Positions 1 through 64,000 of a stretch of DNA of 64,000 nt are shown piece after piece. Positions within the stretch are counted from its first letter, which is position 1; every line of letters begins with the position of its first letter. The stretch lies in assembly GCA_013327885.1 (NCBI GenBank), contig JABUMY010000003.1, positions 1 to 64,000 of the forward strand, written 5' to 3'. The DNA is from Flavisolibacter longurius. Lineage in GTDB: Bacteria > Bacteroidota > Bacteroidia > Chitinophagales > Chitinophagaceae. The position numbers and the translations under genes are program-made. The notes below the pieces were generated by a model that searched no databases, was not told where the DNA came from, and saw only the letters and a program-made list of their open reading frames with translations.

Positions 1-364
1 GCCGTTTCTTACGTTATAAGCCGATAGATATAATTGCATCAAACAACGTGAAGTGAAAATGAAAGTCGAAAAGAAGGACTGCATACAAAATGAATCAGGC
101 AACCAATAGTGAAAGGCTCTTGTGCGCTGGTTTGGAAAAAGCAGCGGAGCGTTTGCTTTTTCCTTGAACTTTTGGCTCCACCTTTTCGGGAGAGAAAAGG
201 TGGAAAACTACCCAAAGAAAAGGAAGCTTGCAATCGTAAGAATTCCTTAATAAAATTCATTAATCAGAACTACCTTAAGACATTCATCATAGATTTCGAT
301 GAATCTACAAATTCTACCTGCCCCAACTCTTCCCTTTCCAAAGACAGAAGGTATCTTCGTCGCC
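1..364. other. Left-edge region without a supportable gene; carries a dispersed repeat
   Basis: No coding region is supported here. Bases 1-54 are open in one forward frame and end in a stop at 52-54, which could be the last codons of a truncated gene, but the peptide is too short to assign. Bases about 141-215 hold a repeat with a hairpin (CCACCTTTTC / GAAAAGGTGG) that recurs inverted near 31.5 kb. Longer open frames through here run antisense to, or out of frame with, the transporter that follows. Confidence 0.5.
141..215 (+). repeat. Dispersed repeat, copy 1 (hairpin type)
   Basis: The segment begins with AGCGGAGCGTTTG, continues through TTTTGGCTCCACC and contains a hairpin whose arms are CCACCTTTTC and GAAAAGGTGG. 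The same string of landmarks in the same order occurs on the opposite strand at about 31485-31561. The match extends beyond the hairpin on both sides, so this is a repeat family and not a chance palindrome. Function unknown. Confidence 0.7.
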
Positions 365-1234
365 ATGAAAAAGGCCCTGCTGCAATTGCACACTGCTGTT
401 TTCCTTTGGGGATTTACCGGGGTGCTGGGACGGGCCATTACACTCGACTCTACGATGCTGGTATGGTGGCGGCTCCTCATCACCATGCTCTCCCTTTGGG
501 TGCTTTACATCCTTCTCGGCAAGGCCCGAAAAATGGAATGGAAAGGAGCCTTGAAAATCTCTCTCATCGGCACCATCCTGGCCTTGCACTGGGTTTGTTT
601 TTATGCCAGCATCAAACTCGCCAATGTTACCATTGCACTTACCTGTCTTTCTACCACCGCCTTGCTGGCAGCCTTGATCGAACCGCTCATCTTAAAAAAG
701 CGGTTCGATGCCTTCGAGATCTTCTTGGGTCTTTTTGCCATTGCCGGTATTCTTATCATCTACAACACCCATATCCAGTTTTCAACCGGTATTATCATTG
801 GCTTGCTTTCCTCGCTTTTAACCGTGCTGGTTTCGGTGTTGAACAAAGGCATTGTTGACAAGCACAATCCAGAAAACATTACGCTTTACCAACTCACCGG
901 CGGCTTCCTGGGACTAACCATCCTGCTGCCGCTTTTCCAGCTTTTCTTCCCCGAAAAATGGGTGGCTCCCACTGCCTGGGATTGGGTGTGGCTCGTAGTA
1001 TTAAGCTGGCTTTGCACCATTCTTACGTTTTTTCTTTATATCCGTGCTCTTAAAAAAGTGTCGGCATTTACGGTAAATCTCACGCTTACGCTGGAACCGC
1101 TTTATGGCATTATCCTGGCTTTTTTGCTTTACCAGGAGAACAAACTTTTCAGCCAGTGGTTTTATGTGGGCTTTGCCCTGATTGCGCTGGCCGTGGTACT
1201 GCACATGTGGCGCTTGCTGCGACCAGGAAAATAA
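365..1234 (+). CDS. EamA/DMT-family transporter, inner membrane
   Basis: The predicted protein has 289 residues, almost all of it alternating hydrophobic helices, with the ten-helix, two-repeat size usual for EamA (drug/metabolite) exporters. The opening HTAVFLWGFTGVLGR and later PLYGIILAFLLYQE near the end match the start of the first and the end of the second EamA repeat. I chose the ATG at 365; an in-frame ATG at 299 would add 22 polar residues unlike the family. Substrate cannot be predicted; such proteins export amino acids or metabolites. It stands alone, about 120 bases before the next gene on the same strand. Family assignment is firm, function open. Confidence 0.85.
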   Translation: MKKALLQLHTAVFLWGFTGVLGRAITLDSTMLVWWRLLITMLSLWVLYILLGKARKMEWKGALKISLIGTILALHWVCFYASIKLANVTIALTCLSTTALLAALIEPLILKKRFDAFEIFLGLFAIAGILIIYNTHIQFSTGIIIGLLSSLLTVLVSVLNKGIVDKHNPENITLYQLTGGFLGLTILLPLFQLFFPEKWVAPTAWDWVWLVVLSWLCTILTFFLYIRALKKVSAFTVNLTLTLEPLYGIILAFLLYQENKLFSQWFYVGFALIALAVVLHMWRLLRPGK

Positions 1235-1352
1235 CACCATTGCACTGCCTTGCCATGTCGGCCAAAGAAGAATAGCCTTGTCTAAACTCGTGAAGCCCTG
1301 AATGTTAAAGCCCTAATTCTGCTTACTTTTAGGCTTTACAAGTCACCACGAT

Positions 1353-4307
1353 ATGAAAAAATTATTGTTTCTTTTTCTCTTTTTTCCGGCTTGCCTTTTG
1401 GCGCAGAAAAAACCGCTGGATCACTCGGTTTATGATGGCTGGCAAAGCATTTCCGAACGTCTCCTGAGCAACAACGGCAAGTGGGCTGTTTATGTGGTTT
1501 CGCCGCAGGAAGGCGATGCGACCCTTTTTGTGCAATCCACCACAAATGCAAACGAAAAAAAACAGATACCCCGCGGTTACAATGCGCTGATCACCGAAGA
1601 CAGCCGCTACCTTGTTTTTAAGATCAAACCGCATTACAAGGAAACCAGGGATGCCCGCATCAAAAAGAAAAAGCCCGAAGACCTTCCCAAGGATTCTATT
1701 GGCATTTTGGAACTCGGTAAAGATGCCGTGGTGAAAGTGGCGAAAGTGCGTGCCTACAAAGTGCCGGAGAAAGGTGTTGGCTGGGTGGCTTTTCATAAAG
1801 AGCGGGATGCGGCAACCATTCGGCCGGCAGCCCTGCCTACCCAAAAAACAGTTGACAGCCTGCGGGCAAAAGTGGACTCGCTTATGCAACTGGTAGTGCA
1901 ATTGAAAAATACAAAAGCCGGCAATGCCGATGCCACCGATGCCGATGACGATCCTGCTTCTTCTGCTGGAAACAGCACGGGCAGCGATCTTGTACTGCAC
2001 AACCTGTTCACCGGCAAGCAAAGAGTATTTAAGAACGTAAGCGATTTTGCGTTTAGCAAAGGTGGGCAAAAACTGGTATTGCGCCTGGTAAAAGCGCCGC
2101 GAGACAGCAATGGCAAAGCTGCTGCGGCCCTGTACGATACAAAGCGTGATGTGTTGGACACGATCTTAAAAGGCGGCAACGATTTTAAAAGCTTTGCTTT
2201 TTCAGAAGACGGAAATAAGCTGGCTTTTGTTGCCGAACGCGATACGGCAGCCAAGGCCCTGCAAAAATTCTACGGCCTATATTTTTATGGCAACGGCAGC
2301 GACAGCGCCGAACTCCTGCTTGACAAGAACACGCCGGGTATGGAAGTAGGCATGACCGTTAGTGAGAACGGCAACATCAGCTTCAGCAAAAGCGGCAACC
2401 GCTTGTTGTTTGGTGTGGCGCCCATCCAGGCGGCAAAAGACACAACGCTGGTAGATTTTGAGCTGGCAAAGCTGGATGTATGGCATTACAAAGACGACTA
2501 CCTGCAAACGCAGCAGCTCTATAATCTTCAAAACGAATTAAAGCGCAGCTATCTTTCTACGTTCAACTTTACCAAAGGTGAGATCGTGCCCTTGGGTTCT
2601 CCCGGCTTGCCAACGGTGATGGTATCGAGCGAAGGCGACGGCCGCTATTTTGTTGGCACCACCGATACCGGCCGCCGGGTACAGGCCCAGTGGACCGGCA
2701 ACACGGTAAAAGATGTTTATGCTATCAACCCGGTGACGGGTAAAGTAATGTTGGTTAAGAAAGCGCACAATGGTTATGCGTTTCCATCGGCCGCTGGCAA
2801 ATACATTTTATTGTACGACAACAAGCTGAAGCATTATTTTGCCTGGGATGGCAAAGCCCTGCGCAACATCACGGCCACGATCAAAGCACCGTTGTATGAT
2901 GAAGACAATGATGTTCCCGCCGATCCCGGTCCGCATGGTGTGATGGGCTGGCACGAGGACGATGCCGCCGTTTATATTTACGACCGTTACGATGTTTGGA
3001 AAGTGGATCCCAAAGGAGCCACTGCACCGGCACTGCTGACAAAAGGCCGTGCGGCCAAAAACGTGTACCGCATGGTAAGAGTAAGCCGCGAGGAGCGTTT
3101 TATCAAATCCGGTGAGCCTGTTTATTTCCGTGTGTTTGATGAAAAAAATAAGTCTGCAGGTGTCGCCGCACTGGATCTTCAGCAGGCAGCGGAGCCAACG
3201 CTCATTACTCCGTTTGGTGCTTATGCATTCAGCACATTTGTAAAGGCCGACAGTTCCAATGCCTTCCTGTATTCTAAAGAGTCTTACACACAGTCACCAG
3301 ACTTATTTGTAGTTCCGGCAACGGCAGGGCAGGCAAGCAAGGGTTGGCAACTAGCTGGTTATCCTGCTACAAAGCTTTCTTCCCTAAATCCACAACAGGA
3401 AACCTTTAACTGGGGCACTGCTGAATTGTACAAATGGAAAACATTCAACGACAAAGAATCAACGGGTATCTTATATAAACCGGAAAATTTTAATCCAAAG
3501 AAGAAATACCCAATGATCATTTACTTCTACGAGAAACTCAGTGATGGTCTGCACACCTACATTGCACCGTCGCCGACCCCCAGCCGCCTGAATATTTCTT
3601 TTTTTGTAAGCCGCGGCTACCTGGTTTTTGCACCGGATATCAGTTACACAAAAGGGCATCCGGGTAAAGATGCTTACAACTACATTGTAAGCGGTGCACA
3701 GGCACTGGCCAAACTCCCTTGGGTAGATGCAAAGAATATCGGTATCCAGGGACAAAGCTGGGGTGGTTACCAGGTTGCGCACCTTATCACCACTACCAAC
3801 ATGTTTAAAGCGGCATGGGCCGGAGCACCGGTGGTTAACATGTTCAGCGCCTATGGTGGCATCCGCTGGCAAAGTGGATTGAACCGCCAGTTTCAATACG
3901 AAAAAACACAAAGCCGTATTGGCGCCACGCCCTGGGAGCGCCGGGATTTGTATATTGAAAACTCGCCGTTTTTTCACCTGCAAAAAGTAAAAACACCGGT
4001 GGTGATCATGGCTAACGATGCCGATGGTGCCGTTCCCTGGTACCAGGGCATTGAATACTTTACCGCTATGCGCCGCCTGGGCAAACCCGTTTGGATGCTC
4101 AACTACAATGGTGAGGCGCACAACCTGGTGGAAAGAAGAAATCGCAAGGATATCCAGATTCGTGAGCAGCAGTTTTTCGACTGGCTCCTCAAAGGCGAGA
4201 AGCCGGCGAAGTGGATTACTGAAGGTGTACCGGCCGTGAAAAAAGGGAAAGACTGGGGGCTTGAGGTTGATCCCGGTGGTGCTGCCACAAGCGGTATCGA
4301 TAACTAA
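1353..4307 (+). CDS. Secreted S9-family (prolyl oligopeptidase-like) serine peptidase
   Basis: The 984-residue protein begins with a signal peptide (MKKLLFLFLFFPACLLAQ), so it acts in the periplasm or outside the cell. Residues about 30-680 form a beta-propeller-like region with many short strand repeats; the C-terminal ~250 residues are an alpha/beta hydrolase. The nucleophile is Ser802 in GQSWGGYQ; Asp891 in DADGAVPW and His923 in NGEAHNL complete a plausible triad. A Lys/Glu-rich and then Asp/Ala-rich low-complexity stretch lies near residues 170-215. Length is long for S9 but usual for the large Bacteroidota members. It cleaves peptides; specificity is unknown. A strong terminator follows directly. 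Confidence 0.9.
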   Translation: MKKLLFLFLFFPACLLAQKKPLDHSVYDGWQSISERLLSNNGKWAVYVVSPQEGDATLFVQSTTNANEKKQIPRGYNALITEDSRYLVFKIKPHYKETRDARIKKKKPEDLPKDSIGILELGKDAVVKVAKVRAYKVPEKGVGWVAFHKERDAATIRPAALPTQKTVDSLRAKVDSLMQLVVQLKNTKAGNADATDADDDPASSAGNSTGSDLVLHNLFTGKQRVFKNVSDFAFSKGGQKLVLRLVKAPRDSNGKAAAALYDTKRDVLDTILKGGNDFKSFAFSEDGNKLAFVAERDTAAKALQKFYGLYFYGNGSDSAELLLDKNTPGMEVGMTVSENGNISFSKSGNRLLFGVAPIQAAKDTTLVDFELAKLDVWHYKDDYLQTQQLYNLQNELKRSYLSTFNFTKGEIVPLGSPGLPTVMVSSEGDGRYFVGTTDTGRRVQAQWTGNTVKDVYAINPVTGKVMLVKKAHNGYAFPSAAGKYILLYDNKLKHYFAWDGKALRNITATIKAPLYDEDNDVPADPGPHGVMGWHEDDAAVYIYDRYDVWKVDPKGATAPALLTKGRAAKNVYRMVRVSREERFIKSGEPVYFRVFDEKNKSAGVAALDLQQAAEPTLITPFGAYAFSTFVKADSSNAFLYSKESYTQSPDLFVVPATAGQASKGWQLAGYPATKLSSLNPQQETFNWGTAELYKWKTFNDKESTGILYKPENFNPKKKYPMIIYFYEKLSDGLHTYIAPSPTPSRLNISFFVSRGYLVFAPDISYTKGHPGKDAYNYIVSGAQALAKLPWVDAKNIGIQGQSWGGYQVAHLITTTNMFKAAWAGAPVVNMFSAYGGIRWQSGLNRQFQYEKTQSRIGATPWERRDLYIENSPFFHLQKVKTPVVIMANDADGAVPWYQGIEYFTAMRRLGKPVWMLNYNGEAHNLVERRNRKDIQIREQQFFDWLLKGEKPAKWITEGVPAVKKGKDWGLEVDPGGAATSGIDN

Positions 4308-4323
4308 CGTTCAGCAATAGCTG

Positions 4324-4364
4324 AAAACAAAGAGGCCGTTCATTTTGAACGGCCTCTTTGTTTT
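4324..4364. terminator. Bidirectional rho-independent terminator
   Basis: A perfect 19-bp stem (4324-4342 with 4346-4364) and a 3-base loop, with A-rich and T-rich flanks on the two strands. It lies between the S9 peptidase gene and the convergent gene ending at 4422 and can serve both. Confidence 0.9.
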
Positions 4365-4383
4365 TTACGCTGATAGAATAATC

Positions 4384-4411
4384 AATAACCAATAACCAAT
4401 AACCAATAACT
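4384..4411 (-). repeat. Tandem heptad repeat 3' of the 4422-5132 gene
   Basis: Four tandem copies of AATAACC (GGTTATT on the minus strand), the last lacking one base. On the minus strand the array begins about 11 bases after the stop codon of the neighbouring gene. The same heptad appears after the genes ending at 5726, 47662 and 58553. Confidence 0.85.
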
Positions 4412-4421
4412 CTACTCCCTA

Positions 4422-5132
4422 TCAAACCGAAATATACTTCACCAGCGACCGTTTGGCGATGGGCAAAAGGGTTTCCTCCACCGGGAAGCTTAATTCTGTT
4501 GTAATAGAATACACAGCAGGGTTGGGCATCTCTTGCCGGGACCTGATCAGCTCTGTTTTCATGTTCTCGTACGTGTACACCATGCTGCGTTGCAGGGTAT
4601 CAATAAACGCTGTTTTTATGCTCCGGTACCGCTCATCGTGTTTGTCAAAAATGGAAAGACGGTATTGGTAAACCCGTGTTGATTTTGTTTTGCCGGTGCT
4701 TAAAAAAAAGTAGCCTTCCTGCACATCCAGCGGCAGGATACCGATGGGAGCAATGGAAAGGTTCTCTTCTACAAATTCATAGATCTCGGTACCGCTGCTG
4801 ATGGTTGTTTTCATGCGGCCAGCGGCAAAATTGATGATGTCTTCCAGTTCCTGCATCAGTTCATTGTCCTCGATCATCTGTTCGTAAAGACCCTGTAGTT
4901 GCTCGATTTGGATACCGGTAAGTTTTTTCGGGAACTGCTCCTGTAGGTAACGCTTGTTTTCCCGAAAGGCAACGATGTTGTTGTAATGGAAAATCAGATC
5001 GGCCAGTTGCGGGTACAATTTGTTTTCATCAAAATACTGGTTGATGGCCTGCAGGTAAGCCAGCAGTGTATATTTTTTTAGCTCGAAATCAATATACCCT
5101 TCAGCAAACCAGGTCTCGGATAATTTTTTCAT
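4422..5132 (-). CDS. Conserved-looking hypothetical protein, cytoplasmic
   Basis: The 236-residue protein has no signal peptide, lipobox or membrane helix. Its N-terminal half is predicted helical, with many Leu/Gln/Glu and the stretch EQLQGLYEQMIEDNELMQELED near residues 77-98; the C-terminal half has more beta-type sequence, such as YFFLSTGKT and TRVYQYRLSIF. The ATG at 5132 is the first in frame and is followed by a normal start (MKKLSETWF). I do not recognise a named domain; it resembles uncharacterised Bacteroidota proteins of similar length. It is a single gene, convergent with the S9 peptidase and divergent from the phosphatase gene at 5220. Confidence 0.7.
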   Translation of the reverse strand: MKKLSETWFAEGYIDFELKKYTLLAYLQAINQYFDENKLYPQLADLIFHYNNIVAFRENKRYLQEQFPKKLTGIQIEQLQGLYEQMIEDNELMQELEDIINFAAGRMKTTISSGTEIYEFVEENLSIAPIGILPLDVQEGYFFLSTGKTKSTRVYQYRLSIFDKHDERYRSIKTAFIDTLQRSMVYTYENMKTELIRSRQEMPNPAVYSITTELSFPVEETLLPIAKRSLVKYISV

Positions 5133-5219
5133 AGCCCACGATTTTAGAATCCTAATTTAATTATTTCCCAATCAAATGCCAGACCCGTTTATCTTTATTC
5201 CTGTTAATTCAAACAGAAT

Positions 5220-5726
5220 ATGAGCCGGATCTTTTGCTTTGTTGCCCTGCTGGTTTTTGCTTCCTGCAAAACCACCACGTATTATGTTTCGCGTCATGCC
5301 GAAAAAGAAGGTGGCACCAACATGGCCATGACGGCCGACCCGCCGCTTTCCGCCGAAGGCCAAAAGCAGGCAATTGACCTGAAAAATTTTTTGACTGCCA
5401 AAAACATCAAAGCTATTTATTCCACCAATTATGCCCGCACCATTGCAACGGCAGAACCAACACGGCTTCAATATGGTGTAACCCTCAAGACCTACGACCC
5501 GCGCAAGAATGACCAGTTGATCCAGGAATTAAAAGCCATCAGCGACGGCAATGTTTTGGTGGTAGGCCATTCCAATACCGTTGACGACATCGTGAACGGG
5601 TTGATGGGCGTTTCTGAACTCACCGACCTTCCCGAAACAGAATACGGCAGCCTTTTTATTGTTAAGAAAAAGGGCAATAAGTTCAGCTACGAAAAAGTGA
5701 AAGTTCCGCAAACGGAACCTAGGTAG
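5220..5726 (+). CDS. Histidine phosphatase (SixA-like) lipoprotein
   Basis: The 168-residue protein carries a short hydrophobic leader ending in a lipobox (VFASC, Cys16), so it is probably a lipoprotein. The phosphohistidine motif is RHAE (His26 in YYVSRHAEKEGG), and the second catalytic His lies in VVGHSNTVDDI. This is the small single-domain form of the histidine phosphatase superfamily, as in SixA or Ais, which remove phosphate from protein or small-molecule substrates. An envelope location argues against a SixA-like role on a cytoplasmic phosphorelay; substrate unknown. It is a single gene with a repeat-rich 3' region. Confidence 0.85.
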   Translation: MSRIFCFVALLVFASCKTTTYYVSRHAEKEGGTNMAMTADPPLSAEGQKQAIDLKNFLTAKNIKAIYSTNYARTIATAEPTRLQYGVTLKTYDPRKNDQLIQELKAISDGNVLVVGHSNTVDDIVNGLMGVSELTDLPETEYGSLFIVKKKGNKFSYEKVKVPQTEPR

Positions 5727-5733
5727 GAAAGGA

Positions 5734-5785
5734 GGTTAAGGTTAAGGTTAAGGTTAAGGAGGAGTTATTGGTTATTGAATATTGA
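5734..5785 (+). repeat. Tandem hexad and heptad repeats after the phosphatase gene
   Basis: Four exact tandem GGTTAA units (5734-5757) are followed by three TTATTGG-like heptads (5765-5785). The array begins seven bases after the stop codon. The heptad is the reverse complement of the unit at 4384-4411. Confidence 0.85.
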
Positions 5786-5827
5786 AACTGTATAAGGTAA
5801 GGCAGGATACAAATGGCTGCTTTTTCT

Positions 5828-5900
5828 ACTCCGAAGGAGTACCGTGTTTATAGAAAATACGTTAGAATGAAAAACAGGCTCCGAAGGAGCCACGTGTTAC
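5828..5900 (+). repeat. Two copies of a palindromic GAA-loop repeat
   Basis: ACTCC-GAA-GGAGT at 5828-5840 and GGCTCC-GAA-GGAGCC at 5877-5891 share the loop and the downstream string CGTGTT but differ in the stem bases while keeping pairing. This is compensatory change, which suggests selection on the hairpin rather than on the primary sequence. Such short palindromic elements are common between genes in Bacteroidota. Confidence 0.75.
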
Positions 5901-5919
5901 TGTTTCAATTTCTGTTGAA

Positions 5920-5960
5920 CAAAAAGAGCCGCCTGCATACGCAACCGGCTCTTTTTTATT
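5920..5960. terminator. Rho-independent terminator between convergent genes
   Basis: Arms AAAAAGAGCCG and CGGCTCTTTTT form an 11-bp stem around a 14-base loop, followed by a T-run on the plus strand and preceded by an A-run that gives U's on the minus strand. It serves the E2 gene (minus) and probably the phosphatase gene (plus). Confidence 0.8.
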
Positions 5961-5987
5961 TTAATTCAAAGCAACTTCAGACTATTA

Positions 5988-6026
5988 ACTCACGACTCAC
6001 AACTGACTACTCACCACTCACAACTC
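5988..6026 (-). repeat. Heptad repeat of the AGTNNNN family after the E2 gene
   Basis: Read on the minus strand this is a run of GTGAGTT/GTGAGTG-like heptads that starts about a dozen bases after the stop codon of the E2 gene. The same family follows the genes ending at 10359 and 30041. Confidence 0.75.
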
Positions 6027-6037
6027 ACCATCCTGCC

Positions 6038-7414
6038 TCAATACTGCCGGTTGCTGTCAAAATTTTCCAGCTCATTGGCAACGGCTGATAAGAATGTTGC
6101 CCCCAGGCTGCCATCCACAATGCGGTGGTCATAGCTCATTGAAAGGTACATCATGTGCCGGATGGCAATGCTGTCACCCTGCGGCGATTCGATCACCACC
6201 GGCCGCTTTTTAATGGCACCAACCGCCAGGATCGCTACCTGCGGCTGGTTGATAATGGGTGTTCCCATCAGGCTGCCGAATGTACCCACGTTGGTGAGGG
6301 TAAACGTGCCGTCGGCAATGTCTTCCGGCTTTAATTTGTTGTTGCGGGCATTTTCTGCCAGGCCGTTCACCTGCTTAGCCAATCCCACCAAGTTTAACCC
6401 GTCCGCATTTCGAATAACAGGCACAATCAGGTTGCCGCTGGGCAGGGCTGCGGCCATGCCGATGTTGATGTCCTTTTTGACAATAATACGGTTGCCGTCA
6501 ACAGAACTGTTGATCAGCGGGAAGCGTTTGATGCAACGCACAATGGCTTCAATGAACAGCGGCGTGAACGTGATCTTGGTGCCTTCACGTTTTTCAAACT
6601 CTTTTTTCACTTTGTCACGCCACATTACCAGGTTGGTAACGTCTGCTTCCGTAAAAGAGGTTACGTGCGGCGATGTGTGTTTGCTGCGCACCATGTGGTC
6701 GGCAATCAGCTTGCGCATGCGGTCCATTTCAATGATCTCCACATTGCCGGTGTAGTTGGTCAGCTGGTTAGACGGCTGTTCTTCTTTGGCCTCTACGTTG
6801 GCAATCGGGATCACCATGTCCTGGCGGGCGGCCTGCGGTTGTTGCGCTGCCGGTTGCGACTGCGGGCTTGCGGTTGCGTTCCCCGCTTTTTTATCGCTGA
6901 TGTATTGCAGGATGTCTTTTTTCGAAACCCTTCCTTCGGCACCGGTTCCCTGAATATTTTCCAGTTGGCTCATACTTACACCTTCCTGTGCCGCAATGTT
7001 CAGGACCAGCGGTGAGTAAAAACGATTGGCGTTAGGCGTTTGGGGTTGGGTGTTTGGGGTTGGTTGAGCGGCGGGTTGCTGTGCGGTGGGTTGCGGTTGT
7101 GTAACAGTGGTAGCCTGCTGCGCCTGTGACGTTGCCTGTTGTCCATTGCCGGTTGCCGGTCCGCTTCCCTCTCCGCCGGTATTGATGCGGGCAATCACGG
7201 TGCCGATGGGCACCACATCGTTCACATTAAAAAGCAATTCTTCAATCACCCCTTCGGCTGTGGAAGGCACTTCGCTGTCCACTTTGTCGGTGGCAATCTC
7301 CAGCAGCGTTTCATCCATCTTTACCTTGTCGCCAATGCTCTTGTGCCATTTTAAAATCGTGGCTTCCATGATGCTTTCGCCCATCTTAGGCATAACCAAA
7401 TCAACAGTAGGCAT
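6038..7414 (-). CDS. Dihydrolipoamide acyltransferase (E2) of a 2-oxoacid dehydrogenase complex
   Basis: The 458-residue protein has three recognisable parts. Residues 1-77 are a lipoyl domain with the lipoylated Lys44 in ATDKVDSEVP. A peripheral-subunit-binding domain (about 137-175, RFYSPLVLNIAAQEG ... GRVSKKDIL) follows a long Gln/Pro/Thr-rich linker. The catalytic domain runs from about residue 225 to the end, with the active-site motif His430-x3-Asp434-Gly (SYDHRIVDG). It transfers acyl groups from E1-bound thiamine to CoA and forms the core of pyruvate, 2-oxoglutarate or branched-chain complexes. Which complex cannot be told from sequence alone; no E1 or E3 gene is nearby. A second Gln/Ala-rich linker lies at about 178-205. 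Confidence 0.92.
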   Translation of the reverse strand: MPTVDLVMPKMGESIMEATILKWHKSIGDKVKMDETLLEIATDKVDSEVPSTAEGVIEELLFNVNDVVPIGTVIARINTGGEGSGPATGNGQQATSQAQQATTVTQPQPTAQQPAAQPTPNTQPQTPNANRFYSPLVLNIAAQEGVSMSQLENIQGTGAEGRVSKKDILQYISDKKAGNATASPQSQPAAQQPQAARQDMVIPIANVEAKEEQPSNQLTNYTGNVEIIEMDRMRKLIADHMVRSKHTSPHVTSFTEADVTNLVMWRDKVKKEFEKREGTKITFTPLFIEAIVRCIKRFPLINSSVDGNRIIVKKDINIGMAAALPSGNLIVPVIRNADGLNLVGLAKQVNGLAENARNNKLKPEDIADGTFTLTNVGTFGSLMGTPIINQPQVAILAVGAIKKRPVVIESPQGDSIAIRHMMYLSMSYDHRIVDGSLGATFLSAVANELENFDSNRQY

Positions 7415-7651
7415 AAATCAGTTCTCAGTTTTTTAAGTTCAAAGTTCAAAGCTGGCACCCTTTTAAATGGGTGACGTTTGTGTTAAGAGCAACCGGTTTT
7501 TTGTTACCGGCTGCATGGCTACTATTGAACTCCTGTTGCGTCGCACCCTTCAGCGCTTTTATCGCTGCTGAACATTCCGCACCATTCATTACAGTAGCAG
7601 GCAATCGTTTTTAATCAGCGCCAAAAATAAGCAAAGGAGGGTATATGGCTT

Positions 7652-8911
7652 TTAATCTTCGCTTTCCAGCAAAAACAGGCGTAGCAGCAGTAGGGCGTTG
7701 TTTGCCGCCAGTTCAATATTCCGCTTGCGGTCGAAACGAAAATGAACTTTCTGCGCTGTTGCCCTTCCATCTTTGCCGGCAACGGCAATCCACACCGTGC
7801 CCACCGGTTTTTCGGCACTGCCGCCATCGGGACCCATGATGCCCGAAGTGGCAATCGCATAATCGGTTTGCAGCCGTCTGCAAACACCGGCTGCCATCTG
7901 CCGCACCGTTTGTTCACTGACGGCCCCGTGTTCGGCCAGGGTTTTGCTTTCAACACCCAAAACAGCTTCTTTTACGGCATTGGCATAGGCCACCACGCTG
8001 CCTGAAAATACAGCCGATGAACCGGGCAGAGAGGTCAGCAGGTGGGCAATATAACCTCCCGTGCAGCTTTCGGCCGTCGATACGGTGGCGCCCCTTTCTT
8101 TCAGCAAAGCACTGATGATCTCGGGCACCGTTACATCTTCGGCGGCGATCATCCATTCCTTTACCAGCGTTTGCAAAGAAGCAAAAAGATTATTCAATTC
8201 AGTAGCAAGACTTGAACGATCGTTGCCTTTCCCGGTCAGGCGCAACCGTACCATGCCGTAGGCCGGCAGGTAGGCCAGCTTAACGTGGGAGGGAAGTCCA
8301 GCTTCAAACTGCACAAGGCGTTCGGCAATAAAAGATTCACCAATGCCGGCCGTTAACAACGTGCGGTGCTCCAGCGCCGGAACGTTTATGCTGTCCTTCA
8401 GTTTTGGTAGTACACTGTGCAGCATCAGTCCTTTCATTTCGTGGGGTACTCCTGGCAGCGATACATACACCACGCCGTCTTTTTCAAACCACATACCTGG
8501 TGCCGTACCCCGCAGGTTGGGCAGCACGGTGCAGCTCTCCGGAACCTCGGCCTGCTTGGCGTTTCGTTCGATCATGGGCCGGCTAAGCTTTTGAAAGATC
8601 TCCGTTACATTTTTCAATGCTTCTTCGTTGACCACCAGCTTTGTATTGAAGTATTCGCACAAGGTGGGTTTGGTGATGTCATCGGCCGTGGGACCTAGTC
8701 CACCCGTTATGATAATGATGCTGCTTTGGGCCGCTTCCTCCGCAAGGGTTTGTTTGATGGCCGTGCTGTCGTCGGCAATGGCCACACGGCGCCGCACCCA
8801 TACGCCGATCCTGTTCAATTCCTGCGCAATAAAAGCGCTGTTGGTATCAATTGTTTGCCCGATCAGGAGTTCATCGCCGATGGTGATAATAGAAGCATTA
8901 ACGTCGTGCAT
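7652..8911 (-). CDS. cinA: CinA family protein: MoCF domain plus nicotinamide-nucleotide amidase
   Basis: The 419-residue protein has the two domains of full-length CinA. The N-terminal ~170 residues are a molybdopterin-binding-like domain (IITIGDELLIGQTIDTNSAFIA; TGGLGPTADDITKP). The C-terminal ~160 residues are the PncC amidase domain (TVSTAESCTGGYIAHLLTS; ATSGIMGPDGG). The amidase deamidates nicotinamide mononucleotide in pyridine nucleotide recycling; the N-terminal domain is an ADP-ribose pyrophosphatase in some members. The start at 8911 lies only 26 bases from the divergent dacB start. A 237-base gap separates its end from the E2 gene on the same strand, so co-transcription is possible but not clear. 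Confidence 0.93.
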   Translation of the reverse strand: MHDVNASIITIGDELLIGQTIDTNSAFIAQELNRIGVWVRRRVAIADDSTAIKQTLAEEAAQSSIIIITGGLGPTADDITKPTLCEYFNTKLVVNEEALKNVTEIFQKLSRPMIERNAKQAEVPESCTVLPNLRGTAPGMWFEKDGVVYVSLPGVPHEMKGLMLHSVLPKLKDSINVPALEHRTLLTAGIGESFIAERLVQFEAGLPSHVKLAYLPAYGMVRLRLTGKGNDRSSLATELNNLFASLQTLVKEWMIAAEDVTVPEIISALLKERGATVSTAESCTGGYIAHLLTSLPGSSAVFSGSVVAYANAVKEAVLGVESKTLAEHGAVSEQTVRQMAAGVCRRLQTDYAIATSGIMGPDGGSAEKPVGTVWIAVAGKDGRATAQKVHFRFDRKRNIELAANNALLLLRLFLLESED

Positions 8912-8937
8912 ACTACAAATGCCGTTATTTTAGCGCA

Positions 8938-10359
8938 ATGTACACCAGGATGAAAAACGTATGTTGTTTCGTTGTTATGTTGCTGGTTGTGGCAACGGCC
9001 AATGGGCAAACGGTTGCGGCACGAGTGGCCAGTGCTTATGCTGCGTTTGAAAAAGACCCACAGTTGAAGACGGCACTTTCTTCTCTTTATATTATGGAGA
9101 GCACAACCGGTACTGTTGTTTTCGAGAAGAATGCGCAGATCGGTGTGGCACCCGCATCTACCCAAAAAATTATTACAGCGGCAACAGCCTATGAAATATT
9201 GGGAAGGGATTTTCGCTATGAAACCAGGTTTGGTTATTATGGTTCGATAAAAGATGGCAACTTGGATGGCGGCCTTTTATACAAACCTTCCGGTGACCCC
9301 ACACTGGGAAGCTGGCGCTGGCCCTCTACTAACGAAGAGGCTGTGATGAAGCGCTTGTTGGCATCGTTTCAACAAACCGGCATAAAAAAGTTTACAAAGA
9401 GTTTGTTGGATGAAAGAGGGTGGGAGAGCAATGCCATTCCCGGCGGTTGGATCTGGGATGATATTGGTAATTATTATGGCGCCGGTGCTGCCTCCCTGAA
9501 CTGGCGGGAAAATCAATACGACCTGGTTTTACGATCAGGGCCGGGCATTGGCGACGCCGCAATTGTGGTGGAAACCAAACCGCAACTCTACGGCATTCAG
9601 TTCGACTCAAAAGTTAAAAGCGCAGCAAAAGGCAGCGGCGACAACAGCTACATTTATTTACCGGTTGGCCATAACGTAGCAACCGTAAGGGGCACAATTC
9701 CAAAGGATGAAGCACGGTTTACTATTGCAGGCGCCATGCCTTCTCCGCTTGTGCAATTCCTGGCAACCTTTCATGATACGCTGGCTCGCAACGGCATTGA
9801 AGCGCAGGGAAGCACGGTGCCGGTAAGCAAACTGGAAAATATTCCAATCCCTTCGCAGGTTCGATATTTTCATACCGAAACCTCGCCTTCTCTCGACAGC
9901 ATCGGTTATTGGTTTTTGCGGCGCAGCATCAATCTTTACGGCGAAGCGCTGGCAAAGACCATTGCCTTAAAAAAAGGAAAAACAGCATCGTCGGAAATTG
10001 GGGGCGATGTGATTCGCGATTTCTGGAAAGACAAAGGCATTGGGATTGATGCCGCCGAGATCAATATGCAGGATGGCTCAGGCCTTTCGCCGCAAAACCG
10101 GGTGACCACCCATGCGCAGGTAGCCATTTTGCAGTATGCACAAAAGCAATCCTGGTTCAACGGGTATTACGAAGGTTTTCCCCTGTTCAACGGCATGAAG
10201 CTAAAAAGCGGCACCATCGGCGGCGCCAAAGGTTTTTGCGGTTACCATACCAGCAAAGACGGCAAGCAATACATTGTTTCCTTTATTGTCAATAACTACA
10301 ATGGCTCTGCTTCATCGCTTGTACAGAAAATGTACAAGGTGTTGGATGTGCTCAAATAG
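8938..10359 (+). CDS. dacB: D-alanyl-D-alanine carboxypeptidase/endopeptidase (PBP4, S13 family)
   Basis: The 473-residue protein is a periplasmic penicillin-binding protein of the S13 class. A signal peptide (MKNVCCFVVMLLVVATANGQ) begins at the second ATG at 8950, so the true start may be 8950 rather than 8938. The nucleophile is Ser74 of STQK, the second motif lies in QDGSGLSPQN, and the third is KSG in LKSGTIGG. It trims or opens peptide cross-links of peptidoglycan, a low-molecular-mass activity that fits the wall genes elsewhere in this window. It is divergent from cinA with almost no intergenic space and is followed by a stop-anchored repeat. Confidence 0.92.
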   Translation: MYTRMKNVCCFVVMLLVVATANGQTVAARVASAYAAFEKDPQLKTALSSLYIMESTTGTVVFEKNAQIGVAPASTQKIITAATAYEILGRDFRYETRFGYYGSIKDGNLDGGLLYKPSGDPTLGSWRWPSTNEEAVMKRLLASFQQTGIKKFTKSLLDERGWESNAIPGGWIWDDIGNYYGAGAASLNWRENQYDLVLRSGPGIGDAAIVVETKPQLYGIQFDSKVKSAAKGSGDNSYIYLPVGHNVATVRGTIPKDEARFTIAGAMPSPLVQFLATFHDTLARNGIEAQGSTVPVSKLENIPIPSQVRYFHTETSPSLDSIGYWFLRRSINLYGEALAKTIALKKGKTASSEIGGDVIRDFWKDKGIGIDAAEINMQDGSGLSPQNRVTTHAQVAILQYAQKQSWFNGYYEGFPLFNGMKLKSGTIGGAKGFCGYHTSKDGKQYIVSFIVNNYNGSASSLVQKMYKVLDVLK

Positions 10360-10430
10360 CGAGTAGTAAGTAGCGAGTGGCGAGTAGTGGAAGTAGCGAG
10401 TGGTGAATAGCAAGTAACGAGTAGTAAACA
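10357..10430 (+). repeat. Stop-anchored AGTNNNN heptad array after dacB
   Basis: The dacB stop codon TAG opens a run of about ten degenerate heptads such as CGAGTAG and CGAGTGG. The period is 7 nt with one two-base slip. The unit resembles those after the genes ending at 30041 and, on the minus strand, 6038. Confidence 0.8.
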
Positions 10431-10450
10431 GCCAGCCAGCCGCTGGCAGG

Positions 10451-10484
10451 CAACTACAAACCACAAACCACAAACTACAAACTA
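10451..10484 (-). repeat. Stop-anchored GTTTNNN heptad array after the DoxX gene
   Basis: On the minus strand the DoxX stop codon TAG is the first three bases of a TAGTTTG heptad run (TAGTTTG, TAGTTTG, TGGTTTG and so on). Together with the preceding array, two different heptad families thus fill the gap between these convergent genes, each starting at its own gene's stop. Confidence 0.85.
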
Positions 10485-10892
10485 CTTACCTATCAATCGA
10501 TCAAGACTAAACCGTCCGGGGCCGCAAAGAAGGATCACCAAAAAGCAGATCAGGAAAAGTCCGGGCAGTTCGCCTTTGCCAAAAAAATCGCCGTTGTTGG
10601 CCATGAACAGCGCAACGCTCATGGCAATGATAATGGGAATGGCTGCCAGCCGCGTAAACAGCCCGAGGATAATAAAAGCCGCACAAAAAAATTCGGCAAA
10701 GATCACCAGCGAAAGCGAGGTGGTGGAACCAATGCCAAAAGGATCGGAGAACGTGTTGGCTCTTGCGCCAAAATTTTGCAGCTTGCCAAGGCCGTGCTGT
10801 ATCATCATTAGCGAAGCGGCACCCACCCGCAACAGGAACAACGCTATGCTCAGTGTGCTTTCCGAAACCTTTGTGCTGAATAGTTTTTTCAT
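10482..10892 (-). CDS. DoxX family integral membrane protein
   Basis: The 136-residue protein has four hydrophobic segments and the DoxX hallmark near the N-terminus (ALFLLRVGAASLMMIQHGLGKL), followed by FAEFFCAAFIILGLFTRLAA. DoxX proteins are small four-helix inner-membrane proteins, some linked to thiosulfate or quinone oxidation and to redox stress complexes; the exact role here is unknown. The ATG at 10892 fits the family start. It is convergent with dacB and stands alone. Its stop codon is part of a tandem repeat. Confidence 0.88.
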   Translation of the reverse strand: MKKLFSTKVSESTLSIALFLLRVGAASLMMIQHGLGKLQNFGARANTFSDPFGIGSTTSLSLVIFAEFFCAAFIILGLFTRLAAIPIIIAMSVALFMANNGDFFGKGELPGLFLICFLVILLCGPGRFSLDRLIGK

Positions 10893-11061
10893 AGTTTGAA
10901 TTTAGCCGCAGCAAAACTATTCGAAAAAACATTTCGAAAAATTGAAATTGTTAAACTTGCTTCGCTCCAAATTTTAGGTTTCTGTTTGGAATGAAGTTTG
11001 GCAGGCCCTGAAATAATTTGAATATTTACCACGTTTATCTACCAACGGTTAACAGATTACC

Positions 11062-14000
11062 ATGAAGAAACTTTGCTTATCTGCATTTGGCTGTGTTGTT
11101 CTTTTTTCATCGTATGCGCAGCAAACAGTTTTTTACAAGGCACCGCAGGACCGCTTTTACGAAGCAAAGGAATATTACCAAAAGGAACAATATAACCTTG
11201 CGTATCCCATCTTAAAAGAATTACAGCAGACGTACACGCAAACCGACAAGATCAATAATTCCATTGTGGCGCAGGAAGTGGATTATTATGCTATTGCCTG
11301 TGCGCTGAAGCAAAACGAAACAAGGGCCGAGCAGGATGCCCTTGTGTTTGCCGAAGTGACCCGCAACAATGCCCGGGCGCAGATGATGCGCTTTCAGCTT
11401 GCTGAATATTATTTCCGCCAGCAACGCTACAGTGATGCGCTTCCGCTTTACGAAGCCGCAAGCCTGGCCAACCTTAATAACCGCGAGGCGGCCGATGCCA
11501 AGTTTCACCAGGGGTATGCATACTTTACCATGCAGCAGTTTGCCAAAGCAAAGCCGCTGTTGGATGCCATCCGGCAAGTACCCAGCGACCCGAATTATGT
11601 CGACGCCAATTATTATTATGGCTTTATTGCCTTCCGCGACCGCCAGTACACCGATGCGCTTTCTTCTTTCCGTGTGGTAGAAAACGAGCCGCAGTATGCA
11701 CCCATCGTTCCTTATTACATTGCGCAGATCTATTATGTGCAGGGTAAGAAGGATGAAGCCGTTGCTTATGCCGAAAGCAAAATGAGCAAAGGACAAACAC
11801 AGTTCTACGACCTCGAGTTAAAGCAGTTGCTGGGCCATGCTTATTTTGAAAAAAAGCAATACAGCAAAGCGCTTCCTTACCTCTCCGATTATGTAAGCCG
11901 CTCCAAGAAAGTGCGCCGCGAAGATCTCTATGAATTGTCCTATGCGCACTACCAGGGTGGCGATTACAACAAAGCCATCGACGGGTTTAAGCAACTCAGC
12001 GGCAAAGAAGATTCGCTGAGCCAGCACGCCATGTATCTGCTGGCCGATGCTTACCTCAAAACAGGACAAAAGGCCAATGCCCGCAATGCGTTTTTGTTTT
12101 CTTCTTCCAACACCAGTAATGCCGAGCAGCAGCAAATATCCAAATTCAATTATGCCAAGCTTTCGTATGAATTGGGTTACCAGGACGAAGCCCTGAACAG
12201 TCTAAAGACTTTTCTGAACGATTATCCTGATTCGCCTTACCGCGGCGAAGCCACGGAATTGATGATCGGTGCACTGGCCAACACCAACAATTACCGCGAT
12301 GCGTTGGCCTTGCTGGATAACATTCGCAATCCTACCCAAAACGTGCGGCGCTTGTTACCACGTATTCTTTACGGCCGTGCCACGGAATTAATTAATGATG
12401 GACAAATGCAGGAAGCAGAAGGCTTGCTGGACAGGGCGTTGAAAGATCCGAACAACACAGCCGTGTTGCCGTTTATCCATTTTTGGAAAGGTGAACTTGC
12501 TTATCGCGATAATCGTGTAGATGATGCCATCCGCCATTACAACGCTTACCTCTCTGCCGGCGCACCGGCAAACGGTGAGGCCAATGAGCGCAGTGTAAAA
12601 TACAATCTTGGCTATACCTATTACCGCAAAGAAAATTACCCGGTGGCACAAACGTTTTTTGAGCCGCTGTCGCGAAACGTGGCCTTGAATTCTGATCCTA
12701 TCACCCAGGATGCCTATGTGCGTACCGCCGATGTGTATTACATGAACCGCAACTTTACGCAGGCAAGGTCTATGTACGACCGGGTGATCAGTTATTCCTG
12801 GCCGGCAGAAGATTATGCCACCTTTCAAAAGGCGATGATCGCCGGCATCAACAATCCGGCTGAAAAGATAACGTTGCTGAACAATCTCATTCGCAAATTT
12901 CCTTCTACCGTGCTGGCCAATGATGCCAACATGGAGATTGCTAATACTTACCTCGCACAGGAGCGTTTTGGCGAAGCCATTCCGGCACTGAACAACGTTA
13001 TCAGTGCATCGGGCAACAACAGCCTGAAGCCACAGGCGCACCTGAAACTGGGGATCGCTTATTACAATTCTAATAATGCCGACAGGGCCATTGCGCAATA
13101 CCGCCAACTGGTCACAACCTATCCCAACTCACCCGAAGCCGACGTAGCGTTGGACAACCTGCGTACCATCTATATTGAAAAAGGCCAGCCTGGCGAATAC
13201 GCGAATGTGGCCCGAGAAGCTGGCAAGCCCATTTCGATTTCAGCGGAAGATTCGCTGACCTTTGCGGCGGCTGAAATTCAGTACGAGAACAACAATATTC
13301 CTGCTGCACTGGATGCGATGAACAGTTACCTGCAGCGCTTTCCCAACGGCAGCAAAGCGGTAAATGCTTATTTCTACCGGGCGGAGATTTATAACAGTCG
13401 TAAAGATTGGACGAACGCCGTCAGCAATTATGCAGAAGTGGCAAAGCGGGCACCCAATGCGTATGCCGAACCATCCGTTCTGCAAGCGGCACGCCTTAAC
13501 TTTTTTGAGTTGAAAGCCTATCCCGAAGCAGAGCAATATTATGCGCAGCTAAAACAAATTTCTGCTTCGCAGGAAAACCGGCTGGAAGCCATGCGCGGAC
13601 TTTTGCGGAGCCAGTACCTGCAGAAGAAATGGAGTGATGCGGTTGACAATGCCAAAGAACTGATCGCACAAAAAGGTGCCAGCACCGACGATAAATCCCT
13701 CGCCAATATGGCCATTGGTAAATCGGCACAAATTGCCGGCCGGTATGATGAAGCACTAACTGCTTTCAAAGCGGTGGTTGCTGTAAACAAGGCCGCTGTT
13801 GGTGCTGAAGCCCGTTACGAGATCGCCAACACCTGGTTTATGACCGATCGTCTAGGCGATGCTGAAAAAGCTGCGTTTGACGTAGTGAACAAAAGCGGCT
13901 CTTACGATTACTGGGTGACGAAAGCCTATATCTTGTTGGGAGATATATACCTGAAGCAAAAAGATTATTTCAACGCCAAAGCCACTTTCCAAAGCATTGT

Positions 14001-14097
14001 GCACAACAGCCTGAATGCAGAGCTAAAAGCCGAAGCGCAGGAGAAACTAAACCGTGTGAACGAAGAGGAAGCGAAGGAGAGCAAGGTGGGGACGTGA
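11062..14097 (+). CDS. Large secreted tetratricopeptide-repeat protein
   Basis: The 1011-residue protein has a signal peptide (MKKLCLSAFGCVVLFSSYAQ) and then TPR units almost to the end, with repeated patterns such as A.YYFRQQRYSDALPLYEAA, FWKGELAYRDNRVDDAIRHY and LKLGIAYYNSNNADRAIAQY. It should form a long periplasmic superhelix that binds protein partners. It is the first gene of a probable operon with a beta-barrel protein and an HU-CCDC81-like membrane protein (85 and 1 base gaps), which suggests an envelope complex reaching from the outer to the inner membrane. That is inference; the family is described only by its repeats. Confidence is high for architecture, low for role. Confidence 0.85.
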   Translation: MKKLCLSAFGCVVLFSSYAQQTVFYKAPQDRFYEAKEYYQKEQYNLAYPILKELQQTYTQTDKINNSIVAQEVDYYAIACALKQNETRAEQDALVFAEVTRNNARAQMMRFQLAEYYFRQQRYSDALPLYEAASLANLNNREAADAKFHQGYAYFTMQQFAKAKPLLDAIRQVPSDPNYVDANYYYGFIAFRDRQYTDALSSFRVVENEPQYAPIVPYYIAQIYYVQGKKDEAVAYAESKMSKGQTQFYDLELKQLLGHAYFEKKQYSKALPYLSDYVSRSKKVRREDLYELSYAHYQGGDYNKAIDGFKQLSGKEDSLSQHAMYLLADAYLKTGQKANARNAFLFSSSNTSNAEQQQISKFNYAKLSYELGYQDEALNSLKTFLNDYPDSPYRGEATELMIGALANTNNYRDALALLDNIRNPTQNVRRLLPRILYGRATELINDGQMQEAEGLLDRALKDPNNTAVLPFIHFWKGELAYRDNRVDDAIRHYNAYLSAGAPANGEANERSVKYNLGYTYYRKENYPVAQTFFEPLSRNVALNSDPITQDAYVRTADVYYMNRNFTQARSMYDRVISYSWPAEDYATFQKAMIAGINNPAEKITLLNNLIRKFPSTVLANDANMEIANTYLAQERFGEAIPALNNVISASGNNSLKPQAHLKLGIAYYNSNNADRAIAQYRQLVTTYPNSPEADVALDNLRTIYIEKGQPGEYANVAREAGKPISISAEDSLTFAAAEIQYENNNIPAALDAMNSYLQRFPNGSKAVNAYFYRAEIYNSRKDWTNAVSNYAEVAKRAPNAYAEPSVLQAARLNFFELKAYPEAEQYYAQLKQISASQENRLEAMRGLLRSQYLQKKWSDAVDNAKELIAQKGASTDDKSLANMAIGKSAQIAGRYDEALTAFKAVVAVNKAAVGAEARYEIANTWFMTDRLGDAEKAAFDVVNKSGSYDYWVTKAYILLGDIYLKQKDYFNAKATFQSIVHNSLNAELKAEAQEKLNRVNEEEAKESKVGT

Positions 14098-14138
14098 GAC
14101 GCCAGACGAGAGACGGGAGACGGGAGACGTGGGAGAGA
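14095..14138 (+). repeat. Stop-anchored GGGAGAC heptad array
   Basis: The TGA stop of the TPR gene opens a short run of GAGACGC/GAGACGG-like units, with the exact heptad GGGAGAC repeated in tandem near 14117-14131. It sits inside an operon, between the TPR gene and the beta-barrel gene. Confidence 0.75.
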
Positions 14139-14182
14139 GAACAATACAATCCATTTTAAAATCAGCACATCATCGAATTCAT

Positions 14183-15805
14183 ATGAAGTTTTCCATTCTT
14201 AGTTTTTCTCTTTTGCTGATCGGCATGGGAGCAGCCGCACAGGATACAAGCGGAAAAAAAGTTCGTATTACATCAAGCTTTAAACCGGTGTTGAAAGAAG
14301 CCGCAAAAGTGAACTTCAATGCGGCGCCACCCACTACCGATACCACGCGGCCGCGGCTGCAATACAATATCCCGAACCAAGGTCTCAATTTGGCCTTTCA
14401 ACCCGGTACATTGCGACCGCTGGCCCTCCAGGCTGATACCGGCAGCCAGTGGACAAACGAAAGTTATGTAAAGGTTGGCTTTGGTAACCTGAAAACACCG
14501 TTTGCACAGGTGGGGCTTTCCGTTGGCGACGGGCAAAAGGCGGGTATCAATTTGTACGGCCGCCACACATCATCAAAAGGAAAGATCGAATTCCAGGATT
14601 ACAGCACCACCAATTTTGAGCTGAATTCTTTTTTAAAAACTGACAACAACCTGGAGTGGAATGCCCGCATTGGTGGCTTGCAGGAGAACTACAACAAATA
14701 CGGCTTTGACAAAAGCCTCAGCTTCCCGGAAGATTCACTGAAAGTAAAGCTGCAAACCTGGCGGGGACGCCTTTCCTTTCACAATGTTAACCGCACGGAG
14801 TTGGGCCTGTCGTATGCTCCCGAGTTAAGGGTGGATGTGTTTAACGATGGCTTGAGCAATTCGGAAAGCAATACTTATCTCAACGTACCGGTGCAAAAAA
14901 CACTGGGACAAACCTTTGCTGTGGACCTGGCCTTAACAGCGAGCCTGAGCCGCTACAAACCCGAGAACAGGGACGCCATATCAAACAACTTTTTTGCGAT
15001 TTCACCAGCACTCCTTTATCGTACCGCCAACATTAACCTGCAGGCAGGATTGCGGCCGGCATGGAGCAAGGGCGAATCAAGGATCTTCCCGAACATCACG
15101 GCAGAAATTGCCACGTCCGACCAGCGCTTTTCTTTCCAGGCTGGCTGGGTGGGTTATTACCGCAATGCAGGCTTCCAGTACATGGCCAACATCAATCCCT
15201 GGATATGGGCACCGGATGCCGTGTTTAATTCGGGTGTGGATGAACGTTATGCCGGCTTTAAAGGCTCTGCCGGCGATCACCTGAACTACAGTGCCAAGAT
15301 CGGGTATAACAAGATCACCAACCAGCCGCTCTTTACCAACGATACCTCGCACGGTGGTAAATCCTTTATGGTCATCAACGAGCCGGAACTGAAAGTGTTC
15401 AATTTTGGTGGAGAACTGGGTTATACGATTGGCGAAACCTTTTCGCTCATCACCAACATCCAGTTCAACCAGTATAAAACAAAAGTGGCTGAAAAAGCCT
15501 GGGGACTTCTGCCCATCGAGTTCAGAACAAACCTGCGGTTGCAGGTTATGAAAGATCTTTACCTGACAACGGATCTTTATACGTTCGACGGTCCGCTTTA
15601 CCAGCGCAAGGACGGCAGCCGGGGCAACCTGCCCACAGAGCTTGACCTCAGTGCCGGACTGGAATTCCGGATCATTCCCAACCTGAAGCTCTGGGCGAAG
15701 TTCAACAACATGCTGAACAAAGAATACCAGCGCTGGAACCAGTATCCTGTTTATGGCTTCAACTTTTTGGGTGGAGTTGTATTTTCGTTCGCTCAATCCA
15801 AATAA
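14183..15805 (+). CDS. Outer-membrane beta-barrel protein, TonB-receptor-like, without plug
   Basis: The protein has 540 residues from the ATG at 14183, which begins a signal peptide (MKFSILSFSLLLIGMGAAAQ). An earlier in-frame start at 14129 would put 18 polar residues before it. After a ~90-residue Thr/Pro-rich leader the rest alternates in amphipathic strands with aromatic ends, finishing with LWAKFNNMLNKEYQRWNQYP and a terminal strand ending near Phe. This last part is typical of TonB-dependent receptor barrels, but no plug domain is visible and the protein is too short for a full receptor. It is probably an outer-membrane porin or scaffold partner of the TPR protein encoded just upstream. 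Confidence 0.75.
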   Translation: MKFSILSFSLLLIGMGAAAQDTSGKKVRITSSFKPVLKEAAKVNFNAAPPTTDTTRPRLQYNIPNQGLNLAFQPGTLRPLALQADTGSQWTNESYVKVGFGNLKTPFAQVGLSVGDGQKAGINLYGRHTSSKGKIEFQDYSTTNFELNSFLKTDNNLEWNARIGGLQENYNKYGFDKSLSFPEDSLKVKLQTWRGRLSFHNVNRTELGLSYAPELRVDVFNDGLSNSESNTYLNVPVQKTLGQTFAVDLALTASLSRYKPENRDAISNNFFAISPALLYRTANINLQAGLRPAWSKGESRIFPNITAEIATSDQRFSFQAGWVGYYRNAGFQYMANINPWIWAPDAVFNSGVDERYAGFKGSAGDHLNYSAKIGYNKITNQPLFTNDTSHGGKSFMVINEPELKVFNFGGELGYTIGETFSLITNIQFNQYKTKVAEKAWGLLPIEFRTNLRLQVMKDLYLTTDLYTFDGPLYQRKDGSRGNLPTELDLSAGLEFRIIPNLKLWAKFNNMLNKEYQRWNQYPVYGFNFLGGVVFSFAQSK

Positions 15806-15806
15806 C

Positions 15807-16436
15807 GTGTTCAAACAGCTAACCAACTATCTTTTACAATACAGGCAGGTCAGCATTCCTTCGGTGGGTACTATCCGCCTTGTGCGGCAGCCTGCGCAAC
15901 TGGATGTAGCGGCCAAGATCATTACACCGCCTTCTTACCGGACAGAGATCACTCCCGGTGATGTCGTACCCGAGCATCAACTTGCGTATTTGTCGGCCTC
16001 ATTGGAAGCTGAAAAGCACTCGGTGATGGACAGGCTTTCTGCTTTTGGACAAAACCTGCGGCAGCAAGTAAAGGGTGATGGTTTTAACTGGAAAGGAATT
16101 GGTTGGATTGGATTAGATAATGGCCAAAATGTGATATCACCTAGTGTGTTACAGCCCATTCCGGCCGAACGGGTTTTGCGCCAGGATGCCGAACACAATG
16201 TGTTGGTGGGCGACCAGGAAATGACATATACGCAGATGGCCGGCAGGAGAGAAGAGGCGACCACAATTGCAGTGGCCAAACGACCGCTCGCCATCATTGT
16301 AGGGTGGGTGCTGCTGGCACTGGCGATCCTTTTTATTGTGTTCTTACTTTACCAGGGAAAATTCAGGGTTGGTGCTACTGGTTCCAAACAATCGCCAACT
16401 GGTTTTATTGTAACGCAGTCCAGTAACTTCACCTGA
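15807..16436 (+). CDS. HU-CCDC81-like domain protein with one membrane helix
   Basis: I place the start at GTG 15807, one base after the upstream stop, giving 209 residues beginning VFKQLTNYLLQYRQVSIPSVGTI, which matches the start of bacterial CCDC81-type HU domains. A second, weaker HU-like repeat ends near DGFNWKGIGWIGL. A single transmembrane helix follows at about 161-182, and then only ~27 residues. Many relatives carry a SPOR peptidoglycan-binding domain after the helix; this one does not. It is probably an inner-membrane protein with its HU part in the cytoplasm. Role unknown; the operon links it to the beta-barrel and TPR proteins. Confidence 0.72.
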   Translation: MFKQLTNYLLQYRQVSIPSVGTIRLVRQPAQLDVAAKIITPPSYRTEITPGDVVPEHQLAYLSASLEAEKHSVMDRLSAFGQNLRQQVKGDGFNWKGIGWIGLDNGQNVISPSVLQPIPAERVLRQDAEHNVLVGDQEMTYTQMAGRREEATTIAVAKRPLAIIVGWVLLALAILFIVFLLYQGKFRVGATGSKQSPTGFIVTQSSNFT

Positions 16437-16457
16437 TGTCATATATAATTGCAATAG

Positions 16458-16491
16458 CAAAAGGGAGCTTTGTTTTAAAAGCTCCCTTTTG
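16458..16491 (+). terminator. Rho-independent terminator after the TPR/barrel/HU operon
   Basis: Arms CAAAAGGGAGCTT and AAGCTCCCTTTTG form a 13-bp stem with an 8-base loop. It follows the operon by about 20 bases. Confidence 0.85.
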
Positions 16492-16504
16492 ATTTGTGAA
16501 CATT

Positions 16505-16512
16505 TACTTTTG
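16505..16512 (+). promoter_or_regulatory. Possible Bacteroidota -7 element (TACTTTTG)
   Basis: The sequence fits the Bacteroidota -7 consensus TAnnTTTG. No convincing -33 TTG lies at the usual distance. It ends only eight bases before the methyltransferase ATG at 16521, so a transcript from it would be nearly leaderless. Confidence 0.4.
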
Positions 16513-16520
16513 CCTTCTTT

Positions 16521-17417
16521 ATGAACCGTATTCATTACACGCATTGCCCGGTTTGTGGCAGCGCCGCCATCGATCCCCTGCTTACCGCGAAAGACCACAC
16601 TGTGAGTAAAGAGGATTTTGTTTTGTGGCAGTGTCGCCAGTGCACGCTTCGGTTTACACAGGATGTGCCGGATGAAGAAAGCATTGGCCGTTATTACCAG
16701 TCGCCCGAGTATATTTCGCATAGCAATACCAGCAAAGGCCTTCTTAACAAGCTTTACCAAAACGTAAGGCGATATACGCTGGCGCAAAAGGCAAAGCTGA
16801 TCATCTCGCATACAAAAGAAAAGGGCAACATCCTTGACATCGGCGCCGGCATTGGTGCTTTTCTTTCGGGGATGCAGCAAAAGGGCTGGGAGGTGACGGG
16901 CATTGAGCCAGATGCCACTGCGAGGAGAAATGCACAGGAACTGTATGGCCTTTCGCTGCAGCAGCCAGGTAACTTGTTCAAGCTACCGGCAGGGCGGTTT
17001 GATGCCATCACGCTTTGGCATGTGCTGGAGCATGTGCACCAGTTGCATCCTTATGTTGAGCGAATGAAGGAATTATTGGCACCGGGTGGAAAGATCTTTA
17101 TTGCCGTGCCCAATTATACCTCTGGCGATGCTGCTGCTTACCGTAATTACTGGGCAGCCTATGATGTGCCCCGCCATCTTTATCATTTTACGCCGCAGGC
17201 AATTGCTGTACTAATGCAGGCGCATGGCTTGCAAGTAAAAGCAAAAAAGCCCATGTGGTTTGATTCGTTTTATATTTCTCTTTTGAGCAGCCAGTACCAC
17301 CGTGGCAAAACATCGTGGATCGGCGCTGGTGTGGCGGGCTTACGGTCAAATATCACAGCTTTGCTAAATAAAGATCGATGCAGCTCCCTGATCTATGTTG
17401 TGGAAAAGGCTGGGTGA
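16521..17417 (+). CDS. SAM-dependent methyltransferase with N-terminal zinc-ribbon-like motif
   Basis: The 298-residue protein begins with a CPVC ... CRQC pair (first about residues 9-12, second about 38-41) that probably binds zinc. The class I methyltransferase core follows: motif I ILDIGAGIGAFLSGMQ, acidic residue at the end of strand 2 in VTGIEPD, and the HVLEHVH motif of Methyltransf_11/23 proteins. Such proteins often act near glycan or polysaccharide synthesis genes, but no such genes are close here. It is a single gene downstream of a terminator, in the same direction as the preceding operon. Substrate unknown. Confidence 0.85.
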   Translation: MNRIHYTHCPVCGSAAIDPLLTAKDHTVSKEDFVLWQCRQCTLRFTQDVPDEESIGRYYQSPEYISHSNTSKGLLNKLYQNVRRYTLAQKAKLIISHTKEKGNILDIGAGIGAFLSGMQQKGWEVTGIEPDATARRNAQELYGLSLQQPGNLFKLPAGRFDAITLWHVLEHVHQLHPYVERMKELLAPGGKIFIAVPNYTSGDAAAYRNYWAAYDVPRHLYHFTPQAIAVLMQAHGLQVKAKKPMWFDSFYISLLSSQYHRGKTSWIGAGVAGLRSNITALLNKDRCSSLIYVVEKAG

Positions 17418-17766
17418 GAATTCACACATGGTCAATTAGATTATCATGTTAGTACCAGGAAGGCGATAGGGTGGGTGAATAGGATTTCATTCTTTTAAAA
17501 GAAAGGCTTCAACAGGACATGTCTTTCGCTATTGGCAACATTTTTTTACTATCGCAATCAACTGGTGAAGAAAAGTACAGGAACATCAGTCTCTCTTCAG
17601 TTGACCCGCCATAAATGGCGGGGCAACAAAAAAGCAATTGTTTCCAGATCAATTTGAAATTTCTTCTTACCTGTTCATGAAACTTTCTATGAACCTGTAA
17701 TTCGCAGTCTTCAAAATATTTTAAAAAAACAAGGTTTTTCTTTTCCTACAATAAGAATGAACAACT
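17418..17766. other. Intergenic region with one palindromic repeat
   Basis: No gene is supported in these 349 bases. Bases 17601-17626 hold a palindrome with arms TTGACCCGCCAT and ATGGCGGGGCAA, one mismatch, around a short AA centre. The rest is AT-rich and shows nothing I can name. Confidence 0.6.
17601..17626. repeat. GC-rich palindromic repeat
   Basis: Near-perfect inverted repeat (TTGACCCGCCAT / ATGGCGGGGCAA). It is not followed by a T-run, so it does not look like a terminator. It looks like a single member of a dispersed palindromic family. Confidence 0.55.
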
Positions 17767-18564
17767 TTAAAACTGGAACTGCAACTGGTAGATCTTTGAC
17801 CAGTTCTTCCCGGTGATATAAACCTTACCTGTTTCTTTGTTGTAAGCAATCCCGTTGATAAACTCTGCATAAGGATTCAGCGCCTTTTCCTGCTGCACCA
17901 CGCCGGAAAGATCAAGCTTCGCCACCACGTTTCCGGCAGCAGGATCGATCTTAAGAATATAATTCATCTGCCACTGGTTGGCATACACGAAGCCATTGAT
18001 GTATTCGAGCTCGTTGAGGTTTACGGCCGGCGCCTCGTTTTCGGTAATGGCCACTTTTTTCAGCAGCTTAAAGGTTCCCGGTTCGTAGTAATAAAGATTG
18101 TTGCTGCCGTTGCTGGCAATCAGTGCGGTGCTGTCGTTGGTAAGTCCCCAGCCTTCACCGGTAAACGGCAGCTCGCCGATCTTTCCAAAATCGCTGGCAC
18201 GGTACACATTTACCTTGCTTTCGCGGTAGGTAAGCTGGTACACCGTATCGCGAAAAACGGTAACGCCTTCACCAAACGAAGTGGCCGGAAGCGAGATGCT
18301 TTTTTTTACGGTACCGGTTTCCAGGTCGTACTGCAGCAGTTTTGATTTTCCTTCCAGTCCCGTGCCTTCGATAATGTCGCCTTTGTAAAATTCAAACCCC
18401 TGGATAAAATGCGAGGTGTCGTGCGGGTAGGTATTCACAACGGTGTAAGCGATAGAAGGCGTTTGCGGCGCAGCGGTGGTGGTGTCTGAAGGCGCATCAT
18501 TGTTAGCGCAACGGGTGAGGAGAAGGGCTGCAGCGAGAAGGGCCAGTCCGGAAATTTTCTTCAT
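17767..18564 (-). CDS. Glutaminyl-peptide cyclotransferase-like lipoprotein
   Basis: The 265-residue protein starts at ATG 18564 with a lipoprotein signal (MKKISGLALLAAALLLTRC). A TTG nine codons upstream is less likely. The mature part is a beta-propeller of the plant/bacterial glutamine cyclotransferase type: TYPHDTSHFIQGFEFYKGDIIEGTGLEGKS at the start of the domain, GEGWGLTNDSTALIASNGSNNL in the middle and LNELEYINGFVYANQWQMNYILKIDP towards the end. These enzymes turn N-terminal glutamine into pyroglutamate, and many T9SS-exported proteins of Bacteroidota receive this modification. Two secreted metalloproteases in this window are plausible clients, which is inference. It is a single gene, divergent from the M43 protease. 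Confidence 0.88.
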   Translation of the reverse strand: MKKISGLALLAAALLLTRCANNDAPSDTTTAAPQTPSIAYTVVNTYPHDTSHFIQGFEFYKGDIIEGTGLEGKSKLLQYDLETGTVKKSISLPATSFGEGVTVFRDTVYQLTYRESKVNVYRASDFGKIGELPFTGEGWGLTNDSTALIASNGSNNLYYYEPGTFKLLKKVAITENEAPAVNLNELEYINGFVYANQWQMNYILKIDPAAGNVVAKLDLSGVVQQEKALNPYAEFINGIAYNKETGKVYITGKNWSKIYQLQFQF

Positions 18565-18777
18565 GCCATCAAAAATAAGCTTTGCCTTCAAAGCAAATGT
18601 TAAGAGGTTTGGAAGAAAGCTTGCATTTCTGAAAGGCGGTCTCTATATTTACACCCTATTCTTTTATCCTCTCTGAAGGCCGTACCATCCATCTCCTGAA
18701 CGACCCGTTTTTCCGATATCATAGCAAAAACACAAACCTAAATTCAATGCCCCTATGGTTTCCGCTAACCGGCAACT

Positions 18778-19971
18778 ATGAGGACGCTATTCTTTATTGT
18801 ACTGATACATACTGTATTTTTCTCCCGTGCGCAGGAGCGCTGTGGCGCAACCGCATCAGATGCAGTTACCATCGCCGATGCACAAAACATCCGCAAGGCC
18901 GAAACCTTTCTGCGGAACAAAGCCGTAGCCCGTACTGTTGCCGGCAATGATGTGATCCGCATCCCGGTGGTTGTACATGTACTTTATAACCAGCCTTCGC
19001 AAAATATTTCCGATGCACAGATCCAAAGCGGGCTGGATGCGCTGAACCGCGACTTCCGCATGCGCAATGCCGACACGGTGAACACGCCTCAGCGGTTTCG
19101 TCACCTGGCGGCCGATGTGATGATCGAGTTTTACCTGGCCAAATCCGATCCCCGCGGCAGGGCTACTACCGGTATCAACCGCAAGCATACCTCCCGTGCC
19201 GGTTGGGCACCTGATGATAAGATCAAGCTTTCGGCCCAGGGTGGTCTTGATGGCTGGGACAGCAAAAGTTACCTCAACATCTGGATCGGCAACATTGTAG
19301 GCAGCAGTGGTCATGCTACTGTGCCGGGAAGCGCCGCCGCCACCGATGGCATTGTGATCAACACCGCTGCTTTTGGCACCATCAATACCGTGGCGCCGTT
19401 TAACATGGGCCGCACGGCTGTACACGAAGCAGGCCACTGGTTAGGATTAAAACATATCTGGGGTGATACGCAATGCGGCGATGATGGGGTAGACGACACC
19501 CCCCGCCAGGGTTATTTTACAAAAGGTTGCCCAACGGGTTTCCGCTCTTCCTGCAGCAACGGTGAGGAAGGCGATATGTACATGAACTTTATGGATTACA
19601 CCAACGATGCCTGCATGAGCCTTTTTACACTGGGCCAGGGCCAGCGGATGCGGGCAGCTTTTGCTGATGGTGGACCCAGGGCTTCCCTCCTTACAAGCCG
19701 CGGCCTGCAGGAACCTTATCTTGCCGAAGCCGAATTACCGGTTGTTAAAACAGAAACAGCCATTTTCCCCAATCCAGCCACCGATAAAGTTACCCTTACA
19801 GTAGGAAGCGACCTGATAGGAAAACAGGCCAGCATTTACAACCAAAACGGGCAACTACAGCAAGTGGTAACCCTGCAAAAAGTTCAACAACCCATCAGCA
19901 TTGCTGCGCTGGCGCCTGGACTTTATTTTGTAAAAGCCGAGGGCTTGCTGCAAAAATTCATTAAGCTTTAA
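18778..19971 (+). CDS. Secreted M43-type (pappalysin-like) zinc metalloprotease with T9SS sorting tail
   Basis: The 397-residue protein has a signal peptide (MRTLFFIVLIHTVFFSRAQ), a propeptide-like stretch and a metzincin active site HEAGHWLGLKH with zinc ligands His216, His220 and His226. The region MNFMDYTNDACMSLFTLGQGQRM contains the expected Met-turn and the cysteines typical of M43. Residues from about 328 (IFPNPATDKVTL ... LAPGLYFVKAEG) form a Por-secretion type A C-terminal domain, so the protein should leave the cell through the type IX system. It is a single gene; a TATATTTA near 18650 may be a degenerate -7 box. Confidence 0.92.
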   Translation: MRTLFFIVLIHTVFFSRAQERCGATASDAVTIADAQNIRKAETFLRNKAVARTVAGNDVIRIPVVVHVLYNQPSQNISDAQIQSGLDALNRDFRMRNADTVNTPQRFRHLAADVMIEFYLAKSDPRGRATTGINRKHTSRAGWAPDDKIKLSAQGGLDGWDSKSYLNIWIGNIVGSSGHATVPGSAAATDGIVINTAAFGTINTVAPFNMGRTAVHEAGHWLGLKHIWGDTQCGDDGVDDTPRQGYFTKGCPTGFRSSCSNGEEGDMYMNFMDYTNDACMSLFTLGQGQRMRAAFADGGPRASLLTSRGLQEPYLAEAELPVVKTETAIFPNPATDKVTLTVGSDLIGKQASIYNQNGQLQQVVTLQKVQQPISIAALAPGLYFVKAEGLLQKFIKL

Positions 19972-20242
19972 TCACAAAGGGTAAAACTATTTCCGAAGCC
20001 GGGAGATGGGTAGACGACACCGCGGCAGTTTTGCAAAAGAACCCAGTAATCACGTTTGCGTTTATTTAGAAGAAAAGGAATTTTTTAAGGGTCGAATCGG
20101 ATTCGTTTTTCGCTTGCATTTCCCAATAGGAAAATTAGGTTCGGACGCTTTACCCTTTTCAACAATCTTACGCATTTCATTTGCCTGAAATTAGCGCTGG
20201 CCTATTCCAACCAAGACAGTCTGATGGCTGATTCTTTGGAAC

Positions 20243-20250
20243 TATCTTTG
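20243..20250 (+). promoter_or_regulatory. Possible -7 element (TATCTTTG) for the toxin-antitoxin pair
   Basis: Exact fit to TAnnTTTG, fifteen bases before the DUF6922 ATG, with a purine-rich GAGGGAG between. No clear -33 TTG at the usual spacing was found. Confidence 0.45.
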
Positions 20251-20264
20251 TACTTTAGAGGGAG

Positions 20265-20579
20265 ATGTTCAACAAAGAATCTATACCAGTTCTTCCGATA
20301 CTGTCAAAACGAGCGTTTTGGGACACGGAGTTTGCTGCGCTGGATTTTAGCCGTCACGCCAAATTTATTATTACCCGTGTTTTTGAAAGAGGCACACCGG
20401 CCGACCAACAAGCCCTTCTTCGCTATTATGGAGCGGAGACCATTATCGCCACGCTTACCTGTGTTCCTACGCTTCTTCCCCTTGCTCGGGAAAGGGCCAA
20501 ACAACTGTTTCATCTTTCTGATCCAGATTTTGCATGCTCCACAAGCAAACCACAAACCCGGAACTTTTCCAGGTACTGA
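20265..20579 (+). CDS. DUF6922-like protein, probable antitoxin of the downstream AbiEii-type toxin
   Basis: The 104-residue protein contains AFWDTEFAALDFSRHAKFIITRVFERGTPADQ, followed by LLRYYG and a helical C-terminus ending in LARERAKQLFHLSD. This matches the DUF6922 pattern of small proteins found directly before AbiEii/AbiGii nucleotidyltransferase toxins in Bacteroidota. The ATG at 20265 follows a GAGGGAG purine run. Its last 46 bases overlap the start of the toxin gene, which implies translational coupling. I infer the antitoxin role from position and family, not from a tested mechanism. Confidence 0.78.
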   Translation: MFNKESIPVLPILSKRAFWDTEFAALDFSRHAKFIITRVFERGTPADQQALLRYYGAETIIATLTCVPTLLPLARERAKQLFHLSDPDFACSTSKPQTRNFSRY

Positions 20580-21196
20580 AAATCTTAATGACGCTACCTG
20601 AACTTTCTTCCTTCCGGTTGGTAGGAGGTACGGCGCTTAGTTTGTTAAGAGGGCACCGCATTTCTGAAGACATTGACCTGTTCACAGATCAAGACTATGG
20701 TACCACTGATTTTGCTGCCATTGAGCAGGCCATCAAGGATAGTTTTCAATTGGTGGATAATTATGCGGATGCTTTCCCCAGGCTCAAAGCGGCAGAAAAC
20801 AACATTGGTCTTTATTTGTATGTTGGCTACAGCGAACAAGATCTTATCAAGACCGACATTCTTTACTGGGATGCACCATTTCTCTTTGATGCCCTGGAGG
20901 AGGATGGAATCAGGCTGGCCAGCGTGGAGGAAATAGGCGCCATGAAACTGGACGTTATCTCTAGGGGAGGACGTAAAAAAGACTTCTGGGACCTGGTGGA
21001 AATTCTTTCGGATTATTCCCTGTTGCATTTGATGGAGGTGTATAAAGAAAAGTATCCATACAACGACCTGGCAGATGTTGAACGTGGCCTCACGAACTTT
21101 GCAACGGCTGAAGAAGTGCCGGACCCGATCTGCTTACGTGGCCGCACATGGGAAGGCGTCAAAGCGGTGATGATCCGTCGCGCTGCTCAATTGTGA
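20534..21196 (+). CDS. AbiEii/AbiGii-type nucleotidyltransferase toxin
   Basis: The 220-residue protein has the nucleotidyltransferase core of the AbiEii family: RLVGGTALSLLRGHRISEDIDLFT near residues 28-51 (GG motif and Asp-x-Asp metal site), then MKLDVISRGGRKKDFWDLVEIL near 137-158 with the conserved Lys and Asp residues of the C-terminal catalytic half. Known relatives inhibit growth by transferring nucleotides to tRNA or other acceptors. The classic partner AbiEi (helix-turn-helix) is absent; the partner here is a DUF6922-like protein that overlaps the start by 46 bases. No mobile-element genes flank the pair. Confidence 0.88.
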   Translation: MLHKQTTNPELFQVLKILMTLPELSSFRLVGGTALSLLRGHRISEDIDLFTDQDYGTTDFAAIEQAIKDSFQLVDNYADAFPRLKAAENNIGLYLYVGYSEQDLIKTDILYWDAPFLFDALEEDGIRLASVEEIGAMKLDVISRGGRKKDFWDLVEILSDYSLLHLMEVYKEKYPYNDLADVERGLTNFATAEEVPDPICLRGRTWEGVKAVMIRRAAQL

Positions 21197-21328
21197 ACCC
21201 TGCATGACAAAAAGGACTGTTTTGTAAACGCATTCTTGTATCGCATCTCAACGGCTTCAACAAAAGCTCTTTTCTTTGAACGATGTCTTCGAAGTTTACC
21301 ATCGTTCCGAATGGACACTGTACGAATA

Positions 21329-22468
21329 CTATTCCATCATTTTCGTAACAGTTTGCGCCACTACGGGTGCAAGGGCTACACCCATTCCGTTCATGCGAAC
21401 GGCACAAAATAAGCCTGGGCTGATCTGCTTTACAATAGGGCTTTTTTCTTTGCCGAATGCCATGATGCCGGCCCAACGATCTGTAATGGTATATTGGTTT
21501 TGAAAACGGGGAAGAATGACTTTGGCGAGGTAGCGTTCCAGTTCAGCCTGGATCTTGTCGGTTGTTTCCATTACATCCGTGGCCTCTTCTTCAAAGGCTT
21601 TGTTACGGGCTCCACCCAATAACACACGGCTGCCCAGGTTACGGAAATAATAAAAGCCCTCATCGGCATGAAAGGTGCCGTTGAAGGGCAGCGAAGGGAT
21701 AGGAGAGGTTAGGATAACCTGGCCACGGGCCGGAACAATGTCTTCTTCAGGTAAAAGTTGTTTGGTAAAGGCGTTAGTACAAAGCAGCACTTTATCTGCA
21801 GTGAGTGAAAAGCCGTTGCTGGTTTCAATGGCAACACGGTCATTGGCAGCCTGGAGATGTTTGATTTCTACGTTGGTGAGCACCGTTACCTCCATGCCCT
21901 GCACGGTTTGCAACAAGGCCTGTAGCAACTTGCCGGAATGAAGGTAACCTTCCAGCTTATTTTCCACGAGGTGCGCCGTGCCGCCGAAGCCAAATTCGTT
22001 GATCTTTTTATCGGTGAGACGATAGGTTTTTTTGCTCCCGGTTACGGGTTTCAACAAGGTGTTCAGATAGGCAATGTCGGCCTTCAGTTTCCCGGGTGTT
22101 ACCTTGCCTTCTTCATACAATTCATAACCACCGCAAAGGGTAAAGTCAATGGCTTTTTTCGGAAAAAACTTTTGAATCCGCTCCAATCCCTTAAAGCGCA
22201 TTTCTGTTACCTCCAGCATTTTGTCAACACCCATAGCCTGTGCATCCCAAACCAGTTCGCTCAGGCTGCCAAAACAGGCGAAGCCCGCATTACGGGTGCT
22301 GGCGCCGGTAGGAATTAACCCTCTTTCCACGATAGTGACCTTTAGGTGGGGACGCTTTTTTTTCAGGAAAAGCGCCGACCACAAACCCGTAAACCCGCTG
22401 CCTACAATGATCACATCCTGGTGAGCAAAAAAGGTTTCTTTTTCCCAGATCGAATAGGTGAATGCCAT
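21329..22468 (-). CDS. FAD-dependent amine/amino-acid oxidoreductase (DAO family)
   Basis: The 379-residue protein opens with a dinucleotide-binding motif (VIIVGSGFTGLWSALFLKKK) and ends strand 2 in VTIVERG. GASTRNAGFACFGS follows, typical of DAO proteins related to glycine oxidase and gamma-glutamylputrescine oxidase. The DRWAGIMAFGKEKSPIV region near the C-terminus fits the FAD-binding end of the fold. It oxidises an amine or amino acid, substrate unknown. It is divergent from the UbiA/polyketide operon with 83 bases between starts, so it could share a control region with it, but no function links them clearly. Confidence 0.85.
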   Translation of the reverse strand: MAFTYSIWEKETFFAHQDVIIVGSGFTGLWSALFLKKKRPHLKVTIVERGLIPTGASTRNAGFACFGSLSELVWDAQAMGVDKMLEVTEMRFKGLERIQKFFPKKAIDFTLCGGYELYEEGKVTPGKLKADIAYLNTLLKPVTGSKKTYRLTDKKINEFGFGGTAHLVENKLEGYLHSGKLLQALLQTVQGMEVTVLTNVEIKHLQAANDRVAIETSNGFSLTADKVLLCTNAFTKQLLPEEDIVPARGQVILTSPIPSLPFNGTFHADEGFYYFRNLGSRVLLGGARNKAFEEEATDVMETTDKIQAELERYLAKVILPRFQNQYTITDRWAGIMAFGKEKSPIVKQISPGLFCAVRMNGMGVALAPVVAQTVTKMME

Positions 22469-22551
22469 GCGGCAAAGATACAGTCCACTACTGCCGCATG
22501 CTTTATTGCTTCTAACTGCTGTATGCTTAATTTAGGAGAGCCAACCTTTAT

Positions 22552-23415
22552 ATGGCGCCCATGCTTCACCCCTCTACCATACAACTCCTGCGTTTTCATT
22601 TTTCCTTGTTTCTATTGCCGGTTTACCTGTTTGCCCTGAGCCAGGCTCCTGGCTTTGATACGTTTCGTGCGGTGGCTGTATTTTTTATTCTCCACCTGTT
22701 GGTGTACCCGGCCAGCAATGGCTACAATTCGTATATGGACAGGGACGAAACACCTATCGGCGGGCTACAGTCGCCGCTACAACCAACCAGGCAGCTGTTT
22801 ACGGTAACGGTTATCATGGATGCGCTTGCGGTCTTGTTGTCCCTGTTTCTTTCACCCCAATTTGCCGTGGGCATTCTCCTGTACATTTTAGCGTCAAGGG
22901 CTTATAGCTACCGTGGCATCCGCCTGAAAAAGTACCCCGTTATCGGCTTTCTGACGGTATTCATTTTCCAGGGCGCACTGGTGTTTTATCTTACCTATAC
23001 GGCCGTTACCGTGCCGGCAGAACAGCCGCCGTTTTTACCACTTCTACTTTCCAGCCTGCTAATCGGCGCCCTGTACCCACTGACGCAGGTGTACCAGCAC
23101 GAAGAAGACCGCAGGGATGGCGTGACCACCATCAGTTACCTCTTGGGCAAGCGGGGAACGTTTTTGTTCAGCATGGCACTTTTCCTGCTGGCAACGGCGG
23201 GAATGTACCTGCTGTTTCACCAACAGGAGCGCCGCAACCATTTTTTCCTCTATTTGTTCTTCCTCCTGCCCGTGGTATTGTTTTTTCTGTATTGGATGGT
23301 CAAGGTTTGGAAAGACGAAGCTGCAGCCGATTTTCGAAACAGCCTGCGCATGAATCTTCTCTCCACGCTTTGCACCATCGCCTTTTTTATTACGCTTATC
23401 ATACGCAACAAGTGA
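22552..23415 (+). CDS. UbiA-like membrane prenyltransferase
   Basis: The 287-residue protein has eight to nine predicted membrane helices. Two polar loops fit the UbiA motifs: NGYNSYMDRDETPIGG (Asn-x3-Asp, although the third residue of the usual N-x3-D-x3-D pattern is Thr) and YQHEEDRRDGVTTISYLLGKRG (second Asp-rich motif). UbiA proteins attach isoprenoid or polyprenyl chains to aromatic acceptors. It is the first gene of a four-gene operon and its stop overlaps the polyketide synthase start. It could supply a prenyl group to the polyketide product. An ATG at 22561 is an equally good start. The motif change makes the activity less certain than the fold. Confidence 0.78.
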   Translation: MAPMLHPSTIQLLRFHFSLFLLPVYLFALSQAPGFDTFRAVAVFFILHLLVYPASNGYNSYMDRDETPIGGLQSPLQPTRQLFTVTVIMDALAVLLSLFLSPQFAVGILLYILASRAYSYRGIRLKKYPVIGFLTVFIFQGALVFYLTYTAVTVPAEQPPFLPLLLSSLLIGALYPLTQVYQHEEDRRDGVTTISYLLGKRGTFLFSMALFLLATAGMYLLFHQQERRNHFFLYLFFLLPVVLFFLYWMVKVWKDEAAADFRNSLRMNLLSTLCTIAFFITLIIRNK

Positions 23416-24491
23416 GTAAGATCGTTTCCATTGGTACAGCCTTGCCGGCTTACTGCCATCCGCAGCAGGAGATATTGTCGTTTATGCAACAGGTGTATGC
23501 GCTGCCGGAAAGCGAAGCCCGCAAACTGCGGTTCCTTTATGCAAAATCGGGTATTGATCAGCGTTATTCCGTGTTGCCTGATTATACAAGACCAGTTTCC
23601 GACTGGAAGTTTTACGCCCCTTCCGAAAACCTGGAGCCGTTTCCAACGCTGGAACAGCGGATGGCGGTTTACCACAAGCAGGCACCGCTGCTTTCGGTGG
23701 ATGCCATCCGCGACTGTCTGAATCATACGCACCAGAAAAATCACATTACTCACCTGATCACCGTGAGCTGCACCGGGATGAGTGCTCCCGGTTTGGACCT
23801 GCAGGTAATGGAGTTGATGGATTTTGAAAAGACCATCTTTCGCACTTCGGTGAATTTTATGGGTTGCTATGCCGCCCTGCATGCGCTAAAAATTGCTGAT
23901 GCTATTTGCCGCAGTGACAGATTCGCACAAGTGTTGATCGTTTGTACGGAACTGTGCACGTTGCATTTTCAGCGAGAGGCAACAATGGACAACATGGCGT
24001 CCTCGCTGCTTTTTGGAGATGGGTCCGCGGCAGCGTTAGTCATGCATAACGAAGCAGCGGCAAGCGGACTGGTGATCGATGGTTTTTACAGTGAGATCAA
24101 TCCAAAGGGAAAACGCGATATGGCCTGGGAGTTGTCGTCATCGGGTTTTTTGATGACCCTGAGTGGTTATATCCCCGAGCTTATCGAAGAAGATTTTGGT
24201 GCCATCGTAGAGAGAGCGCTGGCGAAAGAAGGTGTGAGAACTAACGAGATCTCGCATTGGTGCATTCATCCAGGCGGCAAGCGATTGTTGCAGGCCATTG
24301 AAAAAACAATGGCCTTTGGTGAGGGGCACTTGCAGGAATCGCATGATGTGCTGCGTGACATGGGCAACCTCTCATCGGCTACGATTTTGTTTGTGCTAAA
24401 ACGCATCATGCAACAAAAAAAAATACCTAAACTTTTTGGGGCTGCATTTGGTCCGGGCCTTACCGTAGAAACTTTTACGGCACATGCTTAA
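23412..24491 (+). CDS. Type III polyketide synthase (chalcone/alkylresorcinol synthase family)
   Basis: I place the start at GTG 23412, inside a GTGA that overlaps the UbiA stop by four bases. This gives 359 residues opening VSKIVSIGTALPAYC, a normal type III PKS start. The triad is Cys152 (NFMGCYAALHAL), His286 (CIHPGG) and Asn319 (MGNLSSAT). SCTGMSAPGLDL and FGPGLTVE are also family hallmarks. The enzyme condenses an acyl-CoA with malonyl-CoA units into a resorcinol, pyrone or similar aromatic compound. The following methyltransferase and flavoprotein are in the same order as srsABC of Streptomyces griseus, which makes methylated phenolic lipids and quinones. Product here unknown. Confidence 0.93.
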   Translation: MSKIVSIGTALPAYCHPQQEILSFMQQVYALPESEARKLRFLYAKSGIDQRYSVLPDYTRPVSDWKFYAPSENLEPFPTLEQRMAVYHKQAPLLSVDAIRDCLNHTHQKNHITHLITVSCTGMSAPGLDLQVMELMDFEKTIFRTSVNFMGCYAALHALKIADAICRSDRFAQVLIVCTELCTLHFQREATMDNMASSLLFGDGSAAALVMHNEAAASGLVIDGFYSEINPKGKRDMAWELSSSGFLMTLSGYIPELIEEDFGAIVERALAKEGVRTNEISHWCIHPGGKRLLQAIEKTMAFGEGHLQESHDVLRDMGNLSSATILFVLKRIMQQKKIPKLFGAAFGPGLTVETFTAHA

Positions 24492-24595
24492 GGCAAAAGA
24501 GATGTAACCTGAATTTTAGCAGGGCTCTTGATACTGTATCTTTCCTTACAATTGTTAGCTTGCCAGTTTCCAATTGTTATTTGCCAATTGAACCC

Positions 24596-25306
24596 ATGCC
24601 ATCCTTCCAAAAAAGATCTTATCAAAAAGAGTTGCTAGACAGCAATGGAATTCCGTTTGCCGATATCCGGCAAAACATGGAAGAATTGGACCTTATCAAT
24701 CGCTACCTGGGAGGACATGCGATAACAGTGGCAGGATTAAAAGCATTGCTGAACGAACAATCCCTACCCTATAAAAAGTTTACAGTAGCAGAAATTGGTT
24801 GCGGTGGCGGCGACAACCTTCGGGCCATAAAGGATTGGGCCTCCTTGCATAAAATTCCAGTGCAATTGACGGGCATCGATCTGAATGAAGAATGCATAAG
24901 CTATGCAGCGAATCATCCAAAAAATAAGGACATTGATTTTATACATTCCGACTACAGGCAGGCAAGTTTTAGTGCGAAACCTGATGTTGTTTTTTCCTCG
25001 CTTTTTTGTCACCATTTTACGGATGAAGAATTGGTAGCACAACTGCAATGGATGAGGCAGAACAGCGTCGTAGGTTTTTTTATCAACGACCTGCACCGGC
25101 ACCCCCTGGCGTATTATTCCATCAAAGGACTGACGGCAGTCCTTTCAAAAAGTTACCTGGTGAAAAACGATGCACCGCTGTCGGTACAGCGTGGATTTAA
25201 AAAAAAGGACTGGACCCGGATCTTTGCAAAGGCGGGCATTGAAAGGTATCGCTGCCAGTGGCGTTGGGCTTTTCGCTGGCTCTTAACCTGTCACACCCAT
25301 GCATGA
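24596..25306 (+). CDS. SAM-dependent methyltransferase of the polyketide operon
   Basis: The protein has 236 residues from ATG 24596 (MPSFQKRSYQKELLDSNGIP). It contains a class I core: VAEIGCGGGDNLRAIKDWA (motif I), LTGIDLNEECISYA (strand 2 acid) and DVVFSSLFCHHFTDEELV. It starts about 100 bases after the PKS stop and overlaps the flavoprotein gene by eight bases. By position it should methylate the polyketide product or an intermediate. O- or C-methylation cannot be decided from the sequence. Confidence 0.85.
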   Translation: MPSFQKRSYQKELLDSNGIPFADIRQNMEELDLINRYLGGHAITVAGLKALLNEQSLPYKKFTVAEIGCGGGDNLRAIKDWASLHKIPVQLTGIDLNEECISYAANHPKNKDIDFIHSDYRQASFSAKPDVVFSSLFCHHFTDEELVAQLQWMRQNSVVGFFINDLHRHPLAYYSIKGLTAVLSKSYLVKNDAPLSVQRGFKKKDWTRIFAKAGIERYRCQWRWAFRWLLTCHTHA

Positions 25307-26435
25307 AGAAAGGCAATACGACGTGGCCATTGTTGGCGGTGGCCTGGCCGGGTTGGCCAGTGCCATCCAGTTGCGTCAAAAGGGCCACAGCGTAGTGCTT
25401 TTTGAAAAAGAAACCTATCCTTTTCACCGGGTTTGCGGCGAATACATCAGCAGGGAAAGCTGGCCGTTCTTGCTTTCACTTGGCTTGCCGCTGGACGCAT
25501 GGAACCTGCCGCAAATTGATACCCTGCACTTAACAGCGCCAAATGGAAAACTGTTTGCCACTTCTTTGCCCCTGGGCGGTTTTGGGATCAGTCGGTATAA
25601 ACTGGATGCCGCATTGGCAACACAAGCAAAAGCCATTGGTGTGCACCTGTTGGAAGCTACAAGGGTAGATGCGATCGAAAGGGGAGAAGGGTTTACCATC
25701 CACTTCAACAAACAAACCGTTACAGCCAAACTTTGCCTGGCCGCTTATGGCAAGCGCAGCAACCTCGATGTAAAATGGAAGCGACCCTTTCTGCAAGGGC
25801 AAAACAAACGGTTGAATAATTATGTGGGAGTGAAGTACCATGTAAAGGCCGATTGGCCGGTGAACGTCATTGGTCTGCACAATTTTAAGAACGGGTATTG
25901 TGGTATATCGAAGATTGAGGACGACCGCTATTGCTTTTGCTACATGACCCGTGCCGCTAACTTGCAAAAGAGCAGCAACGGCATCCCTGTGATGCAGCAA
26001 ACAATTCTTTACAAAAATCCACACCTGCAAAAACTGTTTACCCAAAGCGAAGTGATAAATGATTTTCCCGTCACGATTTCGCAGATAAGCTTTGCCCCAA
26101 AAGCAAGCGTGGAGAACGGTGTGCTGATGCTGGGCGATGCAGCTGGCATGATCACACCGCTTTGTGGCAATGGCATGAGCATTGCCCTGCACACAGCAAA
26201 AATCGCTTCTGCGCTTGGGCACCATTTCTTGCAAGGAAAGCTTTCACAAATTCAAATGGAAAAGGCTTACCACCACCAATGGCAAAATCAATTTGCGGTA
26301 AGGCTGCGTGCCGGCAGGGCCCTGCAGGCTTTTTTTGGGAGCAACAGCCTAAGCAATGGCCTTTTTGGTTTATTGCAGGCCGCTCCTTTTTTGGCCCGGC
26401 CCATCATTCGCCTTACACACGGAAAGCCATTTTAA
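25299..26435 (+). CDS. FAD-dependent oxidoreductase, geranylgeranyl-reductase/hydroxylase type
   Basis: The 378-residue protein begins with a FAD Rossmann motif (VAIVGGGLAGLASAIQLRQKG) and strand-2 Glu in VVLFEKE. The CGEYIS segment and the later GDAAGMITPLCGNGMSIA are signatures shared by geranylgeranyl reductases and aromatic-ring hydroxylases. It starts with ATG 25299 inside the last codons of the methyltransferase gene, so translation is coupled. In the operon it may hydroxylate the aromatic ring towards a quinone, like SrsC, or reduce a prenyl chain delivered by the UbiA-like protein. The sequence does not decide between them. Confidence 0.87.
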   Translation: MHEERQYDVAIVGGGLAGLASAIQLRQKGHSVVLFEKETYPFHRVCGEYISRESWPFLLSLGLPLDAWNLPQIDTLHLTAPNGKLFATSLPLGGFGISRYKLDAALATQAKAIGVHLLEATRVDAIERGEGFTIHFNKQTVTAKLCLAAYGKRSNLDVKWKRPFLQGQNKRLNNYVGVKYHVKADWPVNVIGLHNFKNGYCGISKIEDDRYCFCYMTRAANLQKSSNGIPVMQQTILYKNPHLQKLFTQSEVINDFPVTISQISFAPKASVENGVLMLGDAAGMITPLCGNGMSIALHTAKIASALGHHFLQGKLSQIQMEKAYHHQWQNQFAVRLRAGRALQAFFGSNSLSNGLFGLLQAAPFLARPIIRLTHGKPF

Positions 26436-26477
26436 GGCACAGGCTTTGTACATTCAGCGCAAGGAATTATCAGTAAT

Positions 26478-26846
26478 ATGGCAACAGTAAAAAAAACATT
26501 GGTCTTAGGCGCATCCGACAATCCTTCCCGTTACAGCTTCTTGGCCATGAACCGGCTAAAGGCGCACGACCACCCCGTGGTGGCAGTAGGCCGAAAAGAA
26601 TCGGAAGTGGCCGGCATTGCCATCTCCAAATCGCCCGTGGTGGAAGACGGCGTGGATACGGTCACGTTGTACCTGAATCCCACGCACCAAAAAGAATACT
26701 ACGATTACATCCTCAACCTGAAGCCTAGCCGCATCATCTTCAATCCCGGAACCGAAAACCCTGAGCTGATGAAGATGGCAAGGGAAAAAGGCATCGAACC
26801 GGTGGTGGCCTGTACGCTGGTGATGCTGGCAACGGGGCAGTATTGA
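26478..26846 (+). CDS. CoA-binding domain protein (YccU-like)
   Basis: The 122-residue protein is a single Rossmann-like CoA-binding domain: KTLVLGASDNPSRYSFLAMNRL at the N-terminus, then VVAVGRKE, DTVTLYLNP and RIIFNPGTENPELMKMARE, ending with PVVACTLVMLATGQY. Proteins of this size bind CoA or a related nucleotide and are largely uncharacterised. It starts 42 bases after the flavoprotein stop and may be read with the polyketide operon, though it is widespread outside such clusters. Its TGA stop begins a GGATATTGGGA repeat. Confidence 0.85.
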   Translation: MATVKKTLVLGASDNPSRYSFLAMNRLKAHDHPVVAVGRKESEVAGIAISKSPVVEDGVDTVTLYLNPTHQKEYYDYILNLKPSRIIFNPGTENPELMKMAREKGIEPVVACTLVMLATGQY

Positions 26847-26880
26847 GGGAGGATATTGGGAGAGTAGGATATTGGGATAT
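26844..26880 (+). repeat. Stop-anchored short repeat after the CoA-binding gene
   Basis: Two copies of AGGATATTGGGA, separated by GAGT, begin five bases after the stop codon. The layout is like the heptad arrays elsewhere in the window, but the unit is longer and there are only two copies. Confidence 0.6.
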
Positions 26881-27121
26881 TTCCTCCTTGGGGTAGATTG
26901 TTTGCGATGCCAGAAAAGTCGTTTTGCGTAGGGTAATTACGGAACGCCTTTGTAGATTTTCGATGGGGTTTCGAAGTTTTCCCATGGTTCCGGCGTAGTT
27001 CTGCCCGATTTTCCAAAAAAGAGTTTCAGACGTTTTGAATGCTTGCGGGTTTTTCTAAATTTCGCATTGCGTACCAATTGAAAATCCAGGCAGCTCATCC
27101 CTGCCGCAACCGTCCAATTCT

Positions 27122-27589
27122 ATGAAACTCTTAAAAGCTGTTGCCCAACTGGCTTTTTGCCTGGCTTGCACGATCCAGGCCGCAGCACAGAATCCTGTGC
27201 CGCTGAATGAAACGAACTACAACAACAGGCCCCGTCTTTTTGCCGACCTTCCCGAGAAGGCTCCCCTCCAACTGACAGAACTGGAAAGCCTGCTGACCCT
27301 TGAAGTTGGCGCCAAAGTATCGGCAAACATCGCCAAGAACATTACCATTTTCGGTACTGTTGTCAGCAAATCCAACCCGGCCGATAAGTCGGTGCAGAGT
27401 GTTGTGGTAAAAAGCCTTACCCGCCAGGGAACCATTTTTACATTTACCCGTGTAACCGACACTGACGGAACGGTTTCGTACCTGGGGCGCATGATCAACC
27501 GGGCTTCAGGCGATGCGCTTGAAATTACCAAAGAAGGCAAAGGCTATATTATTCGCAAGCAGCACATTGCTGAAATTGTGAACGAATAA
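27122..27589 (+). CDS. Small secreted hypothetical protein
   Basis: The 155-residue protein has a clear signal peptide (MKLLKAVAQLAFCLACTIQAAAQ) and a mature part of about 130 residues, predicted mostly beta with no cysteines. I do not recognise a family. It ends 52 bases before the secreted metalloprotease gene in the same direction with no terminator between, so the two are probably co-transcribed. An inhibitor or chaperone of the protease is a possible role, with no direct support. Confidence 0.65.
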   Translation: MKLLKAVAQLAFCLACTIQAAAQNPVPLNETNYNNRPRLFADLPEKAPLQLTELESLLTLEVGAKVSANIAKNITIFGTVVSKSNPADKSVQSVVVKSLTRQGTIFTFTRVTDTDGTVSYLGRMINRASGDALEITKEGKGYIIRKQHIAEIVNE

Positions 27590-27641
27590 GTTCCGCTGCC
27601 TCCGTTTCGTTCGATTCCTATCCATCCCCAATCCAACCCAA

Positions 27642-29231
27642 ATGAAAAAACTTTACGCTTTCCTGTCCGTATTCTTTTTCCTCGCTGCCAGCGTATCGGC
27701 ACAGGTACCCAAATTAAATAGTTACCCTTCGGCAGCTGCCGTTATCTTTCTCGATTTCGACGGCCATATTGTAGAAGGTACGAGCTGGAACTTCGAAGGC
27801 CCGGTGGTGTGCAAAGGCGCTAACCTCAATGCCACGCAACTAACGGAAGTGTTTAACCGCGTTTCAGAAGACTACCGTCCGTTCAACATCAATGTCACTA
27901 CCGATTCTTCTGTGTATGCAGCGGCACCGGCCAAACGCCGCATCCGCGTAGTGCTCACCACTTCGTCTTCCTGGTATGGCAATGCCGGTGGTGTGGCCTA
28001 TAACAACTCGTTTACCTGGGGCGATAACACGCCTTGCTTTGTGTTTACGGCCCTGCTGAACTACAACGTAAAAAATATTGCCGAAGCAGCCTCACACGAG
28101 GCGGGCCATACACTGGGACTGAACCACCAGGCGGCTTATGATCCTATCTGCAACAAAACGTCTGAATACAATTCCGGCACCGGCAGTGGTGAAATTGGCT
28201 GGGCTCCCATTATGGGCGTTGGCTACTATCGCAACGTTACGCTTTGGCATTACGGCAGTAACCCTTTTGGTTGCTCGTATATGCAGGACGACCTGGGTAT
28301 CATTACCCGTACTGCCAATGGCTTTGGCTATCGCACCGACGACCACAAAGGCAGCCGGGAAGAAGCCACCAAAGCATCGTTCCAAAACAACCGCATTTCA
28401 GTAAATGGCATCATCGAACGTCCGAACGATGTTGACGTGATCCGCTTTGATATGCCAGCCAAAGGAAAGATCAGCCTCAGTGCGCTTCCGTTCAGCGTGG
28501 CTGCTGGTTCTACCGGCGCCAACGTGGACCTGCAGGTTGAATTGGTGAATGAAAAAGGCGACAGCGCTATCTACAATCCAGAAGATATGCTGCGTGTTTC
28601 GATGGACACAACGCTGCCCGCAGGCACTTACTACCTGCAGGTGCTGAGCCGTGGAAATACCTATGCGCCTAATTATGCCATGCTGGGTTCTTATTCGCTT
28701 GATGTGCAGATGACATCTGTAACGCTGCCCCTCCACAAGCTGGAGCTGAAAGCAACAGCGGCCAATAACCGTCACAAGCTGGATTGGGAAATTGTTGCCG
28801 ATGAAGCCGTGGTGGAGCAAACCATTGAATCCTCTGTGAACGGCACTGATTTTCAGCCGCTCACCCAGGTGGAAACAGCTACCCGGAGCCATAGCTACCA
28901 GCCGGTTAAAACCACATCACTTTATTACCGTGTTCGGGTGACCTTCGACAATGGCCGTACCCATTATTCTAACGTAACAATGCTGCGTGGCAGCCAAACA
29001 GTAACCAGCAAGCCTTTCCTGGTGGGCAATGTGATCAGCAGCAATCTTACGGTAAACAGTCCTGCCGCATTTAACTATGCCATTTATGATATGAACGGCC
29101 GGCAGGTTGCCAAAGGTCGCCTGGCGCAAGGACTCAACACGGTTTCGGCAGGTTATATGACCAACGGCATGTACATCCTACACTACACCAGTAATGGTGA
29201 ACAATTCTCTGAAAAGTTCATGAAGAAATAG
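27642..29231 (+). CDS. Secreted zinc metalloprotease with probable C-terminal sorting domain
   Basis: The 529-residue protein has a signal peptide (MKKLYAFLSVFFFLAASVSAQ), then VIFLDFDGHIVEGTSWN and an active site HEAGHTLGLNH with zinc ligands His152, His156 and His162. A middle region (about 250-365) resembles a pre-peptidase or jelly-roll domain (DVDVIRFDMPAKGKISLSAL). A fibronectin-like stretch and a C-terminal T9SS-type domain (YAIYDMNGRQVAKGRLAQGL ... NGMYILHYTSNGEQFSEKF) follow. The tail lacks the usual NP motif near its start, so sorting type A is likely but not certain. A terminator follows. Confidence 0.88.
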   Translation: MKKLYAFLSVFFFLAASVSAQVPKLNSYPSAAAVIFLDFDGHIVEGTSWNFEGPVVCKGANLNATQLTEVFNRVSEDYRPFNINVTTDSSVYAAAPAKRRIRVVLTTSSSWYGNAGGVAYNNSFTWGDNTPCFVFTALLNYNVKNIAEAASHEAGHTLGLNHQAAYDPICNKTSEYNSGTGSGEIGWAPIMGVGYYRNVTLWHYGSNPFGCSYMQDDLGIITRTANGFGYRTDDHKGSREEATKASFQNNRISVNGIIERPNDVDVIRFDMPAKGKISLSALPFSVAAGSTGANVDLQVELVNEKGDSAIYNPEDMLRVSMDTTLPAGTYYLQVLSRGNTYAPNYAMLGSYSLDVQMTSVTLPLHKLELKATAANNRHKLDWEIVADEAVVEQTIESSVNGTDFQPLTQVETATRSHSYQPVKTTSLYYRVRVTFDNGRTHYSNVTMLRGSQTVTSKPFLVGNVISSNLTVNSPAAFNYAIYDMNGRQVAKGRLAQGLNTVSAGYMTNGMYILHYTSNGEQFSEKFMKK

Positions 29232-29567
29232 TAAACAATCGCCTTTTAATCCGTGCTCTATTGGTACCAAGGTTTTCCCTTTATTGGGAAAACCTTTTTT
29301 TATTTTTTGGAGTTGATGCTTTGTTGCCCCCTACTGGCAAAAGGTTTTTTTCCACAACGCTGTAGGAAAGCAACAAGCAGGATAGACATAGGTTGCTTTT
29401 TGTTTTTTCAGAGGGAAAAAGGGAGAAGGGGCATTGCCCTGAAGGCAGCATCAGTTACTGGTATGGCCACCCGCAAATGACGCTGCTGCGCAGTTATTAA
29501 CAGTTTTATTTATCTGAAAGATGTGCTGCCACTGGTTTTTTAGTAACTTGAAGAAACCTTTTTCTGT
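29232..29567. other. Intergenic region with terminator
   Basis: 336 bases without a gene. The first 70 hold a strong terminator. The rest contains short runs of T and the palindrome-like GCTGCTGCGCAG near 29483, but nothing I can assign. Confidence 0.5.
29269..29301 (+). terminator. Rho-independent terminator after the metalloprotease
   Basis: Arms AAGGTTTTCCC and GGGAAAACCTT form an 11-bp stem with a 6-base loop, followed by a run of T residues. Confidence 0.9.
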
Positions 29568-30041
29568 ATGAAGTGGAGAAAATTTAATGGTGAGGCGATT
29601 GGATTACCCATTTACAACGCAGTTGAAAATGCTATCAAACGCGAAACCGGCGCCGGTTACCGTCTCAAAGTTTGCATCGGTACCGACAGCCAGGTGAAGG
29701 GCAGTGAAACGGAGTTTGCAACGGTCATTGTTTTTCTGCGCGAAGGGCATGGAGGCTTCATGTTTATCCATAACGAAAAAACCCTGCACCAGTACTCCAT
29801 CAAAGAGAGGATGCTGGTGGAAGTGGCCAAGAGTATAGAGATTGCATACGAACTATGCAATCTTTTTACTTTATACGATGTGGATATGGAAGTGCACGCC
29901 GACATCAACACCAACCCTGCGTTCAAAAGTAATGATGCCCTGAAGGAAGCGATGGGGTATATCCTGGGAATGGGCTTTGCGTTCAAGGCCAAACCCGAAG
30001 CCTTTGCCAGCAGCAGTTGTGCGAATAAGATGGTGAACTAG
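29568..30041 (+). CDS. YkuK family RNase H-like protein
   Basis: The 157-residue protein contains VCIGTDSQVKGSETEFATVIVFLRE, where the Asp of GTDSQ fits the first acidic residue of an RNase H-like fold, then EVHADINTNPAFKSND and YILGMGFAFKAKPEAFASS. This matches the YkuK family (B. subtilis), a predicted but untested RNase H-like nuclease. It is a single gene. Its TAG stop codon opens one of the clearest heptad arrays in the window. Confidence 0.87.
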   Translation: MKWRKFNGEAIGLPIYNAVENAIKRETGAGYRLKVCIGTDSQVKGSETEFATVIVFLREGHGGFMFIHNEKTLHQYSIKERMLVEVAKSIEIAYELCNLFTLYDVDMEVHADINTNPAFKSNDALKEAMGYILGMGFAFKAKPEAFASSSCANKMVN

Positions 30042-30113
30042 TGAGTGGTGAGTGGTGAGTGGTGAGTGGTCAGTGGTCAGTAGTGAGTAGCTAGTAGCTA
30101 GTAGCTAGTAGCA
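30039..30113 (+). repeat. Stop-anchored TGAGTGG heptad array (about 11 units)
   Basis: After the TAG stop come four exact TGAGTGG units, then variants with one change at a time (TCAGTGG, TCAGTAG, TGAGTAG) and three exact CTAGTAG units, all in 7-nt phase. Neighbouring units are more alike than distant ones, as expected for slippage or stepwise duplication. Confidence 0.92.
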
Positions 30114-30164
30114 AGTGATAGGAAGTGATCGTTTCGTAAACGACCAATAATAAATAATCAATCA

Positions 30165-30497
30165 TCACTTCCTTCGCCGGCGCAGGAAGCCGATGACTAC
30201 GGCAAGTAGAAACAACACGCCAAGGCCGATACGGATAGTGACCTGGCGTTTTTTAGCATCCTCTTTTTCCCGCATTTCCTGCAAAAAATCATCAAGGCTT
30301 TGCCCGTTTTCTGCCAGGTTTCGAAAGATCTTTTCTTTTTGAAGACTGTCTTTCCAGCGCTGAGTTTCTGTTGCCGACTTGGTGATAGCAATTGCATTGG
30401 AATCAATGACCTTCTCCAGTGAGTCGATGGATTGTGCCGGCAATTGTTGCGGAAAAAACAGGAGCAGCCAAAACGCAAGAGGGAGAAACGAACGCAT
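30165..30497 (-). CDS. Small secreted protein anchored by a C-terminal helix
   Basis: The 110-residue protein has a signal peptide (MRSFLPLAFWLLLFFPQQLPAQ), a charged helical middle and a hydrophobic segment (IRIGLGVLFLLAVVIGFL) followed by RRRRK at the very C-terminus. The layout of leader, ~60-residue domain, membrane helix and basic tail gives a protein anchored in the inner membrane with its middle in the periplasm. It resembles sorted C-terminal anchors, but no sorting motif precedes the helix. It lies four bases after the preceding small gene, in the same operon as engB. Function unknown. Confidence 0.65.
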   Translation of the reverse strand: MRSFLPLAFWLLLFFPQQLPAQSIDSLEKVIDSNAIAITKSATETQRWKDSLQKEKIFRNLAENGQSLDDFLQEMREKEDAKKRQVTIRIGLGVLFLLAVVIGFLRRRRK

Positions 30498-30501
30498 GAA
30501 T

Positions 30502-30690
30502 TTAATTGTGGACAGTCTTTTCTACTGGTGATGCCAGCACCCTTTGGCGAGGTTCCTGTTCCTGTACCAGCGTAGAGGTCTTGTACAAACGCTCCAATTT
30601 TTTGGAGTCTTTGTGGGCAAAGGAAAAGACCACCAGCACTACCAGGAATAAAAAAACAACAAGTACGTTCTCAATACCTTTTTTGTTCAT
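30502..30690 (-). CDS. Very small single-helix membrane protein
   Basis: The protein has 62 residues from ATG 30690 (MNKKGIENVLVVFLFLVVLVVFSF): one transmembrane helix near the N-terminus and a charged C-terminal part. I prefer this start to an ATG seven codons earlier, which adds MQPICMD. It lies 39 bases after engB and four bases before the next small gene, which supports it as a real gene in an operon. Function unknown. Confidence 0.6.
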   Translation of the reverse strand: MNKKGIENVLVVFLFLVVLVVFSFAHKDSKKLERLYKTSTLVQEQEPRQRVLASPVEKTVHN

Positions 30691-30729
30691 ATCCATGCAA
30701 ATCGGCTGCAAGATAAAACGAAAATCAGC

Positions 30730-31362
30730 TTACATCAATCCTTTCTTGTGCTGCGCAAAAACGTCGTTTTGCTCCGCTACAAATTTCAGGATCTGTTTTT
30801 TGCCAAGATGCTTTACCGCCGAGGTAACAAAATGGGGCGGCGCTTCTTCCCAGGTTTCGCCAAGTGCTTTCAGGAAAAGGTCAACATTCTTTGCCGTTTC
30901 GCGTTGGGTGGTTTTGTCGGCCTTGGTAAAAACAATGGCAAAAGGTATCTGCCATTCGCCGAGTTGGTTGATAAAGTCAAGATCTGCTTTTTGGGGCTCG
31001 TGCCGGCTGTCTACCAGCGTAAACAGGTTAACGAGGTTCTCCCGTGTTTGAATGTAGTCCCTGATCATTTTCTGCCAGCTTTTGCGCTGGCTTTGCGAAA
31101 CCTTGGCAAAGCCATACCCGGGAAGATCCACCAGGTACCAGTCCTGTTTGTCGCTGCCCGTTACCACAAAATGGTTGATCATTTGTGTTTTACCGGGAGA
31201 GGAGGAAACCTTGGCAACCTCTTTTTTGTTGCACAGCATATTGATGAGCGATGACTTGCCCACGTTGCTGCGGCCGATGAAGGCGTATTCGGGTCGGTCG
31301 GGTGCCGGGCATTTGTCAACGGACGGACTGCTGATAAGATAGGAGGCCTGGATGATTTCCAT
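30730..31362 (-). CDS. engB: Ribosome biogenesis GTPase EngB/YsxC
   Basis: The 210-residue protein has the TrmE-Era-EngA-EngB GTPase motifs in order: G1 GRSNVGKSS (Gly30 onward), G2 region with SSPGKTQMINHF, G3 DLPGYGFAK and G4 FTKADK. EngB helps assemble the large ribosomal subunit and is usually essential. It is the first of three minus-strand genes; two small membrane protein genes follow at 39 and 4 bases. Length and motifs are normal for the family. Confidence 0.95.
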   Translation of the reverse strand: MEIIQASYLISSPSVDKCPAPDRPEYAFIGRSNVGKSSLINMLCNKKEVAKVSSSPGKTQMINHFVVTGSDKQDWYLVDLPGYGFAKVSQSQRKSWQKMIRDYIQTRENLVNLFTLVDSRHEPQKADLDFINQLGEWQIPFAIVFTKADKTTQRETAKNVDLFLKALGETWEEAPPHFVTSAVKHLGKKQILKFVAEQNDVFAQHKKGLM

Positions 31363-31484
31363 GGGGGCAAAGATAGGGAAGGGGTTTTGGCCCTCAAGGG
31401 AAGGGGGTGTGAGCTTTGTGTTATAACGTTATCTACGTTTGAGACAGTATGGTGGTCTGTTGTCTGAGGTTTTGTCTTTCTTTC

Positions 31485-31561
31485 CTGTAGTTTGTTTTCC
31501 ACCTTTTCTCTTGGAAAGAAAAGGTGGAGCCAAAAATTCAAGGCAAATCAAACGCTCCGCT
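31485..31561 (-). repeat. Dispersed repeat, copy 2 (inverted relative to copy 1)
   Basis: Read on the minus strand this begins AGCGGAGCGTTTG and runs through TTTTTGGCTCCACC and the CCACCTTTTC / GAAAAGGTGG hairpin, in the same order as bases 141-215. The loop differs between the two copies while the arms are the same. Confidence 0.75.
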
Positions 31562-31562
31562 G

Positions 31563-31602
31563 AGGCCCCCTCCCGGCCTCCCCCAATGGGGAGGAGAATC
31601 GC
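31563..31602. repeat. GC-rich palindromic repeat
   Basis: Contains CTCCCCC-AAT-GGGGAG and follows directly on the dispersed repeat. It is similar in composition to the palindromes at 31805-31858 and 44655-44817. Confidence 0.55.
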
Positions 31603-31731
31603 TCCGTAGTTAAATTATGTTTAGCCCATGCGCAAAAAGGCACTGAACCTGCGGGATTGGAAATATTAAGTTGAGGTGTTCTCTAATTTAAGATTTGAAC
31701 ACTGAGCGTTGAACTTTGAAATTTAGTTTCG

Positions 31732-31771
31732 AAAAAAGAAAAAGCCTCCACCAGAAATACTGGCAGAGGCC
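31732..31771 (-). terminator. Probable terminator of dnaX
   Basis: On the minus strand GCCTCTGCCAG and CTGGTGGAGGC form an imperfect stem (two mismatches) with a short loop, followed by TTTTTCTTTTTT. Confidence 0.6.
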
Positions 31772-31804
31772 AAAAATGTATCGTGCAAAAGCGAGTGTCT
31801 GTGC

Positions 31805-31858
31805 TTAGGTCACCCCTCCACCGGAGGGGCGGGGGAGGCCGTAGGGGGAGGTTAGGTG
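31805..31858. repeat. GC-rich palindromic repeat near the dnaX 3' end
   Basis: The core CCTCCACCGGAGG with the flank GGGGCGGGGGAGGCC closely resembles the arm CCTCCCACCGGGAGG-GGCGGGGTGGGCC at 44789-44817. The two appear to be the same repeat family. Confidence 0.65.
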
Positions 31859-31865
31859 GGACATT

Positions 31866-33716
31866 TTAATAATCCAACTCCAACCGCAACCTGTCCTTCA
31901 GCTCCTTTACCAACGGAAACTCTTCTGTCAGTTTGATGTATTGGTCCTTCGGCGTCATCGGTGCTTCGGTTACTTCCTGCAATTCTTTTGGCGGTTCTAT
32001 CAGTAAAATGGAGAACTGCAGCACCCGGTTGCAAAGCTCTTTTTGAAAAAATTCACCGGCTTCTTTCCGCTCCAATTCAATAAATTTTTCATTGATCTTG
32101 TTATGAACGGTCACCTCAAACGAAGAGGCATCTTTTACCGTTAGTTCCGCCAGTTCGAAGCTTTGCCAGGCTGGTCTTTTTTGCTCTTTCAGGTAGTCGA
32201 TAAATTTTTTCCAGGCCGCTTTCAACGATTCCATCTCCAGCGGTTTGTCGGCAACTACCTGCTGCCCGTTTTCGGCTGCCACTTTTTGGCGCAAGGCATC
32301 GAGTGACGACAACCTGCCGCCGTTGCTTGCCGGTTTTTTTTCTGCAGGCCTGGTGTAGGTTTCCTTTTGCTCTTCTACCAATGCCGGCTTTGGCGCTGGT
32401 TTGGGTAGCGGCGTTTCAATCACCAGCTTTGCTTCCTGCTGTGGGAGGGGAGGCTGAGGTTGAGATTGAGATTGAGGTTGAGGAAGAGGTTGCGTTTTTG
32501 CTTCTGTTGGCGCCTGTTTAGGCGAGAGCAAAATGGGCTGAATGGCTTTAAAGGCTACAGCCTTTGTTCCGTCAACGAGTTTTTTTTTATCAACACCGCC
32601 TCCCGTTGCGGTAAGTTCCAATGCCTGCGAAAGGTAACAAAGCTTAACCAGCGCCAACTCTACATGCAGACGTTTGTTGCGGGCTGCACGGAAATTGATC
32701 TCGGCTTCGTTCAAAAGATTCAGCGCACTGATAATGTAAGAAGGTGCCACTTTTTTTGCCGCTTCGGCATAGCGTAAGCGGAAGCTTTCCACCACCTCCA
32801 GTAAACCGGCTACCCGTTCGTCCTTACAAATAAGAAGGTTGCGCATAAACTCGGCAAAGCCGTTCAGCACCATGTCGCCTTCAAAGCCTTTTTTGTTGAT
32901 GTCATCAAACAGGAGCATGGCACCGGCGAGGTCCTGGGTCAGCATGGCTTCAAACAACTTGAAATAATAATCAGCATCCAGGATGTTCAGGTGCTCGATC
33001 GTATTCTCATAAGTCACTTCGGCGTTGGTAAACGAAACGATCTTGTCGAGGATACTCAGGGCATCCCGCATACAGCCTTCGCTTTTTTGCGAGATCAGTT
33101 GCAGCGCTGCTTCTTCTGCCTTGATGCCTTCTTTGGTGGCAATGCCGGCCAGGTGATTGACTGTATCCTGCAGGGTAATGCGCTTGAAATCGAAGATCTG
33201 GCAGCGGCTCAGGATCGTTGGCAGGATCTTGTGCTTTTCTGTGGTCGCTAAAATAAAAATGGCATAGGAGGGTGGCTCTTCAAGCGTTTTCAGAAAGGCG
33301 TTAAAAGCCGATGCTGAAAGCATGTGCACCTCATCGATGATATATACTTTGTATTTGCCGGCCTGCGGGGCAAAGCGAACCTGCTCCACCAGGGCACGGA
33401 TGTCGTCAACTGAGTTGTTGGAGGCTGCATCCAGCTCGTGTATGTTCATGCTGGTGCCGTTGTTGAACGATACGCAGGAATGGCAATTGTTACAGGCCTC
33501 GCCATCGGGCTGCAAGGCCTCGCAGTTGATGGTCTTGGCCAGGATGCGGGCACAGGTGGTTTTACCTACGCCACGCGGACCGCAAAAAAGAAAGGCATGC
33601 GCCAGGTGATTGCTGCGGATGGCATTCTTCAGGGTGGTGGTGATGTGCTCCTGTCCCACAACCGTATCAAAGGTTTGGGGGCGGTATTTACGGGCCGAAA
33701 CAATAAATTTTTCCAT
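31866..33716 (-). CDS. dnaX: DNA polymerase III subunit gamma/tau
   Basis: The protein has 616 residues from ATG 33716 (MEKFIVSARKYRPQTFDTVVGQ); a TTG six codons earlier is less likely. Walker A is GPRGVGKTT (residues 46-54), followed by the four-cysteine zinc site (CEALQPDGEACNNCHSC), Walker B DEVHML and the sensor motifs ATTEKHKI and LSRCQIFDF. The ATPase part (~1-360) loads the sliding clamp; a Pro/Gln/Lys-rich linker (about 400-470) leads to a tau-like C-terminal domain. A shorter gamma form cannot be predicted: I see no clear frameshift signal. It is a single gene, divergent from namZ. Confidence 0.95.
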   Translation of the reverse strand: MEKFIVSARKYRPQTFDTVVGQEHITTTLKNAIRSNHLAHAFLFCGPRGVGKTTCARILAKTINCEALQPDGEACNNCHSCVSFNNGTSMNIHELDAASNNSVDDIRALVEQVRFAPQAGKYKVYIIDEVHMLSASAFNAFLKTLEEPPSYAIFILATTEKHKILPTILSRCQIFDFKRITLQDTVNHLAGIATKEGIKAEEAALQLISQKSEGCMRDALSILDKIVSFTNAEVTYENTIEHLNILDADYYFKLFEAMLTQDLAGAMLLFDDINKKGFEGDMVLNGFAEFMRNLLICKDERVAGLLEVVESFRLRYAEAAKKVAPSYIISALNLLNEAEINFRAARNKRLHVELALVKLCYLSQALELTATGGGVDKKKLVDGTKAVAFKAIQPILLSPKQAPTEAKTQPLPQPQSQSQPQPPLPQQEAKLVIETPLPKPAPKPALVEEQKETYTRPAEKKPASNGGRLSSLDALRQKVAAENGQQVVADKPLEMESLKAAWKKFIDYLKEQKRPAWQSFELAELTVKDASSFEVTVHNKINEKFIELERKEAGEFFQKELCNRVLQFSILLIEPPKELQEVTEAPMTPKDQYIKLTEEFPLVKELKDRLRLELDY

Positions 33717-34015
33717 GGTAAACTTGGCTTGCAAGGTAGGGAAAAGCGAGCGGATTTAGGCAGCCTTCGCAGCGGTGAATGCGGGGCGGGGCTTGCACAT
33801 GCCTTTGCTTTTCACCTGTTAAAAGGCCGTCAATAGCATAATGCAGGCATTTTATTTTGCTTTCCCGAAACGCTATTCTATTCTCATTCCCTGTCTGGCA
33901 AAAGGGATAAAACTTATCTTTAGCAGCATCAACTAAAAGGCAGGGACTGCGAATTTTTCAATTCATACCAATTTAAAATTGATTGCTGCTTTCCGGTTTA
34001 CTGCCGCCACCTAAA

Positions 34016-35239
34016 ATGTTACGCATGAAATTATTTTTCTCTTTGCTCCTCTTTGGAAGTTTTTTCCTCTCCCGGCCCGAAGCCGTTGTTGCCAATGCTG
34101 TTGAGACACCTGCACCGATAAAGACCGGCGCCGAACAAACCGAAAAATACCTTCCGTACCTGAAAGGAAAGCGGGTGGCCATGCTGGCCAATCAAACCAC
34201 GATCATTGGGAAAAAACACTTGGTGGACAGTTTGCAATCCCTGGGTGTAAACATTGTAAAAGTGTTTGGTCCGGAACACGGTTTCCGTGGCAATGCCAGT
34301 GCCGGCGTTGCCGTAGCCGATGAAACCGATCCGGCAACCGGTATTCCCGTGATTTCTTTGTATGGTAAAAAGAACAAGCCATCCAAAGAAGATCTGGCCA
34401 ACGTGGATGTGGTGGTGTACGACCTGCAGGATGTGGGTTGCCGGTTTTACACCAACATCAATGCACTGGCCCGGCTGATGGATGCTTGTTACGAGAACGG
34501 CAAAGAATTGCTCATCCTCGACAGGCCCAATCCCAACGGCTATCTTGTTGATGGCCCTATACTGGATATGCAGTTCAAATCAGGCATTGGCATGTTTCCC
34601 ATTCCCATTGCGCATGGCTTAACAGTTGGTGAGTTTGCACAAATGGTTAACGGCGAAGGCTGGCTGACCAACAAAGTGAAGTGCAAGCTCCAGGTGATAA
34701 AAGTGGCCAATTACAACCATGATATGCCATACGAATTGCCTGTGAGCCCCTCGCCCAATTTAAATACGCAGCAGTCTATTCTCCTTTATCCTTCCACCTG
34801 CTTGTTCGAAGGCACGTATTTGAACCATGGCCGCGGTACCTACTACCCATTCACTGTTCTTGGCAGCCCGTCGCTGAAAGGCAAATATGAATTTTCTTAC
34901 ACGCCAACCGGCATCAAAGGCATGGCCGAAACGCCGCTGTTCATGAACCAGGTTTGTTATGGACTGGACCTCCGCAAGTATGATGTGGCCGAACTGCGGA
35001 AAAAGAAAAAGATCAACCTGCAGTGGATGATGGACCTCTACAAAGCTTCGCCCAACAAAGAACAGTTCTTTGACTCAAAGCTGAGCAAAGAAATGGGCAC
35101 GATAGAAAGACTGGCGGGAACTGCCCAGTTCCGGCAGCAGATCATTGCCGGCGTACCCGAAGAAGAAATACGGAAAACCTGGGAGCCGGGGCTGTCGCAG
35201 TACAAAGAAATGCGCAAAAAATACATGCTCTACCCCTAA
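34016..35239 (+). CDS. namZ: Exo-beta-N-acetylmuramidase NamZ (DUF1343)
   Basis: The protein has 407 residues from ATG 34016; ATG 34025 is nearly as good. The signal peptide (MKLFFSLLLFGSFFLSRPEAVVANA) sends it to the periplasm. Family signatures in order are GKRVAMLANQTT, VFGPEHGFRGNASAG, VVVYDLQDVGCRFYTNINALA, LILDRPNPNGYLVDGP and FEGTYLNHGRGT. NamZ removes terminal MurNAc from peptidoglycan fragments, a recycling step before uptake, and is typical of Bacteroidota. It fits the wall-remodelling theme of the window (PBP4, L,D-transpeptidase, dcw). It is a single gene with a terminator. Confidence 0.92.
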   Translation: MLRMKLFFSLLLFGSFFLSRPEAVVANAVETPAPIKTGAEQTEKYLPYLKGKRVAMLANQTTIIGKKHLVDSLQSLGVNIVKVFGPEHGFRGNASAGVAVADETDPATGIPVISLYGKKNKPSKEDLANVDVVVYDLQDVGCRFYTNINALARLMDACYENGKELLILDRPNPNGYLVDGPILDMQFKSGIGMFPIPIAHGLTVGEFAQMVNGEGWLTNKVKCKLQVIKVANYNHDMPYELPVSPSPNLNTQQSILLYPSTCLFEGTYLNHGRGTYYPFTVLGSPSLKGKYEFSYTPTGIKGMAETPLFMNQVCYGLDLRKYDVAELRKKKKINLQWMMDLYKASPNKEQFFDSKLSKEMGTIERLAGTAQFRQQIIAGVPEEEIRKTWEPGLSQYKEMRKKYMLYP

Positions 35240-35290
35240 GGGACAAACGTTTTTTGAAAACAGAAAAGATAGGCGCTGTTTTCGCAACAG

Positions 35291-35326
35291 AAAAGAGGCT
35301 GTGTCGGTATGAACACAGCCTCTTTT
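35291..35326. terminator. Bidirectional terminator
   Basis: Arms AAAAGAGGCTGTGT and ACACAGCCTCTTTT form a 14-bp stem with an 8-base loop between namZ and the convergent gene ending at 35342. Confidence 0.9.
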
Positions 35327-35341
35327 TATTGGTAGTAAAGG

Positions 35342-36517
35342 TCACACCAGGATAGGGTGCCGCTTGAATTCTTTTGTACGGTCGAAGAGGTAGCGATAGG
35401 TGGTTAGCTTGCGGCTTTGAAACACATCGCCAAGGCCCTGCGCTACGTTCAGCATTTTCGGATTAAAATCACCGATCCATTGCATCTCGTATTCTTCGTA
35501 AGGATTTTTCAGCACGCCTTTGTAGGCTTCTCCCACTATAAAAGAATCCAGTCCTTTGCCTTGCCACTCGGGCACAATGCCAAACACAAGGCCGGTAAAC
35601 TTGGTGCAGGGAATCGTTTTTTTCACCCAAAGGAATTTAAGCTTGTGAAAAAGGCTGAACTTTCCGTGCAGGTGCTTGAACCATTGGTTCAGGTCGGGCA
35701 GGTTCACAAATATCGCAATCGGCTCTTCGCCTTTGTACGTAAACCAAATGATCCTTTCATCCATCACCGGTGCCATTTTTTTAAACATCTGCACCACCTG
35801 TTCTTTCCGCATTTGCTTTAAGCCACCGTGGCCGGCCCAGGCAGCATTGTATACGTTTGTAAAATCCTCGGCATATTTCTCCAGCCTTTTTTTCTCGATG
35901 GTGCGAACCGAAAACTGCGGGTCTTTATGAAACACGGCATGACGCTCCAAAACCTTTTCACTTAACGGTTGCTTTGGAACTTTTCCGAGGCAGATCTGGT
36001 GAAAAAAAGCCTGGAAGCCGTAGGTTTCAAAAAGTGCCTGGTAATACGGCGGGTTGTAGTTCATGGCATACAGCGGCGATTGAAACCCTTCCACCACCAG
36101 TCCCCACCAGCGGTCACGTTCGCCAAAATTGATGGGACCGTCCATCGCTTCCATTCCCTGGGTTTGCAGCCATTGTTTGGCCGTATCCAATAAAAGGTTG
36201 GCCGCTTCCTGGTTGTTGATGCAGTCAAAAAAACCTACGCCGCCAACCGGTACATCGTCGCCTTTGTTTTTATAACGCTTGTTGGTAAAAGCGGCAATGC
36301 GGCCTATAAGGTTTCCGTCACCGTCGCGCAGGAGCCAGCGTTTTACGGTTCCCTGCCGAAAGGCTTTGTTCTTTTTTTCGTCAAATACATCATTGATGTC
36401 TTTGTCCAGCGGGCGGATGTAAGCAGGGTTGCCTTTGTTCACCATCACATTTACCGCAATAAAATCCTTTGCACCTTTTGCATCGGTCACTTCCGTCAGT
36501 TGCATTGCATTTGGCAT
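35342..36517 (-). CDS. Large GNAT-like acyltransferase-fold protein (YghO-like)
   Basis: The protein has 391 residues from ATG 36517 (MPNAMQLTEVTDAKGAKDFI); an ATG at 36547 would add ten residues. The C-terminal half resembles a GNAT domain (VFGIVPEWQGKGLDSFIVGEAYKGV), and the N-terminal half has GRIAAFTNKRY and GGVGFFDCINNQEAANLLLDTA, which also fits a GNAT core. It may therefore be a double-domain protein. No signal peptide. Long GNAT-like proteins of this type are common in Bacteroidota and uncharacterised. It is a single gene between two terminators. Confidence 0.75.
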   Translation of the reverse strand: MPNAMQLTEVTDAKGAKDFIAVNVMVNKGNPAYIRPLDKDINDVFDEKKNKAFRQGTVKRWLLRDGDGNLIGRIAAFTNKRYKNKGDDVPVGGVGFFDCINNQEAANLLLDTAKQWLQTQGMEAMDGPINFGERDRWWGLVVEGFQSPLYAMNYNPPYYQALFETYGFQAFFHQICLGKVPKQPLSEKVLERHAVFHKDPQFSVRTIEKKRLEKYAEDFTNVYNAAWAGHGGLKQMRKEQVVQMFKKMAPVMDERIIWFTYKGEEPIAIFVNLPDLNQWFKHLHGKFSLFHKLKFLWVKKTIPCTKFTGLVFGIVPEWQGKGLDSFIVGEAYKGVLKNPYEEYEMQWIGDFNPKMLNVAQGLGDVFQSRKLTTYRYLFDRTKEFKRHPILV

Positions 36518-36591
36518 AACGCGGCAAATGTAGGCACTGGTCCGCATTGGTAGGGCAGAAGCGTTTCAGCAACGGTTCTATAAAAAAGAAA

Positions 36592-36634
36592 GTGGGTAAA
36601 AGGCAATGCTTCATTGCACTGTCCTTTTACCCAC
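36592..36634 (-). terminator. Terminator of the L,D-transpeptidase gene
   Basis: Arms GTGGGTAAAAGG and CCTTTTACCCAC form a 12-bp outer stem, with a smaller inner pairing (CAATG / CATTG). On the minus strand it is followed by TTTCTTTTTT. Confidence 0.8.
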
Positions 36635-36663
36635 CATTCACCACGCAGGATTCGTATCTGCCT

Positions 36664-36722
36664 TTTCCTACTAACTTATTAACCTATCAACAAATCAACC
36701 TATCAACCTATTAACCATTCAA
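36664..36722 (-). repeat. Stop-proximal octad repeat after the L,D-transpeptidase gene
   Basis: On the plus strand the units are AACCTATC, AACAAATC, AACCTATC, AACCTATT and so on, with a period of 8 nt over about seven units. On the minus strand the array starts about six bases after the TAG stop. It is the only clear array here with period 8. Confidence 0.8.
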
Positions 36723-36726
36723 CCGC

Positions 36727-38361
36727 CTACAAAAACGTCTTCGCTATCAAATCCTTGTCGTGCTCGTAAATATCATCCCTAAAGTTGAGCAAGCCCCCTT
36801 CATCCACCCAGGCCGTGTAGTAAGAAATGATCACCGGAACCGGTTTTGAAAGCTTCACGTGCTGTTCTTTGGTTCCGCTCATAGCAGCACTGATCTTTTC
36901 CGGTGTCCACTCAGAATTGTTGCGCAGGAGATACTGGGCCATTTTTTCCGGTTCGGCCAGGCGGATACAGCCATGACTGTAAGCGCGCTTGTCCCTGTTG
37001 AAAAGGCTTTTTGCCGGCGTATCGTGGAAGTAAATATTAAAGGAGTTGGGGAACAGGAATTTCACCCGGCCCAGGGAGTTTTTGGGCCCGGGCCGCTGCC
37101 GTATCACCGGCAAGCCGCCTTCGGTGCCGGTTTGCTCCATGTTCTGACTTTCGAGGTAGCCGGGGTTCCGGTCTATCGCCGGTAGTATCTCGTTCTTTAC
37201 AATACTGGGCGGTACATTCCAGTACGGACTAAACACCACCGTACTCAAATCCCCGGTAAAACTTACGGTGTTGTGCCCTTCCTTGCCCACCACCACGTTC
37301 ATCGAAAAAGCTTTTTGCTTGCCTTCATACACATGCAGGATAAACTCCGGTATGTTCACCATGATCATTTGACCGGTGGCTTCCGTGGGTAGCCAGCGCA
37401 TCCGCTCCATATTTATAAGTATCTGTTCCAGCCGGATGCGTGCCGGTACGTTCATGTCTTTTACCAGTTGGGCATTCACCACGCCGGATGGAGTATAACC
37501 CATGCTTTGCTGGTAACGCCGAACGGCCGCATCCAGCGTATCGGTAAACAGGCGTGAGGTATCGTTGCCAGCCATGTCGCCGCTCAGTTGCAGGCGTCTT
37601 TTGATAAGAGAAACAGTGGCAGACGAATCACCTTTCTTCAGGGATTTCACAGTCGGCACTTCGGGCCAGCCGCCGTTCTTGACGATATTATGGTAGTGCG
37701 CCAGCTTTTCTTTCAGCAGGCGGTAAGGCTCGTGAACGTCCTCAAAATATTTTCCGTCCTTGTGCTTTTTGTTCAGGAGCGAATCGGCCACTTCCAGCGG
37801 GTCACGTTTCACAAAAGGAATAAACCGCTCCATTTCCTTGCGCTTTACATAGCCTTTTTCGTAATTGTTCAGCATGTAGCGGATAAAGTGCTGCGTCAGG
37901 GTCAACTCCGTTTCAATAAAGTTGGGCGAGGCACTGGCCGACAGTTTTTCTTCGGCAATCAGCGCATCCATCTTTTTCTGCAGCGCCTTGTCTTTAAGCG
38001 ATGTGTCGCGGTCGTAAGTCGTTACATAGTCGTGCAGGTTCCAAAAGGCGCGGGCTTGTTCGGTTAGCCCGTCGGAGCTAAACCAGGCAAACTGGAAGTT
38101 GCGGGTGTTGTAAAAACTGCGCATCCGCCGCGATAGCGAATCGGGTATCTGCTTTTCAGCAATGTATTTTTCCATGGCTGTGCTGTCCATGAAAAGTGTT
38201 GAATAGGAATTTTCCTTGTTGATGAAATAATTCCGCTTGCTGATATTCTTCTTTTCTTCTTTTTCGTTTTCGCTGTCGCTGTTATCGCCGGCAGATCCGG
38301 CATCCTGGCAGGCAGTGAAAAGGGTGCTGATTAGGGTGAGGTAGATAAAAAAATGTTTCAT
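36727..38361 (-). CDS. L,D-transpeptidase lipoprotein (YcbB/LdtD-like)
   Basis: The protein has 544 residues from ATG 38361, which begins a lipoprotein signal (MKHFFIYLTLISTLFTAC). A Glu/Lys-rich linker follows, then an LdtD-like N-terminal region, a peptidoglycan-binding domain (KKGDSSATVSLIKRRLQLSG ... LDAAVRRYQQSMGYTPSGVV) and the YkuD catalytic domain with RAYSHGCIRL, nucleophile Cys465. It forms 3-3 cross-links between meso-diaminopimelate residues or attaches proteins to peptidoglycan. This fits the DNPR motif of MurE in this window, which indicates DAP-type wall. Gene order and terminator suggest a single transcript. Confidence 0.92.
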   Translation of the reverse strand: MKHFFIYLTLISTLFTACQDAGSAGDNSDSENEKEEKKNISKRNYFINKENSYSTLFMDSTAMEKYIAEKQIPDSLSRRMRSFYNTRNFQFAWFSSDGLTEQARAFWNLHDYVTTYDRDTSLKDKALQKKMDALIAEEKLSASASPNFIETELTLTQHFIRYMLNNYEKGYVKRKEMERFIPFVKRDPLEVADSLLNKKHKDGKYFEDVHEPYRLLKEKLAHYHNIVKNGGWPEVPTVKSLKKGDSSATVSLIKRRLQLSGDMAGNDTSRLFTDTLDAAVRRYQQSMGYTPSGVVNAQLVKDMNVPARIRLEQILINMERMRWLPTEATGQMIMVNIPEFILHVYEGKQKAFSMNVVVGKEGHNTVSFTGDLSTVVFSPYWNVPPSIVKNEILPAIDRNPGYLESQNMEQTGTEGGLPVIRQRPGPKNSLGRVKFLFPNSFNIYFHDTPAKSLFNRDKRAYSHGCIRLAEPEKMAQYLLRNNSEWTPEKISAAMSGTKEQHVKLSKPVPVIISYYTAWVDEGGLLNFRDDIYEHDKDLIAKTFL

Positions 38362-38404
38362 AGGATAGGAAAAGTACAAAAGACATGCCTCTACTGCTCA
38401 GCCG

Positions 38405-38420
38405 CTTCCGGCGCCGGAAG
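38405..38420. promoter_or_regulatory. Perfect 16-bp palindrome CTTCCGGCGCCGGAAG
   Basis: It lies 44 bases upstream of the L,D-transpeptidase start with no T-run, so it looks more like a protein-binding site than a terminator. No regulator can be named. Confidence 0.4.
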
Positions 38421-38496
38421 AATGCGGTTCCTTGTGTTTTCTTTAAGAAAAGTTGGGGAATTGCCGCTTGTGTTGGGAGTGTTTTACCGGTAAGAA

Positions 38497-38510
38497 TTCT
38501 GAATTCAGAA
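38497..38510. promoter_or_regulatory. Perfect 14-bp palindrome TTCTGAATTCAGAA
   Basis: It lies about 115 bases upstream of the predicted atpD -33 element. Possible operator; no regulator can be named. Confidence 0.35.
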
Positions 38511-38623
38511 AATTAGCCGTTCCATTTTCCGCAATTGCCGTGCGGGTTGGGACAGTTTATTCACAGAGTTAATAACAGTTTGCAAAAAAGGAAGCTGAAA
38601 GAAGATATGCGGCTATTTTGCGA

Positions 38624-38654
38624 TTGGTAAAATGGCTGTACACCCTTACTTTTG
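38624..38654 (+). promoter_or_regulatory. Predicted promoter of atpDC
   Basis: A -33 TTG (38624-38626), 20 bases of spacer and TACTTTTG (38647-38654) match the Bacteroidota primary-sigma consensus TTG / TAnnTTTG. It leaves a leader of about 60 bases before the atpD ATG. Confidence 0.65.
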
Positions 38655-38713
38655 CAGCCTGAAAATGGAAAGTTGGCCTTTACGGGCAGTTTTCCTTAAA
38701 ATCTTCTTCTTAA

Positions 38714-40222
<1,509 letters not shown>

Positions 40223-40228
40223 TATAAG

Positions 40229-40300
40229 TTTACAGTTTGTAGTTTGTAGTTTTTGGTTTGCCTCAACTACAAACTACAAACCACTAACCACAAACTTTTC
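40229..40300. repeat. GTTTNNN heptads followed by an inverted copy, between atpD and atpC
   Basis: GTTTACA, GTTTGTA, GTTTGTA and GTTTTTG units run forward after the atpD stop; the second half is their approximate reverse complement (CAAACTACAAACC and so on). The two halves could fold into a hairpin in the atpDC transcript. Confidence 0.85.
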
Positions 40301-40302
40301 TA

Positions 40303-40560
40303 ATGACTCTTGAAATATTAACTCCGGAACGGAAACTATTCAGCGGCGAAGTGTACGGCGTGCAAATGCCGGGCATCAGCGGATCGTTTGAGGTGCTGGA
40401 CAAACATGCGCCCCTGGTGAGTGCCCTTAAAGCGGGCCGCGTTAAGGTGCTGCGGGATAAACAGTCGCACACCACCAGCTACCAGATCCAGGGCGGTTTT
40501 GTAGAAGTGCTGAACAACAAGGTGACCGTTCTGGTAGAAGGTGCTACCGAAGTTGAATAA
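40303..40560 (+). CDS. atpC: F1 ATP synthase subunit epsilon, short form
   Basis: The 85-residue protein covers only the N-terminal beta-sandwich: MTLEILTPERKLFSGEVYGVQMPG, FEVLDKHAPLVSALKAG and IQGGFVEVLNNKVTVL. The C-terminal two-helix domain of about 50 residues, which inhibits ATP hydrolysis in E. coli, is missing. A terminator follows at once and I see no open frame that would supply it, so this is a natural short form, as in other Bacteroidota, not a frameshift. Epsilon connects F1 to the c-ring. Confidence 0.93.
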   Translation: MTLEILTPERKLFSGEVYGVQMPGISGSFEVLDKHAPLVSALKAGRVKVLRDKQSHTTSYQIQGGFVEVLNNKVTVLVEGATEVE

Positions 40561-40581
40561 CCGGAAATAACTCATTCTTGA

Positions 40582-40612
40582 AAAGCTGCCCACACCGGGC
40601 AGCTTTTTTTTA
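40582..40612 (+). terminator. Terminator of atpDC
   Basis: Arms AAAGCTGCCC and GGGCAGCTTT form a 10-bp stem with a 5-base loop, followed by a T-run. Confidence 0.9.
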
Positions 40613-40663
40613 TTTTATTTGTGTATTGTGATGCGATGCTGCATCCACACCAAAACGTACAGT

Positions 40664-42538
40664 ATGAGAGGATTTTTTCTGCTCCTGGCCATGGCATCTT
40701 TTAGTGCTCATGCCCAACCCCGCAAACTAACGGTTGAAAGCAACATTACCAATGTAACGGTTTTTGCAGCCGGTGCCCAGATCATGCGGTCTGCCAATGC
40801 GGCTGTTGTTCCCGGTCGCACCGAAATAATTTTTACAGGCCTCAGTAACCAGTTGGAACAACAAAGCCTGCAGCTAAAAGCCGACGCCAACATTACCCTG
40901 CTTTCGGTGCAGGCTATCCGCGATTATTCGGGGCAGCGCAAACTGGAAGCCGATGAAAGAGCCCTGCTGGACAAACGGACGGATTTGGGGGAAAAGATAG
41001 CCGTGGACAACCGCTTGTTGCAGGTATACAAAAAAGAAGAAGAAATGCTGGAAAAGAACCAGGCCATTGGCGGGCAGGCCGGTGTAAAACCCGAAGACCT
41101 GCGCCAGGCGCTTGACCTGCAAAGGGCCCGCATGACGGAGGTTTTGCAAAAGCAGCTGGAGATAGAAAAGCGCATCGCTGCCCAGCAGCGTGAATTGCAA
41201 AAGCTGAACCTGCAAATTGCCGATGTTGGTAAAAAACGGGACAGTGTAGCCTACACCGTTACAGCACTCATTGACAGCCGGCAGACGCAGAACATCAAAT
41301 TCCAGTTGTCGTATACAGTAAAGGATGCTGGCTGGTATCCCACCTATGATATGCGGGTGGCCGACATTACAAAACCATTGAACGTGCTGATGAACGCCAA
41401 CGTGTTTCAGCGCAGTGGCGAAACCTGGAAAGATGTGGCCATTCAGCTCAGCACGGGCAACCCAGGCGACAATGCCACACCATCAGAACTGCAGCCCTGG
41501 ATGCTGGGCTTTTACGATCCTTCGCTGGCCTGGGCAAAAAGCAAAGCGACTGTGCCGGGTGTGATGAGTGGCCGGGTGGTGGATGGAGAAGGTGCACCGC
41601 TGGTGGGGGCCACCGTTGTGGTAAGAGGCAGTTCGGTGGGCACGGTAACCGATGCCAATGGCTTTTTCAAGTTGCAGAATCTACCGGTAAACAGCACCGT
41701 TAGTGTTACCATGGTCGGCTATATGCCAAAGGAAATTAAAGCAGCACCCGGCTATGTAAACGTTACATTGGAACCAGGCAGCAATGCACTTAATGAAGTG
41801 GTAGTAACGGGATATGGAACGTCCGACAAGCTGGCGGGCAGGGCCGAAGGTATTCGGCTCAGGGGAACGGCATCCCTGCAAAAGAGAGAAGAAGTGCAAA
41901 CGGTAGACGTGGCTATGCAATACCAGGCTACGGCTGTTATTTATTCCATTGATGAAAAATACACGTTGGAAACCGATGGCAAAACAACTACCATCGGCAT
42001 CAAGAAATTCGAGATTCCTGCACTGTATGAATATTATTCCGCACCCAAGGTTGACCCCTCCGCTTTCTTAACCGCCAAGGTTGTTGGCTGGCAGGATTAT
42101 GATCTGCAATCGGGCGAAACCAATCTTTATTACGAAGGAACGTTTTTGGGCAAAACGTATCTTGATCTTTCTACGGTGAACGATACACTTTCGCTATCAC
42201 TGGGTAAGGACAACAGCATCCGAGTGTCGCGTAAGCTGCTAAAAGAATTCAGTGCAAAAAAATTCCTGGGCAGCAACAAAACCGAAACAAAAGAATACGA
42301 GGTTACCGTGATGAATACAAAGAAAGTACCGGTGACCGTTTTGGTTCGTGACCAGTTCCCGGTTTCAACCCAAAAAGAAATAAGCGTGGAGGATGTATCT
42401 GCACCCGAAGCTGCCATTGACAAAGAAACGGGCCTTGTTACCTGGACGCTTACGCTTCAACCCGGGCAGGAAAAAAAGCTGAAGCTGCGTTATGGTGTGA
42501 AGTATCCAAAGGACAGGGTAGTGGTGCTGGAACCCTGA
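40664..42538 (+). CDS. MuiA/DUF4139 protein with an inserted carboxypeptidase-regulatory-like domain
   Basis: The protein has 624 residues from ATG 40664 (signal peptide MRGFFLLLAMASFSAHAQ). The N-terminal part (NITNVTVFAAGAQIMRSANA) and a coiled coil at about 100-200 are typical of mucoidy inhibitor MuiA. The DUF4139 part begins near residue 205 (DSRQTQNIKFQLSYTVKDAGWYP). At about 300-385 it is interrupted by a carboxypeptidase-regulatory-like beta-sandwich (GRVVDGEGAPLVGATVVVRG ... LNEVVVTGYG), like the front of SusC-type receptors. DUF4139 then continues (VAMQYQATAVIYSIDEKYTL) to the end. Role unknown; it should be in the periplasm or at the outer membrane. Confidence 0.85.
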   Translation: MRGFFLLLAMASFSAHAQPRKLTVESNITNVTVFAAGAQIMRSANAAVVPGRTEIIFTGLSNQLEQQSLQLKADANITLLSVQAIRDYSGQRKLEADERALLDKRTDLGEKIAVDNRLLQVYKKEEEMLEKNQAIGGQAGVKPEDLRQALDLQRARMTEVLQKQLEIEKRIAAQQRELQKLNLQIADVGKKRDSVAYTVTALIDSRQTQNIKFQLSYTVKDAGWYPTYDMRVADITKPLNVLMNANVFQRSGETWKDVAIQLSTGNPGDNATPSELQPWMLGFYDPSLAWAKSKATVPGVMSGRVVDGEGAPLVGATVVVRGSSVGTVTDANGFFKLQNLPVNSTVSVTMVGYMPKEIKAAPGYVNVTLEPGSNALNEVVVTGYGTSDKLAGRAEGIRLRGTASLQKREEVQTVDVAMQYQATAVIYSIDEKYTLETDGKTTTIGIKKFEIPALYEYYSAPKVDPSAFLTAKVVGWQDYDLQSGETNLYYEGTFLGKTYLDLSTVNDTLSLSLGKDNSIRVSRKLLKEFSAKKFLGSNKTETKEYEVTVMNTKKVPVTVLVRDQFPVSTQKEISVEDVSAPEAAIDKETGLVTWTLTLQPGQEKKLKLRYGVKYPKDRVVVLEP

Positions 42539-42578
42539 TGTCTGAACCAGGATTTATGTGATTCGTTGGATGGTTAAG

Positions 42579-42620
42579 AAAATAGAAGAGGCGTTCAAAG
42601 ATGAACGCCTCTTCTATTTT
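42579..42620. terminator. Bidirectional terminator
   Basis: A perfect 19-bp stem (42579-42597 with 42602-42620) and a 4-base loop between the MuiA-like gene and the convergent yqgE gene, with A/T-rich ends on both sides. Confidence 0.9.
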
Positions 42621-42666
42621 CAATTCTTTTTATCTCAAACATCCCCTAAATCCCGGTTCAGACAGT

Positions 42667-43218
42667 TTAGTTCAGTTGCGGATCGATCGGAAAATTCTTC
42701 ATCATTTCATAGTCGCCGCCCAGGTGTTTAAGGCTGTCCTTCCAGATATCTTCGGCATTGGCATGAAAAACGAGTTTGCGGGCCGCTTCCACGGTGAGCC
42801 ATGTTTTTTCGGCCATCTCCGTTTCCAATTGACCCGAGCTCCAGCCGGAGTAGCCAATAAAAAAACGGATCTTCTCGGGGTCTGCATTGCCGTCATTGAT
42901 CAACTTTACCACCGCATCAAAATCACCGCCCCAGTACACGCCTTTCATTACTTCCACGCCACCGGTAATTTCGGTAGGGTAGCGGTGCAAAAAATGAATG
43001 GTATTCATTTGCACAGGCCCGCCATAATACACAGGCAATTGGTGTCCTTCCACTTCGGGCAACAACTCATCGAGAGTGTTTTCAAATTGACGGTTGATAA
43101 CAAAACCGATGGTCCCGTCGTCGCGGTGTTCTGTTAGCAAAACAACGGTTCGCATAAAGTTGGGGTCCTTTAAAAACGGGTCAGCAATTAATAACACGCC
43201 GGCTGCAGGTTCTACCAT
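42667..43218 (-). CDS. yqgE: YqgE/AlgH family protein
   Basis: The 183-residue protein has the family hallmarks: GVLLIADPFLKDPNFMRTVVLLTEHRDDGTIGFVINR at the N-terminus and FFIGYSGWSSGQLETEMAEKTW in the middle. It is a soluble cytoplasmic protein of normal length. The biochemical function is unknown; AlgH was first described as affecting alginate synthesis in Pseudomonas. It is a single gene, divergent from the sensor kinase. Confidence 0.93.
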   Translation of the reverse strand: MVEPAAGVLLIADPFLKDPNFMRTVVLLTEHRDDGTIGFVINRQFENTLDELLPEVEGHQLPVYYGGPVQMNTIHFLHRYPTEITGGVEVMKGVYWGGDFDAVVKLINDGNADPEKIRFFIGYSGWSSGQLETEMAEKTWLTVEAARKLVFHANAEDIWKDSLKHLGGDYEMMKNFPIDPQLN

Positions 43219-43326
43219 ATTCAGGCTATTCTGTTAAATCGAGTGTATAACAATCTTGTGCCACAAAATAAGCAACGACTGAACGCTATTTTTGTTTGGA
43301 ACAATTTTTTTCTCATCTTGCCGCCA

Positions 43327-44655
43327 GTGAAACGGATTTTCCCCATAATCATCTTTCTGATTTGTGTCTCCCTTATCGGTATCATCTTTATCCAGATTTC
43401 CTGGCTGAACAACATGCTGCTGGCCCGTGAAGAGCAGGTGCGGGAAAAACTGCAGGACCTTACCGAGCGGGTTGCCTACGAGCTGTCGCAGGCCAAAGGT
43501 TATAACATTACTACCAAAAGCTTTCCCGGCTTTGACGAGTTTTCGCTGGAAAAGCAAAAGCCTTACAGCCTTGGCAGTCGTTTGACGGCAGATGATATAA
43601 AAGCAAAGATCGATGCGGTGCTGGCTGCACACAAGATGGACAACATTCCTTACCAGTTTGGACTGGTGCTGGTTGGCGATGGGGTGAACAGCCAGATCGA
43701 ACGCAAGTCGCCGGAGTTTGAAAAATGGTATTACGATACCACCAGCTATTTTTCCATTCTTGGTTATATCTCTCCGCCCAGCGGCTCGGCCGGTGAAAAC
43801 CTGAGCCCCGACGAAGTGATCATTTTAGTAGTACCCATAAAAAAGATTGTGTATCAGGACCTGCGTCCCCGGATGATCGCGGCCATTCTTTTTACACTGG
43901 TCATCTTCAGTGCCTTTGGCCTCACGGTTTATACCATGATCCGCCAGAAAAAGTTGAATGTGATCAAAAACGATTTCATCAACAACATGACGCATGAGTT
44001 TAAAACGCCGATCGCCACGATCTCACTGGCGGTGGATGCGCTCAAAAATCCAAAGGTAATCTGCAATCCTGAAAAGCTCAATTATTTCAGCAGCATCATC
44101 AAGGAGGAAAACCAGCGCATGAACCGGCAGGTGGAAACCATCCTGAAATCGGCCCTGATGGACCGGCAGGAGATCCAGTTGAATAAACGGCCCCTGCATA
44201 TTCACAAGATCATTGAAGATGTGGCCGACAATTTTGTGCTGCGCCTGCAGGAAAAAGGCGGTGACATGGCCATTCACCTCGATGCCACCAACGACCTGAT
44301 CGAAGGCGATGAAGTGCACATCAACAACCTTGTGAACAACCTGCTTGACAATGCCGTAAAATACTCCAAAGAAAATGTGCCGCCGCACATCGTATTGTCA
44401 ACCGCATCCACACCCAAAAAATTTATCATACGCATAGAGGACAACGGCATCGGCATGACAAGGGAAACGGTGAAGCGAATTTTTGAAAAATTCTACCGAG
44501 CACATACCGGTAATATTCATAACGTAAAAGGCTTTGGGTTGGGATTAAGCTATGTGAAAACCGTGGTTGACTCCCACGAAGGTTCCATCAGGCCCGAAAG
44601 CACCCTGGGCAAGGGAAGCACATTTACCATTGAACTGCCTTTGCAGGAAAGTTAG
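43327..44655 (+). CDS. Membrane sensor histidine kinase, orphan
   Basis: I place the start at GTG 43327 (VKRIFPIIIFLICVSL), giving 442 residues; an upstream GTG at 43243 would add 28 residues before the first membrane helix. Two membrane helices flank a periplasmic sensor region of about 150 residues. HisKA has phospho-acceptor His223 in MTHEFKTPIATIS. The ATPase part has NNLLDNAVKYS (N box), EDNGIGM and GFGLGLSYVKTVVDSHEG. No response regulator gene is adjacent, so the partner lies elsewhere. Signal unknown. Its TAG stop forms the first bases of an inverted repeat. Confidence 0.9.
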   Translation: MKRIFPIIIFLICVSLIGIIFIQISWLNNMLLAREEQVREKLQDLTERVAYELSQAKGYNITTKSFPGFDEFSLEKQKPYSLGSRLTADDIKAKIDAVLAAHKMDNIPYQFGLVLVGDGVNSQIERKSPEFEKWYYDTTSYFSILGYISPPSGSAGENLSPDEVIILVVPIKKIVYQDLRPRMIAAILFTLVIFSAFGLTVYTMIRQKKLNVIKNDFINNMTHEFKTPIATISLAVDALKNPKVICNPEKLNYFSSIIKEENQRMNRQVETILKSALMDRQEIQLNKRPLHIHKIIEDVADNFVLRLQEKGGDMAIHLDATNDLIEGDEVHINNLVNNLLDNAVKYSKENVPPHIVLSTASTPKKFIIRIEDNGIGMTRETVKRIFEKFYRAHTGNIHNVKGFGLGLSYVKTVVDSHEGSIRPESTLGKGSTFTIELPLQES

Positions 44656-44817
44656 GCCCACCCCGTCCCTCCCGGTGGGAGGGCTCAGATCGAATACACT
44701 GGTTTTGTTGGCCACATTCATTTATTATTCGAGTCGATATCGAATAATAAAAGCTAACTGCAGAAAAAAATAGCATCTTAGTCCTGGGCCCTCCCACCGG
44801 GAGGGGCGGGGTGGGCC
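44655..44817. repeat. Inverted-repeat element (29-bp arms) with internal hairpin
   Basis: Arms at 44655-44683 and 44789-44817 are reverse complements with one mismatch in 29 bases, and each arm itself contains CCTCCC/GGGAGG. The ~105-base middle has a second perfect hairpin (TTATTATTCGA / TCGAATAATAA, 7-base loop). No gene is inside. It is MITE-like in shape but I could not see a target-site duplication. The left arm begins at the last base of the kinase stop codon; the right arm supplies the last codons of queA. Confidence 0.8.
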
Positions 44818-46019
44818 TTCCATAGCAAACTGCTATCTCCATAGCTCAGAAACCTGAATTCATTGTCCATCGCGTACTGGTAAACCTTTTTCCAGTCCTC
44901 ACCAATAAAGGCTGCGATCAATAAAAGCAGCGTGGATTGCGGCTGGTGAAAATTGGTAATGATGCCCGATGGTATCTTAAATGAATAGCCCGGTACGATC
45001 AACAGTGCCGTGCGGCATTCTAGGTTCTCTTTTCCATTTTCCTCCATCCACTGGAGCAAGGCGCCAATACTTTCGGAGTAGGACACAGACTGGTCAAGGT
45101 CATAGGCTTCCCACTGAGTGAGTTGAAATTCTGCTTCCTTCTTCCCCATCAGCAGTTTTACGCCTATCCAGTGCAGGCTTTCTAGCGTACGTAACGAAGT
45201 AGTACCCGCAGCCACGATCGTTTTTGCGGCAAGAATTGCTTTCAATGTGTCCCGCCCCACCGAAAAGGTTTCGTGGTGCATGGTGTGGTCGGCAATGGTG
45301 GCCGTTTTTACCGGCTTGAAGGTACCGGCGCCGACATTGAGGGTGATAAAATTCGGGCTAATTTCTTTTTTCGCCAGGTTGCTGAAAACCGCATCGGTAA
45401 AATGCAAGGAAGCCGTTGGTGCCGCCACCGATCCTTCCTGCCTGGCAAAGATCGTCTGGTAGCGTTCGCTATCCTCCAGTTCTGCACTGCGTTTAATATA
45501 GGGCGGAAGCGGAATGTTTCCCGCGGCATGCAGTAATTGTACAAACTGCAGGTCAGCAGGCGCCCATGAAAAATGAATGGTAAATGCATCAGCCAGCTTT
45601 TCTTTGTACCGGGCTTCCAGCACCACCTCTTTTCCGTCGATCACCAGGCTCTTCTGCAAAACCAATCCCGGTTTCCATTTGGATGCACCGCCGATCATGC
45701 AGGTCCATTCTGTTTCACCCTTTTGTTGCAGCGAAAGTTCCATGCTCTGACCGGCCGGCTCCAGGCAAAAGATCTCGATCACCCCGCCAGTTGCCTTGGT
45801 AAAAAAAATACGGGCTTCAATAACCCTTGTATTGTTCAGTATCAGAGTCGTTTGTTCCGGAAGATGATGGGGGAGGTCGTAAAACCTGCAGGTTTCCATC
45901 TTCCCACTTTTATACACCAGGAGCTTCGATTCGTCCCTTTTCGGCAAGGGATGGTGGGCAATGCGGTCGTCGGGGAGCGTATACGTATAATCCTGAATGA
46001 GAATTTCTTCGTTTTTCAT
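44778..46019 (-). CDS. queA: S-adenosylmethionine:tRNA ribosyltransferase-isomerase
   Basis: The protein has 413 residues from ATG 46019 (MKNEEILIQDYTYTLPDDRIAHHPLPKRDESKLL). Family signatures include TLILNNTRVIEARIFF, TLNVGAGTFKPVKT and GIITNFHQPQSTLLLLIAAFIG. QueA transfers the ribosyl part of SAM to 7-aminomethyl-7-deazaguanine in tRNA during queuosine synthesis, using a conserved C-terminal region that ends near FLSYGDSSLL. Here about 13 further residues (KAHPAPPGGRAQD) are encoded by the right arm of the inverted repeat at 44655-44817 and look like an acquired tail. It is divergent from mraZ. Confidence 0.93.
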   Translation of the reverse strand: MKNEEILIQDYTYTLPDDRIAHHPLPKRDESKLLVYKSGKMETCRFYDLPHHLPEQTTLILNNTRVIEARIFFTKATGGVIEIFCLEPAGQSMELSLQQKGETEWTCMIGGASKWKPGLVLQKSLVIDGKEVVLEARYKEKLADAFTIHFSWAPADLQFVQLLHAAGNIPLPPYIKRSAELEDSERYQTIFARQEGSVAAPTASLHFTDAVFSNLAKKEISPNFITLNVGAGTFKPVKTATIADHTMHHETFSVGRDTLKAILAAKTIVAAGTTSLRTLESLHWIGVKLLMGKKEAEFQLTQWEAYDLDQSVSYSESIGALLQWMEENGKENLECRTALLIVPGYSFKIPSGIITNFHQPQSTLLLLIAAFIGEDWKKVYQYAMDNEFRFLSYGDSSLLWKAHPAPPGGRAQD

Positions 46020-46075
46020 AGTGTTGAACCAGCCTGCTGTCAAGGTTTTACGCTGTAATGTGAATTACTTCGCAG

Positions 46076-46094
46076 TTATCCACAGTTATCCACA
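46076..46094 (+). promoter_or_regulatory. Two perfect tandem DnaA boxes
   Basis: TTATCCACA occurs at 46076-46084 and again at 46086-46094, in direct orientation with a start-to-start spacing of 10 bp, about one helical turn. Both copies match the DnaA-box consensus at all nine bases. AT-rich sequence (TTTTTGTAAAAATTTTC) follows within 20 bases. They lie in the 253-base divergent region between queA and mraZ. They could let DnaA regulate the dcw cluster or queA, or be part of a replication-related site; the sequence alone does not decide. Confidence 0.85.
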
Positions 46095-46211
46095 GGTAAT
46101 GCACATGGCATTTTTGTAAAAATTTTCTTTTTGCCGTGAAACGTAGTGAAATGGCGCACTTTGGTAGTACACAGATGAGTGGAAAACTAAAGCGTTCCAA
46201 ATTCATAAATG

Positions 46212-46239
46212 AAAGTGGTAAAAAGTGTTATTTTGTGTC
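46212..46239 (+). promoter_or_regulatory. Probable MraZ operator: three GTG boxes at 10-bp spacing
   Basis: AAAGTGG, AAAGTGT and TTTGTGT have their GTG triplets at 46215, 46225 and 46235, exactly 10 bp apart, on the same side of the helix. MraZ of other bacteria binds three or more direct repeats with this period in front of its own gene (TGGG-type in E. coli, AAAGTG[GT] in mycoplasmas). The array ends 33 bases before the mraZ ATG and overlaps a TTATTTTG that resembles a -7 box, fitting autoregulation. Inferred by position and pattern. Confidence 0.65.
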
Positions 46240-46272
46240 AAATCAAAGCCCAATTTTCCCAAAGCATTGAAA

Positions 46273-46728
46273 ATGACAGGGTTTCTCGGTGAATACGAAG
46301 TTACACTTGACACAAAAGGTCGCTTTCTCCTCCCGGCTGGCTTAAAAAAGCAATTGCCGGAGGGTGAAAATACGCATTTTGTCATCAACCGTGGCTTCGA
46401 AAAATGCCTGAGTCTTTACCCAAAGCAAAGCTGGGAGCCGGTTTTCAACCGAATCCGCTCTCTCAACACCTTCGACCCGGAGGTCAGAAGTTTTGTCAGG
46501 TATTTTCTGAACGGTGCCCTGGAAGTGGAGATTGATTCGGCCGGTCGACTGCTGCTGCCCCCCAATTTGCGGGAATATGCAGGACTGCAAAAAGACGTGG
46601 TACTGACGTCCGGCGTTGATAAAATTGAGATCTGGAGCAAAGAAGGCTACCAGCAGTTCTTTGATAATTATTCACCATCCGAGTTCAGTTCGCTGGCGCA
46701 AAAAGTAATGGGAGGCGAATCGCTCTAA
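46273..46728 (+). CDS. mraZ: Transcriptional regulator MraZ
   Basis: The protein has 151 residues from ATG 46273 (MTGFLGEYEVTLDTKGRFLLP); an upstream in-frame GTG at 46225 would start inside the predicted operator. Two SpoVT-AbrB-like repeats are visible: EYEVTLDTKGRFLLPAGL and EVEIDSAGRLLLPPNL. MraZ forms a ring that binds tandem repeats in its own promoter and controls the dcw cluster. It is the first gene of the cluster here; rsmH follows one base after the stop. Confidence 0.94.
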   Translation: MTGFLGEYEVTLDTKGRFLLPAGLKKQLPEGENTHFVINRGFEKCLSLYPKQSWEPVFNRIRSLNTFDPEVRSFVRYFLNGALEVEIDSAGRLLLPPNLREYAGLQKDVVLTSGVDKIEIWSKEGYQQFFDNYSPSEFSSLAQKVMGGESL

Positions 46729-46729
46729 A

Positions 46730-47662
46730 ATGAAGGAAGAAAAGAAAATAGCGTCTTCCGAAGCGGTTTACCACGTTCCTGTTTTGCGCAACGAAGTGAT
46801 CGAAGGCCTGGCTATCAAGCCCTCGGGGGTTTATGTGGACTGCACCTTTGGTGGCGGTGGCCATTCCCGGGCCATCCTTGAAAAGCTTGACGGCGATGGA
46901 AAGTTGGTAGCGTTTGACCAGGACACGGATGCCAAAAGAAACCTGCCCGATGACGAGCGGGTGCTTTTTGTTCCGCAAAACTTCCGGCACCTGCACCGCT
47001 TTTTACGCCTGCACGGGATAACCGAAGTGGATGGTGTGTTGGCTGACCTGGGCGTGAGCAGTCACCAGTTTGACGAAGGAAGCCGTGGGTTTTCGACCCG
47101 TTTTGATGCGGCCCTCGACATGCGGATGGACCAGCGGCAGGAAAAAACAGCGGCGGATGTGCTGAAACGGTATTCAGAAGCTGAGCTGCACAAGCTCTTT
47201 GAGCAATGGGGCGAAGTGACTAATTCGCGGACGCTGGCCAAGACCATTGTTGAAAAAAGAACCGTGATGCCGCTGCAGTCGATCGCTGATTTTAAAACGG
47301 CATTGAGTGGTATTGTAAAAGGCAATCCTGCCAAATATTTCGCACAGGTATTCCAGGCGCTGCGCATAGAGGTGAATGACGAGATGGGAGCCCTGAAAGA
47401 ATTGCTGACCCAGTTGCCACAGGTGTTGAAAGTGGGCGGCCGTGCAGCGATCATTACTTTCCACTCGATAGAAGACCGGTTGGTGAAGCAGTTCTTTAAG
47501 GTGAATACGTTTGAAGAAGTAGAGGATCATCCATTTCAAACAACGGAAAAGCTGCGGTTGCTGAAAGTGGTCAACAAAAAGCCCATCGAAGCATCGCAGG
47601 AAGAGTTAAAGCGAAACCCGCGGTCGCGAAGCGCCAAGCTTAGGATCGCAGAGAAGATTTAG
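46730..47662 (+). CDS. rsmH: 16S rRNA (cytosine1402-N4)-methyltransferase
   Basis: The 310-residue protein opens with YHVPVLRNEVIEGLAIKPSGVYVDCTFGGGGHSRAIL (SAM-binding motif I), then GVLADLGVSSHQFDEGSRGFS and ALRIEVNDEMGALKELL, and ends with the usual RNPRSRSAKLR. It methylates N4 of C1402 in 16S rRNA. It lies one base after mraZ, the usual dcw order, so it should be co-transcribed. The TAG stop starts a TTATTGG repeat. Confidence 0.96.
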   Translation: MKEEKKIASSEAVYHVPVLRNEVIEGLAIKPSGVYVDCTFGGGGHSRAILEKLDGDGKLVAFDQDTDAKRNLPDDERVLFVPQNFRHLHRFLRLHGITEVDGVLADLGVSSHQFDEGSRGFSTRFDAALDMRMDQRQEKTAADVLKRYSEAELHKLFEQWGEVTNSRTLAKTIVEKRTVMPLQSIADFKTALSGIVKGNPAKYFAQVFQALRIEVNDEMGALKELLTQLPQVLKVGGRAAIITFHSIEDRLVKQFFKVNTFEEVEDHPFQTTEKLRLLKVVNKKPIEASQEELKRNPRSRSAKLRIAEKI

Positions 47663-47748
47663 TTATTGGTTATTAATTATTGAAAGTAGTTGAAGGTGTA
47701 GGGTGTCAGCTAATAACACAATAACTCAATAACAAATAACTCAAACAC
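47660..47748. repeat. Stop-anchored TTATTGG heptads and their inverted copy
   Basis: After the rsmH stop come TTATTGG, TTATTAA and TTATTGA units; near 47711-47742 the reverse complement type (CAATAACT, CAATAACA) appears four times. The two halves could pair in the mRNA between rsmH and ftsL. Confidence 0.85.
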
Positions 47749-47754
47749 AGCACA

Positions 47755-48078
47755 ATGGAAGAGGTGAAGAAACGAAAATACAAGTGGAAGCGGTGGTTGA
47801 ACTACCAGGCCGTTGTAAAGCAGGTTCCGTTCCTGTTGTTTATGTCGGCGCTGGCGGTGGTGTATATCTATAATGGTCACAATGCCGATAAGCTGATTCG
47901 CAAGACCAGCAAGGCAACAAGAGAATTAAAGGACCTGAAAAGTGAATACAAATCCGTAACCGGCGATGTGCTTTTACGCAGTCGCCAAAGTGAGCTGGTC
48001 GAAGCGGTTAAGCCGCTTGGCCTGCAGGAGCTGACCGTTGAGCCGACCATTTTAATTGACAGTAACAGTAACGAATAA
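47755..48078 (+). CDS. ftsL: FtsL-like cell division protein
   Basis: The 107-residue protein is bitopic: a basic cytoplasmic start (MEEVKKRKYKWKRW), one membrane helix (VPFLLFMSALAVVYIY) and a predicted coiled-coil periplasmic part ending in VKPLGLQELTVEP. Size, topology and position between rsmH and ftsI identify it as FtsL, although the sequence is poorly conserved. FtsL bridges FtsQ/FtsB and FtsI/FtsW in the divisome. Confidence 0.85.
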   Translation: MEEVKKRKYKWKRWLNYQAVVKQVPFLLFMSALAVVYIYNGHNADKLIRKTSKATRELKDLKSEYKSVTGDVLLRSRQSELVEAVKPLGLQELTVEPTILIDSNSNE

Positions 48079-48132
48079 ACGTAAAAACAAGCTTTAGGCT
48101 TGTTCTCATTAAACAAGCGATACAAAGCAAAC

Positions 48133-50247
48133 GTGGACATTAAAAAGGATATATTATGGCGGGCTTACCTAAGCTTCCTGGGGGTTGTCGTCTTCAGCCT
48201 TTTTGTGCTGGGCCGCGCCTTTTATATCCAGAATGTGCAGGGTGAATACTGGCGTGGCCTGTCCGACAGCATGCACCAGAAATACGTGGAGCTGGATGCC
48301 GAGCGGGGAACCATTTTTACCGAAGATGGACAGATGCTTAGTACATCTATACCTTATTACGATATCTATATTGATTTTGGTGCCGAAGGTCTTCGCGACA
48401 AGGCCGGAAAGCGGTTCCGGGAAAACCTGGATTCGTTTGCCATTGCCGTTGCCAACCTTTTCAAGGATAAATCCGTTGCTGCCTACAAGGCCGATCTAAA
48501 ACAGGGTTACAATAAAAAGCGCCGCTATTTCCAACTGCGCAAAGGACTTTCGTTTGAAGAATACAAAGAGTTCAGAACCTTTCCCTTGGTGCGGCTGGGG
48601 CGTAACAAAAGCGGAGTGATTGTAGAAGAGCGCAGCAAGCGCTTAAACCCGTTTGGCCTGCTGGCCCGCAGAACGATTGGGCTTTCCCGTGAGAATGCGC
48701 AGAACGTGGGATTGGAAAGAACTTACGACACCATGCTTGTTGGCCAGAAAGGAAAGCGGCTGGTGCGGATGATGGCCGGCGGTGCAGCTGTTCCCGTGGA
48801 AGGCTACGAAATTGAGCCGGAAAACGGCAAGGATGTTTACACGACGCTGGATATTCACATGCAGGACATCGTGGAAACAGCGCTGATGAAAATGATGGTG
48901 CAAAGCGAATCGCAAACAGGCACCGTCATCCTCATGGAAACCAAAACCGGGAAGATAAAGGCCATTGCCAACCTGGGACGCCTGAAAGACGGCAGCTACA
49001 GTGAAACCATGAACTATGCGCTGCAAACCACGGAGCCAGGGTCTACTATTAAGCTGGCAACATTGCTGGCAGTTCTCGATCATGGCAGCAGCAAAGAAAA
49101 TGATTTGGTGGAAGTGGGTTCTGCCGGTCGGCAGTATGTGGGTGTGCGAAACATCAACGATGCGGAACGTTCGCCCAAGCCGATGCTGACCGTGCGGGAA
49201 TGTTTTGCGCATAGCTCCAATGTGGGCCTGGCAAAAATTGCATACAAAGCCTTTGCCGACAAACCTGATGTATACCGGAATTACCTGCAGAAGTTTCATA
49301 TGGACAAGCCAACCGGCGTTGACCTGTTGGGTGAATCGGCGCCACGTCTTCCCAAGATCAAGCGCAACAAGGAAGGCTTGCACGCCATGCTGACGGCTGC
49401 TTTTGGTTATGCCATCCAGGTAAGTCCTTTGCAAACCCTGATGCTGTACAATGCAGTTGCCAACAATGGCAAAATGATGCGGCCTTACCTTGTTAACAGT
49501 GTCAAGGCAAATGGTGTGACACGCAAAGAATTTTCGCCGGTGGTGTTGGATGAAAACCTGGTAAAGCCTTCTGTTATTGAAGCGGCCAGGCGAAGCATGG
49601 AAGCGGTGATCACCGAAGGAACGGCCAAAAATGTTTTCAAGGATTTTCCCATACCCGTTGCCGGTAAAACCGGGACGGCCCACGTAAGCGACGGAACGGT
49701 GGGTTATGGCGCCGGTGTTTACCAGGCCTCGTTTGCCGGTTATTTTCCGGCCGATAATCCTGAGTATTCCTGTGTGGTGGTGATCAAAACCAAGCCCCAT
49801 GCGGCCATGCACTATGGCGGGCAACTGGCAGCGCCGGTGTTCAAAGAAATTGTGGCCAGCATTTATGCGCAGTATGGCCGTGAACGAAATGCAGGCGTGG
49901 TGAACGTTGTGCCGGATAGTTCATCCTATGTTTTTGCCGGCCGAAAAGAGGAGATGCAACAGGTGTTGCGGTCGCTGAAAATCCGCTACATCGATTCAAT
50001 GCAAAAAGGCGCCTCATTAAGTCAGGTGTACCCGGTGAATTACAAACCGGTGGCAAAGCCGGCTTATTCAGGGGCAAAAAATATAATGCCCGATGTGCGG
50101 TACATGACCCTAAGGGATGCGTTGCACGAACTGGAAAGCCGCAACATAAAAGTAACGGTAAAGGGCAGGGGTAAAGTGGCTGCACAGGATGTGCTTCCCG
50201 GAACCCCGCTGACAAAAAATACGACAGTAACCATTTTATTGAACTAG
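48133..50247 (+). CDS. ftsI: Peptidoglycan transpeptidase FtsI (PBP3-type) with PASTA domain
   Basis: I place the start at GTG 48133, giving 704 residues opening VDIKKDILWRAYLSFLGVVVF, which fits the conserved cytoplasmic start and membrane helix of Bacteroidota FtsI. A TTG at 48100 would add 11 residues. The transpeptidase has nucleophile Ser304 in PGSTIK, then SSN in FAHSSNVGLAK and KTG in VAGKTGTAHVSDG. A C-terminal PASTA-like domain (MPDVRYMTLRDALHELESRNIKV) ends the protein. It cross-links septal peptidoglycan with FtsW. murE begins directly after its stop. Confidence 0.94.
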   Translation: MDIKKDILWRAYLSFLGVVVFSLFVLGRAFYIQNVQGEYWRGLSDSMHQKYVELDAERGTIFTEDGQMLSTSIPYYDIYIDFGAEGLRDKAGKRFRENLDSFAIAVANLFKDKSVAAYKADLKQGYNKKRRYFQLRKGLSFEEYKEFRTFPLVRLGRNKSGVIVEERSKRLNPFGLLARRTIGLSRENAQNVGLERTYDTMLVGQKGKRLVRMMAGGAAVPVEGYEIEPENGKDVYTTLDIHMQDIVETALMKMMVQSESQTGTVILMETKTGKIKAIANLGRLKDGSYSETMNYALQTTEPGSTIKLATLLAVLDHGSSKENDLVEVGSAGRQYVGVRNINDAERSPKPMLTVRECFAHSSNVGLAKIAYKAFADKPDVYRNYLQKFHMDKPTGVDLLGESAPRLPKIKRNKEGLHAMLTAAFGYAIQVSPLQTLMLYNAVANNGKMMRPYLVNSVKANGVTRKEFSPVVLDENLVKPSVIEAARRSMEAVITEGTAKNVFKDFPIPVAGKTGTAHVSDGTVGYGAGVYQASFAGYFPADNPEYSCVVVIKTKPHAAMHYGGQLAAPVFKEIVASIYAQYGRERNAGVVNVVPDSSSYVFAGRKEEMQQVLRSLKIRYIDSMQKGASLSQVYPVNYKPVAKPAYSGAKNIMPDVRYMTLRDALHELESRNIKVTVKGRGKVAAQDVLPGTPLTKNTTVTILLN

Positions 50248-51714
50248 TTGAAAACACTTGCCGACATATTATACAAGGTGCCCATGGTAGCCGTATCGGG
50301 AACAACCGATGTGGTGGTGAGTGGCGTGCAGATCGACAGCCGCAAGGTTTCGCATCGCAGTGTGTTCGTAGCCGTGAGAGGGGTGGCTGCCGATGGTCAT
50401 CGCTTTATCGACAAAGCCATTGACCAGGGTGCGGTGGCCATTGTTTGCGAAGAGGTGCCGACAGAACAGCGGGATGGTGTTACCTATGTGCAGACAAAAA
50501 ACAGTGCGGAAGCCGCCGGTGTACTGGCGCATAATTTTTTCGGGCAGCCATCTTTAAAACTAAAGCTGGTAGGCGTAACTGGGACGAATGGCAAAACCAC
50601 CATTGCCACCCTTTTGTACAAATTATTTACAGCACTTGGCTACCAGTGCGGGTTGATCAGTACGGTGGAGAACATGATCAACGGCAACGTGATTCCGTCC
50701 ACCCATACCACGCCGGATGCCGTAAGTCTGAACGAGCTGTTGAAGCAGATGGTGGATGAAGGATGTGAATATGCGTTTATGGAAGTTAGTTCGCATGCCG
50801 TGCACCAGCACCGTATTGCGGGGGTTAACTTTGTAGGTGGCCTGTTTAGCAACATCACCCACGATCACCTGGATTATCACAAAACATTTGATGAATACAT
50901 AAAGGCGAAGAAAGGTTTCTTCGACGGGCTTCCTGCAAAGGCTTTTGCCATTACCAACCTTGATGACAAACGCGGTGCGGTGATGCTGCAAAACACAGCG
51001 GCAAAAAAGCTTTCGTACAGCCTGCGCACAATGGCCGATTTCAAAGGAAAGATCCTGGAGAACGGGCTTGCCGGGCTGGTCATGACCATCAACGAGCAGG
51101 AGGTGCATTTTCGCCTGATTGGTGAATTCAATGCGTACAACCTGCTAGCCGTATACGGCGCTGCTGTTTCCCTTGGCGAGAATAAGCAGGACGTGTTGCA
51201 GTGCCTGAGCAATATCACCGGTGCCGAAGGCCGTTTTGATTACAGCATTTCGCCAAAGGAAAAAGTGATTGCAATTGTTGATTATGCGCATACGCCGGAT
51301 GCACTGGTGAATGTACTGGCAACGATCAAAAAATTACGGCAGGGGAACGAGCAGGTGATCACAGTGGTGGGTTGCGGCGGCGACAGGGATAAGACCAAGC
51401 GGCCGGTGATGGGAGAAGTGGCTTGTGAGCACAGCGACAAAGTGATCTTCACCAGCGACAACCCGCGTACGGAAGATCCGCAGCAGATCCTTTCGGATAT
51501 GGAAGAGGGGCTATCGGTGACCGCTAAACGTAAATACATTTCCATTACGGATAGAAAGCAGGCCATTAAAACGGCCATTTCCATGGCAGGCCCAGAGGAT
51601 ATTGTGCTGGTTGCGGGTAAAGGCCATGAAAAATACCAGGACATCAATGGCGTAAAACACCATTTCGACGACAAAGAAGTGGTGCAGGAAATGTTTGAAT
51701 TGTTGGGGAAATAG
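50248..51714 (+). CDS. murE: UDP-MurNAc-tripeptide synthetase MurE
   Basis: The protein has 488 residues from a TTG start that abuts the ftsI stop codon (TAGTTG). The opening MKTLADILYKV fits the family, so the TTG is probably real. ATP site VGVTGTNGKTTIATLL, the Lys-containing YIKAKKGFFDG, HTPDALVNVL, and DNPRTEDP are seen. The DNPR motif is the one of meso-diaminopimelate-adding enzymes, so the wall is probably DAP type. It adds the third amino acid of the stem peptide in the cytoplasm. murF does not follow, unlike in E. coli. Confidence 0.95.
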   Translation: MKTLADILYKVPMVAVSGTTDVVVSGVQIDSRKVSHRSVFVAVRGVAADGHRFIDKAIDQGAVAIVCEEVPTEQRDGVTYVQTKNSAEAAGVLAHNFFGQPSLKLKLVGVTGTNGKTTIATLLYKLFTALGYQCGLISTVENMINGNVIPSTHTTPDAVSLNELLKQMVDEGCEYAFMEVSSHAVHQHRIAGVNFVGGLFSNITHDHLDYHKTFDEYIKAKKGFFDGLPAKAFAITNLDDKRGAVMLQNTAAKKLSYSLRTMADFKGKILENGLAGLVMTINEQEVHFRLIGEFNAYNLLAVYGAAVSLGENKQDVLQCLSNITGAEGRFDYSISPKEKVIAIVDYAHTPDALVNVLATIKKLRQGNEQVITVVGCGGDRDKTKRPVMGEVACEHSDKVIFTSDNPRTEDPQQILSDMEEGLSVTAKRKYISITDRKQAIKTAISMAGPEDIVLVAGKGHEKYQDINGVKHHFDDKEVVQEMFELLGK

Positions 51715-51760
51715 TTAATAGCCAGCAGCTGGTAGCGTAAAATAAAAGAAACAAACGTAA

Positions 51761-53038
51761 ATGCTTTATCACATCACAGAATGGTTACAGGCAGAAGGGA
51801 TTCGGTTCCCGGGGATGGGACTCTTGCAGTTCATTACCTCCCGTGTGCTTATTGCCATCCTGTTTTCTTTATTCATTAGTCTTATCTACGGCAAAAAACT
51901 GATTCGCCTGCTGCAAAAAGCGCAGATCGGTGAAAGTGTTCGTGACCTGGGACTGGCCGGTGAGCAGCAAAAGAAAGGCACGCCAACCATGGGAGGGCTT
52001 ATCATCATTGCAGCCATCCTGATACCGACCATATTGCTCGCTGACCTTACTAAAGTGTATGTGCGGCTGATGATCTTTTGTACCATCTGGCTGGGCGCTA
52101 TTGGTTTTCTGGATGATTATTTTAAGATCAGGGCCAAGCGCATTGCACAGAAAAAAGGCATTCCGTATAAAAAAGGTGATGATGATGGACTGGCAGGAAA
52201 GTTCAAGATCTTTGGACAAGTGATGCTGGGCATTGTAGTTGGCGCCACGCTTTATTTTAATCCCAACGTAAAGATCTGGCGTGAATACACGGGCAATCCG
52301 TCTGAATCCAGCGTGCCGGTGCACAAAACTTTTATCAACGGTAAGCAACGCAATTTTGTGGATGCGAAGTCGTTTGTTACAACCATTCCGTTTGTAAAAA
52401 ACCACGAGTTCAATTACTCCAAACTGTTACCGGAATCCTGGCGTGATTATACCTGGGTGCTGTACATCCTGGTGACCATCTTTATTGTAACCGCCGTATC
52501 CAACGGTGCCAACATAACCGATGGACTGGATGGTTTGGCCACCGGAACATCGGCCATTATCTGTGCAACGTTCGGCGTGTTTGCCTATGCCAGCGGCAGC
52601 TTACTGATTGCCGATTATCTCAATATCATGTACATCCCCAACCTAGGCGAGTTGTCGATCTTTATCGGCGCCCTGGTGGGAGCCTGCGTGGGTTTTCTTT
52701 GGTACAATTCTTACCCGGCACAGGTGTTCATGGGCGATACCGGCAGCCTGACGCTGGGTGGCATCATTGCCGCACTGGCTTTTATTATTCACAAAGAGTT
52801 ACTGATACCACTCATTTGCGGTGTTTTCCTGGCGGAGAACCTTAGCGTAGTGGCGCAGGTAGCTTATTTCAAATACACGAAACGGAAGTATGGCGAAGGC
52901 AGGCGGATCCTGTTAATGAGTCCACTGCATCACCACTATCAAAAAAAGGGTTACCACGAAGCAAAGATTGTAACAAGGTTTTGGATCATTACCATCCTTT
53001 GCGCCATTCTTTCCATTGTAACCCTTAAAATACGATAA
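51761..53038 (+). CDS. mraY: Phospho-MurNAc-pentapeptide transferase MraY
   Basis: The 425-residue integral membrane protein makes lipid I from UDP-MurNAc-pentapeptide and undecaprenyl phosphate. [26 protein letters not shown] (Asp-Asp pair), [14 protein letters not shown] and [15 protein letters not shown] are diagnostic. It is about 60 residues longer than the E. coli enzyme. The extra part is mostly a hydrophilic insert near residues 165-235 ([18 protein letters not shown] and on), common in Bacteroidota. It starts 46 bases after murE. Confidence 0.97.
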
Positions 53039-53129
53039 GCGAAAAACCACCATAAAGCAGACCTGTTGAACAACTGGTGTAACGAGTGAAAATAAGGATA
53101 CGTATGAAGAACCAAACCACCCTTGACCG

Positions 53130-54467
53130 ATGAAACAAAAGCTTGTGATTTTAGGTGGCGGCGAAAGTGGCGTAGGCGCGGCGCTCTTGGCAAAAAAGGA
53201 AGGCTATGAAGCGGTGCTGATGGACGAAGGTTCTTTGAAAGACGGGTATCGTAATGAATTAAAAAATGCCGGCATTGCTTTTTTCGAAGGCAGCATTGAT
53301 GAAAGCATTTTGCTGCAGGCAGATGAAGTGGTGAAAAGCCCGGGCATTCCGGAAAAGAGTGTGTGGGTGAAAAAACTGCGGCAAAAGGGCATCCCGGTGG
53401 TCAGCGAAATTGAGCTGGCTTTCCGGCACAAAGGCGATAGCAGGATCATTGCTATCACCGGGAGCAACGGCAAGAGTACCACCACGTCACTGATCTACCA
53501 CATCTGCAAAGAAGCAGGATTGGATTGTGCGCTGGTAGGGAACATTGGTTACTCTTTTGCCAAACAGGTAGCGGAAGATCCAAAGCCGCTGTATGTAGCT
53601 GAGATCAGCTCTTTTCAGTTGGATGACATTGTAACGTTTCGTCCGGATGTAGCGGTGCTGCTCAACATCACCGAAGACCACCTGGACCGGTACGATTACA
53701 AGTTCGAGAACTACATCCGGAGCAAGTTTCGCATTACGATGGCCCAGACCTCAGACGATTATTTTATTTATAACCTGGATGATGAAATTATCACCGGGTA
53801 CATGGAACGAAACCAAATTCACTCAATTCAATTACCAATGAGTATGAAGCAGAAAGTGTCTCAAGGCGGTTACATTCAGCAGGATAACCTGCACATCAAA
53901 ACGGCTTCGGAAGAGCAAAGCATGAGCGTGTATGACTTTGCATTAAAAGGAAAACACAACCAGTACAACACCATGGCAGCAAGCATTGCCGGTGCCACAA
54001 TGGACATCCGGAAAAACAAGATTCGTGAAGCCGTGCAAACGTTCGAAAACCTCGAGCATCGCATGGAGCCTGTGGCCACGGTAAGAGGCGTAGATTTTGT
54101 GAACGACAGCAAGGCGACCAATGTCAACTCAACCTGGTATGCGCTGGAAAGCATGACCAAGCCCACGATACTGGTGCTGGGTGGTGTGGACAAAGGCAAC
54201 GACTATAGCCTCCTCAAAGACCTGGTAGAAGAAAAAGTAAAAGCCATTGTTTGCATGGGTACCGACAATTCAAAGATCCACGAAGCGTTTGATGGCGTGG
54301 TAAAGCTGGTGGACACAGCCAATGCACAGGATGCCGTACAGGCTTCCTTCAGCCTGGCTTCTCCCGGCGACGTGGTGCTGCTAAGCCCAGCCTGTGCTTC
54401 CTTCGACCTGTTTAAAAATTACGAAGACAGGGGAAAGCAGTTTAAGGATGCGGTAAAAAGTTTATAG
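53130..54467 (+). CDS. murD: UDP-MurNAc-L-alanine:D-glutamate ligase MurD
   Basis: The 445-residue protein has LVILGGGESGVGAALLAKKEG at the N-terminus, IAITGSNGKSTTTSLIYH (ATP site), LNITEDHLDRYDYKF and LEHRMEPVATVRGVDFVNDSKATNVNST, all as in MurD. It adds D-glutamate to UDP-MurNAc-L-alanine in the cytoplasm. It follows mraY by about 90 bases. The stop codon TAG opens a repeat. Confidence 0.96.
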   Translation: MKQKLVILGGGESGVGAALLAKKEGYEAVLMDEGSLKDGYRNELKNAGIAFFEGSIDESILLQADEVVKSPGIPEKSVWVKKLRQKGIPVVSEIELAFRHKGDSRIIAITGSNGKSTTTSLIYHICKEAGLDCALVGNIGYSFAKQVAEDPKPLYVAEISSFQLDDIVTFRPDVAVLLNITEDHLDRYDYKFENYIRSKFRITMAQTSDDYFIYNLDDEIITGYMERNQIHSIQLPMSMKQKVSQGGYIQQDNLHIKTASEEQSMSVYDFALKGKHNQYNTMAASIAGATMDIRKNKIREAVQTFENLEHRMEPVATVRGVDFVNDSKATNVNSTWYALESMTKPTILVLGGVDKGNDYSLLKDLVEEKVKAIVCMGTDNSKIHEAFDGVVKLVDTANAQDAVQASFSLASPGDVVLLSPACASFDLFKNYEDRGKQFKDAVKSL

Positions 54468-54541
54468 TTCTCAGTTTACAGTTTTCAGTTTACAGTTGAT
54501 CCTCTCAACGGTAAACAGTGAACGGTAAACTGCAAACGGTT
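54465..54541. repeat. Stop-anchored CAGTTTA heptads and inverted copy, murD-ftsW gap
   Basis: CAGTTTA, CAGTTTT, CAGTTTA in 7-nt phase follow the murD stop; after a short ATCCTC spacer the reverse complement follows (AACGGTAAAC and so on) with a few mismatches over about 28 bases. The pair could form a long hairpin inside the dcw transcript. Confidence 0.88.
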
Positions 54542-54549
54542 TGAAAACA

Positions 54550-55935
54550 ATGAACGAACAACAAGACATAAAATTCACCGACATCGCCCAGAACTTCAAG
54601 GGCAAGGCGCTGCTGCAAAAAACGCAGGGCGACAGGGTGATATGGGCCCTGGTGCTGCTGCTTGGCTTGATGTCCTTGTTAGTGGTGTACAGCGCCACCA
54701 GTTCGTTGGCGTATAAAATGTACAAAGGCAATACAGAGGTTTACCTGTTCAAGCAGATCGCTTTTATTGCCATCGGTTTTGTGATCATCTATTTTGCACA
54801 CAGGGTCAATTATTCACTTTATTCAAAAGTGGCCAAGATCCTGTTTTTACTGTCCATTCCCTTACTGCTGTATACGCTGTTTTTTGGGGTGACCATGAAC
54901 GAAGGAAGCCGCTGGATTCGTCTGCCCATTATCAACCTTACCATGCAGACGTCGGACCTGGCAAAGCTGGCCCTCTTTATGTTCCTGGCCCGAACGCTCA
55001 GCCGCAAGCAGGCCAAGATCAAAGATTTTAAAAAAGGCTTTTTACCGGTGATCATCCCCGTGGGCATCATCTGCCTGCTCATTGCACCGGCCAACCTGTC
55101 AACAGCGCTTTTGCTGGGCGCCAGTTGCCTCTTGCTAATGTTTATTGGCCGTGTCAGCACCAAACATATTTTACTGACGATTGGCTGCGCCATGATACCG
55201 GTAACCCTGTTGATCATGGCCGCCGTTATCAAGCACAAATCAGGTGGCGAAGAAGAGCTTGCCACCGGCACAACAGAAGTAAAAAAAGAATCCCCTTCCC
55301 GGTTAACGGTAAGGGTGAATACCTGGATCGGCCGCGTGGAGAACTTTATGTACGGTTCAACCAATGCGGGTGACGATGATCACTACCAGGTGAACCAGGC
55401 CAAGATCGCCATTGCACGTGGCGGCCTGCTGGGCGAAGGTCCTGGCAACGGCGAAGCACCAAATTTTTTGCCGCAGGCTTACAACGATTATATCTATGCA
55501 ACGCTGATAGAAGAATACGGGCTTCTCGGCGGTGCTTTTATCATATTTATTTACCTGGTGTTCCTGTACAGGAGCATCCGGTTGTTTCAAAAATGCCCGT
55601 TTGCCTTTGGCGCCTTCCTGGCCCTCGGACTCAGTTTTACGCTGGTGATCCAGGCAATGGCCAATATGGCGGTGAACGTAAACCTGTTTCCCGTAACAGG
55701 TGTTACCCTGCCACTGGTGAGTATGGGTGGAAGCAGTTTCCTGTTTACCTGTTTGTCCATCGGCATTATCCTGAGCGTAGCCCGAAACGTGGAGCAGATG
55801 GAAGGTAAAAAAGCGCAGGAAGCAGCTGAAGCAAATAAAGAGTACACCGAAATAGACGGGGAGGAAGAAGAGGAGGATGAGGATGAGACTGAGGAAGAGG
55901 TAGAGAACGAAAAACAAAAACCAGTAATCGCGTAG
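54550..55935 (+). CDS. ftsW: Septal peptidoglycan glycosyltransferase FtsW
   Basis: The protein has 461 residues from ATG 54550. It has about ten membrane helices of the SEDS family: LLLGLMSLLVVYSATS, MNEGSRWIRLPIINLTMQTSDLAK, LLGEGPGNGEAPNFLPQAYNDYIYATLIEEYGLLG and GVTLPLVSMGGSSFL. It polymerises lipid II at the septum together with FtsI. The C-terminal tail is strongly acidic (EIDGEEEEEDEDETEEEVENE) and not needed for the fold. The TAG stop is shared with the palindrome that follows. Confidence 0.95.
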   Translation: MNEQQDIKFTDIAQNFKGKALLQKTQGDRVIWALVLLLGLMSLLVVYSATSSLAYKMYKGNTEVYLFKQIAFIAIGFVIIYFAHRVNYSLYSKVAKILFLLSIPLLLYTLFFGVTMNEGSRWIRLPIINLTMQTSDLAKLALFMFLARTLSRKQAKIKDFKKGFLPVIIPVGIICLLIAPANLSTALLLGASCLLLMFIGRVSTKHILLTIGCAMIPVTLLIMAAVIKHKSGGEEELATGTTEVKKESPSRLTVRVNTWIGRVENFMYGSTNAGDDDHYQVNQAKIAIARGGLLGEGPGNGEAPNFLPQAYNDYIYATLIEEYGLLGGAFIIFIYLVFLYRSIRLFQKCPFAFGAFLALGLSFTLVIQAMANMAVNVNLFPVTGVTLPLVSMGGSSFLFTCLSIGIILSVARNVEQMEGKKAQEAAEANKEYTEIDGEEEEEDEDETEEEVENEKQKPVIA

Positions 55936-55993
55936 GGACACGCCGTGGCGTGTCCGTGAATTTTAAATGCAGGGACATGCTCCTGGCATGTCC
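55932..55993. repeat. Two palindromic repeats TAGGGACAYG, first one includes the ftsW stop
   Basis: GGGACACGCC-GT-GGCGTGTCC (55935-55955) and GGGACATGC-TCCT-GGCATGTCC (about 55972-55993) are two versions of one hairpin. The ftsW stop codon TAG is the TAG of TAGGGACACGCC. Both versions recur after murC. Confidence 0.88.
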
Positions 55994-56016
55994 TCTCAAA
56001 GTGAAGAAACAACAGT

Positions 56017-57114
56017 ATGGCAAAAAGGCTCATTATGGCAGGTGGCGGTACAGGCGGACATATATTTCCGGCCATAGCCATTGCCAATGCGCTGAAAAAA
56101 AAGGACGGTTCCATTGAGATCCTGTTTGTGGGGGCGAAGGGAAAGATGGAGATGGAAAAAGTGCCACAGGCGGGTTATAAAATAGAAGGGTTGGACATAG
56201 CCGGTTTCAACCGGAGCTCTTTGATAAAAAACATAGGCTTGCCTTTTAAGCTGGTGAAAAGTTTTCTCCAAGTGCGGGGAATTTTTAATCGCTTTCAACC
56301 CGATGCCGTTGTTGGCGTTGGCGGTTATTCTTCTTTTCCTGTATTGCGGTATGCGCAGGCAAAAGGCGTTGCTTCGTTTATTCACGAAAGCAATTCGTTT
56401 GCCGGCAAGTCGAATATGCTGCTCGGAAAAGGTGCAACGAAAGTGTTTGTGGCCAGCGATGGCATGGCCTCATTTTTTCCGGCAGAAAAAATTGTGGTGA
56501 CAGGCAATCCCGTAAGGCCGGATATCGTTCAGGTAGACAATGTAAGCCGGGAAGAAGCCTTGCGTTTTTTTAATTTGCAGCCCGGTAAAGAAACCGTGCT
56601 TGTTGTTGGTGGAAGTTTAGGCGCAAGGTCAATCAACGAAGCCATCGCGGCTGGGCTGAATGACCTTCTTGGTGCAGGACTGCAATTGATCTGGCAAACC
56701 GGAAAAACCGATGCTGCGAAATGGAAAGCGGTCGCAGAAGGCAAGGAGGGGGTTTGGGTTGCTGACTTCATCACCAACATGCCGCAAGCCTATGCCGCCG
56801 CCGACATGGTGATCTCACGAGCAGGCGCTATGGCCATTGCGGAACTCTGCCTGGTGAAAAAACCGGTGCTGTTTGTTCCTTATCCTTTTGCTGCGGAAGA
56901 CCACCAGACCGTAAATGCGCAGCACCTGGTACAAAAAGGGGCGGCTCTTATGGTAAAAGACAGCGAGGCGAAAGAAAAAATTGTCCCGGCCATAATTGAA
57001 CTGGCGGGTAATGAAAAAAAACAACAAGACTTTCGAAACAATATTGCCGGATTCGGCGTCAGGGATGCGGATGTAAGAATTGCAGAAGAGATTTTAAAAA
57101 CAATTGGGCGTTAA
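56017..57114 (+). CDS. murG: UDP-GlcNAc:lipid I N-acetylglucosaminyltransferase MurG
   Basis: The 365-residue protein has the N-terminal GGGTGGHIFPAIAIANAL and PDAVVGVGGYSSFPVL, then the C-terminal sugar-nucleotide site ISRAGAMAIAELCLVKKPVLFVPYPFAAEDHQTVNA. It turns lipid I into lipid II at the cytoplasmic face of the membrane. It starts 80 bases after ftsW, past the palindromes, and murC follows 11 bases after its stop. Confidence 0.97.
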   Translation: MAKRLIMAGGGTGGHIFPAIAIANALKKKDGSIEILFVGAKGKMEMEKVPQAGYKIEGLDIAGFNRSSLIKNIGLPFKLVKSFLQVRGIFNRFQPDAVVGVGGYSSFPVLRYAQAKGVASFIHESNSFAGKSNMLLGKGATKVFVASDGMASFFPAEKIVVTGNPVRPDIVQVDNVSREEALRFFNLQPGKETVLVVGGSLGARSINEAIAAGLNDLLGAGLQLIWQTGKTDAAKWKAVAEGKEGVWVADFITNMPQAYAAADMVISRAGAMAIAELCLVKKPVLFVPYPFAAEDHQTVNAQHLVQKGAALMVKDSEAKEKIVPAIIELAGNEKKQQDFRNNIAGFGVRDADVRIAEEILKTIGR

Positions 57115-57125
57115 CTAACTGCTAC

Positions 57126-58553
57126 ATGAATGGAATAGTAAACATACAGGACATTGTAAACGCTGAAGCAAAGCATGTTTATTTTATTGGGATCGGTGGT
57201 ATTGGCATGAGTGCTTTGGCCCGTTACTTTCGGTCGCTGGGTGTGCAGGTAAGCGGGTATGATAAAACGGAAACGGCGCTGACGAAAGAATTGGTGAAAG
57301 AAGGCATCTCGATTCACTATACCGAAGATGTGGACCAGATCCCGAAAGAAGTGGCGCTGGTAGTGTACACGCCGGCAATGCCAAAAGACCATGCGGAATT
57401 GGTGTACTACCAACAGCACGGTTACCCGGTAGTAAAGCGCAGCGATGTGTTGCAGGGCATCAGCAACCATTCGTTCAATATCTGTATTGGTGGTACGCAT
57501 GGTAAAACAACCGTTACGACCATGACGGCACACCTGCTGCGTCACAGCGGTTATGGCTGCAATGCATTTTTAGGAGGCATTGCTTCCAACTACGGCACCA
57601 ATTTCTGGAGCAGCGAGAATAACGTGAGTGTGATTGAAGCTGACGAATATGATAGGAGCTTTTTGAAATTAAGTCCCGATATCGCCGTCATCACAGCTAT
57701 GGATGCCGATCACCTCGATATCTATGGCGATGAAAAAACATTGCAGGATACCTACGTGGCATTTGGCAGCAAAGTGAAAGAGGGTGGACTGCTGATTGGC
57801 AAGTTTGGCCTGGCCCGTTTGAAAGAAACCGGTGTGGCCCGTCGCTGGACCTACAGCCTGCAAAACGATGCAGCTGATATTTTTGCAGCCAATATTAAAA
57901 TAGATGACGGTGGTTATCGTTTTGATGTACACCTGAAGGATAAGATCATTGCAGATTGCAGTCTCCGCGTTGGCGGGATGCACAACGTGGAGAATGCGGT
58001 AGCGGCTATTGCCGTGGCCGATGCGCTGGAGATCGATAGCGAAAAGATCAAAGCGGCCCTGGCCGATTTCAAAGGGGTGAAGCGACGGTTTGAATACAGC
58101 ATTCCGCCGAAAAAGATCAGCGGAAGCACCTTTGTTCAACCGGTTTTGGTCGATGATTATGCGCATCATCCCGAGGAGTTAAGAGCTTTGCTTTCGAGTG
58201 TCAGGACCTTGTTCCCGCAGCGAGTGGTGACCGTCATCTTTCAGCCGCACTTGTTTTCAAGAACCCGCGACTTCGCCGATGGATTTTCCAGCGTGTTGTC
58301 TTTAGCCGACAGGGTGATCCTTTTGCCGATCTACCCGGCAAGGGAGCAACCTATTGAAGGCGTGACCAGCGAGATGTTGCTGCAGGGTGTGGAAAGAGAC
58401 GATAAGCAGGTGTTGTCGAAAGAAGAGATGCTGGCCTGGATGGAAAAGCACGCCCAAAACCTTAACAAGGAGTTTGGTGAGGTGATTGTGATGGCAGGCG
58501 CCGGTGACATTGATGCGCTGGTGGAGCCGGTGAAGAAGTTATTGGGTTATTAG
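57126..58553 (+). CDS. murC: UDP-MurNAc:L-alanine ligase MurC
   Basis: The 475-residue protein has YFIGIGGIGMSALARYF, then the ATP site CIGGTHGKTTVTTMTAHLL, the EADEYDRSFLKL motif, DHLDIYGDEKTL and VDDYAHHPEELRALLSSVR. It adds L-alanine to UDP-MurNAc. The last codons (LLGY and stop) read TTATTGGGTTATTAG and thus already belong to the TTATTGG repeat that continues after the stop. Confidence 0.97.
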   Translation: MNGIVNIQDIVNAEAKHVYFIGIGGIGMSALARYFRSLGVQVSGYDKTETALTKELVKEGISIHYTEDVDQIPKEVALVVYTPAMPKDHAELVYYQQHGYPVVKRSDVLQGISNHSFNICIGGTHGKTTVTTMTAHLLRHSGYGCNAFLGGIASNYGTNFWSSENNVSVIEADEYDRSFLKLSPDIAVITAMDADHLDIYGDEKTLQDTYVAFGSKVKEGGLLIGKFGLARLKETGVARRWTYSLQNDAADIFAANIKIDDGGYRFDVHLKDKIIADCSLRVGGMHNVENAVAAIAVADALEIDSEKIKAALADFKGVKRRFEYSIPPKKISGSTFVQPVLVDDYAHHPEELRALLSSVRTLFPQRVVTVIFQPHLFSRTRDFADGFSSVLSLADRVILLPIYPAREQPIEGVTSEMLLQGVERDDKQVLSKEEMLAWMEKHAQNLNKEFGEVIVMAGAGDIDALVEPVKKLLGY

Positions 58554-58631
58554 TTATTTGGTTATTGGTAGGGACACGCCGTGGCATTTCCTGATAAATA
58601 AAAAACGTAGGGACATGCTCCTGGCATGTCT
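58546..58631. repeat. TTATTGG heptads running into TAGGGACAYG palindromes, murC-ftsQ gap
   Basis: TTATTGG-like units start in the last codons of murC and pass through its stop. They are followed by TAGGGACACGCCGTGGC (second arm degenerate: GGCATTTCC) at about 58569-58591 and by GTAGGGACATGC-TCCT-GGCATGTC at 58607-58630. Confidence 0.85.
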
Positions 58632-58652
58632 TTCCGGAAAAAATATAAAAAT

Positions 58653-58671
58653 GCGAATTCGTGTAATTCGC
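58653..58671. repeat. Small palindrome upstream of ftsQ
   Basis: GCGAATT-CGTGT-AATTCGC, 7-bp arms and 5-base loop, about 20 bases before the ftsQ start. It lies inside a 12-codon open frame (ATG 58651 to TGA 58687-58689) which could be a leader peptide but is not supported further. Confidence 0.45.
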
Positions 58672-58692
58672 GAAAAAATTAGTGTTTGAATT

Positions 58693-59850
58693 TTGCGCTT
58701 TAAAAGACCCATATACCGTTATTTGTTTTACACCGCCTGGCTGGCAGCCGTTGGCGGCGTGATCTTTCTTTTGGTTTCGGCCAACAGCAAATCCAAAACC
58801 CGTACGGTAAAAGGAGTGGAAGTTTCGGTAAACAACGGCGGCGACCGGATCTATGTAGAAAAGGCCGATGTGCTGAAAAACATTGAGGCCACGGCTGGCG
58901 GTCGACTGGTTTCCCGCAACAGCGGCAACCTGAACCTGGCTTTGCTGGAAAGCGGCCTGGAGAAAAATCCCTGGATACAGGATGCGGAACTTTATTTTGA
59001 TACCAAAGACGTTTTACACGTAGCCATTACCGAAAGAGTACCCTTTGCCCGGGTGTTTACCACGGCGGGAAGCTCTTTTTATATCGACAGCACCGGCCAC
59101 AAACTGCCCCTGCTGGAGAACTATAGCGTAAAACTCCCGGTAGTGACCGGCTTTACACCGGCCAAAAAGCTGAACAAGGCCGACAGCACACTGTTGCAGG
59201 AAACAAAAGAAGTGGTGCGTACCATTAGCGAAGATGCTTTCTGGAATGCGCAGGTAGGCCAGATAGACATTACGCCGGAGCGAAAGTTTGAGTTGATTCC
59301 CCTGGTGGGTAACCATGTGATCCGGCTGGGCTCGGGGTACAACACGGCGGAAAAACTGGAAAAGCTGATGGTGTTTTACCGGCAGGTATTGCCAAAGGCT
59401 GGTCTTGCTAAATACAGTGCGCTGGATGTGCAGTTCAACAATCAGGTGGTGGCTGTCAGGAGAGGGCCTACCAACAAAGTGGATTCTATCCAACTGCAGA
59501 AAAATATTAAAGAGCTGTTAGAGAAAAAAATGGCTGAGCAGGAGCCAACAGACCTCGTGCAAACGGTGCAGCCGGCACCGGCTCTTTCAAACGGCGATTT
59601 TGAACCCGGGCCTGCCAACGGCGGCGCCGCCATCGCCCCGCTGCCCGAAACACAAAAAGCAGTCGTTCCGGAAACACTGGCTGCCGCCAAAGAAGTTCAA
59701 ACGGCAAAGAAGCCAGCCGATATCCAATCCACTCCTAAGAAAACCGAAACGAACAAGTCCAAACCCGAAAGAAAACCAGTCGTCGCGAAAAAAGCCCCGG
59801 CACAAAAGCCAAAAGCTGTTATGCCGGCTACCGCGTCGAACGAGTATTGA
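58693..59850 (+). CDS. ftsQ: Cell division protein FtsQ
   Basis: The protein has 385 residues from TTG 58693. A stop at 58687-58689 lies just upstream in frame and no ATG follows before the conserved part, so the TTG is almost forced. Topology: short basic start (RFKRPIYRYLF), one membrane helix, a POTRA-like segment (VEVSVNNGGDRIYVEKADVLKNI) and the FtsQ beta domain with LHVAITERVPFARVF. Residues from about 285 are a Pro/Lys/Ala-rich, disordered-looking extension not usual in E. coli FtsQ. It scaffolds the FtsL/B complex. No ddl gene precedes it. Confidence 0.85.
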   Translation: MRFKRPIYRYLFYTAWLAAVGGVIFLLVSANSKSKTRTVKGVEVSVNNGGDRIYVEKADVLKNIEATAGGRLVSRNSGNLNLALLESGLEKNPWIQDAELYFDTKDVLHVAITERVPFARVFTTAGSSFYIDSTGHKLPLLENYSVKLPVVTGFTPAKKLNKADSTLLQETKEVVRTISEDAFWNAQVGQIDITPERKFELIPLVGNHVIRLGSGYNTAEKLEKLMVFYRQVLPKAGLAKYSALDVQFNNQVVAVRRGPTNKVDSIQLQKNIKELLEKKMAEQEPTDLVQTVQPAPALSNGDFEPGPANGGAAIAPLPETQKAVVPETLAAAKEVQTAKKPADIQSTPKKTETNKSKPERKPVVAKKAPAQKPKAVMPATASNEY

Positions 59851-59885
59851 GTGCCGCTGCTTATTCAACAGGGCAGCAGCGAAAG

Positions 59886-59968
59886 ATGAATAATAAGTGA
59901 TGAGTAAAGAATAATGAGTGGTGAATGAAAGCAGAAAAAAACACTCATCACTGACCACTCATTAGTAA
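59886..59968. repeat. AGTNNNN-type repeat and inverted copy, ftsQ-ftsA gap
   Basis: GTGATGAGTAAAGAATAATGAG and GAGTGGTGAATG run forward; CACTCATCACTGACCACTCATT follows as an approximate reverse complement. The two halves could pair. The array starts about 36 bases after the ftsQ stop. Confidence 0.75.
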
Positions 59969-60002
59969 TCAAAACTGTCAACAACTAAAAACAACATACA
60001 AC

Positions 60003-61379
60003 ATGAACAACGAGCAACCAATTATTGTGGGGCTTGACATTGGAACCACCAAAATTGCCGTCATTGCCGGACGCAAGAACGAGTTTGGCAAGCTGGAGAT
60101 TTTGGGCTTTGGTCGGGCCAACTCCAACGGCGTCAAACATGGACAGGTATTAAACATCGACGAAACCATCAAGGCCATCCGCCAGGCGCTGGATGCATGT
60201 TATTCTTCTAACCCGAACCTTTCGATCACCGAAGTGTACGTGGGCATTGCCGGCCATCACATCAAGAGCCTGCAAACCCGCGGCGACATTGTGCGCCAGG
60301 AAACCGAGAACGAAATTTCGCAGAAAGAGATCGATCAACTGATCGCCGACCAGTACAAGACCTATATCCCTGCCGGCGATCAGATCATTGATGTCATTCC
60401 GCAGGAATTTACGGTTGACAATTTTCAAAACATCCAGGACCCGATCGGGTACAGTGGTGTGAAAGTGGGCGCCAATTTTCACATCATTACCGGTGACAAA
60501 AACGCCATCCGTAACATCAAGCGCTCGGTAGAAAAATCGGTACTGGAAACAAAAGACCTGGTATTGCAACCACTGGCTTCTGCTGCAGCCGTAATGGCGC
60601 AGGAAGACATGGAAGCCGGTGTGGCCATCGTTGACATCGGTGGCGGTACCACCGACCTGGCTATTTTTTACGAAGGCATTTTAAAGCATACCGCCGTTAT
60701 CCCGTTTGCCGGTGAAAACATTACCAACGACATCAAAACCGGGCTGGGTGTGTTAAAGACTCAGGCCGAGCAAATGAAAGTGCAGTTTGGCAGTGCGCTG
60801 GCCAACGAAGCCAAAGCCAACGCCTACATTACCATCCCTGGTTTGCGTGGCATGCCACCCAAAGAGATCAGCGTAAAAAACCTGGCGCACATCATCCAGG
60901 CCCGCATGAGCGAGATCCTGGATTTTGTGACCTACCATTTAAAGCAGGTTGGGCTTGACAATAAAATGCTGAATGGTGGCGTGATCCTCACTGGCGGCGG
61001 CTCGCAGTTGAAGCACCTCATTCAGCTTACCGAATATGTAACGGGCCTCAATGCACGGATTGGCTTGCCAAACGAGCACCTGGCGCCGAACCATATCGAC
61101 GAGCTGGCAAAACCAACTTATGCAACCTGTTTGGGCCTTATCCTGAAAGGCTACGATGACTTTGAGCACAACCGCAAGCAGTTTGAAACTGACTTCCGGA
61201 AAGTAGAAGTGCCCGAAGGCCTCAAAGCCGAGGATCTTCAGGAAGAAGAATTGGTGGAAGCGGGATCGAACATCACTGTTGTAAGAACAGCACCCCGCAA
61301 AGGCATCTCCAACTTCTGGGGAAAATTCAAGACAAGCTTGATTGAAATGTTCAAAGAAGAAGAAGACAGCCGGTTCTAA
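60003..61379 (+). CDS. ftsA: Cell division protein FtsA
   Basis: The 458-residue actin-fold protein shows VGLDIGTTKIAVIAG (phosphate 1), the 1C domain with EVYVGIAGHHIKSLQTRG, VAIVDIGGGTTDLAIF (phosphate 2) and GVILTGGGSQLKHLIQLTEYVTG (adenosine motif). The C-terminal end (ISNFWGKFKTSLIEMFKEEE) fits the membrane-binding amphipathic helix. It tethers FtsZ filaments to the membrane. It starts about 150 bases after ftsQ and 129 bases before ftsZ. Confidence 0.96.
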   Translation: MNNEQPIIVGLDIGTTKIAVIAGRKNEFGKLEILGFGRANSNGVKHGQVLNIDETIKAIRQALDACYSSNPNLSITEVYVGIAGHHIKSLQTRGDIVRQETENEISQKEIDQLIADQYKTYIPAGDQIIDVIPQEFTVDNFQNIQDPIGYSGVKVGANFHIITGDKNAIRNIKRSVEKSVLETKDLVLQPLASAAAVMAQEDMEAGVAIVDIGGGTTDLAIFYEGILKHTAVIPFAGENITNDIKTGLGVLKTQAEQMKVQFGSALANEAKANAYITIPGLRGMPPKEISVKNLAHIIQARMSEILDFVTYHLKQVGLDNKMLNGGVILTGGGSQLKHLIQLTEYVTGLNARIGLPNEHLAPNHIDELAKPTYATCLGLILKGYDDFEHNRKQFETDFRKVEVPEGLKAEDLQEEELVEAGSNITVVRTAPRKGISNFWGKFKTSLIEMFKEEEDSRF

Positions 61380-61508
61380 TTGAAAAGACGCAAGTGACAA
61401 TTGGCACCATTTTGCCTGTTGCACTTGCTCATTGCAAATTGAACAAACCATCCTCCACCAAAAATCTCAACCGCTGCCGCTGTAGGCGACAGCACAAAAC
61501 GTTTTTTT

Positions 61509-63383
61509 ATGATCCATTTTGATTTGCCCAAAGAACAGTCTTCTATATTAAAAGTAATTGGTATCGGCGGCGGCGGAAGCAATGCCGTTAACCACATGTA
61601 TAGCCAGAAAATTGAAGGTGTCAACTTTATTATTTGTAACACCGATGCACAGGCCATTGCCCAGAGTAACGTGCCTAACAAAGTGCAGCTCGGGCCACAC
61701 CTGACACAGGGCCTTGGTGCCGGTGCCAATCCCGAGATCGGTCGCCAGGCAACAGAAGAAAGCCTGGAAGAGATCAAGCGCATGTTGGAAGTAAACACCA
61801 AGATGGCCTTTGTTACCGCCGGTATGGGTGGGGGCACGGGTACCGGTGGTGCGCCCATCATCTCAAAAATTTGTAAAGACCTTGGTATCCTGACGGTTGG
61901 TATTGTAACGACGCCTTTTTCTTACGAAGGAAAAAAGCGTCAGATCCAGGCCGAAGAAGGTATCAAAAACCTGAAACAGTATGTTGACACACTGTTGGTG
62001 ATCAGCAACGATAAATTGCGTCACCAGTTTGGCAACCTCAAAATGCGGGAAGCCTTTGCCAAGGCCGATAATGTACTGGCAACAGCCGCCAAGTGTATCA
62101 CCGATGTGATCAACAGCACCGGCCAGATCAACGTTGACTTTGCGGATGTATGCACAGTGATGAAGAACGGTGGTGTTGCCATCCTGGGTAATGCTTCCTG
62201 CTCCGGTGAAGACCGTGCACAGCGTGCCATTGAAGAAGCGCTCAACTCACCCTTGCTGAACGATAACGATATCCGCGGAGCAAAGTGGATCCTCATCAAC
62301 ATCAACTCTGCCGAAGGCGAAAACGAGTTTACGATGGATGAAGTGGAGATCATTCAAACCCACCTCCTGAGCCAGGCCGGCGAGCATACCGATGTGATCC
62401 TTGGTCTTGGTTATGATAACACCCTTGGCGACGAGATTGGCATTACGCTTATCGCGACCGGCTTTGAGCACAAAGATCCCTTTGTAAAAAAGCTGGCCAT
62501 CAAGCAACAGCCGCAGGAAGAAAAGATCGTGATGACCCTGGGTGATGAGCAGCAGCCCAAAAGACCCGTGCCTGCAGAGCCTGCTATTGAAGACACGCTG
62601 GCGCCAACGCTTGTGGACGAAGACAGCTATGTGGCGGCCCCACAAATGCGGGTAGAAGAAGAGCCAAAAGAAGAAGGCCCGATCCAGTATTTTGAATTGG
62701 GTGGACAGGAGAAGCCAGCACCAAAAGAAGAAGAAGCGCCAACAGTAGGCCTGCAAATGAAGTTCAAGGAAGAAAAGGCAGAGCAGCCTGAAATGGATTG
62801 GGAAAAGAAAGAACTGGAGCGCCAGAAAAAAGCATTGGAAGATAAGTTTGAAGCCCTGCGCCAGAATATTCTTGGCCAGAACATGACCGGCAGCACACCC
62901 GCGCAGCCACCGGCTGCAGGTGGATACCTGTCAAGGCCTTCTAATATTTATGCCGAAAACAAGCAGCAGGCAGCCAAACCCGAAGAGCCGCTGCGTAACC
63001 AGCAAACAAAAATGGAGCAGGATGAAACCGGCGACATGCAACTGGTGATACGCAATGAAAATTCTATAGCGGATGCGCCGGCAACCCAAGCATCTCAAGC
63101 TCCACAGACCGATGATGCCCAAAACGGGAACGCGGTCGTTGACAAGCAGCGTGCAACAGAACGCCTACAGAAACTGCGCAACCTGTCGTTCAATCTGAAT
63201 GCTGCTGATCCCAACAACGAGTTTGAAAATGTGCCGGCGTACATCCGCCGTAACATGGAGCTCTACCAGGGCAGTTCGTCGGTAGAGAATTTTTACAGCA
63301 ATTACACCGTAAAGTCTGATGGCAAGAACAACGCTACCATCAGTACCATCAATACCTTCTTAGACGGCAAAAAGCCGGATTAA
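61509..63383 (+). CDS. ftsZ: Cell division protein FtsZ with long C-terminal extension
   Basis: The 624-residue protein has VIGIGGGGSNAVNHM, GAGANPEIGRQAT and the tubulin signature GMGGGTGTGGAP in the GTPase part (about 1-330), the most conserved region of the window. The remaining ~290 residues are an acidic Glu/Pro/Gln-rich linker with coiled-coil stretches (KKELERQKKALEDKFEALRQ). A conserved-looking end follows (VPAYIRRNMELYQGSSSVENFYSNY). FtsZ is usually 350-500 residues; such a long tail occurs in Bacteroidota. A terminator follows and closes the dcw cluster. Confidence 0.97.
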   Translation: MIHFDLPKEQSSILKVIGIGGGGSNAVNHMYSQKIEGVNFIICNTDAQAIAQSNVPNKVQLGPHLTQGLGAGANPEIGRQATEESLEEIKRMLEVNTKMAFVTAGMGGGTGTGGAPIISKICKDLGILTVGIVTTPFSYEGKKRQIQAEEGIKNLKQYVDTLLVISNDKLRHQFGNLKMREAFAKADNVLATAAKCITDVINSTGQINVDFADVCTVMKNGGVAILGNASCSGEDRAQRAIEEALNSPLLNDNDIRGAKWILININSAEGENEFTMDEVEIIQTHLLSQAGEHTDVILGLGYDNTLGDEIGITLIATGFEHKDPFVKKLAIKQQPQEEKIVMTLGDEQQPKRPVPAEPAIEDTLAPTLVDEDSYVAAPQMRVEEEPKEEGPIQYFELGGQEKPAPKEEEAPTVGLQMKFKEEKAEQPEMDWEKKELERQKKALEDKFEALRQNILGQNMTGSTPAQPPAAGGYLSRPSNIYAENKQQAAKPEEPLRNQQTKMEQDETGDMQLVIRNENSIADAPATQASQAPQTDDAQNGNAVVDKQRATERLQKLRNLSFNLNAADPNNEFENVPAYIRRNMELYQGSSSVENFYSNYTVKSDGKNNATISTINTFLDGKKPD

Positions 63384-63460
63384 CCGTTGTTCCAATGAAG
63401 CCACCGTTCCGTAGCTGTTGAACTGCGGAACACCAGAATAGGCTTGTGTTTTTAGTTGTT

Positions 63461-63490
63461 CCCCCGCTGTTTTTGCAGCGGGGGTTTTTT
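63461..63490 (+). terminator. Rho-independent terminator of ftsZ
   Basis: Arms CCCCCGCTG and CAGCGGGGG form a 9-bp stem with a 6-base loop, followed by TTTTTT. Confidence 0.92.
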
Positions 63491-63569
63491 GTTTGGTAGT
63501 TTATAGTTTGCCGTTTGCTGTTTACCGTTTGACGTTTGTGGTTTGTAGTTTTTGGTTTGTAGTTGGTAG
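63491..63569 (+). repeat. GTTTNNN heptad array (about 10 units)
   Basis: About ten units in 7-nt phase, such as GTTTGCC, GTTTGCT, GTTTACC, GTTTGAC, GTTTGTG, GTTTGTA and GTTTTTG: the GTTT part is nearly constant, the last three bases vary. The first unit has eight bases. It lies directly after the ftsZ terminator and is the longest array of this family in the window. Confidence 0.88.
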
Positions 63570-63737
63570 GGCAATTTTTTTCTTTAAGAAAATGTGATCA
63601 TGTGAATTGCCATTAAAATTGTTTGTTCGCGGAAGTATGATTAAGTGAATAGATATCAGGTTCAACCAAGTTAGGACCGAATTGGATTAAGGTGGTTTGA
63701 AGGTTGCGAAAATCGGGCTATTAATAAAGGCCTGAAA

Positions 63738-63870
63738 GGCTTACACATATCAGCCCAGGGTGCCAGCCCTGGGTAAATAGACAACAAGGAGAGAAGGGAG
63801 CCCTGAAAGGGCGAGACAGGTGATGATAAATCTCTTGTTGTGTCGCTGTTTCAGGGCTACGTGAGACATC
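63738..63870. repeat. Palindromic repeat block (CCCAGGG and GCCCTGAAAGGGC)
   Basis: CCCAGGG-TGCCAG-CCCTGGG (about 63754-63773) and GCCCT-GAA-AGGGC (63800-63812) lie close together; TTTCAGGGCTACG near 63849 resembles one arm of the second. The GAA triloop is the same as in the pair at 5828-5900. Confidence 0.8.
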
Positions 63871-63887
63871 TGTTTTTCTCGCTTACT

Positions 63888-64000
63888 TTAATTTTCTTCG
63901 TGAAGCAGTTCATCAATACGCCTGAATACAAAACCGTCATTTTTTAGGAATAGGATTATTTCCGTTAGCCTGTCATACAATTTGTCTTTACGCCTTGGGT
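63888..64000 (-). CDS. 3' end of a probable polysaccharide deacetylase gene (partial)
   Basis: On the minus strand 36 codons run from the window edge to the TAA at 63890-63888: PRRKDKLYDRLTEIILFL, then KNDGFVFRRIDELLHEEN. This looks like the C-terminal helix and last strand of a NodB-type polysaccharide deacetylase (pattern: DKFY ... L..LL..L...GY.FV.iDeLL), but all catalytic motifs lie outside the window. It is convergent with the dcw cluster. Reading frame and coding character are good; family assignment is tentative. Confidence 0.5.
   Translation of the reverse strand, partial: PRRKDKLYDRLTEIILFLKNDGFVFRRIDELLHEEN

Follow-up and report, generated by a model that had tools for sequence, protein, structure and literature searches.

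Organization of the queA–mraZ region

The window (the whole stretch of DNA that was analysed, 64,000 nucleotides in length) harbors a dcw cluster whose first gene is mraZ (46273–46728, + strand), identified by a score of 129 bits against TIGR00242 with a cut-off of 98.35. The remaining cluster, rsmH to ftsZ, occupies 46730–63383 (+), and the genes following mraZ are arranged in one direction in the order rsmH, a Bacteroidota-type ftsL, a PBP at the ftsI position, murE, mraY, a MurD-type Mur ligase, an FtsW-family protein, a MurG-type transferase, a second Mur ligase at the murC position, an ORF without family match at the ftsQ position, ftsA and ftsZ. The ORF at the ftsQ position (58693–59850, 385 aa) had no match in either Pfam (searched up to 1e-5) or NCBIfam (up to 1e-10). 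The divergent neighbour of mraZ is queA (44778–46019, − strand), which lies outside the conserved unit; a queA leader RNA was also sought, with no Rfam match up to E 1 within 45700–46500.

The initial annotation of the intergenic region had described two perfect TTATCCACA boxes 10 bp apart and, further on, three GTG repeats exactly 10 bp apart before mraZ, and both patterns were found as described. The perfect pair lies between queA and mraZ on the + strand at 46076–46084 and 46086–46094, 10 bp from start to start, and represents rungs −149 and −139 of an array (counted from the middle MraZ repeat), the latter being occupied with at most one mismatch in 16 of 32 family loci. A weak DnaA box, TAATGCACA (46097–46105, +), takes the next rung at −128, while a weak inverted box, TAATTCACA (46059–46067, −), is found at −166, a position used in 4/32 loci. 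The MraZ operator, AAAGTGGTAAAAAGTGTTATTTTGTGTC (46212–46239, +), carries its GTG direct repeats at 46215, 46225 and 46235, the first of them 121 bp past the second perfect box. Contained in the operator is TTATTTTG (46228–46235, +), which matches the Bacteroidota −7 promoter consensus TAnnTTTG at 7/8 positions and is a candidate −7 promoter element of mraZ.

An inverted DnaA-type box, TTTTCCACT (46178–46186, −), designated box C, is located 47 bp before the middle MraZ repeat with one mismatch, which in the window genome is terminal. This inverted box was overlooked in the initial annotation and is the most constant element of the layout. A further element, module B (GTGAAACGTAGTGAAAT, 46136–46152, no strand assigned), is kept in 17 loci of the genus and is weaker across the family, where loci outside the genus hold other AAA-centred words at its position. 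Module B comprises two GTG 10 bp apart and reads TACGTTTC on its minus strand, possibly a −7 element of queA; it may be either a further site for MraZ or part of the queA promoter.

The number of boxes in the window is by itself not significant, as 2 perfect boxes were counted against 0.42 in shuffled sequence and at least two were obtained in 7 of 100 shuffles. Genome-wide, TTATCCACA is present in 47 copies, compared with 27 for the reversed word and about 44 by a uniform-base estimate, and with no enrichment it was dismissed as a chromosome-wide signal word. The window count alone would also permit a chance pair, against which conservation argues. Relatives were examined since this count was indecisive, and what goes beyond chance is the clustering of the boxes together with their conservation.

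Conservation and geometry of the boxes upstream of mraZ

The DNA upstream of mraZ was compared among 35 genomes of the family, 17 from other families within the order and 25 from other orders using the DnaA box pattern, TTWTNCACA. Loci were chosen as best mraZ matches (30 of 55 plus the other 25, and the best 80 of 533 in a named collection), because of which close relatives are over-represented; the set of other orders consists of 30 loci (109 genomes matched) minus 3 repeats and 2 moved to the family. Boxes fitting the pattern lie near the mraZ promoter, within 350 bp upstream of the gene, in 33/35 family genomes, amounting to 72 boxes in 12.25 kb against 3.0 in shuffles (maximum 9, 200 rounds). 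The other families of the order have exact boxes in 9/17 loci (11 boxes against 1.1 shuffled, maximum 4), and the other orders are at chance with 3 boxes in 3/25 loci against 1.4 shuffled (maximum 5). The density of 5.9 boxes per kb before family mraZ compares with 0.135 per kb for 40 stretches sampled from two genomes. The reversed-word control gave 31, 8 and 0 matches in the family, the other families and the other orders versus the 72, 11 and 3 boxes; 29/31 and 6/8 of the reversed matches in the first two sets fell into the last 80 bp, the site of the MraZ operator, and beyond these 80 bp the reversed word counted 2 versus 61 boxes in the family and 2 versus 7 in the other families.

The layout was then defined on 98 loci from Chitinophagaceae and the nearest mraZ relatives, 32 from the family set and 66 from the named collection, and consists of array A, box C and the MraZ operator in this order. 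Three of the 35 family loci lacked a good MraZ anchor and were left out (G033 and G021, which have a box C-like site, and G027, which has none), and of the 80 named loci 4 with less than 300 bp upstream and 10 repeats of earlier genomes were left out. Among the named-collection matches listed, the close relatives are Flavisolibacter species and the wider ones are largely Chitinophagaceae; since some of the 66 named loci go under broad or doubtful names (‘Williamsia’ in one case), their family membership was deduced from mraZ similarity.

Array A is composed of head-to-tail TTATNCACA boxes in steps of about 10.6 bp, of which the rungs swap among species with the phase being kept. With the middle MraZ repeat as anchor, the rungs of the 32 family loci stand near −170, −160, −149, −139 and −128 on one strand, and the distances between boxes of the same genome cluster at 10–11, 20–22, 31–33 and 42–44 bp. 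Between −200 and −100 of the 98 loci, 231 plus-strand boxes with at most one mismatch were counted against 15.9 in dinucleotide shuffles (maximum 28, 300 rounds), together with 12 minus-strand boxes against 4.4 (maximum 11). Phased distances account for 186/194 box pairs, compared with 0.2 of 0.7 in shuffles, and neighbouring boxes are separated by steps of 11 bp (50), 10 bp (33) or 12 bp (1). At least two array boxes are carried by 80/98 loci versus 1.1 in shuffles, and the 2.36 array boxes per 109-bp piece compare with 0.04 in a coding control. The top de novo 6-mers are themselves pieces of the box, headed by ATCCAC (77 loci versus 4.2) and followed by TATCCA and ATTCAC. The array is weak in G019, G022, G023 and G030, and G027 is without any exact box.

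Box C, an inverted box of TTWTNCACA type, is found at −46 to −48 relative to the middle MraZ repeat in 97/98 loci, the search having taken the best match near the anchor with ties resolved to −47. It fits TTWTNCACA exactly in 88/98 loci; its third base is T or A in 98/98, and its fifth base is C in 92, A in 3 and G in 3. Considered separately, the family loci hold the position in 31/32, with G029 as the exception at −65, and the 66 loci from the other collection replicate it in 66/66, along with 118/121 box-pair distances of up to 45 bp falling into the known distance classes. The distance from operator to mraZ is likewise near constant (45–54 bp in the 66 loci), so box C is not alone in having a fixed place there. 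In the 10 of 98 loci with a mismatched box C, the window genome included, exact array boxes are more numerous (1.4 versus 0.66, p 0.007, kinship ignored), hinting that a degenerate box C is offset by a richer array as a form of affinity compensation.

In pairwise comparison, the spacers separating array and box C are 34% identical in the median (best of five shifts), which is about random, so that descent alone is insufficient to explain the layout. After collapsing loci with at least 60% spacer identity, 78 clusters remained, of which 77 have box C and 62 have at least two array boxes, and 134/142 pair distances were still phased. The boxes are in this respect conserved beyond neutral expectation. 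The conservation of the tandem boxes among Chitinophagaceae, which the initial annotation had set as a check, was borne out for a phased array and an inverted box and failed for the exact pair of perfect boxes 10 bp apart, which among the 35 genomes occurs at mraZ in G000 and G009 only.

Six further order-level loci were inspected, with a box before mraZ in G035, G041, G047 and G118 and no box before mraZ in G051 and G055 (weak mraZ match); the family member G145 has TTATCCACA plus an inverted TTTTCCACA before mraZ. As the array is mostly missing outside the family, it represents a lineage trait. Loci of other Chitinophagales families (L106, L109, L112, L113, L119, L121 and L160) show a lone inverted TTWTCCACA before the MraZ operator and no array, and box C may be the older part of the layout, with the array as a later addition in Chitinophagaceae.

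Two patterns were searched through all 35 genomes. The pattern TTATNCACA-N65-95-GTGGAWAA returned 39 rows (palindromic pairs being counted on both strands), 27 of them at mraZ in 19 genomes and 12 elsewhere, against 8 for the reversed control, with mraZ located in 33/35 genomes. One of the 12 rows away from mraZ, in G005, lies in DNA resembling the nadA origin described below. The tandem pattern TTATNCACA-N1-13-TTATNCACA returned 26 rows, of which 10 lie at mraZ (9 genomes), 2 in origin-like DNA and 14 elsewhere, against 9 for its reversed control. By these two patterns the mraZ locus is the most recurrent DnaA-box cluster, ahead of oriC, the orthology of the other hits being partly checked: two of the 14 tandem pairs elsewhere (G000 C6 and G010 C42) were examined and differ in gene context, and two more were inspected as sequence. 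A 21-base tandem, TTATGCACAAATTTATTCACA, is common to G010 C42:20031–20051 (L250) and G016 C36:19266–19286, and is flanked in G010 by lpxD-type and yicC-type genes; the two copies may be orthologous and may mark another DnaA-box locus. In G000 (C21:5697–5747, L063) an inverted pair of perfect TTATCCACA boxes 42 bp apart was seen downstream of an ORF that by eye is tyrosine-recombinase-like, and it is probably mobile DNA.

Candidate binding proteins and chromosomal setting

Words of the form CACA in the array region, chosen without regard to the rest of the box (n = 212), are flanked by TTAT and a free base: the T next to the free base is present in 200 words and the A one place further out in 174, the respective counts for downstream CACA words (n = 350) being 126 and 47. 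The genome encodes one DnaA above the family cut-off, and its domain IV aligns over 83 residues with E. coli 1j1v, the DnaA–DnaA box complex, with GGRDHTTV identical, indicating an intact box-binding domain. The same boxes fill oriC. TTATCCACA has been called the DnaA box consensus in the account of PMC6727663. Judged from sequence, DnaA very probably binds in this region.

It can be conceived that the boxes are extra MraZ sites instead, given that the array read on its other strand shows GTG every 10–11 bp, resembling the MraZ operator, and that an E. coli MraZ site overlaps the DnaA box of the mioC promoter according to PMC4446571. The units of array and box C differ, however, from the MraZ repeats in sequence: at the second position following GTG, A is present in 5/294 MraZ units versus 200/212 array words (and in 229/231 box-selected array units, a partly circular count), and the third position is A in 284/294 MraZ units as opposed to T in 174/212 array words. 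The geometry is also different, for the −10 MraZ repeat, which was unused for anchoring, is exactly 10 bp off in 98/98 loci whereas the array steps vary, and box C is offset from the phase of the MraZ repeats by roughly half a turn. Extra MraZ sites are on this evidence quite unlikely. Another regulator with DnaA-box-like specificity could be imagined at the array and box C, but the derived motif is the DnaA box down to its free fifth base and its A/T third base, and oriC is filled by the same boxes, which leaves such a regulator very improbable.

The replication origin was placed by skew and boxes upstream of nadA and not beside dnaA. In the complete genome G034, GC skew (calculated from 20 sampled stretches per genome, about 6% of each) is negative in 11/11 stretches up to 2.386 Mb, and from 2.45 Mb on 6/9 stretches are positive and 3/9 negative; TTATCCACA occurs there 28 times on the plus and 4 times on the minus strand up to 2.41 Mb and 13 and 28 times beyond. 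Seven TTWTNCACA boxes are packed in the 252 bp upstream of nadA at the skew turn of G034. A homologous nadA upstream region with TATTACTATTA is found in G000, G003 and G013, with fewer exact boxes than in G034 and followed by a peptidyl-prolyl-isomerase-like gene, nadA in G013 being assigned by sequence homology only. The likely oriC has a pattern of the conserved TATTACTATTA, then a GGTGTGAAT-like word and DnaA boxes, and is situated at C22:326.05–326.80 kb in G000 (L062 8050–8800), C1:2375.6–2375.9 kb in G034 (L074 9590–9890), L098 8840–9470 in G003 and near 7230 of L155 in G013. The family oriC is therefore likely upstream of nadA, a by-product of the present analysis.

The location of mraZ with respect to this origin, 387 kb away in G034, 992 kb in G013 and 1.50 Mb in G003, bears on the readings in which the boxes serve the chromosome and not the gene. 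The initial annotation had considered that the locus might be near the origin and had proposed GC skew as a check; the turning point is at nadA, 0.3–0.4 Mb off mraZ in G034, with the weak skew of G003 only consistent, and the suggestion was not upheld. Phased DnaA arrays do resemble parts of oriC, yet with the skew turn and the seven-box cluster of G034 at nadA and the recurrence of the TATTACTATTA region in G000, G003 and G013, it is hardly credible that the mraZ region serves, or once served, as a replication origin. A cluster of DnaA boxes away from oriC could also denote a titration or reactivation site of datA or DARS type, incidental to this intergenic region. Sites of that type are position-bound relative to oriC, whereas the position of the mraZ boxes relative to oriC varies in the three genomes, therefore implying that the boxes go with the gene rather than with a fixed place on the chromosome; with the place of box C before the MraZ operator also held in 97/98 loci, a titration site is unlikely. 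As for the divergent gene, the array starts 57 bp upstream of the queA start codon, closer than to mraZ, and queA is upstream in 27/35 family loci, so the boxes might regulate queA and not the dcw cluster. Against this, box C adjoins the mraZ operator, and G034, G018 and G073, which are among the 8/35 family loci having no queA in the 1.0–1.5 kb upstream, retain 5, 3 and 4 exact boxes (the others without queA being G022, G030, G033 and G021 with one box, box C, and G027 with none). Regulation of queA alone is distinctly unlikely, though the boxes may control queA and mraZ jointly.

Proposed control of the dcw cluster and known precedents

The preferred reading is that a composite operator heads the dcw cluster, at which DnaA, bound cooperatively to the array and box C, would together with MraZ control transcription from mraZ to ftsZ; we regard this as probable from the arrangement of the sites. 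Cooperative filling of the phased array A by DnaA, much as in a low-affinity array of oriC, can be presumed because closely packed sites support cooperative DnaA binding in E. coli oriC; DnaA would also contact box C, which is inverted and precedes the likely start site of mraZ by about 60 bp. The candidate −7 element TTATTTTG follows box C at a distance of about 50 bp. MraZ on its own three repeats would cover the likely promoter and repress it, while the level or nucleotide state of DnaA may adjust transcription of mraZ-rsmH-ftsL-...-ftsA-ftsZ, and replication initiation could thereby be coupled to the supply of wall and division gene products. Occupancy by DnaA, its effect on transcription and the sign of that effect are what we infer from the layout. 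Class-I activators typically act from a position matching the place of box C, and because of this, DnaA is considered slightly more likely to activate, or to relieve repression by MraZ, than to repress.

That DnaA controls the dcw cluster is likely. Of the link between the two drawn in the initial annotation, the part that stands is a pattern in the DNA, kept in the family and tied to mraZ. That Chitinophagaceae possess a dedicated DnaA switch, in which a helically phased, filament-forming array and a fixed inverted box beside the MraZ operator would set the expression of the whole wall-and-division cluster according to the activity of the replication initiator, is a proposition we consider evenly balanced. 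Since the mraZ locus is the most recurrent DnaA-box cluster, division control could be a main transcriptional job of DnaA in this lineage. Selection appears to keep a precise layout of DnaA sites before a complete dcw cluster in nearly every family locus examined. The tie between the start of replication and division is an open question in bacteria, in which DnaA has come under suspicion of acting through transcription, and the layout suggests a direct replication-to-division switch in a family of soil and water bacteria. A search of titles and abstract beginnings found no report of DnaA boxes before mraZ in Bacteroidota nor of the composite arrangement; few subscription papers were covered, and the negative is therefore weak evidence of absence.

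Precedents for DnaA at division genes call for some caution. By the account of PMC8203912, no major impact of DnaA transcriptional activity on the timing of cytokinesis has been shown in any species, and three DnaA boxes upstream of E. coli ftsZ were later shown to be without role in its transcription. The latter case is a warning against reading boxes as dcw control, although the E. coli ftsZ boxes are inside genes (ftsQA) and those of Chitinophagaceae are at the head of the dcw cluster. The 434 bp preceding mraZ in E. coli K-12 are free of exact TTATNCACA matches and contain a single TTTTCCACA, at −244. In Caulobacter crescentus, DnaA is described at ftsZ, mipZ and gcrA and was proposed as a direct activator of ftsZ (PMC8203912); there it acts at the promoters of single genes, whereas in Chitinophagaceae the sites precede a complete dcw cluster beside MraZ.

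The likeness to Bacillus subtilis consists in an operon that contains dcw genes and has DnaA at its promoter, as B. subtilis DnaA is bound in vivo at the ftsL promoter region by ChIP (PMC8203912, citing Goranov 2005). The main text of an in vitro DnaA map of B. subtilis names no ftsL, yllB or mraZ (PMC4447404), and upon replication arrest RsmH and PbpB of the ftsL operon looked unchanged, with FtsL undetected, in the data described in PMC11019786. Binding at ftsL is thus documented by ChIP with no major effect on division timing established, while the Chitinophagaceae case is known from sequence alone; the latter differs in its phased array and fixed inverted box heading the whole cluster, in a different phylum.

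The MraZ operator of Chitinophagaceae is ordinary when set beside the GTG-core direct repeats before mraZ described for E. coli and Mollicutes (PMC8475190), and it is the DnaA boxes beside it that set it apart. The nearest precedent for a DnaA box and a MraZ site in one promoter is E. coli mioC, where the sites overlap and the gene adjoins oriC; in Chitinophagaceae they are separate, ordered, far from oriC and before mraZ. With regard to the array, E. coli oriC low-affinity arrays have sites 2 bp apart which support cooperative DnaA binding (PMC6727663), a step that by our sum is about 11 bp, and neighbouring boxes in Chitinophagaceae are mostly separated by 1–2 bp; the Chitinophagaceae array differs in having many consensus boxes and in being at a promoter rather than an origin. 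Overall, the proposed system belongs to a known class, in which DnaA acts on division genes as a transcription factor, and is presented here in an unusually clear and conserved architecture.
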